From Acidobacteriota bacterium (GTDB lineage: Bacteria > Acidobacteriota > Holophagae > Holophagales > Holophagaceae), in NCBI GenBank assembly GCA_021812805.1, contig JAKAMQ010000008.1:1-36100 (forward strand): 36,100 bases of DNA, given 5' to 3'. Below, piece by piece: positions 1-36,100 of the stretch. The position numbers and the translations under genes are program-made. The notes beneath the pieces are model-generated. The model made no database searches, was not told the origin of the DNA, and saw only the letters and a list, made by a program, of their open reading frames with translations. Every line of letters starts with the position of its first letter. The stretch's first letter is position 1.

Positions 1-1979
1 CCATGGGCAAACCCATCACCGTGGCCATCCTGGACGGGGCCCGCCAGATCGCCGTGCCCGCCATCGTGGCCACCCTGGCCATCTGCATCGTGTTCTTCCC
101 GGTGGTGCTGCTGGTGGGACCGGCCCGCTACCTCTTCACGCCCCTGGCCTTGGCGGTGGTCATCTCCATGCTGGCCTCGTACCTGCTGAGCCGCACCCTG
201 GTACCCACCCTTTCCAAGCTGCTGATGCGAGGCGATCCCCACGCCGGGATCGGCTTCTCCGCCCGCTACAATGCTCGGCGGGAGGCCCTCTTCACGCGGT
301 TCCAGGAGGCCTACGGACGCCTGCTGGACGGGGTGCTGCACCACCGGCGCTTCGTGATCGGCGTCTTTGCGGCCTTCACCCTCCTCAGCAGCGGCCTCTT
401 CTTCGTGCTAGGCCGGGATTTCTTCCCCGGCGTGGATGCGGGCCTCATGAGCCTGCATGTACGGGCCCAGCCGGGCACCCGCCTGGAGACCACCGAGGCG
501 CTGGTCGCCCAGGTCGAACAGGCCATCCGCCGGATCGTCCCTCCGGAGGAGCTGCACACCCTGAACGCCAACATCGGAGCCCCGGCCTCCTTCATCCAAG
601 CCTTTATCCCCTCGGACAATGTCACCAGCCAGGATGCGGACCTCCTTATCTCCCTGGCGGAACGCCACCACCCGACGGCCCAGTACATGAAGCGGATGCG
701 AGAGGCGCTGCCCAGCCAGTTCCCCGGTGTGGCCTTCTACTTCCAGCCGGCGGACATCGTCAGCCAGGTGCTGAATTTCGGTGTCTCCGCGCCCATTGAC
801 CTCAAGGTGGAAGGCATGAACCTGGCGGCCACGGAAGGGGTGGCCCGCCGCCTGGAGGCGTCCCTCAAGGACATCCCGGGCGCCGTGGACGTCCGCATCA
901 AGCAGGTGCTGGACGCGCCCACCTACCAGGTGGACGTGGATCGCATCCAGGCGGCCCGCCTGGGCCTCTCGGCCAAGGACGTGACCAACGGCCTGCTGGT
1001 CGCCCTTTCCGGCAATGGGCAACTGGCTCCGAACTTCTTCCTGGATCCCCGCAATGGCGTGTCCTACCAGGTGATGGTGAAGGCGCCCATCCCAGCCCTG
1101 GACACGCCGGACAAGCTCCTGGCGCTGCCCTACGCCCTGCCGGGCCGGGCGGCTCTGCTCCAGCCGGATGTCCGGCCGGCGCCGGGCGCGGGCCCCCAGC
1201 CCGCTGAGCCCCTGGCCAATTTCGCGACCCTGAGCCGCACCGTCAGCCCGGCGGAGGTCTCCCACAGCACCGTGCAGCGGGTCATGGATGTCATGGCCGG
1301 CGTGGAGGGGCGGGATCTGGGCAGCGTGGTGAGGGACATCCGGGGTCGCATCGCCGCCCTGGGGGAGCTGCCTCCGGGGGTGAAGGTCGTGCTCACGGGC
1401 CAGAACACCGTCATGGAGGACTCCTTCCGCAGCCTCGGGGGCGGCCTCCTCATCGCCATCGCCCTGGTGTACCTGCTCATGGTGGTCCTGTTCCAGAGCT
1501 GGATGGATCCCTTCATCATCCTCTTCGCCGTGCCCGGGGCCCTGGTGGGCATCCTCTGGATGCTGGTGTTCACGGGCACGAGCCTGAACGTGGTGTCCCT
1601 CATGGGCAGCATCATGGCCGTGGGCATCGCGGTCTCCAACGCCATCCTCCTGGTGAGCTTCGCCAACGATGTGCGCGTGGCCCAGCCAGAGCTGGACGCC
1701 ACTCAGGCGGCCCTCCTGGCGGGCAAGACGCGGCTGCGGCCGGTGCTGATGACGGCCCTGGCCATGATCATCGGCATGGTGCCCATGGCCTTGGCCCTGG
1801 GCGAGGCCGGCAGCCAGAACGCCCCCCTGGGCCGCGCGGTCATCGGCGGCCTCGTGGTGGCCACCGTCGCCACCCTCTTCCTGGTGCCCGTGGTCTATTC
1901 CCTGCTCCGCAGGAAGCCCCCCACAGCCCACCTGCTCGAAACCCAATTCCAGAAGGACCAGCAAGGGAGCGAGGCATGA
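1..1979 (+). CDS. RND efflux transporter permease, C-terminal part (5' end outside window)
   Basis: This is the inner-membrane proton-driven pump of a tripartite efflux system. The frame is open from the first bases, so the ATG at position 3 is probably internal; about 658 residues are visible against roughly 1,050 for the family. Visible in order: the end of the first membrane bundle (residues about 15-70), a transmembrane helix near 118-136, a large periplasmic porter/docking domain (about 140-470, beginning RDFFPGVDAG), then a second membrane bundle from about 478 to 640, including the GSIMAVGIAVSNAILLVSF helix. The adaptor and outer-membrane channel follow in coupled frames, which confirms the role. 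Substrate is not deducible; the protein resembles the drug/hydrophobe (HAE-like) branch more than the CusA/CzcA metal branch, but this is a weak inference. Confidence 0.93.
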   Translation, partial: MGKPITVAILDGARQIAVPAIVATLAICIVFFPVVLLVGPARYLFTPLALAVVISMLASYLLSRTLVPTLSKLLMRGDPHAGIGFSARYNARREALFTRFQEAYGRLLDGVLHHRRFVIGVFAAFTLLSSGLFFVLGRDFFPGVDAGLMSLHVRAQPGTRLETTEALVAQVEQAIRRIVPPEELHTLNANIGAPASFIQAFIPSDNVTSQDADLLISLAERHHPTAQYMKRMREALPSQFPGVAFYFQPADIVSQVLNFGVSAPIDLKVEGMNLAATEGVARRLEASLKDIPGAVDVRIKQVLDAPTYQVDVDRIQAARLGLSAKDVTNGLLVALSGNGQLAPNFFLDPRNGVSYQVMVKAPIPALDTPDKLLALPYALPGRAALLQPDVRPAPGAGPQPAEPLANFATLSRTVSPAEVSHSTVQRVMDVMAGVEGRDLGSVVRDIRGRIAALGELPPGVKVVLTGQNTVMEDSFRSLGGGLLIAIALVYLLMVVLFQSWMDPFIILFAVPGALVGILWMLVFTGTSLNVVSLMGSIMAVGIAVSNAILLVSFANDVRVAQPELDATQAALLAGKTRLRPVLMTALAMIIGMVPMALALGEAGSQNAPLGRAVIGGLVVATVATLFLVPVVYSLLRRKPPTAHLLETQFQKDQQGSEA

Positions 1980-3145
1980 ACGGCCTTCAGGATTCCCCCC
2001 ATCCGCAAGACGGATCCCACCCCCTCTCCCGGAGCATCCTCCAGGCCGGGATCGGCCTGCTGGTCCTTGGCGCCCTGGCGCTCGGGGCCATTCTCGTGGG
2101 CCAGCGCCGTAGCCTGGCCCGAGAGGCCGAGGCCCACCAGAAGGCCCAGGAGGCGGGACCCCAGGTCCGCATCCTCGCCCTGGGCGGCCCCGACACCCTG
2201 GGCGATCCCGTCTACCAGGGCGAGGCCCTCCCCTACCTGAGCACCACCCTCTATGCCCGGGCCGCGGGCTTCCTGCGGGAGATCCGGGTGGACAAGGGCA
2301 GCCGCGTGCGGAAGGGCCAGGTGCTGGCGGTCATCGAGTCCCTGGAGACGGACCAGGATCTGGCGGCCCTGCGGGCGGATGCCGAGAACAAGCGCCGGAA
2401 CGCCCAGCGGCTGGCGAACCTCCTGAAGGACAAGCTGGTGAGCGCCCGCGATGCGGAGCAGGCCGCCACCGATGCCCACATGGCCGAGGCCAAGCTCCAG
2501 TCCCTGGGCGTCACCCGCGGCTACCAGCGCCTGCAGGCCCCCTTCGACGGCGTGGTGACCCAGCGCTTCGCCGACCCCGGCGCTCTCATCCAGAACGCCA
2601 GCAACAGCCTCAGCGCCCAGCCCGTGGTGACGGTAGCCCAGGTGGACCGCCTGCGGGTGACCCTGTACCTGGACCAGGCCGCGGCCGCCAAGGCCAGGAT
2701 GGGGGATTCCGTGCAAGTGGCCGCCAGCGACGCCAACGGCCCGAGGCGCCTGGCGAAACTTTCCCGGCTGGCGGGGGCCCTGGATCCCCGCACCCGCACC
2801 CTCACGGCGGAAGCGGACCTCGACAACCGCGACGGGGCCTTCCTGCCCGGCGGCTCCGTGCGGGTGACCCTGAGCCGGTCGGGATCGGGCGGCCTGGTAA
2901 TGCCCCTGGAGGCGGTGGCCCTGCGCCAGGGCAAGCCCTTCGCCTTCGTCCTGGATGCGACAGGCCATGTCCATATGAAGCCCCTCCAGCTCGGGGAGGA
3001 CAATGGCCAACGGGTGCGGCTGCTGGGTGGGCTCCAGCCCGGCCAGAAGGTGGTGCTGAGCCCGCCGCCCGCCCTGGCGGACGGCGCCAAGGTGCGCCCG
3101 CTGCAGCCGGCCCCCGTTCTCGCGCCCAAGGCCCCGGGGAAGTGA
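1976..3145 (+). CDS. RND efflux periplasmic adaptor (membrane fusion protein, HlyD/AcrA family)
   Basis: 389 residues. It bridges the RND pump and the outer-membrane channel in the periplasm. An N-terminal membrane anchor (about residues 20-42) is followed by the first lipoyl half (ARAAGFLREIRVDKGSRVRKGQVLAVIE), an alpha-helical hairpin rich in Ala/Leu/Lys (about 125-175), the second lipoyl half (LQAPFDGVVTQRFADPGALI), a beta-barrel domain (about 215-300) and a membrane-proximal domain ending in a Pro/Lys-rich tail. The start ATG overlaps the permease stop as ATGA, with an AAGGGAG ribosome site before it, so translation is coupled. The order permease, adaptor, channel is a common RND operon layout. 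Confidence 0.95.
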   Translation: MNGLQDSPHPQDGSHPLSRSILQAGIGLLVLGALALGAILVGQRRSLAREAEAHQKAQEAGPQVRILALGGPDTLGDPVYQGEALPYLSTTLYARAAGFLREIRVDKGSRVRKGQVLAVIESLETDQDLAALRADAENKRRNAQRLANLLKDKLVSARDAEQAATDAHMAEAKLQSLGVTRGYQRLQAPFDGVVTQRFADPGALIQNASNSLSAQPVVTVAQVDRLRVTLYLDQAAAAKARMGDSVQVAASDANGPRRLAKLSRLAGALDPRTRTLTAEADLDNRDGAFLPGGSVRVTLSRSGSGGLVMPLEAVALRQGKPFAFVLDATGHVHMKPLQLGEDNGQRVRLLGGLQPGQKVVLSPPPALADGAKVRPLQPAPVLAPKAPGK

Positions 3146-4668
3146 GTCTCGCCATGACAAGCCTCCGAGCCCTTCCGCTTCTTTTTTGCGTCCCCCTGCT
3201 GGCGGCCCAGCCCGCCGCCCGGTCCCTCACCCTGCGCGAGGCCCTGGCCCAGACCCTGCACGCCAACCTCCAGGTGGACCAGGCTCGGGAGAGCCGCGCC
3301 TACACCCAGGCGGGCGCCACGATCGCCGAGGGGGCCTTCGACTGGAACCTGACCGGCAGCTTCAGCTATCTCCGCCAGGATGCCGCCACCACCAAGGCCC
3401 TCTACCCGCTCGGTCCCTATGCCACCACGGAGGGCACCCTCTGGTCCCGGAGCCTGGGCCTTGGGCTCCAGAAACCCTTCACCTGGGGCGGGAGCTTCCA
3501 GACCACCTACACCCCCTCCTACGCCTTCTCCAGCGGCACCTACGGCGATCCCGCCACCGGCGCTCTGCTGGGCCGCTTCAACACGAAGGCGCCCTACAGC
3601 GGGGCCTTCTCCGCCAGCTACAGCCAGGCGCTGCTCCGGGGCTTCGGCCGCACCGCCACCGAGGCGCCCCTCCGGGCCGCCCGGAAGGGATCCGAAGCGG
3701 CGGACGCCCAGTTCGAACTGGCCATGATCCAGTTGGTGGCCACCACCGAGGCCCAGTACTGGGACCTGGTCTATGCGGTCCAGAACCTCGCCAACGCCGA
3801 GAGCGCCCTGGCCCTGGCGGAGGAACAGCTCGCCGACAACCGAGGCAAGGTGCGGGAAGGCACCCTGCCTGAAATCGAGATCACCAGCGCGGAAGCGGCC
3901 GTGGCCCAGCAGAAGCGGACGCTCATCGCCGCGCGGAGCCAACTCCGCAATGCCAACGACACCCTGTTTCGTACCCTCTATCCCGATGAAAACACCTTCA
4001 CCAACCTGGTGCCCCTGGATCCGCCCGAGCCCGGGGCGCCGCAGGTGGATGAGCACGAGGGGGAACGCACGGCCCTGGCCCACCGGCCCGAACTGGCGGT
4101 CGCTCGGCTGCGCCGGGAGGCCAGCGGCATCCTCCGCGCCGCCGCCGAGAACCGCCTCCTGCCCCAGCTGAACGCCTATCTCACCTACACGTCCACCTCG
4201 GACACCTACGGCGCCCCGGGCCCCGTGAACGGGGAGTTGGCCCGGGGCGACTACCCCGGCTACGGCGTGGGATTGGCCTTCCTTCTGCCTTTGGGCAACC
4301 GGGCGGCGAAGGGCAGCCTGGCCCAGGCCCGGGCCGACGAGCGGCTCAACCAGCTAGGCCTCCAGGATCTGGAGCTCGCCATCCGCCTCCAGGTGCGCCT
4401 GGCCTTCGAGAACGTGGCCTCCGCGCGGGCCGGGGTGGAGGCCGCCCGGGAGGCTCGCCGCTTCCGAGAAGCGGATCTGGCCGCCGAACAGAAGAAGTAC
4501 GAGAACGGCATGAGCACCAATTTCTTCGTATTCGCCAAGCAGAACGATCTGAACAGCGCCCGCGCCACGGAGCTCCAGGCGCGGATCGCCTACGCCAAGG
4601 CCGTCACCGCCCTGGAGCAGGCCATGGGCACCCTGCTCCAGGCACGGGGCTTCGCGCATCGGTCTTGA
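3142..4668 (+). CDS. TolC-family outer membrane efflux channel
   Basis: 508 residues; the outer-membrane component of the tripartite pump just upstream. A signal peptide (SLRALPLLFCVPLLAAQPAA) is followed by two outer-membrane-efflux-protein repeats. The long helical segments are Ala/Glu/Gln-rich (for example AEAQYWDLVYAVQNLANAESALALAEEQL and the matching segment near residues 400-470), and the beta-strand segments are aromatic and Gly/Ser-rich (about 60-170, 345-385). The track start is GTG at 3142, overlapping the adaptor stop as GTGA. The ATG at 3154 is an alternative that gives a more usual signal peptide start; neither has an ideal ribosome site. After the stop there is only a weak 6-bp hairpin (CGGGAA-CA-TTCCCG, 4670-4683), not a convincing terminator. 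Confidence 0.93.
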   Translation: MSLAMTSLRALPLLFCVPLLAAQPAARSLTLREALAQTLHANLQVDQARESRAYTQAGATIAEGAFDWNLTGSFSYLRQDAATTKALYPLGPYATTEGTLWSRSLGLGLQKPFTWGGSFQTTYTPSYAFSSGTYGDPATGALLGRFNTKAPYSGAFSASYSQALLRGFGRTATEAPLRAARKGSEAADAQFELAMIQLVATTEAQYWDLVYAVQNLANAESALALAEEQLADNRGKVREGTLPEIEITSAEAAVAQQKRTLIAARSQLRNANDTLFRTLYPDENTFTNLVPLDPPEPGAPQVDEHEGERTALAHRPELAVARLRREASGILRAAAENRLLPQLNAYLTYTSTSDTYGAPGPVNGELARGDYPGYGVGLAFLLPLGNRAAKGSLAQARADERLNQLGLQDLELAIRLQVRLAFENVASARAGVEAAREARRFREADLAAEQKKYENGMSTNFFVFAKQNDLNSARATELQARIAYAKAVTALEQAMGTLLQARGFAHRS

Positions 4669-4737
4669 CCGGGAACATTCCCGCCTCCCCCTTCATCCCA
4701 TATCCAGGGCCCCCATAGCCCCTCAAGGAGATGCCTC

Positions 4738-5199
4738 ATGAATGTTGAATCTTGTTCCGTGCCTCGGGAAGTCAAAGTGATCGTGCGCGGCGAGAGCGCG
4801 AATGCCACTCGGCTGGATCTGACGGCCGGCCCCTTCCGCATGGTCATTGACGAACCGGAGGCCATGGGCGGCACCAACGCGGGCCCTTCGCCCATCCAGG
4901 TGCTGCTCATGGCCCTCGCGGGCTGCCTGAATGTGACGGGCCATGAAGTCGCCCGGCAGAGGGGCCTGAAGCTCCAGGGCATGAAGCTGCGGATCGAAGG
5001 CGTGATGAATCCCTGCGCGTTCATTGGCTGCAGTGCCGAGGAGCGGGCCGGCTTCCAGCACATCCGGGTCGAGGTGGACGCGGATATGGAGGGCGCCAGT
5101 CCCGACGCGGTCGCCGCCTGGCTGGAGGAGACGGAGCGCCGATGCCCCGTCACCGACAACATCCGCGCGGATACGACGGTCGCCGTCACCCTGCGCTGA
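4738..5199 (+). CDS. OsmC/Ohr-family protein
   Basis: 153 residues, of the OsmC/Ohr fold, whose members reduce organic or lipid hydroperoxides with a pair of cysteines. The family pattern is visible: SPIQVLLMALAGCLNVTG places one Cys at the start of the central helix, and ERRCPVTDNI carries the second, corresponding to the VCP-type motif. Additional cysteines (NPCAFIGC, and Cys6) are not family hallmarks. The start is supported by AAGGAG seven bases before the ATG. It is 69 nt after the TolC-like gene and 36 nt before lgt, so it may belong to the lgt-patatin transcript. Peroxidase activity is family inference; many OsmC-like proteins are uncharacterised. Confidence 0.9.
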   Translation: MNVESCSVPREVKVIVRGESANATRLDLTAGPFRMVIDEPEAMGGTNAGPSPIQVLLMALAGCLNVTGHEVARQRGLKLQGMKLRIEGVMNPCAFIGCSAEERAGFQHIRVEVDADMEGASPDAVAAWLEETERRCPVTDNIRADTTVAVTLR

Positions 5200-5235
5200 T
5201 CCCGGCGCGCGCCACTACCCATGCAGGGAGCCTGA

Positions 5236-6078
5236 ATGTGGCCCATTGATCTGGATCTAGGATTCAAGGTCATCTACGGCTACGAGGGGTTGTACTTCGT
5301 CCTGTCCATCGGGGTGGCCGCTCTGCTGATCGTGCGCCGGATGCACAAGGCCGACATGGATCCCGGTCCCTTCCTGGACAGCCTGGTCTGGATCCTCCTC
5401 GGTGCCATCCTCGGGGCCCGCCTGTCGGACTTCCTGTTCTGGGACACCCGGTCGTTCCTCGCGGATCCGTTGTCCCTCCTCCGGGTCTGGGAAGGCGGTC
5501 TTTCGATCACCGGCGGGCTGGCGGGCGGGGTGATCGCGGGCTACTTCGCCTTCCGGCGGAAGGGGGTGGATTTCTGGCGTCTCTTCGCCGTGGCAAGCCC
5601 CGCGGTCCTGGTGGGCCAGGCCCTGGGCCGGGTCGGCTGTTTCCTGAACGGGGATGCCTGGGGCACCCCAACCCGCCTCCCCTGGGGAGTGGCCCTCCCT
5701 AAATTCGGAACCCTGGTCCCCGACATGGTGCGCGATACCCGGGTGCCCACGGACGCCTGGCTGTGGAGCGTCCGCATGGGATTCACGCCTCCCTTCGCGG
5801 GTGCGACAACACCGCTCCATCCCGTCCAGTTGTACGAAGCCTTCGGGGATCTCCTCCTGGCAGCCGCCATCCTCCATCTGGGCCGCCAATGGCAGGCCAC
5901 CCGCCGACCATGGCCGCGGATCTTCTGGGTGCATCTCGGGGGCTACGCGCTCCTCCGGTTCGGTCTGGAGTTCCTGCACGGCGACCGGAGCGCCTTGCTC
6001 TGGGGTCCCATGACGGCCCTGCAGATCGGGATGCTGCTCTTCGCCGGCTTGGCCGGCGTTCAGCTGGTGCGGACATGA
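5236..6078 (+). CDS. lgt: Prolipoprotein diacylglyceryl transferase (Lgt)
   Basis: 280 residues, an inner-membrane enzyme that transfers diacylglycerol from phosphatidylglycerol to the lipobox cysteine of prolipoproteins. The Lgt signature is clear: GRVGCFLNGDAWG (about residues 131-143) aligns with the E. coli GRIGNFINGELWG region that carries catalytic Arg143. HPVQLYEA (195-202) and RFGLEFLHGD (about 242-251) are the other conserved blocks. About seven hydrophobic segments are present. The loop between the signature and HPVQLYEA is longer than usual. The stop overlaps the next start as ATGA, coupling it to the patatin-like gene. Whether this is the only lgt of the genome cannot be told. Confidence 0.95.
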   Translation: MWPIDLDLGFKVIYGYEGLYFVLSIGVAALLIVRRMHKADMDPGPFLDSLVWILLGAILGARLSDFLFWDTRSFLADPLSLLRVWEGGLSITGGLAGGVIAGYFAFRRKGVDFWRLFAVASPAVLVGQALGRVGCFLNGDAWGTPTRLPWGVALPKFGTLVPDMVRDTRVPTDAWLWSVRMGFTPPFAGATTPLHPVQLYEAFGDLLLAAAILHLGRQWQATRRPWPRIFWVHLGGYALLRFGLEFLHGDRSALLWGPMTALQIGMLLFAGLAGVQLVRT

Positions 6079-8828
6079 GGGCCTCCGGTGCGCTTGGGAA
6101 CACTGCACGACTTACGCACCGGGCCCGAGGGATCTACCTGCTGCTTCTCCCTATCCTGGTTGGGGCGCAGCAGCCACCTCGCCGCTTCGAGGTGCAGGTC
6201 AGACCTGCGGACATGATCTTCCGCTTCGCCCCCACCGTGGACATCCCGGGCCTTCCGAAGGTGGCCCTGGTACTGAGCGGTGGTGGCGCACGGGGCATCG
6301 CCCATGTCGGCGTCATCCAGCGTCTGGAGGAGGTCGGCTATCCCATCGCGAGCGTCACCGGCACCAGCGCCGGATCACTGGCGGGGGCACTCTTCGCCAG
6401 CGGTTTCTCCGGTGCAGAGATCGAAGCCATCTTTCAGCGCCTGAACCTGGGCCAAGCGGCCCTGGACCCCCTGCGCCGAGAGCCAGGAACCACACTGGAG
6501 GAGCAGGAGAAGGCGAACGATACCTTGGTCACGGCAGAATTCGACCGAGGGACCTTCCTGGCGGCCCAGAGCCTCCGAAGCGGCCGTGCCCTGCGCCACA
6601 TCCTCGAGCGAATGCTGGCCCGGGCCACCTACTATTCCGGAGGCGACTTCGATCACCTCCGCTTTCCGCTGCGAGTGCTGGCCACGAATTTCACCACAGG
6701 GGAAGGGAAGCTCTTCCGGCAAGGTGACCTCGCCCAGGCCGTCCAGGCCTCCATGTCCATTCCCGGGGGTTTCCGCCCGGTGATCGTGGAAGGCCAGCCC
6801 TATGTGGATGGGGCCCTCGTGGAGAACCTCCCCGTGGAAGAGGCGCGGAAAGCCTTCCATCCCGACCTGGTTCTGGCCGTGGACGTCAGTGCCACCGTGC
6901 GGGAGGCTCCTCCTAGCAACTTTTTCGCCATTGCCACGCGCAGCCTGGACCTGATGGTGGACCGCCGCCAGCGGGAGAGCCGCCGCCATGCCGATCTGCT
7001 CGTGCGGGTGGACCAGCCGGATGTTCCTTTCCTGAGCTATGCCGGCCTCATGCCCCGCCTCATCGCCGATGGCCGGGCTGCCTTCGATGCGGTGGCCGAC
7101 GCCTTCAACCAGCGTCTCCTACAGTCCCTGGGGCGCCAAGCGCGCCTTCCGATCAAAGAAGTTGCCATCGATTGCGACGGCGCCCTCCCCGAGAACCTTG
7201 AGGTCCTGCGTCGCCGCTACCTGGATGTCTCTCATCTCATCCGGGAGCAGGATGTTCTGGTCTTCCTCCAGCAGGCCCTCGTCCACGGCTGGGCCCGCCA
7301 GGCCTGGGCCGACCTGCCTTCGGACCATCCGGGCCGGCTTCGGGTCCATCTGCGCCTCTACCCGGAGGTCCGCTCGGTCGCGCTCGAGGTCCCGGCCCCC
7401 TGGCGTCCCCTAGTCGAACGCCGGCTGGCGGCAAGGATGCCCGTGGGAGCCCGGTTCAATCCCGAGGCCTTCGGTGCGGTCCTCAGTGGCACGGTGTTTG
7501 AACTGGTCATGCAGGGCCACCCCCTGGTCGATCTGCGGGGTTCGGGCTTCGATGGGGATACCGGAATCCTAAGAGTCCAGGTGAGGGAACCGGAACTGGA
7601 CCACCTCCAAATCCAGCCAACCGCGAGCCGGACCCCGATGGATGCCCCCGGCATCCGAGTCGCCCTTGAGCCATTGCTGGGACACCCCTTGAACGCGGAT
7701 CACCTCCAGGCCCGCATGGACCTCGCCGCCGCGCGTTTCCATCTGGAAGGCCTGGGGTGCTCGGTTCTGCCCGCCGGGGATGCCACCGGCGCCCGTCTGG
7801 TGGTGGCGCCGCGCCATCTCCCCCGCCACCGGTTGGATCTCTCCCTTGGCTATGAAACGCACCTGGGCGGCCAGCTCGGACTCGCCTACCTGGGGCGCGA
7901 CCTGGTGGGCACAGGAACGGAACTCGAAGTCAGCGCCGCGAAGAACCGGTTGCAGGAAGCCCTGGATCTGGACTTCCGCCGCAGCCTCTCCACACGGACC
8001 GAAACCGGCCTGGAAACGGGTCTTTCCGGCTGGAGCCAGCGCCTGGACGAATCCGAGGCCCTGGCGACCGGGGATCTCCTCTCCCGCTATCCGGGCACGA
8101 CCCTGCGCGTGGGGGAAGTCCATCTGGGGGCCTATGCCCGCTTCGGTGGGAGTCAGACGGGGAAGGCCACTTTGGCTCTTTCCCGCCGGGAGGTGGCCTT
8201 CACCGGCCAGCCCGGCCATGCGATCCAGACCGCCGCCACCCTGGATGCGGGGTGGGACAACTTCGACCGTCACACCCTTCCCACGCGGGGACTCCTCCTG
8301 CGGGGAAAAGTCAGCGCTGGCCGGACCGACACCCCCACGCCCACGACCTTCACCCAGGCCTACCTGCGAGCCAAGGGGCTGCAACCCCTCACCAGAACCC
8401 TGGGGCTGGATCTCGATCTGGAGGGGGCCACCGCCCGACGGCTGCCCCTGGATCGGTGGTGGCTTCTCGGCGGGCCCGGCTTCGTGCTCGGCAGCCTCCC
8501 GCTCAGCTACCTGGCCCCGACCTTCGCCGTGGCGAGGGTGGGCCTGCCTCTCCACTTCCCGACGGCCATGGGCCTCATCCTGGAAGTGGAACCCCGGTTC
8601 GATCTGGCCCGGGTGGCACCCTCGACCGCCGGCCTCTGGCAAAGCGGCAGCTACCACCAGTCTCAGGGTGCAGGCTTGCTGCTGCGCACCACCCTGATCG
8701 GCCCGTACTACCTGGAGGCCTCGTACGGCTGGCGGAGCAGACGCGGGCCTGCGGGATCCCTTCCTTCCGACCGCCAATTCACCCTGGCCTTCGGGACCCA
8801 GCCCTTCGACCTCTGGCGCCGCCGCTGA
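6075..8828 (+). CDS. Patatin-like phospholipase fused to an Omp85/BamA-like outer-membrane barrel
   Basis: 917 residues from the ATG at 6075, which overlaps the lgt stop (ATGA); the ORF-track start at 5763 lies inside lgt in another frame and is spurious. An N-terminal hydrophobic signal (IYLLLLPILVGAQQ) precedes a complete patatin domain (about 60-260): oxyanion-hole GGGARG (69-74), nucleophile motif GTSAGS (96-101, Ser98), and the catalytic Asp in YVDGALVENLP (Asp245). The region about 450-560 looks POTRA-like. From about 575 there is a beta-barrel with alternating aromatic strands ending in FTLAFGTQPFDLWRRR. This is the layout of type Vd autotransporters such as Pseudomonas PlpD: the barrel places the lipase at or across the outer membrane. 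Barrel and POTRA limits are approximate. Confidence 0.93.
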   Translation: MRASGALGNTARLTHRARGIYLLLLPILVGAQQPPRRFEVQVRPADMIFRFAPTVDIPGLPKVALVLSGGGARGIAHVGVIQRLEEVGYPIASVTGTSAGSLAGALFASGFSGAEIEAIFQRLNLGQAALDPLRREPGTTLEEQEKANDTLVTAEFDRGTFLAAQSLRSGRALRHILERMLARATYYSGGDFDHLRFPLRVLATNFTTGEGKLFRQGDLAQAVQASMSIPGGFRPVIVEGQPYVDGALVENLPVEEARKAFHPDLVLAVDVSATVREAPPSNFFAIATRSLDLMVDRRQRESRRHADLLVRVDQPDVPFLSYAGLMPRLIADGRAAFDAVADAFNQRLLQSLGRQARLPIKEVAIDCDGALPENLEVLRRRYLDVSHLIREQDVLVFLQQALVHGWARQAWADLPSDHPGRLRVHLRLYPEVRSVALEVPAPWRPLVERRLAARMPVGARFNPEAFGAVLSGTVFELVMQGHPLVDLRGSGFDGDTGILRVQVREPELDHLQIQPTASRTPMDAPGIRVALEPLLGHPLNADHLQARMDLAAARFHLEGLGCSVLPAGDATGARLVVAPRHLPRHRLDLSLGYETHLGGQLGLAYLGRDLVGTGTELEVSAAKNRLQEALDLDFRRSLSTRTETGLETGLSGWSQRLDESEALATGDLLSRYPGTTLRVGEVHLGAYARFGGSQTGKATLALSRREVAFTGQPGHAIQTAATLDAGWDNFDRHTLPTRGLLLRGKVSAGRTDTPTPTTFTQAYLRAKGLQPLTRTLGLDLDLEGATARRLPLDRWWLLGGPGFVLGSLPLSYLAPTFAVARVGLPLHFPTAMGLILEVEPRFDLARVAPSTAGLWQSGSYHQSQGAGLLLRTTLIGPYYLEASYGWRSRRGPAGSLPSDRQFTLAFGTQPFDLWRRR

Positions 8829-8832
8829 CGCG

Positions 8833-9561
8833 CTACACGCCGAAATAGCGGCGACGCTGGGCCACGAGAAGGGGACCGGCCATGGCGGGTCCCAGATCGC
8901 CCAGTTCCCGGAAAAGCCCGCCGGCCCTCGGCAGGAACACCTCCAGGATGGCGGTGTCGAACTGTCCCGCGGCGCCCTGTTCGAGGAATCCCACGGCCGT
9001 TGCGAGGGGCAGGGGTGGCTTGTAGGGGCGCTCCGAAACCAGGGCGTCGAACACATCCACCACCGTGAAGATCCTCGCCGCCATCGGGATGGCCTCCCCG
9101 GCAAGACGGCCGGGGTATCCAGCCCCGTCCCAACGCTCATGGTGGTGGGCGACCACGGGGGAGGCGTCAGCGAACCAATCGATCTCTCGAATCAGCTCGA
9201 GGCCCAGTTCGGGATGACGGTTCATCACCTGGCGGTCCTCCTCGGTCAGGGGCCCGGGCTTCAGCAGGATGGCGTCTGGAATGCCGATCTTCCCCACATC
9301 GTGGAGGAAGGCGCCCTTCATGAGGGACTGCATGGCCGCCCTGTCCAGATTGAGCGTCTCGCCCAGGCGGCTGCTCATCCACGCCACCCGCATGTTGTGG
9401 GCGCCCGTATCGTGGTCCCTCAGGGCTACGGCGTGGCCCAGGAGTTGCGCGGCATGGATGTGGGTCTCCGCCAGTTCCCTCCGGCAGGCGGGATCGATCC
9501 CCCGTCCCTCATCCCGGCTCCGGAGGCGCCGCAACCAGGTGGCCAAGCCCAGGCCGCCCAT
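8833..9561 (-). CDS. HD-GYP domain cyclic-di-GMP phosphodiesterase, stand-alone
   Basis: 242 residues. HD-GYP proteins hydrolyse cyclic-di-GMP (some act on 3'3'-cGAMP). Both signature motifs are intact: the metal-binding HD in FLHDVGKIGIPD, followed by HRPELG-like NRHPELGLELI, the histidine pair in VVAHHHERWDGAGYPGRL containing the GYP motif, and VVDVFDALVSERPYK. Only about 35 residues precede the catalytic domain, so there is no receiver or sensor domain; input must come from a partner or from expression. The start ATG is one nucleotide after the chrA stop (TGA-C-ATG), so this is the last gene of the packed minus-strand operon. It converges with the patatin gene with a 4-nt gap and no visible terminator. 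Confidence 0.93.
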   Translation of the reverse strand: MGGLGLATWLRRLRSRDEGRGIDPACRRELAETHIHAAQLLGHAVALRDHDTGAHNMRVAWMSSRLGETLNLDRAAMQSLMKGAFLHDVGKIGIPDAILLKPGPLTEEDRQVMNRHPELGLELIREIDWFADASPVVAHHHERWDGAGYPGRLAGEAIPMAARIFTVVDVFDALVSERPYKPPLPLATAVGFLEQGAAGQFDTAILEVFLPRAGGLFRELGDLGPAMAGPLLVAQRRRYFGV

Positions 9562-9562
9562 G

Positions 9563-10738
9563 TCACCGCACCAGGCCGGCCGCGCCCGCCAGCGCGCCCA
9601 GGCCCAGCACGAAGGCGGGATGCCACCGGAAGCGCAGCAGCAGGATCAGGGCGAGGAAGGCCAGCGCAATTCCGGAAAAGCCATGGATGGTGCCCTTGGC
9701 CAGAAGCAGGGCCGACCCGAAGATGAGGCCCACCACCACCGGCGAGAGACCTGCCAGCAGGTCCTTGGCCCGGCCCAGATCCTTCAGGCGGGTGTAGAAG
9801 TGGGACAACAGGCTCATCAGAGCCATGGCCGGGAGGAAGAGGGCCGCCGTGGCGACCAAGGCGCCCCCCACGCCCTGGACCCGGTAGCCCGCGAAGGTGG
9901 CCAGCACGGCGATAGGGCCCGGGGTGAGGTTGCTGATGGCCACGCCGTCCAGGAACTGCTGGGGGCTGAGCCAATGCAGGCGCTCGACCAGGCTCTGATG
10001 CAGGATGGGCACCAGCACGAAGCCCCCGCCGAAGAACACGAAGCCCACCTTCAGGAAGGTCCAGCCCAGGCCCAGCAGCGAGGACGCGGCCCCGGCGGCC
10101 GCAGGGGCGGGAAGCGCCAGCATCGCCGGAGCGGCGGGCGGGGAGGTCTCCGGCGCCTTCGAAGGGGATGGTCCTTTGGCCAGCCGGTCCCTGCCTAGCC
10201 AGAGGCCCACGGCGCCACCCGCCGCGAGGATGCTGAGGCTGTTCCATTTCAGGAGGGAGAGACCTAGCGCCAGGGCCAGCAAGAGGATCGCGGGAAGGGT
10301 GCGCACCGCCTTGCGGCCCATGGACCAGGCGGCGCTCAGGATGAGGGCGATGACCACCGGCCCGAGCCCGTGCAGGGCCGTCTGGAGCGCGGGGATTGAG
10401 TGGAAACTGAAGTAGAGCCAGGAAAGCAGGATCACCAGGATCACGGAGGGCGCGAGAAACGCCGCCGCGCAGGCCAGCCCGCCCAGGAAGCCGAAGAGCC
10501 GGTTTCCCACGAAGAGCGAGGCGTTCACGGCGAAGGGGCCGAGGATCTGCCCCAGGGCGACGCCATGGAGGAATTCCTCGAGATCCAGCAGTTTCCGCTT
10601 CCGGACCAGATCGTGCTCCATGAGCGCCACCACCGCCATGCCGCCCCCGAAGCCGATGGCCCCCAGGCGGAGAAACAGCCACACCAGCTCCCGGAGGCGG
10701 GGAGCCGGCCTGGACGCGGGATCGGGAGGGATCAGCAT
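9563..10738 (-). CDS. chrA: ChrA-family chromate/anion transporter
   Basis: 391 residues, a two-domain (long) CHR family inner-membrane protein. Each half repeats the CHR hallmark: FLRLGAIGFGGGMAVVALME with GVALGQILGPFAVNASLFVG in the first half, and FLKVGFVFFGGGFVLVPILHQ with GVAISNLTPGPIAVLATFAGY in the second. A Pro/Ala-rich linker (about residues 185-215) joins them, and 10-12 hydrophobic helices are evident. Known members export chromate in exchange or by proton-motive force; other anions are possible. The start has GGAG just upstream, 15 nt after the TolC-like stop. It is unusual to find it within a CDF-ferredoxin-TolC run, which suggests a role in anion or metal stress rather than dedicated chromate resistance (no chrB/chrF seen). 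Confidence 0.93.
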   Translation of the reverse strand: MLIPPDPASRPAPRLRELVWLFLRLGAIGFGGGMAVVALMEHDLVRKRKLLDLEEFLHGVALGQILGPFAVNASLFVGNRLFGFLGGLACAAAFLAPSVILVILLSWLYFSFHSIPALQTALHGLGPVVIALILSAAWSMGRKAVRTLPAILLLALALGLSLLKWNSLSILAAGGAVGLWLGRDRLAKGPSPSKAPETSPPAAPAMLALPAPAAAGAASSLLGLGWTFLKVGFVFFGGGFVLVPILHQSLVERLHWLSPQQFLDGVAISNLTPGPIAVLATFAGYRVQGVGGALVATAALFLPAMALMSLLSHFYTRLKDLGRAKDLLAGLSPVVVGLIFGSALLLAKGTIHGFSGIALAFLALILLLRFRWHPAFVLGLGALAGAAGLVR

Positions 10739-10753
10739 GGCGCTCCAGGGACC

Positions 10754-11929
10754 TCAGGGCAGCAGGTACTGGATTTCGGCGGTGAGGGCGTGCCGGGCCT
10801 GGATGCGTTTCAGGGCGGCCATCTGGGCCTCCAGGAGCTGGCGGCGGATGGGGAAGGCCTCCGAGGGCTGGTCCTGGCCCGAGGCCAGCCGTGCTTCGAC
10901 GGTGGCGAGGGCCCTCGAGAAATCGGGCACCGGCGTCACCTCCGAGGCCTTGCGGAAGCGGTACCACACCCCCAGGATGCGGGCGTCCAGCTCGGCCAGG
11001 GCCTGCCGCAGCTCCCCCCGGACCACCCGGATCTGAGCGTCGATGCTCTGCTTCAGGACGGCGCTCTCCCCCGGCCGGGGCAGCCGAACGGAGACGCCGA
11101 GCCGCAGGATGTGGTCCTCCGCCTCGGTGCCGTAGCTCGTCCGCAGGCTCCAGCGGGCCTGGGCCTGGGCCTCCTTCAGGCGCAGGCTCCGGGTCTCAAG
11201 GTCCGCCTGGGCCTGGAGGGCGCGCCGCAGCGGCCCCTGCCGGAGCCGGACCTGGATGTCCTCCTCGGGCACCGGCTGAACTACCCCGGGATCCGCCAGG
11301 GGCACCGGGGTGGCGGGCACATCGGCGAGGGCCACAATCGCGGCCCAGGCTTCGGCCATGCGCGTGCGGGCCTCGTCCAGATCCTGCTGGGCCTTCATGC
11401 GCTCGCCTTCCACCAGGTCCACCTGGTAGGCGGGTTCCTTCCCGTCCCGTGCGCGGCCGCGGGTGACCTCGAGCCAATGCTCCACCGTGGCCAGATCCGC
11501 CTCGCGGAGTGCGAGGGTGCGCTGGGCCAGCCAAGCTTCCAGGTAGCCGAACTTCACGCGGAGGGCCGCCTCCCGCCGGGCCGATTCCGCCAGCAGGGGG
11601 TGGGCCTGGCCGAGGCTGGCCTCCAGCTCGCCGCGAACCCGTGGCGCCAGGAAGAGGGGAAACTCGATCTCGGCGGCCTTGTCCGTGTAGGAGGGCAGGC
11701 CCGAGGGCCTCCGCGCGGCGCCCTCCAGGGAGACCGTCGGCCCCTCCCGGAGGAATCCCCGGGTGTCCTGGAGCTGCATCTGGAGGTCGGCGAGCCTGGA
11801 TTCCAGGCGGTACTGCTCAGTGGTCGGCCGCACCCGGGCGAGGAGGTCGGCATAGGAAAGCGGAGCCTGGGCCGCAGCAGGAAGGGCGAGCACCGCCGCC
11901 AGGACCCACGGGGAGCGGGGACGTTTCAC
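10754..11929 (-). CDS. TolC-like outer membrane efflux protein, short form
   Basis: 391 residues with signal peptide (WVLAAVLALPAAAQA). The protein is mostly long amphipathic helices rich in Ala, Glu, Gln and Arg (for example RREAALRVKFGYLEAWLAQRTLALREADLATVEHWLEVTRG and LKEAQAQARWSLRTSYG), with short strand segments, matching the outer-membrane-efflux fold but shorter than the usual 420-500 residues, as in CzcC-like channels. The start is GTG, overlapping the ferredoxin stop as GTGA. No adaptor or RND gene lies in this operon; the neighbouring exporters are a CDF protein and ChrA. It could therefore work with an adaptor encoded elsewhere, or with the pump at 1-4668. Family assignment is good, partner assignment is open. 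Confidence 0.85.
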   Translation of the reverse strand: MKRPRSPWVLAAVLALPAAAQAPLSYADLLARVRPTTEQYRLESRLADLQMQLQDTRGFLREGPTVSLEGAARRPSGLPSYTDKAAEIEFPLFLAPRVRGELEASLGQAHPLLAESARREAALRVKFGYLEAWLAQRTLALREADLATVEHWLEVTRGRARDGKEPAYQVDLVEGERMKAQQDLDEARTRMAEAWAAIVALADVPATPVPLADPGVVQPVPEEDIQVRLRQGPLRRALQAQADLETRSLRLKEAQAQARWSLRTSYGTEAEDHILRLGVSVRLPRPGESAVLKQSIDAQIRVVRGELRQALAELDARILGVWYRFRKASEVTPVPDFSRALATVEARLASGQDQPSEAFPIRRQLLEAQMAALKRIQARHALTAEIQYLLP

Positions 11930-12561
11930 AGTTTGACCTCATTCACCAACACGAACCCGTTGCGGCGGGCCAGGTCGCGGAGGAGGGGCAGAAAGGCCTG
12001 GATGTCCGACTGGCCCGTGGAGACCACGTCGAACCGCATGAAGGCGGGCGTCTTCTCCGCCAGGCCCTTGGCGGTGGGCACGTGGAGTTCCAAGTCCACG
12101 AGGTCCATGGGGTGGTCGGCGATGAGTTCCTGGAGTTGAAGGAGGAAGTGCTTGTCGCCGAAGGCCCCGGCGATCTCCAGGCGGGTGCGGCAGGTGAGGC
12201 GGCTGAGCGCCTCCTCCGCAGTGGCCCGGGCCTTCTGGGCCTCCTGCTTGCTGCGCTTGGTCTTGGCCTCCTTCTTCACGACCTGAAGGATCTTGTGCTC
12301 TCGCTCCACCCGGCGGACCAGATCCCGATCCGCGAAGCGAATGGCGTCCGTGGGGCACACCATGGCGCAGGTGGTGCACCCTACCATGCAGGCGTAGGGT
12401 TGAGTGACAATGGCCTTCCGATCTCTGATGTCATAGACGCCCCGGCCACAGGTGACGTAGCAGAGCTCGCAGCCGATGCAGGCTTGGAGATCCACGATGG
12501 GGTACCAGGGCACCTCCTCGCGGGGAATGCCGTGCCAGCGTTCAGGGGTGGGAATGGACAT
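11926..12561 (-). CDS. Two-[4Fe-4S] ferredoxin-type protein with extra C-terminal domain
   Basis: 211 residues from ATG 12561 (MSIPTPERWH); the longer track start runs back through the CDF gene and is not supported. The N-terminal half has two [4Fe-4S] motifs: CIGCELCYVTC (Cys28, 31, 34, 38) followed by GRGVYD, and CMVGCTTCAMVCP (Cys58, 62, 65, 69), with a CX3C first step in the second. A basic, helical linker (about 85-125, rich in Lys/Arg/Glu) leads to an unrecognised C-terminal domain of about 85 residues (FGDKHFLLQLQELIADHPMDLVDLELHVP...). No signal peptide, so cytoplasmic. The gene start lies 20 nt inside the CDF gene and its stop overlaps the TolC-like start. Likely an electron carrier or redox sensor for the operon; its partner is unknown. 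Confidence 0.85.
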   Translation of the reverse strand: MSIPTPERWHGIPREEVPWYPIVDLQACIGCELCYVTCGRGVYDIRDRKAIVTQPYACMVGCTTCAMVCPTDAIRFADRDLVRRVEREHKILQVVKKEAKTKRSKQEAQKARATAEEALSRLTCRTRLEIAGAFGDKHFLLQLQELIADHPMDLVDLELHVPTAKGLAEKTPAFMRFDVVSTGQSDIQAFLPLLRDLARRNGFVLVNEVKL

Positions 12562-13519
12562 GGCTTGTCTCTTTTGATGCACGGCCGTGATGCGTTTGAG
12601 GATCGACTTCTGAGTGGAGGAGGCAGTCTCCGCCCGTGACGGACTCGACCTGGATCGTGGCGTGATCGATGTGACAGTAGTGTTCGAGTCCATGAGCCAG
12701 GTCATGCACCAGGGCAGCGGCGTCAGTCTCGGGTTCGGCCACCAGATGCACGCTCAGGGCGGTGGAGGTGGTGGAGATCGCCCACACATGAAGGTGGTGG
12801 AGATCCCGCACACCGGGGGCCTCCAGCAGCAGTGTCCGGACCTGGCCCAGATCCACGTCCGCGGGGACGGCGTCCAGGGATAGATCCAGAGCGCTCCGGA
12901 ACAGGGGCCAGGACTGGACCATCACGAGAATGCCCACGACGAGCCCGATGGCCGGATCCAGCCAGAGCCATCCCGTGAGCAGAATGCCGATCCCTCCGGC
13001 CACCACCCCCAGGGAGACGGCAGCATCGCCCATCAGATGCAGGAAGGCTCCGCGCACATTCAGGTCCCCATGGCTGCCGCGGAGGAAGAAGAGGGCGCTG
13101 CCCAGGTTGATCAGGGTGCCCAGCCCGGCCACCACGATCATGGTCATGCCCTGGGAAGGCTCGGGGTGCCAGAGGCGCTGGAGGGATTCCCACAGAATGC
13201 CCCCCGTGGCCGCCAGCAGGAGCATCCCGTTGACCAGCGCCGCGAGGATGCCCGCGCGCCGGTAGCCGTAGGTGCGCCGTGCCGTGGCCTGCCGCCCCAC
13301 CAGCCAGGCCGCGAACCAGGAGAGCCCCAGGCCCAGCACATCCCCGAAGTTGTGGGCGCCATCCGCCACCAGCGACAGGGAGTGGCTGCGCAGGCCGTAG
13401 ACCACCTCCACCAGCAGGAAGGCGGTGTTCAGGAGGATGCCCGCCAGGAAGGCCCGGTTCATGGCCTCCGGAGCTGGTGCATGGCCGTGAGCATGGCCGT
13501 GAGCATGGTCGTGGCTCAT
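12542..13519 (-). CDS. Cation diffusion facilitator (CDF) family metal transporter, CzcD/ZitB-like
   Basis: 325 residues. CDF proteins export Zn2+, Co2+, Cd2+ or similar ions from cytoplasm to periplasm in exchange for protons. A His-rich N-terminus (HDHAHGHAHGH) precedes six transmembrane helices. The metal-binding pairs are visible: helix 2 carries DGAHNFGD and helix 5 carries HLMGDAAVS. The C-terminal cytoplasmic domain includes HHLHVWAISTTSTALSVHL and ends in a His-containing tail (HVHSHP). This pattern fits the Zn-CDF group. The start ATG overlaps the preceding small-protein stop as ATGA, and the last 20 nt overlap the ferredoxin start, so translation is coupled on both sides. Metal specificity within the zinc group is inference. 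Confidence 0.94.
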   Translation of the reverse strand: MSHDHAHGHAHGHAPAPEAMNRAFLAGILLNTAFLLVEVVYGLRSHSLSLVADGAHNFGDVLGLGLSWFAAWLVGRQATARRTYGYRRAGILAALVNGMLLLAATGGILWESLQRLWHPEPSQGMTMIVVAGLGTLINLGSALFFLRGSHGDLNVRGAFLHLMGDAAVSLGVVAGGIGILLTGWLWLDPAIGLVVGILVMVQSWPLFRSALDLSLDAVPADVDLGQVRTLLLEAPGVRDLHHLHVWAISTTSTALSVHLVAEPETDAAALVHDLAHGLEHYCHIDHATIQVESVTGGDCLLHSEVDPQTHHGRASKETSHVHSHP

Positions 13520-13953
13520 GGGTGCCTCGGTGAATGTTGGATGTCAAATACGGTGCCCCCCATCTGGACGGCAGCCTCCAGATCCTTGAGCCAGACACAC
13601 TCTAGGTTCCGATAATGATGGGCCTTCCCGGCGCCGTATCCACCCCAGGCCAGGAGCAGGATTCCCACCCCGGACGCGCTCCACCGGAGGAGCAGGATGC
13701 GCGGCCAGTCGGATGGGAGCAGGAGGGCTGCGGCCAGCAGGAGGAGCCCCACGATCAGGGCCGCGACGGCACGCCGCCGCCAGGGCCGGATCAGACGCTC
13801 GCGGACGGTCTGGCGGAGATCCCCGATCAGATCCATCTGCTCATCCCGGTTAAGGCTTCCCTGGGTCCGTTCGATCTCCAGTTTCTCCACGGCCTGTGCC
13901 AGGCGGCCCGTGTAGTCGTCCAGGTGCGCGGCGAACTCCTTGATGGTGGTCAT
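13516..13953 (-). CDS. Small two-helix membrane protein of unknown function
   Basis: 145 residues from ATG 13953, chosen because AGGAG lies eight bases upstream; the track ORF to 14640 runs through fmdE and is spurious. I do not recognise the family. The N-terminal 55 residues are a charged amphipathic helix (MTTIKEFAAHLDDYTGRLAQAVEKLEIERTQ...), then a basic patch RPWRRR, two hydrophobic helices (about 62-81 and 88-107) and a short C-terminal cytoplasmic tail (ECVWLKDLEAAVQMGGTVFDIQ). It lies 26 nt after fmdE and overlaps the CDF gene by 4 nt, so it is co-translated with the exporter and may be an accessory subunit. Function is not inferred beyond membrane location. Confidence 0.8.
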   Translation of the reverse strand: MTTIKEFAAHLDDYTGRLAQAVEKLEIERTQGSLNRDEQMDLIGDLRQTVRERLIRPWRRRAVAALIVGLLLLAAALLLPSDWPRILLLRWSASGVGILLLAWGGYGAGKAHHYRNLECVWLKDLEAAVQMGGTVFDIQHSPRHP

Positions 13954-13979
13954 GGCAGGCTCTCCTGGATGAGGTGGAT

Positions 13980-14600
13980 TCAAGCTTTGGATGGGGCGGC
14001 GGCCGAGCAGGGGATGCAGAGCCTTCGATCGCCCTGGGTGCGGCCATAGGCCGCCACGGTCACCTCGCCGCAGTGCTCGCAAAGGAAGATGTCGAAGGTT
14101 TCTCCGCTGCCGACGATGACCGGTCCCGATTCCACCTCGCCCACCTTCAGGAGCTGCCCCACGGGCGCGCTCATAACCCTTTGGATCAGGGGCTCCACAA
14201 CCTCCGAGGGGACCTGAGAGGCAGGTACGCCCTGCCTCCGATAGTCCAGAAAGAAGGGGCTCTGTCGCGAACCCATCTGCGCCTCCGCCCGGGGAGCCAC
14301 GCGCACCCGGCGCCCTGTGGCGCGGTCCACCAGGGTCAGGCCGAACTTGCCATAGCCCAGCTTCCGGATGTTGCCCTTGCCGAAGGTGCAGCCGGTGATC
14401 ATCTGCACGCCATCGGCGAAGCAGTGCGAGCAGTGGCCGTCCCCCAGCTCCAGGATGGCCTCGAGCTGGCCATCTGTGGATCGGGCGACACCCAGGGCAT
14501 CCAGCGCCGCAGCGCCGGCCCGCAGGCCCAGGGGCATGGCGGGGCACTTGTGGCCATGGAGAAGCTGTCCCGCGGAGAGGAAGGCGTGGGGATCGGTCAT
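13980..14600 (-). CDS. FmdE-family protein (formylmethanofuran dehydrogenase subunit E-like domain)
   Basis: 206 residues from ATG 14600 with GGGAG upstream. The FmdE fold is visible: GHKCPAMPLGLRAGAAALDALG at the N-terminus (Cys19), then DGHCSHCFADGVQMITGCTFGKGN (Cys57, 60, 71), and a C-terminal zinc-ribbon-like FLCEHCGEVTV...RRLCIPC. In methanogens FmdE sits with molybdenum or tungsten formylmethanofuran dehydrogenase; in bacteria related proteins occur near molybdenum enzymes and metal transporters, with unproved roles in metal or molybdopterin handling. No other formylmethanofuran gene is present here. It is the second gene of the packed operon, 76 nt after the regulator. Role: likely metal binding, otherwise unknown. 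Confidence 0.88.
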   Translation of the reverse strand: MTDPHAFLSAGQLLHGHKCPAMPLGLRAGAAALDALGVARSTDGQLEAILELGDGHCSHCFADGVQMITGCTFGKGNIRKLGYGKFGLTLVDRATGRRVRVAPRAEAQMGSRQSPFFLDYRRQGVPASQVPSEVVEPLIQRVMSAPVGQLLKVGEVESGPVIVGSGETFDIFLCEHCGEVTVAAYGRTQGDRRLCIPCSAAAPSKA

Positions 14601-14666
14601 GGGACTCCCGGCGCGGCGTGGTTTCAGCCGCCATGCACAAGATCCGCCCACCCCAGGCTGCGGGCC

Positions 14667-14680
14667 TTGTCTTGGATCAA
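14667..14680. promoter_or_regulatory. Weak FNR/Crp-like operator upstream of fmdE
   Basis: The plus-strand sequence TTGTCTTGGATCAA (minus: TTGATCCAAGACAA) resembles the FNR/Dnr box TTGAT-N4-ATCAA, with one perfect half-site and two mismatches in the other. It lies between the Crp-like gene stop and fmdE, about 70 nt before the fmdE start, where a promoter operator would be expected. The match is weak and could be chance. Confidence 0.25.
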
Positions 14681-15609
14681 GTCCGGTCGGAATCCATCCC
14701 CGAAGCCAGGTGCCGGAGTGCGTCCAGCCGAATCACCTGGTACTTGCCCGGGCCCAGGCGGTGCAGAACGCCCCTGCGCACCAGCAGGGCCAGAGCCCGG
14801 GACAAGGAAGCGGGAGTCAAGCCGATGGCATCCGCGAAGGCCTGGGAGGTTCCAGGGATGGCGACCATGGGGTAGGGGCCGCCGGGCACGAGAGGTTCCA
14901 GGGCCGAAGCCACCCGGTTCACAGCGCTGCGGATGGAGAGATGTTCGATCGTGTCGAAGGCCTTGCGGAGCTGCCGCGCCAGGAGCGCCAGGAGCGCCAT
15001 GCTGATGCGGGGATCCTTCATGGCGGCTTCGAGGTCCTGGCGATGGACGATCCGCACGCGGGAGGCCTCCAGGGCCTCCACACTGGCGGGATAGCCCACT
15101 CCATCGAAGAAGGGCGCGAACCCCAGCACATCGCCGGGTCCGAACCGGATGAGGGTGGCGTTACGGCCATCCTCGAAGGTCCGGATGGCCCGGAGCAGCC
15201 CGTGTTCCACCTGCACGAGCCGATCTGCGGGATCTCCTTCGTGCCAGAGGAATCCGCCCTTGCGCAGGGGCACCGTCCTCGCATGGGCTTCGAGCAGGCT
15301 TATGAACGCCTGAGGGCCGCTCATCGAAACAGGAGAAAGGGCAGATGCGGGACGTGCGGGAGCGCGGACCTCGATGGCGAATTGTCCGGTTCGGGTCAAA
15401 CGGATGGCGCGGGCGCGTCCGGGTTCCAGCGCCACCAGACCTTTGGCCTGGAGGCGCCCGAGGTACTCGCGTGCGGAGGCAGCCGTGGTCCAGCCCAAAG
15501 CGGCGGCAAGCTCGCGCAGTGTTGGGGGCAGTCTGTCGCCGGGCCAACCTCCCAGGACATGAAGCACCCGGGATTCAGTGGCGGTGAGAGCAGATCCAGA
15601 CTGGGCCAT
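14677..15609 (-). CDS. Transcription regulator: LexA-type winged helix fused to Crp/Fnr protein
   Basis: 310 residues from ATG 15609; the track extension to 16050 crosses the Rieske gene and is spurious. Residues about 8-72 (LTATESRVLHVL...LPPTLRELAAALGW...LGRLQAKGLVALEPGRARAIRL) match the LexA N-terminal winged-helix pattern. Residues about 98-215 form a cyclic-nucleotide-binding fold (LWHEGDPADRLVQVEHGLLRAIRTFEDGRNATLIRFGPGDVLGF), followed by a long dimer helix and a Crp-type helix-turn-helix (about 225-300, TSQAFADAIGLTPASLSRALALLVRRGVL). FNR-type N-terminal cysteines are absent, so the effector is not an obvious Fe-S cluster. Neither ATG 15609 nor the internal ATG 15324 (which would give a plain Crp protein) has a good ribosome site; the conserved LexA-like domain favours 15609. 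It heads the minus-strand operon and is divergent from the Rieske/cytochrome operon. Confidence 0.88.
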   Translation of the reverse strand: MAQSGSALTATESRVLHVLGGWPGDRLPPTLRELAAALGWTTAASAREYLGRLQAKGLVALEPGRARAIRLTRTGQFAIEVRAPARPASALSPVSMSGPQAFISLLEAHARTVPLRKGGFLWHEGDPADRLVQVEHGLLRAIRTFEDGRNATLIRFGPGDVLGFAPFFDGVGYPASVEALEASRVRIVHRQDLEAAMKDPRISMALLALLARQLRKAFDTIEHLSIRSAVNRVASALEPLVPGGPYPMVAIPGTSQAFADAIGLTPASLSRALALLVRRGVLHRLGPGKYQVIRLDALRHLASGMDSDRT

Positions 15610-15625
15610 ATAAAAGTATGGTCCA
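15602..15625. promoter_or_regulatory. Inverted repeat over the regulator start codon, candidate autoregulatory operator
   Basis: TGGGCCATA-TAAAAG-TATGGTCCA is an inverted repeat with eight of nine positions paired and a 6-nt AT spacer. It covers the start codon of the LexA-Crp gene and lies in the 135-nt divergent region shared with the Rieske operon. A dimeric regulator bound there could repress its own gene and affect the divergent promoter. No ribosome site precedes the ATG, so a leaderless transcript is possible. Function is inferred from position and symmetry only. Confidence 0.4.
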
Positions 15626-15744
15626 CTTCGAACCCCATGCGCGATCCCAGATGTGATCCGTTCCACCCCGGTTCCGCAGAACCCGGAGAGGCGGGCGACT
15701 ACCATGGACATGCGGCCATGGACGTAGGTTGCAGCAGGTTCTGG

Positions 15745-16170
15745 ATGATCAGGGACACGCACCAGACATTCTCGCCGGAGCGCCGGAAGGCGCTCCGGCA
15801 CGGAATCCTGTTCCTGTGCGGCGCGTCCTTCGCCGGGGCCTTGGTGGCCATGCTGCGGGAGGTCCGCACCCGGCAGGAACCTGAAACGGTCCACCTCCCC
15901 CCGGATCTGGCGGAGGGGCTTTCCATCGAAGGCCCGGTGATCGTCTTCCGCGAGGCCTCCGGTCAGCTCCTCGCCTTCTCCAGCCGCTGCACCCACCTGG
16001 GCTGTCGTCTGGACCGCATCCAGGGCGGAGAGGCAGTCTGCCCTTGCCACGGCTCACGTTTTCATCCAGACGGATCTGTGGCCCAAGGGCCGGCCTCGCG
16101 CCCGCTCCTCCCCGTGAAACTTGAACCGGACGGATCCTCGGGGGGATGGATCGCCCGTGTCCAGTCCTAG
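15745..16170 (+). CDS. Rieske [2Fe-2S] protein of a cytochrome bc-type complex
   Basis: 141 residues from ATG 15745 (MIRDTHQTFSPERRKALRHG); an in-frame ATG at 15718 would add nine residues, and the site AGG six bases before 15745 is slightly better. A single membrane anchor (GILFLCGASFAGALVAML, about residues 21-38) is followed by a soluble Rieske fold: CTHLGC and CPCHGS supply the two Cys and two His ligands of the [2Fe-2S] cluster. The protein is short, near the small menaquinol Rieske type. Its last 14 nt overlap the cytochrome start, so the two are made together. It should accept electrons from quinol at the Qo site of the fused cytochrome b and pass them to a c-type haem. Confidence 0.92.
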   Translation: MIRDTHQTFSPERRKALRHGILFLCGASFAGALVAMLREVRTRQEPETVHLPPDLAEGLSIEGPVIVFREASGQLLAFSSRCTHLGCRLDRIQGGEAVCPCHGSRFHPDGSVAQGPASRPLLPVKLEPDGSSGGWIARVQS

Positions 16171-18880
16171 ACCCACACCCCTCGCAACCCCCTGGGGCAC
16201 TCTGGGGGACTTGGCCACGGCATCCTTCGTCCTGGCGGCCCTCACGGGCGCGGTCCTGGCCATTCCCTACGACCCCGCGAACGCCTACGGATCCATCGCC
16301 ACCCTGCTTCTGGCCAACGCACCCGGCAGCTTCTTCCGCAACCTGCACTACTGGTCAGCCCAGTTCTGTCTGGTGTTGTCGGTCCTGCACCTCGCGGATC
16401 ACCTGTGGCTGAGCACCGAAGGCAGGGTTCGACGCGGCGCATGGCTTCGACTCACCTTGTCGCTGCCGATCCTGGTCTACCTCATGCTGAGCGGATTCCT
16501 CCTCCGGGGTGATCTGGAAGGCCAGCAGGCCCTGCGCATCGTCTCCCAGATCTTGGGTCAGGTCCCAGTCCTGGGTGCGCCGCTGGTCACCCTCCTGTTT
16601 GGCCGTGGGGGGCGCCTGGACGTGGTGTACGTGCAGCATGCGGCCACGGCCACGATCCTGGTGTGGCTCTTCATCCAGGAGCACACCCGCCGGCTCTGGC
16701 CCCGCCCGGCGGCCTTCCTGGCCGCAGGCCTGGCCGCAACGCTTCTCTCCCTGGGGTTTTCGCCGGGCCTCCACGACGGCCTGGATCCCATCGTCAAAGG
16801 CCCTTGGTACTTCCTGGGTCTGCAGGAGATCCTCCACTGGACCCGCTGGCCAGTCCTGGTGCCCTTCACCATCGTCCTCCTGGTGGCCATTCTCTACGCC
16901 ATTCCTCGATTGAAATCCCCCTGGGCCCGGCGGGCCAAGTGGACCCTGCTGGGGCTGGGCCTGGTGTACGGGGGGCTTTGCGGCGTGGGGGGCGTGTTAC
17001 GTGGAGAATCCTGGAGCTGGGGCCCCGCCTGGCCCCGGGGGGGCGGGAACCTCCAGGTGGGCTGGGTCTTCGCGCGGACGCCTGCTGCGCCAGTGCCTCT
17101 GCCTCTGGTGCAGGGGCACCCCGAAGGCTGCCTCGTCTGCCACGTCGGCATGACCGGCCTCGGGAACGCGCATCGACCCGAAGCCGTGGGCTGTGCATCC
17201 TGCCACGGCGGGAATCCCCTCACCCTGCAGAAGAGCAGAGCCCACGCGGGCATGATCCGGATCCCGGGCAACCTGGCCGACGCCGCCCGAAGTTGCGGCA
17301 CCTCGGCCTGCCACGCCGAGATCATCCCCCGGGTGGATCGATCCGTGATGACCACCATGGCGGGCGTGGTGGCCGTGGACCGCCATGCTTTCGGGGAGGC
17401 CCCCGCCCCTGGGGGCGGAATCCCCAAGGTGGCCGCCCTGGGGCACAGCCCGGCGGACACCCACCTGCGGCAACTCTGCGCCGGCTGCCACCTGGGCACT
17501 CCCAAGGAGCACCTGGGCACGGACACCGGAGACACCCCCGGCGGCGGATGTCTGGCCTGCCATCTGGTGTACAGTCCGGCGGCACAGAAGGCCCTCGCAA
17601 CGGATCAGCGCCAGCGGAGCACGGGGCGCGCAGAGGCCCCCAAGGTGCATCCGGCGCTCTCCCTGGACCTGGACGATGGGAAGTGTTTCTTCTGCCACAG
17701 CCGCTCTGGGCGGATCTCCCTCGCCTATGAGGGCTGGATGGAGCTGCAGGATCCCCCGGACAGTCTGCGCGGCACTGCCGACCAGATCAGCGGCCGGTAC
17801 CGCACCCTGGCGGATGACCGCGTGCTCGAGCGGATCACGCCCGACATCCACCAGGAGAAGGGCATGGCCTGCGTGGATTGCCACACGGCCACGGAGGTCA
17901 TGGGGGACGGTACGACCCACGCCTTCAAGCGGGAGCAGGTGCGCCTCGCCTGCCAGGACTGCCACAGCCGGCCCGGACAGCCGCTGCCCTCCCTGCCCCT
18001 GAAGGCCCTGGATCCCGAATCCCGAAGGCTCCTGGTCCTGCGGGCCTGGCCGGGTGGCACCCCCCAGCGCTTCATCCGAACGGAGCGCGGAGAGGCCCTA
18101 GTGAACGGCACTTTCGACGAGACGAGCGGGCGGCCCATGTTGATCCGCAAGAAGACGGGACAGCGCCTGCCCCTCTTGTCCCAGATCAGCGACTGCTCGG
18201 CCCCCGCTCATGCCCGCCTCGCCTGCGGCGCCTGCCATACCGCCTGGACCCCCAGTTGCGCCTCTTGCCACACCTCCTTCGACCGCACTGCAGAATCCTA
18301 TGACTGGATCGCCCGCAAGGATGTAGCCGGTGCCTGGGTGGAGACCTCCCAGGCCTTCGAGGCCCGTCCGCCCACTCTCGGCATCCAGGCGGGCGAACCT
18401 GGCGGCCAATCCACGGTCCAGACCTTCGCGCCCGGCATGGTGATGACCCTGGATCGCCCCGGTGTGCCGACCACCTTCCAGCGCCGCTACGCGCGGAGCG
18501 AGCCCCACACCACCACTCGGAGATCGCGCCCCTGCGCCTCCTGCCACAACGATTCCCAGGCCCTGGGCTATGGCCGGGGGCAGCTCCGCTTCGCGGCCAC
18601 GGGCCGGGACGGGCGCTGGACCTTCATCCCTGCCTTGCCTCCGGGCCCCGATGGGTTGCCCGCCGATGCCTGGATCCCCTTCCTCGGCACCCGGACAGAA
18701 CCCGTGTCCACGCGGCTGGACGTGCGGCCCTTCAGCGTGGATGAGCAACGCCGCATCCTCACCGTCGGCGCCTGCCTCACCTGCCATGATGGCGCGTCCC
18801 ACGTCATGCGGAATTCCCTTCACGACTTCAAGGGGCTCCTGGCGCGCCGCAGCCCACGTTGTCGCCTACCGGTCTGGTGA
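16157..18880 (+). CDS. Cytochrome b fused to a 12-haem cytochrome c
   Basis: 907 residues from GTG 16157, preferred over the track TTG at 16121 because GGATGGA sits six bases before it; residue numbers use this start. The first 290 residues are a cytochrome b membrane domain: haem-ligand histidine pairs H64/H78 (LHYWSAQFCLVLSVLH) and H161/H176 (HAATATILVWLFIQEH), then KGPWYFLGLQEILHW, which corresponds to the PEWY quinol-site region of cytochrome b. About eight hydrophobic helices are present. From about residue 325 to the end is a periplasmic domain with twelve c-type haem motifs: CLVCH, CASCH, CGTSACH (CX4CH), CAGCH, CLACH, CFFCH, CVDCH, CQDCH, CGACH, CASCH, CASCH, CLTCH. The architecture implies quinol oxidation coupled to a long haem wire. 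A bidirectional hairpin follows the stop. Confidence 0.92.
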   Translation: MSSPRPTPLATPWGTLGDLATASFVLAALTGAVLAIPYDPANAYGSIATLLLANAPGSFFRNLHYWSAQFCLVLSVLHLADHLWLSTEGRVRRGAWLRLTLSLPILVYLMLSGFLLRGDLEGQQALRIVSQILGQVPVLGAPLVTLLFGRGGRLDVVYVQHAATATILVWLFIQEHTRRLWPRPAAFLAAGLAATLLSLGFSPGLHDGLDPIVKGPWYFLGLQEILHWTRWPVLVPFTIVLLVAILYAIPRLKSPWARRAKWTLLGLGLVYGGLCGVGGVLRGESWSWGPAWPRGGGNLQVGWVFARTPAAPVPLPLVQGHPEGCLVCHVGMTGLGNAHRPEAVGCASCHGGNPLTLQKSRAHAGMIRIPGNLADAARSCGTSACHAEIIPRVDRSVMTTMAGVVAVDRHAFGEAPAPGGGIPKVAALGHSPADTHLRQLCAGCHLGTPKEHLGTDTGDTPGGGCLACHLVYSPAAQKALATDQRQRSTGRAEAPKVHPALSLDLDDGKCFFCHSRSGRISLAYEGWMELQDPPDSLRGTADQISGRYRTLADDRVLERITPDIHQEKGMACVDCHTATEVMGDGTTHAFKREQVRLACQDCHSRPGQPLPSLPLKALDPESRRLLVLRAWPGGTPQRFIRTERGEALVNGTFDETSGRPMLIRKKTGQRLPLLSQISDCSAPAHARLACGACHTAWTPSCASCHTSFDRTAESYDWIARKDVAGAWVETSQAFEARPPTLGIQAGEPGGQSTVQTFAPGMVMTLDRPGVPTTFQRRYARSEPHTTTRRSRPCASCHNDSQALGYGRGQLRFAATGRDGRWTFIPALPPGPDGLPADAWIPFLGTRTEPVSTRLDVRPFSVDEQRRILTVGACLTCHDGASHVMRNSLHDFKGLLARRSPRCRLPVW

Positions 18881-18899
18881 TCCGGCACGCCAAACAAAC

Positions 18900-18925
18900 G
18901 CGGGGCCCGGTCACCCGGGCCCCGC
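18900..18925. terminator. Bidirectional hairpin terminator between convergent genes
   Basis: GCGGGGCCCGG-TCAC-CCGGGCCCCGC is a perfect 11-bp stem with a 4-nt loop, 20 nt after the cytochrome stop and 24 nt beyond the stop of the opposing small-protein gene. There is no clear T-run on either side, but the very GC-rich stem and the convergent position fit a shared terminator. Confidence 0.7.
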
Positions 18926-18948
18926 TCCTCGCCGCATGCTCCAACCCT

Positions 18949-19239
18949 CTAGCACCCCGCAGCGGCCAGGCTCTTGTCGAAGGTCACTTCCTCGCCATCC
19001 TTCAGCTCGTTGGCCTTGGGGGAGGAAAGGGTCACGGTGACACCTTCCACCGCCGTGATCTTGCCGTTGATCTTGTGGTTGATCTTCACCTGGATGCCCT
19101 TCTTCACCCAGGAGGCGAGCGCGCCTTCGGTCTTCACCACCACGGTCCGATCCTTGACGGACACGACCTTTCCCTTGGCGGGGGCGGCGAACGCGGCAGT
19201 GGCCACGAGGACGGCAAGCAGGGCAGAACGCTTGAACAT
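18949..19239 (-). CDS. Small secreted protein, paralogue A
   Basis: 96 residues of unknown function. A signal peptide (MFKRSALLAVLVATAAFAAPA) is followed by a short, probably all-beta domain: KGKVVSVKDRTVVVKTEGALASWVKKGIQVKINHKINGKITAVEGVTVTLSSPKANELKDGEEVTFDKSL, ending AAAGC. It is clearly paralogous to the protein at 25785-26123 (shared GKVVSV, W, VKIN, G-I-AV, TL-SPKA-ELK-GE-VTFD-SL and a C-terminal Gly-Cys). The ribosome site is AAAAGGAG. It is the last gene of cassette 1, 38 nt after porin 1, so probably co-expressed with the Mo reductase operon. Family unrecognised; the fold suggestion is from strand alternation only. Confidence 0.87.
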   Translation of the reverse strand: MFKRSALLAVLVATAAFAAPAKGKVVSVKDRTVVVKTEGALASWVKKGIQVKINHKINGKITAVEGVTVTLSSPKANELKDGEEVTFDKSLAAAGC

Positions 19240-19277
19240 GGGAGCTCCTTTTAGGAAACGGGCCGGGCCCGGGGGAT

Positions 19278-20603
19278 CTAGAAGACGATCTGAAGCATCA
19301 TCCGATAGGTGTTGTAGGAGGTTACCTTCGGCGTGGTTCCGACTACGTCGCCAACCAGGTTCGTGGGCTGGTCGAAGTCGGTCTTCAGGTACTCCGCGGT
19401 GAGTCGCACGTTCTGGCCGTGGATGTAGTAGTTGATCCCGCCACCGGTCTGCTTAATGCGCTGGTTCGTGGCATTGAGCAGGGACGGGAAACGCCAGTTT
19501 TCCGCCAGAACGTAGGGCTGGACCAGGCCTTCCTGGCCCACGGTGACGGGCAGGAGGTAGGCGCCCTTCACATAGTTGCCTTCCTTCTGACCGTTGAGAC
19601 CGCCGATGTTGGCCAGCAGGTCGCCGGGGTTCTTGTTGGTGAGGTAGGCATCCTGGAAGTCGTTTTTTAGATACTGGCCCGTGAGGGTGTAGGTGCCCGC
19701 GTTGGCTGTGGGGTATTCGAACAGGAAATCCCCGGCTATGGCTTTGTAGTCCACCGTATCGCCGTTGAGGATGTTGCCGGTGGCATCCACGTTCTTGTAG
19801 ACCGCCGAGGCCTGGTAGGCATAGCCGCCGCCGACGGTGAGGATCGTCGCCTGCCCCAGATAGCTCCCCGCGTAACCAGAACCCGGCTCGGGATCCAGGA
19901 AGGCGTAAGCCACACGGCCCACGTACTCGAAGGTGTTCTTAGGCTGCATGGAGGACTTGAAGGTCGCTCCCGTGAACGGGTTGGCGGCCGTGGTGTAGCC
20001 CTCTCTCCCCTGGAAGGCGCCGAGCCAGTAGTCGAGCTTGTGGTCGAAGAATCCGCCCCAGGCCACCGCGCCGGTGTCACGACTGAACTTGGCGGCGGAG
20101 TTGCCATAGGCGGTGTAGACGAACATGGAGCGGTCCTGGGACAGCGGCGCGAAGCAGTCATCCAAGTTGGCCCGGGTAAGGGGAAGCTTGGTGAGGCCGA
20201 TCTTGAAGTTCAGCGCGTCGCTCAGTCCAGCCGTGATGTAAGCATCGATGATCCGCACATCCCGATCATCCGCATTCGTGTCCTGCCCCGAAACGCCATA
20301 GCCGAGGGGACCCTGCTTGGAGGTACCCGTGGCGCCGCAAGACTGCCACTTGAAACCCCACACGTCATTGAATTTGCCAGTAAGGGTCAACCGGAGACGC
20401 TGGAAATGGATGTCCGTACGGGAGCCGCGATGGTCCATGCCGTTGCCCAGGTCGGTCTCCTCGGCGAACACCTGGCCCTTGAGGTTGATCTTGATGTTCT
20501 TGACCCATTCGGGGACGTCCTGGGCCCGTGCGATGGTGGCGAAAGCGAACGCCGTCAGGCCCAGCGTCAAAGGGCGCCGGAGGGTGTGTCGGGGGGAAGC
20601 CAT
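19278..20603 (-). CDS. Outer membrane porin, phosphate-selective OprO/OprP-like
   Basis: 441 residues from ATG 20603, preceded by AAGGAG; the track start at 20669 is not supported. A signal peptide (LTLGLTAFAFATIARAQ) is followed by a 16-strand-type barrel pattern: INLKGQVFAEETDLGNG, RTDIHFQRLRLTLTGKFNDVWGFKWQ, DVRIIDAYITAGLSDALNFKIGLTKLPLTRANL, repeated aromatic strands and a C-terminal Phe (YRMMLQIVF) typical of Bam substrates. This matches the OprO/P porin family, which often passes anions. It lies 143 nt after the phsC-like gene and 38 nt before the small secreted protein. A perfect inverted repeat and a run of nine C (coding strand) lie in its leader. Role: probably passage of an anionic respiratory substrate, by inference from context. 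Confidence 0.9.
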   Translation of the reverse strand: MASPRHTLRRPLTLGLTAFAFATIARAQDVPEWVKNIKINLKGQVFAEETDLGNGMDHRGSRTDIHFQRLRLTLTGKFNDVWGFKWQSCGATGTSKQGPLGYGVSGQDTNADDRDVRIIDAYITAGLSDALNFKIGLTKLPLTRANLDDCFAPLSQDRSMFVYTAYGNSAAKFSRDTGAVAWGGFFDHKLDYWLGAFQGREGYTTAANPFTGATFKSSMQPKNTFEYVGRVAYAFLDPEPGSGYAGSYLGQATILTVGGGYAYQASAVYKNVDATGNILNGDTVDYKAIAGDFLFEYPTANAGTYTLTGQYLKNDFQDAYLTNKNPGDLLANIGGLNGQKEGNYVKGAYLLPVTVGQEGLVQPYVLAENWRFPSLLNATNQRIKQTGGGINYYIHGQNVRLTAEYLKTDFDQPTNLVGDVVGTTPKVTSYNTYRMMLQIVF

Positions 20604-20622
20604 GGATCGCTCCTTGAGAAAC

Positions 20623-20631
20623 GGGGGGGGG
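20623..20631. repeat. Homopolymer run (nine G/C) in porin leader
   Basis: Nine consecutive G on the plus strand (C on the coding strand) lie 20 nt before the porin 1 start, between the inverted repeat and the ribosome site. Such tracts can slip during replication. A 7-nt run lies at the same place before porin 2 (28033-28039). Confidence 0.5.
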
Positions 20632-20637
20632 ATGAGT

Positions 20638-20663
20638 GTTAGACGATGGCTTAATCGTCTAAC
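20638..20663. promoter_or_regulatory. Perfect 10-bp inverted repeat upstream of porin 1
   Basis: GTTAGACGAT-GGCTTA-ATCGTCTAAC is a perfect dyad with a 6-nt spacer, 35 nt before the porin 1 start and 84 nt after the end of the cytochrome b gene. There is no following T-run, so an operator for a dimeric regulator is as likely as a terminator of the upstream operon. Confidence 0.45.
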
Positions 20664-20712
20664 GAGCATGCTTCAATCTGAGGTCTTCACCGGCCCGAAG
20701 CCAAGTGAATGG

Positions 20713-20733
20713 TTCGCATGGAGGCCATGCGAA
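20713..20733. repeat. Inverted repeat TTCGCATGG-AGG-CCATGCGAA downstream of the phsC-like gene
   Basis: A perfect 9-bp dyad with a 3-nt spacer, 14 nt past the cytochrome b stop; CGCATGG occurs a third time just after it (20738-20742 region). The same nonamer TTCGCATGG recurs at 24600-24608 in the divergent LysR/phsA region. It may be a weak terminator stem (no T-run) or a binding site. Confidence 0.4.
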
Positions 20734-20746
20734 AACCGCATGGTTC

Positions 20747-21559
20747 CTACGTGGAGGAAGACTCGTTTGCCTTGGTGGGATCCGGTTGGACGGCCTGGTC
20801 GTGCTTCACTTCCCAGGCCTGTTCCTTGAGCTTCATCTCCCTCCACCACTTGAAGTGATGGGAGTAGGCGAACACCTCGTCCACCACGCCGGAGAACATG
20901 GAGAAGAAGGCAGGCTTTTCTTCCGGGAACACCGCGCCCATGTAGACGTGGACGATCAGCCCTGAGAACACGCCGCCCACGGCGCAGAAGTGGATGAGGG
21001 CCGCCCAGCCCACCACGGCCGTTCCGAACAGGTGGAACGCCATGATGAGGCCCGTGGCCATGATGACCGGCAGGGCCGCGTACACCATCAGGGCGAACAG
21101 CTTCTGGCCTGCGTTGTAGACACCCTGGGGAGGGAGCGATTCGCTGGAGCGCCCAAGGATGCCCAGCACCCGGATGCGCAGCCAGGCCATGTCGTCGGCA
21201 TCCAGGGCGATCTCCCGCTTCAGCACTTCCTGGGAGAGGTAGGTCCGCCAGCCGAACAGGCCATAGACCAGGAAGACCGCGATCCAGGTGAGGCCGAGGC
21301 CCAGGTGGATGCGCATCAGGTTGGCCCGTGACCCGGCCAGCTCTGTGAGGGTCTGGATGAAGGCCACGGGCACCACCCGGAGACGATCCGCGGAAACCAG
21401 CGCGACCCCGGTGCTCAGCTCCCAGATCCACACCAGGGCATTGAACCAGTGCAGCAGGATGATGGCGATGTGGTGCTTCTTGAGGTGCCGCTGCCGCATG
21501 GCCTCGACCTGCTCGCCGCTGAGTGGAATCGGATGTTCGGGAATCGGACTAGTCTTCAT
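20747..21559 (-). CDS. Cytochrome b membrane subunit, PhsC/FdnI-like (quinol oxidising)
   Basis: 270 residues from ATG 21559, chosen because AGAGGA lies five to six bases upstream; the ATG at 21574 is an alternative. It belongs to the formate dehydrogenase gamma / thiosulfate reductase PhsC type di-haem cytochrome b. Four to five helices are visible; candidate haem-ligand histidines are H37 (LLHWFNALVW), H85 (RIHLGLGLTW), H190 and H204 (ALIHFCAVGGVFSGLIVH), the last pair 14 apart as in FdnI. It anchors the Mo and Fe-S subunits and exchanges electrons with the quinone pool. It overlaps the Fe-S subunit gene by 11 nt. A cytochrome b rather than an NrfD protein makes this operon PhsABC-like rather than PsrABC-like. 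Confidence 0.9.
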   Translation of the reverse strand: MKTSPIPEHPIPLSGEQVEAMRQRHLKKHHIAIILLHWFNALVWIWELSTGVALVSADRLRVVPVAFIQTLTELAGSRANLMRIHLGLGLTWIAVFLVYGLFGWRTYLSQEVLKREIALDADDMAWLRIRVLGILGRSSESLPPQGVYNAGQKLFALMVYAALPVIMATGLIMAFHLFGTAVVGWAALIHFCAVGGVFSGLIVHVYMGAVFPEEKPAFFSMFSGVVDEVFAYSHHFKWWREMKLKEQAWEVKHDQAVQPDPTKANESSST

Positions 21560-22280
21560 AGTCTTCCTCTCCATGCCAGAGCTGATGGAAGAAGGCGACG
21601 GCCTGGCCCGCGAAGGTCAGCCCCACGGCCCCCACGACGACCGGTCTTGCCACCTTCTCCCAGAGGCTTCCGGAAACCGGCATGTGGGGCGGTCGGGGAG
21701 GGAAGGCGTCCATGACGAGGGCCACTTGCTGGGGCTTGCCCTGGTAGTAGACATGGGGCCCCACGTGAATGGCCTGGGTCTCCCGGCGCTGGGCACCCAG
21801 GTCGTACACCAGCTTGAAGACCGGGCTTTCGCGATCCTCCAGGTTCCCAAAGACCTTGGCGTGGGTGGGACAGGTCGCCACGCAGGCCGGCTCCTGACCC
21901 CGTGCGACGCGCGGGGCGCAGAAATCGCACTTGTCGGCCTTCTTGAGGACGGGATGGATGTAGCGGGCGTCGTAGGGACAGGCCGCCACACAGTAGCCGC
22001 AGCCGATGCACACCTCGCGGTTCACCCGGACGGCGCCGTTGGCATCGCGGAAGGTGGCGCCGGAGGGGCAGGCGGGCAGACAGGGCGCCTCGTCGCACTG
22101 GGCGCACTGGGCCACCAGGATGCCCGCCGCCAAATCGGGGAAGGTGCCTTGCACAGGCGTGTGCTGGATGTGCGTGCGGGCATAGCCCGCCGGCACGTCC
22201 CATTCGGCGTTGCAGGCGGCGGTGCAGGCCTGACAGCCCACGCACCTCCGAAGATCCGTGACCATGGCATGGCGGGTCAT
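21549..22280 (-). CDS. Four-[4Fe-4S] electron transfer subunit with C-terminal membrane helix, PhsB/FdnH-like
   Basis: 243 residues. Four cysteine clusters carry electrons between the Mo subunit and the cytochrome b: CVGCQACTAAC, CAQCDEAPCLPACP, CIGCGYCVAACP and CDFCAPRVARGQEPACVATCP. A C-terminal hydrophobic helix (VARPVVVGAVGLTFAGQAVAFF) resembles the anchor of FdnH, so the protein probably sits on the periplasmic face held by this helix; it has no Tat signal of its own and would travel with the Mo subunit. The start is preceded by a strong AGGAGGAA site, 10 nt after the Mo subunit stop. The DMSO reductase-type beta-subunit family is certain; substrate system follows the Mo subunit. Confidence 0.93.
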   Translation of the reverse strand: MTRHAMVTDLRRCVGCQACTAACNAEWDVPAGYARTHIQHTPVQGTFPDLAAGILVAQCAQCDEAPCLPACPSGATFRDANGAVRVNREVCIGCGYCVAACPYDARYIHPVLKKADKCDFCAPRVARGQEPACVATCPTHAKVFGNLEDRESPVFKLVYDLGAQRRETQAIHVGPHVYYQGKPQQVALVMDAFPPRPPHMPVSGSLWEKVARPVVVGAVGLTFAGQAVAFFHQLWHGEEDYED

Positions 22281-22290
22281 GGGTTCCTCC

Positions 22291-24513
22291 TCAGCGTTCG
22301 GATGCGATGGCCACAGGCTTCACGAAATTCACGCGCATGCCAGTTCCCCCCATGAGGGGATCCACTTTCACGCGAGTCATCAGATCGGTGTCCGAAGCAC
22401 CCATGCCCCCCGCGCGGCTGAGCAGCCGCGACCGCTGGCCGAACCCGTGGACAAGGTAGACGCAGTCGGAGCGGATGCCTTCCGTCGCCTTCAGGCGCAC
22501 CGGCAGGGTCTGGACCCCGTCCTGGTTCTGGACCACCACCCGCTGGTGGTCCTGCAGGCCCAGGCGCGCAGCGGCCGAGCTGTTGATCCACAGCTCGTTC
22601 TCGGGCATCAGCCCGTGCAGCATCTCGTTGTTCTCGCTCCGGGCGAAGGAATGCACCGGGGCGCGTCCGTAGATGAGCCTGAAATGGCCGGCGGGCGGCT
22701 CCTCCACGGGCGTGTAGCGCGGCAGGGGATCGAACCCCAATTCCTTCAGGCGGGTGGAATGGAGTTCGATCTTCCCGCTATCGGTCTCGAAGAGCGTATC
22801 GCCCGAGGCGATCCGGTCCTCAAGATAGGGCCTTCCGGGGAAGGGCATCGCGCCCCGCACCTTCAACGCCTCCGGGTTGATCTCCATGGGCTCGACCAGC
22901 GTGGCGTAATGTTCTTCCGGGGTCTTCCAAGGGAAATACGCCTCGAGGCCCAGCCGCCTGGCCATCTCTTGAGCGATCCACCAGCCCGGCTTCGACTCGT
23001 ACTTCGGTTCGACCGCCGGGAATCTCACCGACACGAAGGGGACTTTCGCGCTCTCGGCCACGGCGGGCGGATCGTACCGTTCCAGGTAGGTGGCCTCGGG
23101 CAGCACGAGATCCGCCCACAGCACATGATCGTTGGGCATGATGTCGACGACCACCATCAGGTCGAGGCCCTTGATGGCCTGTTTGGTCCGCTCGGGCTGG
23201 GGGATGCTCTGAACCACATTTTGGCCGTAGACGATCCAGGCCTTGATGGGGTACGGCTTCCCGGTGAGCGTGGCCTCCACCAGGCCGTTGGTGACCCCCA
23301 GTTCCTCGGAGGCGAGGGGGAACGTGGTGCCCGCACCATCCGCCCGGCCCTTCGCCGATTCCGGGAAATCCGGCAGGTCGAAGCTGCCCTTGGGCACCGA
23401 GGTGGGAAGCGTGATCCCGCCTTTACGGCCCCAACTCCCCAGCAGGGCCGTGAGGATGGCCATGGCGCGGGCCCGCTGGGTATCGTCTCCGTACCAAGTG
23501 GCGTGGCGTCCGGGATGCAGCGCCACCGCTGGTTTCGCGGCACCCATGGCGCGGGCTGTTGCCCGGATGCGCTCGGCGGGAATCTCGGTGATCTGGGCCG
23601 CCCACTCCGGCGTGAAGGGGCGCACATGCTCAGCCAGCTTATCGAATCCATTGGCGTACTTCCGGATGTAGTCCTGGTCGTAGAGGTTCTCCGCGATGAG
23701 GACGTGCATCCAGGCCAGCAACAGGGCGATGTCCGTGCCTGGCTTGATGGGAAGCCACCAGTCGGCCTTCTCGGCCGCAGTGCTGAAGCGGGGATCCACC
23801 ACCACCAGCTTCGCCCCCTTGGCAAGCCCTTCGGCGAAGGACGCGACCTGGCTGGTGAAGACGTTCTCGCCGATGTGGGTGCCGATGAGCACCATCAGCT
23901 TCGTCTCGTCCAGATCCACCGGCTCGGGAGACCCGAGTCCCCGCCCGAAGGTCAGGGCGTAGCCCACCTCCCGGGGACCCCGGCACTGGGCGAAGGCGGG
24001 CTCGGCACTGTTGGGTGTGCCGTAGGCCTTCATCAGGGTGTGGAAGAAGCCCGCGCTGACGCCATGGGGAAAGAAGGCCACGGATTCAGGCCCGTGGGTC
24101 TGCTTGAGGGCCTTCAGCTTGCTCGCCAGGAAGTCCAGGGCTTCCTCCCAGGTTACGCGCTTGAAGCGCCCTTCGCCCCGCTCGCCCACGCGCATCAGGG
24201 GATACTTCAGGCGGTCCCGGTCGTAGAGCAGAAAGGCGCCCGCGTTGCCTCGGGCGCAGATGCGGCCCTTCGTCAGCGGGTGGTCCGGATTGCCCTCCAC
24301 CCGCAGCACCCTGCCATCGGCCACGCTGGCCAGGATCCCGCAGCGCCAGAAACACATCTCGCAGACCGAAGCGACCTTCTTGACGCGCTGTTCCCCCCGC
24401 CATCCCGGGGGATTCCCTGGAATCGTGATGGGCCGGCCTGCACCGAGGAGGCTGACGGAGCCCACGGCCCCCCAGGTTCCAATGAATGACCGACGACTGA
24501 TCGCTTTCGCCAT
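22291..24513 (-). CDS. Molybdopterin oxidoreductase, PhsA/PsrA-like catalytic subunit (thiosulfate/polysulfide type)
   Basis: 740 residues from ATG 24513 (AAGGAAGG upstream; the track start adds nine residues). A Tat signal (SRRSFIGTWGAVGSVSLLGAG) sends the folded enzyme to the periplasm. The N-terminal [4Fe-4S] motif is CX2CX3CX27C (Cys51, 54, 58, 86: CEMCFWRC...GRICARG). The segment YGTPNSAEPAFAQC puts Cys177 where PsrA/PhsA enzymes have the Mo-coordinating cysteine. Later blocks (GTHIGENVFTSQ, VVVDPRFSTAAEKADWWLPIKPGTDIALL, LPEATYLERYD) are typical of bis-MGD enzymes of the DMSO reductase family, and the length equals PhsA/PsrA. With PhsB- and PhsC-like partners the best guess is thiosulfate or polysulfide reduction; other sulfur or metalloid oxyanions are possible. 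Confidence 0.9.
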   Translation of the reverse strand: MAKAISRRSFIGTWGAVGSVSLLGAGRPITIPGNPPGWRGEQRVKKVASVCEMCFWRCGILASVADGRVLRVEGNPDHPLTKGRICARGNAGAFLLYDRDRLKYPLMRVGERGEGRFKRVTWEEALDFLASKLKALKQTHGPESVAFFPHGVSAGFFHTLMKAYGTPNSAEPAFAQCRGPREVGYALTFGRGLGSPEPVDLDETKLMVLIGTHIGENVFTSQVASFAEGLAKGAKLVVVDPRFSTAAEKADWWLPIKPGTDIALLLAWMHVLIAENLYDQDYIRKYANGFDKLAEHVRPFTPEWAAQITEIPAERIRATARAMGAAKPAVALHPGRHATWYGDDTQRARAMAILTALLGSWGRKGGITLPTSVPKGSFDLPDFPESAKGRADGAGTTFPLASEELGVTNGLVEATLTGKPYPIKAWIVYGQNVVQSIPQPERTKQAIKGLDLMVVVDIMPNDHVLWADLVLPEATYLERYDPPAVAESAKVPFVSVRFPAVEPKYESKPGWWIAQEMARRLGLEAYFPWKTPEEHYATLVEPMEINPEALKVRGAMPFPGRPYLEDRIASGDTLFETDSGKIELHSTRLKELGFDPLPRYTPVEEPPAGHFRLIYGRAPVHSFARSENNEMLHGLMPENELWINSSAAARLGLQDHQRVVVQNQDGVQTLPVRLKATEGIRSDCVYLVHGFGQRSRLLSRAGGMGASDTDLMTRVKVDPLMGGTGMRVNFVKPVAIASER

Positions 24514-24607
24514 GGGATCCTTCCTTGGCCGCTCCAGCACCCGATATGCGTGCCTCCCATTGATTTATCTACCGGATGGTATTTAAAACAATTGAATGCT
24601 TCGCATG

Positions 24608-24634
24608 GCGCTCATGACGAACCGTCATGAGCGC
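24608..24634. promoter_or_regulatory. Perfect 12-bp palindrome between phsA-like and LysR genes
   Basis: GCGCTCATGACG-AAC-CGTCATGAGCGC, a perfect dyad with a 3-nt centre, lies 31 nt before the LysR start and 94 nt before the divergent phsA-like start. LysR proteins usually bind such dyads in the divergent region and autoregulate. The remaining 152-nt region holds an AT-rich stretch (24559-24597) with a poor sigma-70-like pair (TTGATT, 16 nt, TTTAAA) pointing to the LysR gene. Confidence 0.5.
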
Positions 24635-24665
24635 GGTAGAGTGGTGCCCAGGCAGGGAGCCCCTG

Positions 24666-25682
24666 ATGGAGTCGGTCTACCTCAAGACCCTGGTGGAAGT
24701 CGTGAAGGCCGGCAGCCTTTCCCGGGCGGCAGAGGTGCTCTGCGTGACTCAGCCGGCTGTCTCCCGCCGGATCAAGTTCCTGGAAGACCAGTACGGCTGC
24801 GCGCTTTTGGATCGCTCGGGCAGCCAGATCCGGCCCACCGAAGCTGGCCGCATGGTGTACCAGAAGGCCGGAGCCCTGCTCGATATCGAAGCCGAACTGG
24901 AAGCCGGGCTCCACCAGCTGGAAGGGAAGACCCGCCTGTCTTTCAGCTGCACCCCCGCCTTCGGCTCGGCTCACATGCCCGGTGTCCTCCGTGATTTCAT
25001 GCTCACGTGCGTGGACACCGCGGATCTCAAATTCCTCTTCCTCTCGCCCAACGAAACTTTGCGCGGCCTGGGGGAGGGGATCTTCGATGCGGGCGTGGTC
25101 GAGGGCGCAACCCTGTTCGATCCTGCCTCCTTCTCCACCCATCCCCTTCCCGAGGCGGAAACGGTCTTCATGGCCAGTCCTGAACTCGCCCTACCCTCGA
25201 CGGGGGCCCTCATCGACTCGCTGCTGGAACTGCCCCTCTACACCCGACGGGAGGGTTGCTGTTCTCGCATGCTCATGGAGCGCGGGCTCAAGGGAATCGG
25301 CCTCAGCCTCAGTTCCTTCCGCAAGGTGATCATCCTCGACGATCTCCACCTTCTGATCCAGGCCGTCCTGGCCGGAGAAGGCATCTCGTTCCTGCCCACG
25401 GACCTGGTCCAGGAGCACATCGCCGCGGGCCGGATCAACCTGCACCGCATTCCTGGATTCGATCACTCACGATCCCGCACCCTGGTCGTCAATGACCGCC
25501 TGGGATCGGAGGAGGCTCTCGGTCATTTCGTGAACGTGATCCTTGCCCATTTCGGTCTTCCTTCCACCAAGACTTCCGCAGCGCTTTCCCCGAAACTGAA
25601 CCAGGCCCCAGCTTCCAGAACATCCTTGATCTCCCCAGGCGCAGGCTGCCTGCCCCCGCTGTGTTCTTGCCCGAGGGCCTGA
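24666..25682 (+). CDS. LysR-family transcriptional regulator
   Basis: 338 residues from ATG 24666, with GGGAG five bases upstream; the earlier track start at 24627 has no such site. The winged helix-turn-helix is at residues 1-60 (YLKTLVEVVKAGSLSRAAEVLCVTQPAVSRRIKFLEDQYGCALLDR), followed by a linker helix and a periplasmic-binding-protein-like effector domain (about 92-290). The gene is divergent from the Mo reductase operon of cassette 1, with a perfect palindrome between them, so it probably controls that operon in response to the substrate or a sulfur metabolite. The last 30-35 residues (after LAHFGLPSTK) are a low-complexity tail not seen in typical 295-310-residue LysR proteins, and the following DNA looks like a broken coding fragment, so the 3' end may be rearranged. 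Confidence 0.92.
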   Translation: MESVYLKTLVEVVKAGSLSRAAEVLCVTQPAVSRRIKFLEDQYGCALLDRSGSQIRPTEAGRMVYQKAGALLDIEAELEAGLHQLEGKTRLSFSCTPAFGSAHMPGVLRDFMLTCVDTADLKFLFLSPNETLRGLGEGIFDAGVVEGATLFDPASFSTHPLPEAETVFMASPELALPSTGALIDSLLELPLYTRREGCCSRMLMERGLKGIGLSLSSFRKVIILDDLHLLIQAVLAGEGISFLPTDLVQEHIAAGRINLHRIPGFDHSRSRTLVVNDRLGSEEALGHFVNVILAHFGLPSTKTSAALSPKLNQAPASRTSLISPGAGCLPPLCSCPRA

Positions 25683-25788
25683 ATTTGACGCTACCCGGGA
25701 TGCGGCCAGGTTCCTTGAGCAGATCGCCAAGAAGGTCCGCAGTCCGGGGTGGGAGGGGCTGAAACCGGTCGTGGACGTGACGCCCTAA
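25630..25788 (+). pseudogene. Possible remnant of a gene 3' end
   Basis: In the frame +1 to the LysR tail an open stretch ends with GPEFDATRDAARFLEQIAKKVRSPGWEGLKPVVDVTP-stop. The last 35 codons have about 80 percent G or C in third position, as real genes here do, and read like the end of a soluble protein. No start or ribosome site is present and the stretch overlaps the LysR gene end. It could be a decayed gene left by a rearrangement, or chance. Family unrecognised. Confidence 0.25.
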
Positions 25789-26123
25789 CATCCACCCTTG
25801 TCGAGGCTGTCATCGAAAGTGACCTTCTCGCCCTTCTTCAACTCCTTGGCCTTCGGAGAAGCCAGGGTCACGGTAATGCCCTTGGCCAGCTCTTCGGTCT
25901 TCGGGAATGAGAGGGTCACGCTGCCCCCCCCCACCGCCATGATCCTGCCAAAGAGCCTCTTGTTGATCTTCACTGGGGCACCGCGCCTTGCCCAAGGCGG
26001 GAGGGCGCCGCGCAATTCCACCACCACGATCCGGCCATTCACCGAAACCACCTTCCCTTGGGTAGGGGCTCCGAAGGCGGTGACCGCCAGAAGCATGATC
26101 AATGCCAGGGGACGCTTGGACAT
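25785..26123 (-). CDS. Small secreted protein, paralogue B with internal duplication
   Basis: 112 residues from ATG 26123 (GGAG five bases upstream; the track GTG at 26129 is two codons earlier). A signal peptide (MSKRPLALIMLLAVTAFGAP) is followed by GKVVSVNGRIVVVELRGALPPWARRGAPVKINKRLFGRIMAVGG, aligning along its length with paralogue A (18949-19239). It then carries the module VTLSFPKTEELAKG / VTLASPKAKELKKGEKVTFDDSL twice, where paralogue A has one copy, and ends in the same Gly-Cys. Function unknown. It is the last gene of cassette 2, 27 nt after the CMD-family gene, and converges on the LysR gene. Paralogue A ends cassette 1 in the equivalent place. Confidence 0.85.
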   Translation of the reverse strand: MSKRPLALIMLLAVTAFGAPTQGKVVSVNGRIVVVELRGALPPWARRGAPVKINKRLFGRIMAVGGGSVTLSFPKTEELAKGITVTLASPKAKELKKGEKVTFDDSLDKGGC

Positions 26124-26150
26124 CGCCACTCCGATGATCGCGAGTTAAGC

Positions 26151-26486
26151 CTACTCTCGGGGCAGATCCTTGTGAGTGACATCGCGCACCCAGGTGAAGG
26201 CCGCCACGGTGGCGGGCATCCCCAGGGTGCCCGCGGCCAGAGCCACCACCTGTTCCATCTCTTCGGCAGTGATGCCAAGGTCCAGAGCCTTTCGAGCGCT
26301 GGCGTGGACGGCGCCTTCCCGCAGTCCGCCGATGGCCACGGCGAGTTTTACCAGCCTCTGGGTTTTCTCGTCCAACGGGCCTGTGGCCCCCGCCTCGTGG
26401 ATGGCATCCCAGGCCTCGGCCAGCTTGGGGTAGCGGCCCACGAACTCACGGTACTTCTTCGGGGGATCGGTCTTCATGCGGGACAT
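26151..26486 (-). CDS. Carboxymuconolactone decarboxylase (AhpD-like) family protein
   Basis: 111 residues from ATG 26486 (GGAGG four bases upstream; MKTDPPKKY at 26477 is an alternative). The CMD fold pattern is clear: LDEKTQRLVKLAVAIGGLREGAVHASARKALDLGITAEEMEQVVALAAGTLGMPATVAAFTWVRDV. The AhpD CXXC redox pair is missing; the E-x3-H segment (EGAVHASAR) remains, so disulfide reductase activity is unlikely, and the chemistry is unknown. It lies between the tatA remnant and the small secreted protein in cassette 2, separated from tatA by a strong hairpin. A similar small CMD-family gene occurs near many respiratory or detoxification operons. Confidence 0.87.
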   Translation of the reverse strand: MSRMKTDPPKKYREFVGRYPKLAEAWDAIHEAGATGPLDEKTQRLVKLAVAIGGLREGAVHASARKALDLGITAEEMEQVVALAAGTLGMPATVAAFTWVRDVTHKDLPRE

Positions 26487-26517
26487 GTGTCCTCCTGGAA
26501 TGATCAAGACAGGATAC

Positions 26518-26547
26518 GGCGGACCCCGAGGAAAACCGGGGTCCGCC
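26518..26547. terminator. Hairpin between tatA remnant and CMD-family gene
   Basis: GGCGGACCCCG-AGGAAAAC-CGGGGTCCGCC is a perfect 11-bp stem with an 8-nt loop, 24 nt past the tatA stop and 32 nt before the CMD-family start. No clear T-run follows on the minus strand, so it may end or attenuate the cassette 2 transcript. Confidence 0.6.
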
Positions 26548-26570
26548 CTGAAGCACCCTGGATGGAACGA

Positions 26571-26726
26571 CTACTTCAAGTCTTCCGTGATGGCCTTGGA
26601 CGCCTTCTTGAACTCCTGGATGCCCTGCCCGAGGGACTTCCCCAATTGGGGCAGCCTGGACGGGCCGAAGAAGACCAGGAGGGCGACGCCGATCAGGAGA
26701 ATTTAAGTCATGCCGATATTGCCCAT
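26571..26726 (-). pseudogene. tatA: tatA-like gene with an in-frame stop at codon 8
   Basis: TatA forms the protein-conducting pore of the Tat export system. The minus strand reads MGNIGMT-stop-ILLIGVALLVFFGPSRLPQLGKSLGQGIQEFKKASKAITEDLK-stop: a normal TatA transmembrane helix, the FGPSRLP hinge and the amphipathic helix, about 51 codons in all. A good ribosome site (AGGGAG) precedes the first ATG. Codon 8 is TAA where family members often have Glu (GAA), so one base change (26705 region, T for G on the coding strand) accounts for it. It follows porin 2 by 9 nt. The cassette encodes Tat-signal proteins, so a nearby TatA makes sense. It is either recently inactivated, redundant with another tatA, or a sequence error. 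Too short and broken for the ORF track. Confidence 0.8.
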
Positions 26727-26735
26727 AGTGGCTCC

Positions 26736-28010
26736 CTAGAACCCGATCTGAACCGACATCACCATGCTGTCGCCGCCCTGCTCGCCGGTCTGGCCAGCCC
26801 GCGGTGCGAGGAAGTTCTTGCTGCGGTGGATGTAATCGAACTTCACCTTGCCATCGACGTACTTGGCCGGCGTAAAGAGGTAGTTGTAGCCCACGATCGC
26901 TTCGTAGTACTTCGGTGAGAAGTCGTTGCCCGTGGGTGCTCCGGTCGTGGTGTTGGTGGTGTAGGGATCCGTGGCCGTGTACCAGTCGTCACCCTGGTTG
27001 AAGTTCAGGTAGTCGAACCGCGCCGTGAACCAGTGGCGGCCCAGCTTGTAGGCGCCGGATAGGGTGTAGCCCAGGTACTTCTGGTCGAGGTGCTGGCGTT
27101 GGGCGGCAGTCCCGGCGGCGGTCCCGGCGGGGAACACCGAGGGATAGCGTCGGCCCAGAAGGCCTGTGGTCACTTCCACCGCACCCTGCCACTGGGTGTC
27201 GTCGAACACGTAGTAGGCGCCGATGTTGGTGGTCTTGTCCTTATTGTCTAGCACCGCTGCGGCGTCGGGGGCATTCACGCCCGTGAAGGTCCCGGATACC
27301 AGACCCACATCGCGGACATCGGTACTGCCCTGGCGGTACCAGGCGCCGAAGCTGTGATCCGCGCCGTAGGTGGCGTTCACTGAGAAGCTGTAGTCCTTCT
27401 GGGCGTTCGTGTCGTTGGCCTTGAAAGTGAGGCTGGAGTCGGTCATGCCGTTGCCCACGCCCAGGTTGAACTTCGCGGCGATGCCATTCGAATCCCCAAC
27501 ACTGTAGGTGGCCAGGGCCCCACGGTCCCGCTTCTCGGCCCACATCCGAGCGGTCATGGAGCGGTCGTAGAACAGGAGCTTCTGCCCGCCACCAATCGTG
27601 GACTCGTAGTTCATGGGCATTTTGAACTGGCCCATCTTGATCGAGAACTGCTTGTTGAAGGCGAAGGCCATCCAGGCGTCGAGCAGGTTGTTCGTGGCCG
27701 CGGGCTGGCTGTTGCTGGAGGTATTCGGGTCGAACAGGACACCCCATGTCACCTGATCGCCTGCATTGCCGTTCAGGTAGATTTCGGTGCGACGCATGTA
27801 GAACTGGTTCTCCTTGAACGCCGTGTTCACGGCGCCGTTGGCGTAAAAGGGCGCCACCGATGGAGCCGAATCCAGCCGCAGGTTGTTGTTCATCATCTGC
27901 GTGTACCAGGCCTCTAGCAGGGCGTGGATCTGGACATTCTGCTGGGCCTGGGCCAGAGGCGCCATGCCTGCGAGGACCGCCGCTAGTGTGGCGATTTGTG
28001 TGATTTTCAT
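26736..28010 (-). CDS. Outer membrane porin, OprO/OprP-like (cassette 2)
   Basis: 424 residues with signal peptide (MKITQIATLAAVLAGMAPLAQAQ). The barrel pattern is typical of the porin O/P-like group: FYMRRTEIYLNGNAGDQVTWGVLFDP, DAWMAFAFNKQFSIKMGQFKMPMNYE, FGAWYRQGSTDVRDVGLVSG, KYYEAIVGYNYLFTPAKYVDGKVKFDYIHRSKNF, ending in SVQIGF with C-terminal Phe. The ribosome site is AGGAG. It lies 88 nt after the 1058-residue Mo subunit with a hairpin in the gap, and 9 nt before the tatA remnant. It parallels porin 1 of cassette 1 in family and position but is only distantly similar to it. Probable role: entry of the anionic acceptor, inferred from context. Confidence 0.9.
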   Translation of the reverse strand: MKITQIATLAAVLAGMAPLAQAQQNVQIHALLEAWYTQMMNNNLRLDSAPSVAPFYANGAVNTAFKENQFYMRRTEIYLNGNAGDQVTWGVLFDPNTSSNSQPAATNNLLDAWMAFAFNKQFSIKMGQFKMPMNYESTIGGGQKLLFYDRSMTARMWAEKRDRGALATYSVGDSNGIAAKFNLGVGNGMTDSSLTFKANDTNAQKDYSFSVNATYGADHSFGAWYRQGSTDVRDVGLVSGTFTGVNAPDAAAVLDNKDKTTNIGAYYVFDDTQWQGAVEVTTGLLGRRYPSVFPAGTAAGTAAQRQHLDQKYLGYTLSGAYKLGRHWFTARFDYLNFNQGDDWYTATDPYTTNTTTGAPTGNDFSPKYYEAIVGYNYLFTPAKYVDGKVKFDYIHRSKNFLAPRAGQTGEQGGDSMVMSVQIGF

Positions 28011-28054
28011 GAAAGCTCCTAGGGAAGATGTTGGGGGGGAAGAGAATAGAGATG

Positions 28055-28090
28055 GATCGGCGAGGCGCGCCGCTGCAGGCCTCGCCGATC
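28055..28090. terminator. Hairpin between the large Mo subunit gene and porin 2
   Basis: GATCGGCGAGG-(14 nt)-CCTCGCCGATC, a perfect 11-bp stem starting 7 nt beyond the Mo subunit stop. A moderately T-rich stretch (TCTCTATTCTCTT) follows on the minus strand. It could end or attenuate the ttr-like transcript so that porin and enzyme are made at different levels. Confidence 0.65.
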
Positions 28091-28097
28091 ATCGTGG

Positions 28098-31000
28098 TCA
28101 GTCACCGGTGTGCACGCTCTCGCGATCCGAGGCTCCGCTGGCCACCTTAACCAGCTTGATGCGGCTCCCACCGAAAGCCGAATCCCCGGCAATGGGATCC
28201 GTCAGGCATACATCCTTGAGATAGCTGTCCACGGCCATGGCCGGGTTGGGCACCAGGCCCTTGGAGCGGGCGGGTTCGCCCTTCACCAACTGGCCATTGA
28301 TGGTCATGTCTTTGGAGCCATAGGCCCAGTGGCCGAAACTCCAAGAGACGGCTACGGCGCCAGGACGAATGCCCTGGATTACCTTGACCTTGCCCTGGAC
28401 GGTCACTGTCTCTCCGGAGGCCAGGTTGAAGGTGCCGTTGAAGCCGGGGGCTTCCAGGCGGACCGTATCATAATCCTCGAGGCCCATCCGTTTGGCGTCG
28501 CGGGCGTTCAAGTAGACGAAGTTTTCCGGCATGAGGGCCATTTGTCCGGCGTAATTGCTGATCGTGCGGGACTGGCCGCCGAAGATGTCCTTGTAGGTGA
28601 AGAGGGCCAGATCGTACTCGGAGCCGAAGACCACCGGCTTGCCGTCGAAGCTGGTCAGTTCCTGGAAGACGGGCACGCCCGAGAGAAACTTGCCTGTGAC
28701 GGAGTGCCTGGCCGACCCGATAGGCTCTACGTATAGGTTCATCTGCTTGCCCCAGGTGTGGCCCAGAAAGGCCCCGTCGTGGGCCTTGTCGGCCTTCTCG
28801 AAGCGCCCACCATGGTTCAGGACTGTGACCACCTTTGACCACTCCCCCCCCACGGCGGCCCGCCACTTCGCAGGTTCGAACACGCCTCGGGGAAGATGGC
28901 GTCGTGCCCTGAGGAAGAGATCCTGGTCTTCCCGGCTGGCTTCCTTGACAGCGTCGCCCTCTTTGTCGCCCGAGGCCACATTGGCCACCATTTTCAGGTA
29001 GAACTGCTCGGGGCGCTTGAGGTCCCATCCAGAACCCATGCCATCCTTGCCATAACCAGGCGCTTTCAACTTCTGGGCCACGGCAATCATGACGGCATCC
29101 ATGCTGATGGGCATGTCCTCGCCCTGGACCGATACGACCTCGGGAATGGGTGTAACTACGGGCTGGCGGATCTTTGTGGTCTTGGTGAGAGTCACCGGGC
29201 TAGTGCCCATGGGATTGCCCCAGCGCTCCAGGTAGGCGATGTCGGGGAAGACGTAATCGGCGAACATGCTGGTCTCGCCCAGGACGATGTCCGTGCAGAT
29301 GAACAGTGGTAGGCGCTCCGTATCCTGGAGCATCTTGATCTGGAGGTGCCCCGCCGGGCTGGACAAGACCGGCGTACCGTAGTGGAGCCAGAGGATCTTG
29401 ATGGGGTAGGGATACCCCGCGTGGGCAGCGGGGATGATCTCCTGGTAGACATCATCTGTGAAAGGGAACCAGGGGCGCTTGGCAGGGTACCCATCGCGCT
29501 TGAAGATCGTGCTGCTCTCGTAGGAACCGCTGGACTCCCGGGTCAGCTTTACCCCGAATGGCTTCAGGGCTCCGGGGTGCATCTTGCCGATGTCGAAGGG
29601 CTTGCCAGGCTTCCCGCCCATGCTGTCCCAGGCGCCGCCGCCAGGGGCGAACCCGCCTACGTGGTCAATATTACCGATGAGCAGGTTCAGGGCGATGATC
29701 GCCTGAGCCGCATAGTAACCGTAGGTCAACTTGATGGGGCCACGGTAGAAATCAATAGCAGCCTTCTTCCCGTGGGCCGTGAATTCCCGCGCCAGCGATT
29801 CAATGGTGGCCTGGTCCACGCCACTCTTCTCGACGTAGTGGGTCATGCCGTGTTCGAAGACAGAATCGCGGAGGGCGCGGAAGCCAGTCTTGATCTTCAT
29901 GCCTCGGAGGGTGGTATCCACATCAAGATCTCCGACGACGGACTTCTTCTCGTCCTCGGGATCCACGGCTGTGGGACGTCCCCCGACCAGGGCCACGAAC
30001 TGGGTTTCGTTGCCCACGCCCAGTTCCTTGGCGCGGATCAACTTGCCCGTTTCTACATTGACCAGCCAGCAGGCATTGCTCCAGGTCTTCTCATCCCCAG
30101 CCTTGGCGGCGGCTTTGTTGGCATTGCGCAGGAAGGCCTCATCGTACCGCTTGTTCTCGATGATCCAGTTGAGCATGCCGAAGGCCAGGGCAAGGTCTCC
30201 GCCGGGCGCAACGGGCACCCACCAGCCCTTGGCCGCGGTCTTGGAAAGCCGCGGATCTACGACCGCCACCTTGAGCTTGCCATCCACAATGGCCTGGGAT
30301 ACCTGCGGTCCCATGGGGGTAGGACCGAAATTGGCCTCGGTGTAACCAGTGCCCCAGAAGATCACGAACTCGGACTTGGTGTAGTCCGGCTTCATGTGGT
30401 TGGTGCCTTTGTTCCAGCTTCCCACGCCATCCTTCACAGCCCACTGCGCGGTGGCCCAGAGGAAGGCCACATGGTGGGCCTGTTCGCAGATGGTGGTGTG
30501 GGCGTACCAGTTGACGGATCCGATGCCGTTGAAGGTGAACCGCTTCGCGAATACTTCGCGGTCGGGGCCGATGCGCCCGCCCTGGAAAACGAACTGGTTG
30601 TTCTTGGGCCCGAGGTCCGGATGGTCGGGATCAATCAGCACATCCAGATGATCCTTGTGCTTCGACTTGAAATCCTCCACGGTCATCGTCCCGGCGCGGA
30701 CCTCGCTCACATCCTCGCCTAGCGCCTTGGCCAGGGAGGCATCTTTCAGGACGAACACCTCTTTGAATCCAGGCACATGCCGGGTTTCGCCGATGTCGGC
30801 GAAGAGCTGGCCGCCCTCGGTGATCTCTTGGATGGCCTGCTCGAAGGGGATGGCCTTCCACTGGCGGGACCCCCGCGGTCCATTGCGCTTGAGCACCATG
30901 CGGATGCGATAGGGGTCGTAGATGCTCTGGACGCCCGCTTGGCCCTTGGGGCAGAGATGCCCGTCCACCTTGGCCACGGCCTGGGGACTGAGATCGTAAC

Positions 31001-31274
31001 TGAGCTGGGGCTGCAGGTTCATGGGGCTATAGGGATTACCGTCAATCTTGACCAGCAGGCCGTTCTGGATCTTTGCTTTCACGGTGCACTGCGTGTTGCA
31101 CTGCAGGCACTGGGAATAGAGGATGTTCTCGGGCTGGGCCAGATCATAGCTGTCGTGTCCATCGGGGCCGGAGCCCTGGATGGCGGCCATCAAACGGTTG
31201 CCCTCGCTACCGAGGAGGGCGCCGGCACCGGCCAGGACGCCGCCCTTGAGAACATCGCGGCGGGAGAGTTTCAT
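28098..31274 (-). CDS. Molybdopterin oxidoreductase, TtrA/SrdA-like catalytic subunit (tetrathionate or selenate type)
   Basis: 1058 residues from ATG 31274, which overlaps the NrfD-type stop as ATGA; a GAGGT site lies before it. A Tat signal (SRRDVLKGGVLAGAGALLG) is followed by a [4Fe-4S] motif with an expanded last step, CX2CX3CX44C (Cys56, 59, 63, 108: CLQCNTQC...HLCPKG). GSVNWYAHTTICEQAHH places Cys263 at the probable Mo-ligand position. The large size, long insertions and the gene order Fe-S, NrfD, Mo match tetrathionate reductase TtrBCA and the Bacillus selenate reductase SrdBCA, both of the DMSO reductase family. Which oxyanion is reduced cannot be told from sequence reading; sulfite-oxidising SoeABC is a further alternative. 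Located in the periplasm. Confidence 0.88.
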   Translation of the reverse strand: MKLSRRDVLKGGVLAGAGALLGSEGNRLMAAIQGSGPDGHDSYDLAQPENILYSQCLQCNTQCTVKAKIQNGLLVKIDGNPYSPMNLQPQLSYDLSPQAVAKVDGHLCPKGQAGVQSIYDPYRIRMVLKRNGPRGSRQWKAIPFEQAIQEITEGGQLFADIGETRHVPGFKEVFVLKDASLAKALGEDVSEVRAGTMTVEDFKSKHKDHLDVLIDPDHPDLGPKNNQFVFQGGRIGPDREVFAKRFTFNGIGSVNWYAHTTICEQAHHVAFLWATAQWAVKDGVGSWNKGTNHMKPDYTKSEFVIFWGTGYTEANFGPTPMGPQVSQAIVDGKLKVAVVDPRLSKTAAKGWWVPVAPGGDLALAFGMLNWIIENKRYDEAFLRNANKAAAKAGDEKTWSNACWLVNVETGKLIRAKELGVGNETQFVALVGGRPTAVDPEDEKKSVVGDLDVDTTLRGMKIKTGFRALRDSVFEHGMTHYVEKSGVDQATIESLAREFTAHGKKAAIDFYRGPIKLTYGYYAAQAIIALNLLIGNIDHVGGFAPGGGAWDSMGGKPGKPFDIGKMHPGALKPFGVKLTRESSGSYESSTIFKRDGYPAKRPWFPFTDDVYQEIIPAAHAGYPYPIKILWLHYGTPVLSSPAGHLQIKMLQDTERLPLFICTDIVLGETSMFADYVFPDIAYLERWGNPMGTSPVTLTKTTKIRQPVVTPIPEVVSVQGEDMPISMDAVMIAVAQKLKAPGYGKDGMGSGWDLKRPEQFYLKMVANVASGDKEGDAVKEASREDQDLFLRARRHLPRGVFEPAKWRAAVGGEWSKVVTVLNHGGRFEKADKAHDGAFLGHTWGKQMNLYVEPIGSARHSVTGKFLSGVPVFQELTSFDGKPVVFGSEYDLALFTYKDIFGGQSRTISNYAGQMALMPENFVYLNARDAKRMGLEDYDTVRLEAPGFNGTFNLASGETVTVQGKVKVIQGIRPGAVAVSWSFGHWAYGSKDMTINGQLVKGEPARSKGLVPNPAMAVDSYLKDVCLTDPIAGDSAFGGSRIKLVKVASGASDRESVHTGD

Positions 31275-32452
31275 TTCGACACCTCGTGGCTCGTGGAATT
31301 CGGGACCAGGGGCAGATGGCGGCGGCCCAGGTAGAAGATGGCGATGCCGAGCGCAACGACACCCATGAGGATCTGCCACTCGAAGAAACTGGGAACGTAG
31401 TGGTACGAGAGGTGGTTCCCGATGGGATCCACGTAGGCGTTCTCGAGCCCCTTCAGTTCAGGCGTGACAAGGCCAGGAATCACCAGGTTCAGGCGAATGG
31501 CGAAGAAGGTCACGGCCACCAAGGCGCTGGCCAAATTGATTGACTTGGCATCTCGCTTTGCCGCCAGAAGGTAGATGGGGACCGCAACGCCCAGGAGGAT
31601 GTGGACGACCCAGTAGACGTACCAGAAGGGACCGAAGAGAACGTACTTGACGAGGCTTGCTTCGGGCCCCACCCCGTACCAGAGGGGGATGGAGAACTCG
31701 GCCCATTCGAGCAGCAGATCGAACAGTAGGAAGCCCAGGACGATCTTCCCGAGGAACTGGAGCAGATCCAGCCAGGCCTCGTCTTTGTCAGGCCAGAAGG
31801 AGGCCACGATGAAGGTCATCAACGCGCCTCCTGAAAGCAGGGCGCCGACCAGGAACATGATCGGATAGATGGGGCTGTTCCAGAACGGGCGCGCCGACAC
31901 GGTCCCAAATAGGGCGCCCACACCGCCATGGAAGGCGATGGCCAGGGGAATGCCGATGGTCGCGAGGCGTTTCAATTTTCGGTCATCTTCCCGGATCGCC
32001 TCCGCTGAAAGGGACTTCATGTCCCGGCGCAACGCGTAATAGAGCTCCCCCAGAAGTAGGGCGAAGTAGGCTGAGTAGAGCCATACCATCCAGGCCATCA
32101 TCGAATGGAAGTGGGGGCGGGTGAACACCTCGTAGTTGCGTTCCATATGGCCCAGATCGAACCAGATGGTGAGCAGGGACATGACGAGCGTGGTGGCAGC
32201 CACGAACAGCGCCAGCTTGGCGATCCGCTCCAGTTTGTGGACACCGAAAACGTACACTAGGCTGGAGAGCAGGAAGGCGCCCGCAGAGAGCCCGATGAAA
32301 AAGATGTAAGCCGCCACCCACATACCCCAGGGCACGTAGCTGGTGTAGGCGGCGAGGCGATGGCCCAGGAACAGGCGTTCAATCAGGCCGATCCCGCCCA
32401 GGAGAGCCAGGAGGGCCCAGATCGCCCAGAGGATTTTGGCGTTTCGGTTCAT
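31271..32452 (-). CDS. NrfD/PsrC-family quinol-binding membrane subunit, TtrC-like
   Basis: 393 residues, about ten transmembrane helices, no haem-ligand pattern. The family anchors periplasmic Mo/Fe-S subunits and exchanges electrons with quinone without haem. Typical segments are LAAYTSYVPWGMWVAAYIFFIGLSAGAFLLSSLVY near the start and FGPFWYVYWVVHILLGVAVPIYLL in the second half; the C-terminal extra helices (SFFEWQILMGVVALGIAIFYL) fit the longer TtrC/NrfD type. A strong AGGAGG site precedes the start, 9 nt after the Fe-S subunit stop, and the stop overlaps the Mo subunit start by 4 nt. Confidence 0.92.
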   Translation of the reverse strand: MNRNAKILWAIWALLALLGGIGLIERLFLGHRLAAYTSYVPWGMWVAAYIFFIGLSAGAFLLSSLVYVFGVHKLERIAKLALFVAATTLVMSLLTIWFDLGHMERNYEVFTRPHFHSMMAWMVWLYSAYFALLLGELYYALRRDMKSLSAEAIREDDRKLKRLATIGIPLAIAFHGGVGALFGTVSARPFWNSPIYPIMFLVGALLSGGALMTFIVASFWPDKDEAWLDLLQFLGKIVLGFLLFDLLLEWAEFSIPLWYGVGPEASLVKYVLFGPFWYVYWVVHILLGVAVPIYLLAAKRDAKSINLASALVAVTFFAIRLNLVIPGLVTPELKGLENAYVDPIGNHLSYHYVPSFFEWQILMGVVALGIAIFYLGRRHLPLVPNSTSHEVSK

Positions 32453-32461
32453 CGCGTCCTC

Positions 32462-33391
32462 CTAGCTCAGGTAGAAAACTTGGGGCTGGGTGCCCGCTTC
32501 GGGCTTGAGGACCTTGGCGTTCGCCTGGCCCGCCAGTTCGGACACCAGGGATTTCGGGTCATTCAGGTCACCAAAGAAGGTCGCCCGACCCACACAGGTG
32601 GACACGCACATGGGCAGCATCCCCTGGTCGAGACGGTGGGTACAGAAGGTGCACTTACGGGCATTCCCAACGGGGCTGCCGGGAATGAGCCCTTCGCTCC
32701 GTTCCCAGTGCTTGCCGTACTCAAAATTCGGCGGATTCTGATAAGCTCGGGCCTCCGTGAGGGCCAGCGCCCCATCGGCACCCTTGGCCGCATTGTCTGT
32801 CCAGTGCTCGCCGAAATCGAAGGTCCGGGCCTGGTAGGGGCAGGCTGTGAGGCAATAGCGGCAGCCGATGCAGACATCGTAGTCAATCACAACGATGCCA
32901 TCCGCACGTTTGTAGGTGGCTTCCACAGGGCACACCGGCGTGCACCCGGGATCCTCGCAATGCATGCAGGGACGGGGCGTGAAGGTGCGCGCCACATCTG
33001 GGTAGGTGCCCCTCTCTTCATTAATCACCGGCCGGTACACCACCCCGGGCGGCAGCTTGTTCTCCATGACGCAGCCGACCGTGCATGAGGAACATCCTGT
33101 GCACTTCCGGGTGTCAATGACCATGCCCCATCGGCGCTCCTTGAATGGTTTCTTCATGGTCCGCTCAAGCTCAGCCTGCATGCGGATCAGAACGTCCTGG
33201 TCCACATGTTCGGAAAGCTGGAAGGGGGAGGCGGGCATCGGAGGAAGGCCCGATGCGGGCATTGTGTTGGTCTTTTCCTCTGCGCCCAGCTTGACCCCGT
33301 TGAGCGCCAAGCCGGCGAAGACCGCGGAGCTCACCTTCTCGATAAAGGCCCTCCGGGAATCGGGGGCAGATGGCTGAAGGGACTGTTCCAT
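32462..33391 (-). CDS. Four-[4Fe-4S] electron transfer subunit, TtrB-like
   Basis: 309 residues. An N-terminal Tat-like twin-arginine segment ([21 protein letters not shown]) suggests its own export signal, as in TtrB. The four cluster motifs are [37 protein letters not shown] and [20 protein letters not shown]. The insertion between the third and fourth (about residues 180-235, with [17 protein letters not shown]) is longer than in PhsB-type proteins. It links the Mo subunit to the NrfD-type subunit. GGAGG lies five bases before the start. As first gene of the operon it is preceded by a sigma-54 promoter match. Confidence 0.92.
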
Positions 33392-33456
33392 GAATACCTC
33401 CGGGACGGGGCGTGGTGGGGGACAGAGATGCCTCTAAGTTGCTCGGGCCTCTTCAA

Positions 33457-33473
33457 TGCAGGAAGCAGGCCAA
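33457..33473 (-). promoter_or_regulatory. Sigma-54 promoter of the ttr-like operon
   Basis: On the minus strand TTGGCCTGCTTCCTGCA matches the sigma-54 consensus TTGGCACG-N4-TTGCA: GG and GC are exactly ten bases apart, and TGGC, G and TGCA agree. Transcription would start near 33446, giving a leader of about 55 nt to the start at 33391. The adjacent gene encodes a GAFTGA-containing sigma-54 activator, which supports the call. Confidence 0.7.
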
Positions 33474-33479
33474 ACGGTC

Positions 33480-33491
33480 ATCAATGATTTA
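33480..33491 (+). promoter_or_regulatory. IHF-like binding site upstream of the sigma-54 promoter
   Basis: ATCAATGATTTA fits the IHF core ATCAA-N4-TTR and lies seven bases upstream of the -24 element inside an AT-rich block. IHF bending between activator sites and promoter is common in sigma-54 systems. Confidence 0.45.
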
Positions 33492-33704
33492 AATAATTTA
33501 TTCTATTTATTTTACTCTATAGTTTCCTTGCACACGCTGGCCAGGCCCCGCCCACTTTTCAGCAAGCCGATCCGTGCCTATTTCGGGGCCCCTGACGGAG
33601 GACACCAAGCCTCGCAAGAACTTCAGGGGCTTTTCCGTCACGAGAGCCGAGGGCCCAAAAGGATTGCCAGCTTTTCGGCGCGCGCCAGGTTTTCGGCGAG
33701 TTCC

Positions 33705-35090
33705 TCAGGCTTCCTTGCCGGCTCCCGGAAGGCCCAGGCGCCGGGCGCGATACTGGAAGGTGCTCCTGGGGATGCCCAGGAGGGCCGCCGCCTCGGACTG
33801 ATTGCCCTTTGCTTTCTCAAGTGCCCATGTGAGAAGACGTTGTTCCGTCTGGGCCAGCATTTCGTCGAGCTGGACACGCCCTGCGCAAAGCTCCTGGCCC
33901 GGGGCGTTCTCCAACGGGGAGGAGCCACCCGCCAGGGCCTTCGGCAAGTGGGAGGGTAGGATTTCCGGGCCCGCACAAAGGGCCAGGGCCGCCTGCATGG
34001 CATGCTCCAACTCCCTGATGTTGCCGGGCCAGTCGTGGGAGCGGAGCAGATCGCAGGTGTCCCGGTGAAGGTCAGGAATGGAATCGCGCATTGCGCCCGC
34101 CGCTTTCCGAAGGAAGAAGTGGGCCATCGGCAGAATGTCCTCGCGGCGGTGGCGCAGCGGCGGAAGATCCACGTGGATTACGTGAAGCCGGTAGTAGAGA
34201 TCCTGGCGGAACTGTCCCTCGGACACGAGTTGGGCCAGATCCTTCTTCGTCGCCGAGACCAGGCGGAATTCAGCGGGGCGAGCCTGGACGGAACCCAGGC
34301 GCTCGACCCGCCGCTCCTGCAGCACCCGGAGCAGCTTGGCCTGGGTCTCCAGAGGGATGTCGTCCACATCGTCCAAGAAAAGGGTTCCGCCGGCAGCAGC
34401 TTCAAAACGGCCCATGGCCGCCTTGTCTGCGCCGGTGAAGGCGCCCTTCTCGTGACCGAACAGTTCGTTTTCCAGGAGCGAGCCAGAAAGGATGGCGCAG
34501 GACACCGGCATGAAAGGGCGTGAGGCCCGCGGGCTGGCCGCATGGATAGCGCGGGCGAGCACCTCCTTGCCGGTGCCGGTCTCCCCCTGGATCAGGACAT
34601 CCACATCCATCGGCGCCACCCGATCCACTATCGCCCAGAGTTCTCTCATGGCCAGGGTCGCGCCCAGGAAAAGGCTGGGGCGGGTGAACTGCTCCAGGCG
34701 TTGTTCCAGTTCGGCCTTCTCCCGGCGCAGATCCAGGAGTTCGGACACGCGCCGTACCCGCTCCAGAAGTTCCTCCCGCTCGAAGGGCTTGACCAGATAA
34801 TCCGTAGCTCCTGCCTGGAGCGCCGTGACCGCGTCCTTGACGGATCCGAAGGTGGTCATAAGGATGAACGCCATTCCTGGCTGGGCCTGCCGAGCGCGCT
34901 GCAGGAGGCTCATGCCATCTAGCCCTGGCATGCGGACATCCGATAAGACCAGCATGGGTGGCGTCCGCTGGATCAAGTCCCAGGCAGCAAGCCCGTTGCC
35001 CACCACCTCGACCTCGTGGCCAGCCTCGACTAGATCATCGTGGAGGGCCATGGCCAGCAGGGCTTCGTCTTCAGCCACCAGGATCCGCAT
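33705..35090 (-). CDS. NtrC-family sigma-54-dependent response regulator
   Basis: 461 residues. A receiver domain (Glu7, Asp8, phospho-acceptor Asp51, Lys101) is followed by an AAA+ sigma-54-interaction domain with Walker A GETGTGKE (169-176), the sigma-54-binding GAFTGA loop (216-221) and Walker B TLFLDDVD (237-243), and a C-terminal FIS-type helix-turn-helix (NQSEAAALLGIPRSTFQYRARRLGL). The start overlaps the kinase stop (TGATG), so the two are co-translated. It sits next to the ttr-like operon, whose promoter looks sigma-54-dependent, so it very probably activates that operon. Known TtrR is of the LuxR type, so the regulation here is different. Beyond the stop another frame reads EELAENLARAEKL..., which I regard as chance. 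Confidence 0.95.
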   Translation of the reverse strand: MRILVAEDEALLAMALHDDLVEAGHEVEVVGNGLAAWDLIQRTPPMLVLSDVRMPGLDGMSLLQRARQAQPGMAFILMTTFGSVKDAVTALQAGATDYLVKPFEREELLERVRRVSELLDLRREKAELEQRLEQFTRPSLFLGATLAMRELWAIVDRVAPMDVDVLIQGETGTGKEVLARAIHAASPRASRPFMPVSCAILSGSLLENELFGHEKGAFTGADKAAMGRFEAAAGGTLFLDDVDDIPLETQAKLLRVLQERRVERLGSVQARPAEFRLVSATKKDLAQLVSEGQFRQDLYYRLHVIHVDLPPLRHRREDILPMAHFFLRKAAGAMRDSIPDLHRDTCDLLRSHDWPGNIRELEHAMQAALALCAGPEILPSHLPKALAGGSSPLENAPGQELCAGRVQLDEMLAQTEQRLLTWALEKAKGNQSEAAALLGIPRSTFQYRARRLGLPGAGKEA

Positions 35091-36100
35091 CAGACCTCCA
35101 AGGCCCGGAACCGCAGGGTCACACAGGTTCCCTCGCCCGGATTGCTCGCCAGTTCAATGTCCCCGCCATGATCGCGCATCATCTGGCGGGCGATAGCCAG
35201 GCCGAGGCCCGTTCCCCGCCCGGGTGGCTTGGTGGTGAACAGAGGATCGAAGGCTCGGGCCAAAGCCTCGGGGTGCATGCCGATGCCCGTGTCCTGGACG
35301 GCAATCGTGACGCGCCCAGCCTCCTCGCTGGCACGGAGGACGATCCGCCCTTCCCGCTGGTCCATGGCATCCGCAGCGTTGATTAAGATGTTGACGAGAA
35401 TCTGGAGGAGGCCCGCCGGGTCGAAGAAGATGGCAGGCAGGCTATCGGGCACCTGTAGATCCAGGCCCACACCGGCTGGCAGGCTGTGTTCCACCAGCAT
35501 TCTGGCTTTCTGGGCCGCATCCTTGAGATCCACGGGGATCTCTTCATAGCGGGTGTGGCGGACGAATTGCAGGAGTCGCTGGAGCACGCCCTGGATGTGC
35601 CAGGCGGCTTCCTTCATCGGCGGAAGATAGGCAGCCAGGCGGGTCGCATCTTCTGGTTTTCGTGAGAGGCGATCCAGAGAGGCCATGAGGCCTGAGAGCG
35701 GATTGTTGATATCATGAGCCAATCCCGCAGCGATGAGCCCCACGCTGGACATGCGGTCCGCGTCCCTGAATCGGGCCAGAAGGGCCAGGTTCTCCTGCTG
35801 AAGATCCTTCAGGCGCCCCATCATGTCCTGGACGGCCCGGGCCACCAGACCGATCTCATCTCCACGTAGTACAGGCAGAGCAGGTACCAGCCCGTCCATG
35901 CGGAAGGCCGCCACGGCGGAGGAGAGCCGGAGAGCGTCGCGGTGGACATCCTGCGCGATGAGGAACGATCCGCCCACGCCCGCCAGCAGGAACAGCAGCA
36001 CCATGCCCTGGATCGCGCTCTCGCCGAAAGCCGCACGCGAACGGATGGCATTCTCCGAAAGCCCAAGCCTGACCATTCCGAGGGATCCATGGAGGATCGG
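35090..36100 (-). CDS. Sensor histidine kinase, NtrB/AtoS-like (5' end outside window)
   Basis: About 336 residues are visible; the frame is open through the window end, so the track ATG at 36076 may be internal. A transmembrane helix (GMVLLFLLAGVGGSFLIA) is followed by a HAMP-like segment (about 60-95), the phospho-acceptor H-box GLIAAGLAHDINNPLSGL (His121 from the track start), N-box LVNILINAADAMDQ, G1 VQDTGIGM, F-box FDPLFTTKPPG and G2 RGTGLGLAIARQM. The upstream sensing domain, probably periplasmic, is missing from the window, so the signal is unknown. It phosphorylates the NtrC-type regulator encoded directly downstream. Confidence 0.94.
   Translation of the reverse strand, partial: PILHGSLGMVRLGLSENAIRSRAAFGESAIQGMVLLFLLAGVGGSFLIAQDVHRDALRLSSAVAAFRMDGLVPALPVLRGDEIGLVARAVQDMMGRLKDLQQENLALLARFRDADRMSSVGLIAAGLAHDINNPLSGLMASLDRLSRKPEDATRLAAYLPPMKEAAWHIQGVLQRLLQFVRHTRYEEIPVDLKDAAQKARMLVEHSLPAGVGLDLQVPDSLPAIFFDPAGLLQILVNILINAADAMDQREGRIVLRASEEAGRVTIAVQDTGIGMHPEALARAFDPLFTTKPPGRGTGLGLAIARQMMRDHGGDIELASNPGEGTCVTLRFRALEV

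Follow-up and report, generated by a model that had tools for sequence, protein, structure and literature searches.

An acidobacterial genome was found to encode, as a single polypeptide, a cytochrome b6-like part, a subunit IV-like part and a 12-haem cytochrome c, next to the gene of a Rieske protein. The locus lies within the 36,100 nucleotides of DNA analyzed here (the window; contig JAKAMQ010000008.1, assembly GCA_021812805.1). The novelty is this single-chain fusion and its genomic company, as a Rieske-linked 12-haem bc complex is already known from Geobacter. The Rieske protein and the fusion very probably form a quinol-oxidizing Rieske/cytochrome b complex equipped with a haem wire, and there is about an even chance that this is a menaquinol-oxidizing Q-cycle complex whose tethered wire serves to reduce selenium, tellurium or sulfur compounds in the periplasm. 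What the sequences themselves show are the residues that bind the cofactors, the topology, the fusion and its origin in one clade, and the gene neighbourhood.

The fusion protein and its Rieske partner

Both genes are located on the forward strand between positions 15745 and 18880 (Table 1). A preliminary description of a 907-residue protein with a cytochrome b domain and twelve c-type haem motifs, overlapping a Rieske gene, was correct in coordinates and content. The GTG start of the fusion, at position 16157, overlaps the final 14 nt of the Rieske gene and is kept in three relatives (G034, G031, and G300). A mechanical reading starts instead at a TTG (16121), which is not conserved, and yields a 919-residue ORF, in whose numbering the positions of NCBIfam matches are given below. 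The stop at 18880 is closely followed by a strong hairpin.

Table 1. Features of the locus, with positions in the window
Feature	Positions	Strand	Remarks
Crp/FNR-like regulator, extra N-terminal winged helix	14677-15567	-	divergent from Rieske gene
Rieske [2Fe-2S] protein, ExtO-like	15745-16170	+	141 aa; Pfam Rieske E 4e-14
Cytochrome b6-subunit IV-dodecahaem cytochrome c fusion (ExtP-ExtQ-ExtM)	16157-18880	+	907 aa, GTG start
Cytochrome b6-like part, residues 1-182	16157-16702	+	Pfam Cytochrome_B E 3.5e-12; ExtP model match
Subunit IV-like part, residues 183-283, helices E-G	16703-17005	+	corresponds to ExtQ; alignment across fusions
Linker, residues 284-320 (low-confidence stretch of the model, 283-314)	17006-17116	+	pLDDT 32-47 in blocks 281-320
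Predicted periplasmic 12-haem domain, ExtM homologue, residues 321-907	17117-18877	+	ExtM model match
Strong hairpin, 11 GC pairs, between convergent genes	18900-18925		terminator-like on - strand scan
ExtJ	18949-19239	-	NCBIfam NF040942, 58.3 bits, cut-off 52.5
ExtI outer-membrane porin	19278-20669	-	NCBIfam NF040900, 289 bits, cut-off 150
Cytochrome b561-type quinol subunit (PhsC/FdnI-like)	20747-21574	-	Pfam PF01292 E 8e-18
4Fe-4S subunit (PhsB/NrfC-like)	21549-22280	-	domain/family model matches
PsrA/PhsA/SrrA-type molybdenum reductase	22291-24540	-	likely ATG start 24513
LysR regulator, "multiheme cytochrome-associated" subfamily	24627-25682	+	NCBIfam NF041036, 335 bits, cut-off 210

The Rieske protein has a Tat-like N-terminal anchor (SPERRKALRHG) and two ligand boxes, CTHLGC and CPCHGSRF, whose ligand residues are invariant in an alignment of 11 homologues. 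An in-frame ATG upstream, at position 15718, is a possible alternative start. In loci with a b-c pair the Rieske gene is placed immediately upstream of the b part, the exception being G392, where it lies about 4.5-5 kb upstream.

Two His pairs for haems bL and bH (H64/H78 and H161/H176) sit in helices B and D of the cytochrome b part, and all four residues are invariant in the alignment of eight fusions described below. The His spacing in helix D is 15, which is that of b6-type cytochromes. The b6f-type subgroup of bc complexes carries an additional haem, c_n/c_i, attached to a helix-A Cys; no Cys occurs in residues 1-60 of the window protein. At the Qo site the motif KGPWY replaces PEWY, with G, P, and W invariant in the eight fusions and Glu absent; variation at PEWY-type motifs tracks quinone type (PMC9162462).

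Hydropathy gives seven membrane helices, A to G, found at the same positions in an AlphaFold2 model. The model was built from a 34-row alignment, from which wrongly aligned cytochrome b loci had been excluded, and with a mean pLDDT of 75 it is usable and has a separate haem domain; a 9-row input reached a pLDDT of only 43. With seven transmembrane helices and positively charged inner loops, the positive-inside rule predicts a periplasmic location for the haem domain. A Foldseek search aligned about 320 columns of the model with the full-length cytochrome b of bc1 complexes, a match that is not fully independent because the AlphaFold2 alignment contained cytochrome b homologues.

The haem domain, in which Pfam recognizes cytochrome c7/c3 domains, carries motifs at residues 325, 346, 380, 441, 465, 510, 572, 599, 690, 701, 793, and 873. 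Eleven are CXXCH and one, haem 3 (CGTSACH, residue 380), is CX4CH, a spacing present in fused and split clades, replaced by CX3CH in G476 and by CXXCH in the unfused ExtM of G167 and G424. The haem-binding Cys and His residues of all 12 motifs are invariant across the eight fusions, and the 12 positions align with those of unfused acidobacterial ExtM, although identity is only 27-30%. The sequence supports the earlier proposal of a Rieske/cytochrome b quinol oxidase with a 12-haem chain covalently joined to it as c subunit.

Occurrence and origin of the fusion

Searches across genomes brought the full-length fusions, that of the window included, to eight (G000, G034, G300, G392, G479, G486, G469, and G476), with the reading frame, the 12 haem motifs and the four b-type His ligands kept. 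They span seven family-level groups of Acidobacteriota, that of the window included, and the seven others share 43-61% identity with the window protein over its whole length in a single open frame. A protein search of the family gave the full-length fusion of G034 (61% identity) and a fragment at a contig end in G031. An alignment of four fusions then served as query against 162 genomes from the order of G300, 19 from that of G392, and 93 from the class of the window. The searches open to other phyla were one single-sequence scan of genome contigs, in which only one relative turned up, and a plasmid collection, which gave only distant cytochrome b matches. Within the genus, the fusion is present, in full or in part, in three of 47 genomes, some of which are incomplete.

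A maximum-likelihood tree of the haem domain groups the eight fusions in one clade (support 100/98). Six rows from family f34 form its sister group, and unfused ExtM proteins fall outside. In f34 the b6-subunit IV protein and a 12-haem-type protein are encoded by separate neighbouring genes. As the eight fusions form one clade, a single fusion event is the simplest reading; in the simplest history b6 and subunit IV were joined first and one fusion to the haem protein followed, while f34 could alternatively have arisen by later fission. The arrangement in f34 is also what might be expected if a frameshift or an assembly error had joined two genes near residue 300 of the window protein, a concern raised at the outset. 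Such an artefact is rejected as vanishingly improbable, since the same architecture recurs in seven other genomes as an uninterrupted open frame, conserved across the junction and in one clade with the window.

Relation to Geobacter ext and other multihaem bc complexes

The closest described system is the ext cluster of Geobacter (extHIJKLMNOPQS; GSU2930-2940), where the 12-haem cytochrome ExtM, the Rieske protein ExtO, the cytochrome b ExtP, and the membrane protein ExtQ are products of separate genes (PMC5877670). The cluster was proposed in 2010 as a conserved bc complex, present in all Geobacter examined (Butler 2010, PMC2825233). A Rieske-linked 12-haem form, which the preliminary description had not recognized, thus exists with separate genes (PMC2825233, PMC5877670). 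As for the possibility, also raised there, of an already named complex, the fusion form is new, and its separate-gene counterpart is the Geobacter ext bc complex.

Likeness to the Geobacter proteins was judged through NCBIfam models and published papers. The ExtM model matches residues 332-898 (E 2.4e-66; profile positions 17-585 of 599) and scores 224 bits where the equivalog cut-off is 800, and the ExtP model matches residues 27-179 (E 2e-18) with 67 bits against a cut-off of 290; with scores so far below the cut-offs, the function of both parts could have drifted. The window shares with Geobacter ext the Rieske protein, the b-type cytochrome, the ExtQ part, a related 12-haem cytochrome, and ExtI and ExtJ at the same locus. 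It differs in having ExtP, ExtQ, and ExtM as one polypeptide and in the presence of a PsrA/PhsA-type molybdenum enzyme. No ExtKL selenocytochrome, ExtN or ExtS was recognized in the window, since the fusion is the only one of its picked ORFs with a CXXCH motif.

Unfused operons in two other Acidobacteriota (G167 and G424) have the order ExtJ-PhsABC-ExtM-ExtN-Rieske-ExtP-ExtQ. They combine the same elements as the window, ExtJ, PhsABC, ExtM, Rieske protein, cytochrome b, and ExtQ, with molybdenum enzymes 71-73% identical to that of the window over the aligned part. Unlike in the window, all subunits are separate, ExtN is present, and a reading frame with four CXXCH motifs comes afterwards. The unfused ExtQ of G167 passes the cut-off of the ExtQ model and corresponds to residues ~183-283 of the window protein, the G167 sequence having an AWF motif at the matching place and the end FFRGPDW. 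This correspondence, together with the unfused gene sets, makes a single-chain ExtP-ExtQ-ExtM the most fitting description of the window protein.

Other known complexes are more distant. Geobacter CbcL and CbcBA likewise combine an inner-membrane cytochrome b with a multihaem cytochrome c for quinol oxidation. We know of no Rieske protein associated with CbcL, and assignment of the window protein to the CbcL type was rejected, given its Rieske partner and b6-type cytochrome. CbcL, chosen for comparison in the preliminary description, is therefore not the closest relative; GSU0274 has nine haem motifs (Table 5, PMC2825233).

In Kuenenia, three complexes (Kuste3096-3097, Kustd1480-1485, and Kuste4569-4574) also join Rieske/cytochrome b modules with multihaem cytochromes c (PMC12954380). 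The cytochrome b of Kuste3096-3097 is likewise fused to a c domain, but with two haems, and the hexa- and octahaem forms, unlike the window, have separate subunits and an NAD(P) oxidoreductase module (PMC12954380). The Nap locus of Caldithrix abyssi places a Rieske/cytochrome b pair with a periplasmic molybdenum reductase and multihaem acceptors; unlike in the window, no fusion was reported and the reductase is for nitrate, not of the chalcogen type (PMC5317091). The combination of a Rieske head and a multihaem wire has been proposed as an early stage in the evolution of bc complexes, in work cited in PMC5317091. We found no report that the Geobacter ext bc complex, regarded since 2010 as a candidate for the missing quinol oxidase, has been purified. 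With only one Rieske partner, a single-chain form may be simpler to express and solve, and its structure would show how the Rieske head docks to the multihaem wire.

Gene neighbourhood and possible function

The genes for ExtJ, ExtI, the b561 and Fe-S subunits, and the molybdenum enzyme are convergent with the fusion. The closest solved structure to the molybdenum reductase is 2vpw, annotated as thiosulfate reductase (E 2e-230), and the match of the enzyme to the PhsA model (E 6e-156) is under the cut-off. The enzyme carries a Tat motif (SRRSFIG) and a candidate Cys ligand to molybdenum in AQCRGP, assigned by motif. A PsrA/PhsA-like gene (E <= 1e-60, with one or two copies per genome in most cases) lies no more than 10 kb from the b-c locus in seven of 14 genomes, where ~0.08 would be expected by chance, an excess that is still large although the loci are related and the nominal probability is hence too small to be taken literally. 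The closer type of molybdenum enzyme (~70% identity) adjoins ext-type genes wherever the surroundings were read (G034, G300, G481, G424, G167, and G558). ExtI does not accompany every fusion either, exceeding its cut-off in only five of 18 genomes.

We infer the quinol type, direction, haem order, terminal acceptor and electron partner as follows. The Rieske protein and the fusion would assemble into an ext-type Rieske/cytochrome b complex resembling b6f, with a Qo site, built by the Rieske head together with the cytochrome b domain, at which menaquinol is oxidized. One electron would pass through haems bL and bH to reduce quinone at the inner side, conserving energy, and the other would leave the Rieske cluster for haem 1 of the attached domain, which would act as a periplasmic wire in place of cytochrome f/c1. 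Selenium, tellurium or sulfur oxyanions might enter the periplasm through the porin ExtI, and the wire would either deliver electrons to the adjacent Tat-exported PsrA/PhsA-type reductase or itself reduce the oxyanion.

The link to chalcogen oxyanions is suggested by ExtI and ExtJ, by the altered selenite/tellurite chemistry of a Geobacter sulfurreducens extI mutant (PMC5877670), by the PsrA/PhsA lineage of the molybdenum enzyme, to which the selenite reductase SrrA belongs (PMC7331816), and by the precedent of Campylobacter, where the menaquinol-cytochrome c reductase Qcr supplies molybdenum reductases in the periplasm (PMC6195509). The Geobacter phenotype is that of the extI mutant only, not of ExtM-ExtQ. 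The link is weakened by the b561 quinol subunit of the molybdenum enzyme, with which the enzyme would have no need of a Rieske complex, and by the fusions of G392, G476, and G479, on whose contigs no PsrA/PhsA-like gene was found. A more extended proposal is put forward tentatively: a single-chain, energy-conserving menaquinol oxidase whose 12-haem domain directly feeds a partner molybdenum reductase of selenium, tellurium or sulfur oxyanions, as a module spread through several families of Acidobacteriota. If true, a respiration usually thought to use non-conserving quinol dehydrogenases would gain a Q cycle. Since PsrA/PhsA-type enzymes recur beside the locus, a direct connection of a Q-cycle complex with the reduction of chalcogen oxyanions can be put to the test in Acidobacteriota.

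The complex could also be a general menaquinol oxidase supplying periplasmic cytochromes and the outer-membrane conduits to Fe(III) or other extracellular acceptors, with the molybdenum reductase a mere neighbour. This reading is rather unlikely. In its favour, the ext cytochromes of Geobacter reach higher abundance with Fe(III) (PMC5877670), the ext cluster has been put forward as Geobacter's general bc complex (PMC2825233), and the adjacent LysR regulator falls in a multihaem cytochrome-associated family. However, the window has no further picked CXXCH ORF, Fe(III) citrate reduction is unaffected by loss of extI (PMC5877670), and the fusion looks accessory, given how few genomes of the genus carry it. 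The preliminary description had expected extracellular or periplasmic electron delivery; with ExtI, ExtJ, and a periplasmic molybdenum reductase as neighbours, and the fusion as the only picked ORF of the window with CXXCH, the locus does not favour the extracellular alternative.

It is unlikely that the 12-haem domain is itself the terminal selenite/tellurite reductase, acting at an open haem site while the molybdenum enzyme serves another substrate. The unusual CX4CH motif of haem 3 would suit such a role, and a profile search of the PDB with the haem domain gave matches, in one stretch, to NrfA-like and octahaem nitrite reductases, but these were only marginal (E 0.002-0.05), the NrfA-like similarity spans ~70 residues around haem motifs, and no catalytic motif was identified. 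Flow in the oxidative direction, in which the PsrA/PhsA-like enzyme would charge the quinone pool by oxidizing a sulfur compound and the fusion would pass electrons to a high-potential acceptor, is quite improbable. The wider clade does comprise both reductases and oxidases, such as ArrA and ArxA (PMC7331816), and a bc complex requires an acceptor above the quinol potential, but reduction is indicated by the company of ExtI and ExtJ and by the phenotype described for extI, as in the preferred reading of a wire serving periplasmic oxyanion reduction. On the other side of the locus, the Crp/FNR-like regulator is found beside the Rieske gene in G031 as well.

Haem motif 3 and the molybdenum enzyme of ext operons

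At residue 380 of the window's fused protein, the third haem motif has the spacing CX4CH, which is shared by the fused clade and by the split clade, where the b and c parts are encoded by separate neighbouring genes; in contrast, ExtM, the unfused 12-haem cytochrome, has CXXCH at this position. In G476, a genome with the full-length fusion, the motif is CX3CH. In the Acidobacteriota ext operons that were read (L055, L056, and other loci), a PhsABC-type molybdenum enzyme is located between ExtJ and ExtM, a place occupied in the Geobacter ext cluster by the selenocysteine cytochrome ExtKL.

The NCBIfam model named ExtO

In an NCBIfam search, neither the window's Rieske protein nor that of G167, a genome with an unfused ext-phs operon, matched NF040968, the model named ExtO (Rieske). 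This model spans 416 positions and matches haem-motif stretches, as does the ExtN model; it may have been built on ExtN-like sequences.

Neighbouring genes

The position of the Crp/FNR-like regulator beside the Rieske gene is kept in G031, a genome of the window's genus group. The window also encodes a second, TtrABC-like molybdenum system with a Tat signal, an NrfD subunit, and an Fe-S subunit, adjoined by a sigma-54 response regulator and a histidine kinase.

Features flanking the Rieske and fused genes
Feature	Positions	Strand	Remark
Chromate transporter family protein	9563-10738	-	upstream
FmdE-family protein	13980-14651	-	upstream
Crp/FNR-like regulator, extra N-terminal LexA/MarR-type winged helix	14677-15567	-	divergent from Rieske gene
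TtrABC-like molybdenum system	28098-33391 with 33705-36100	-	second molybdenum system of the window
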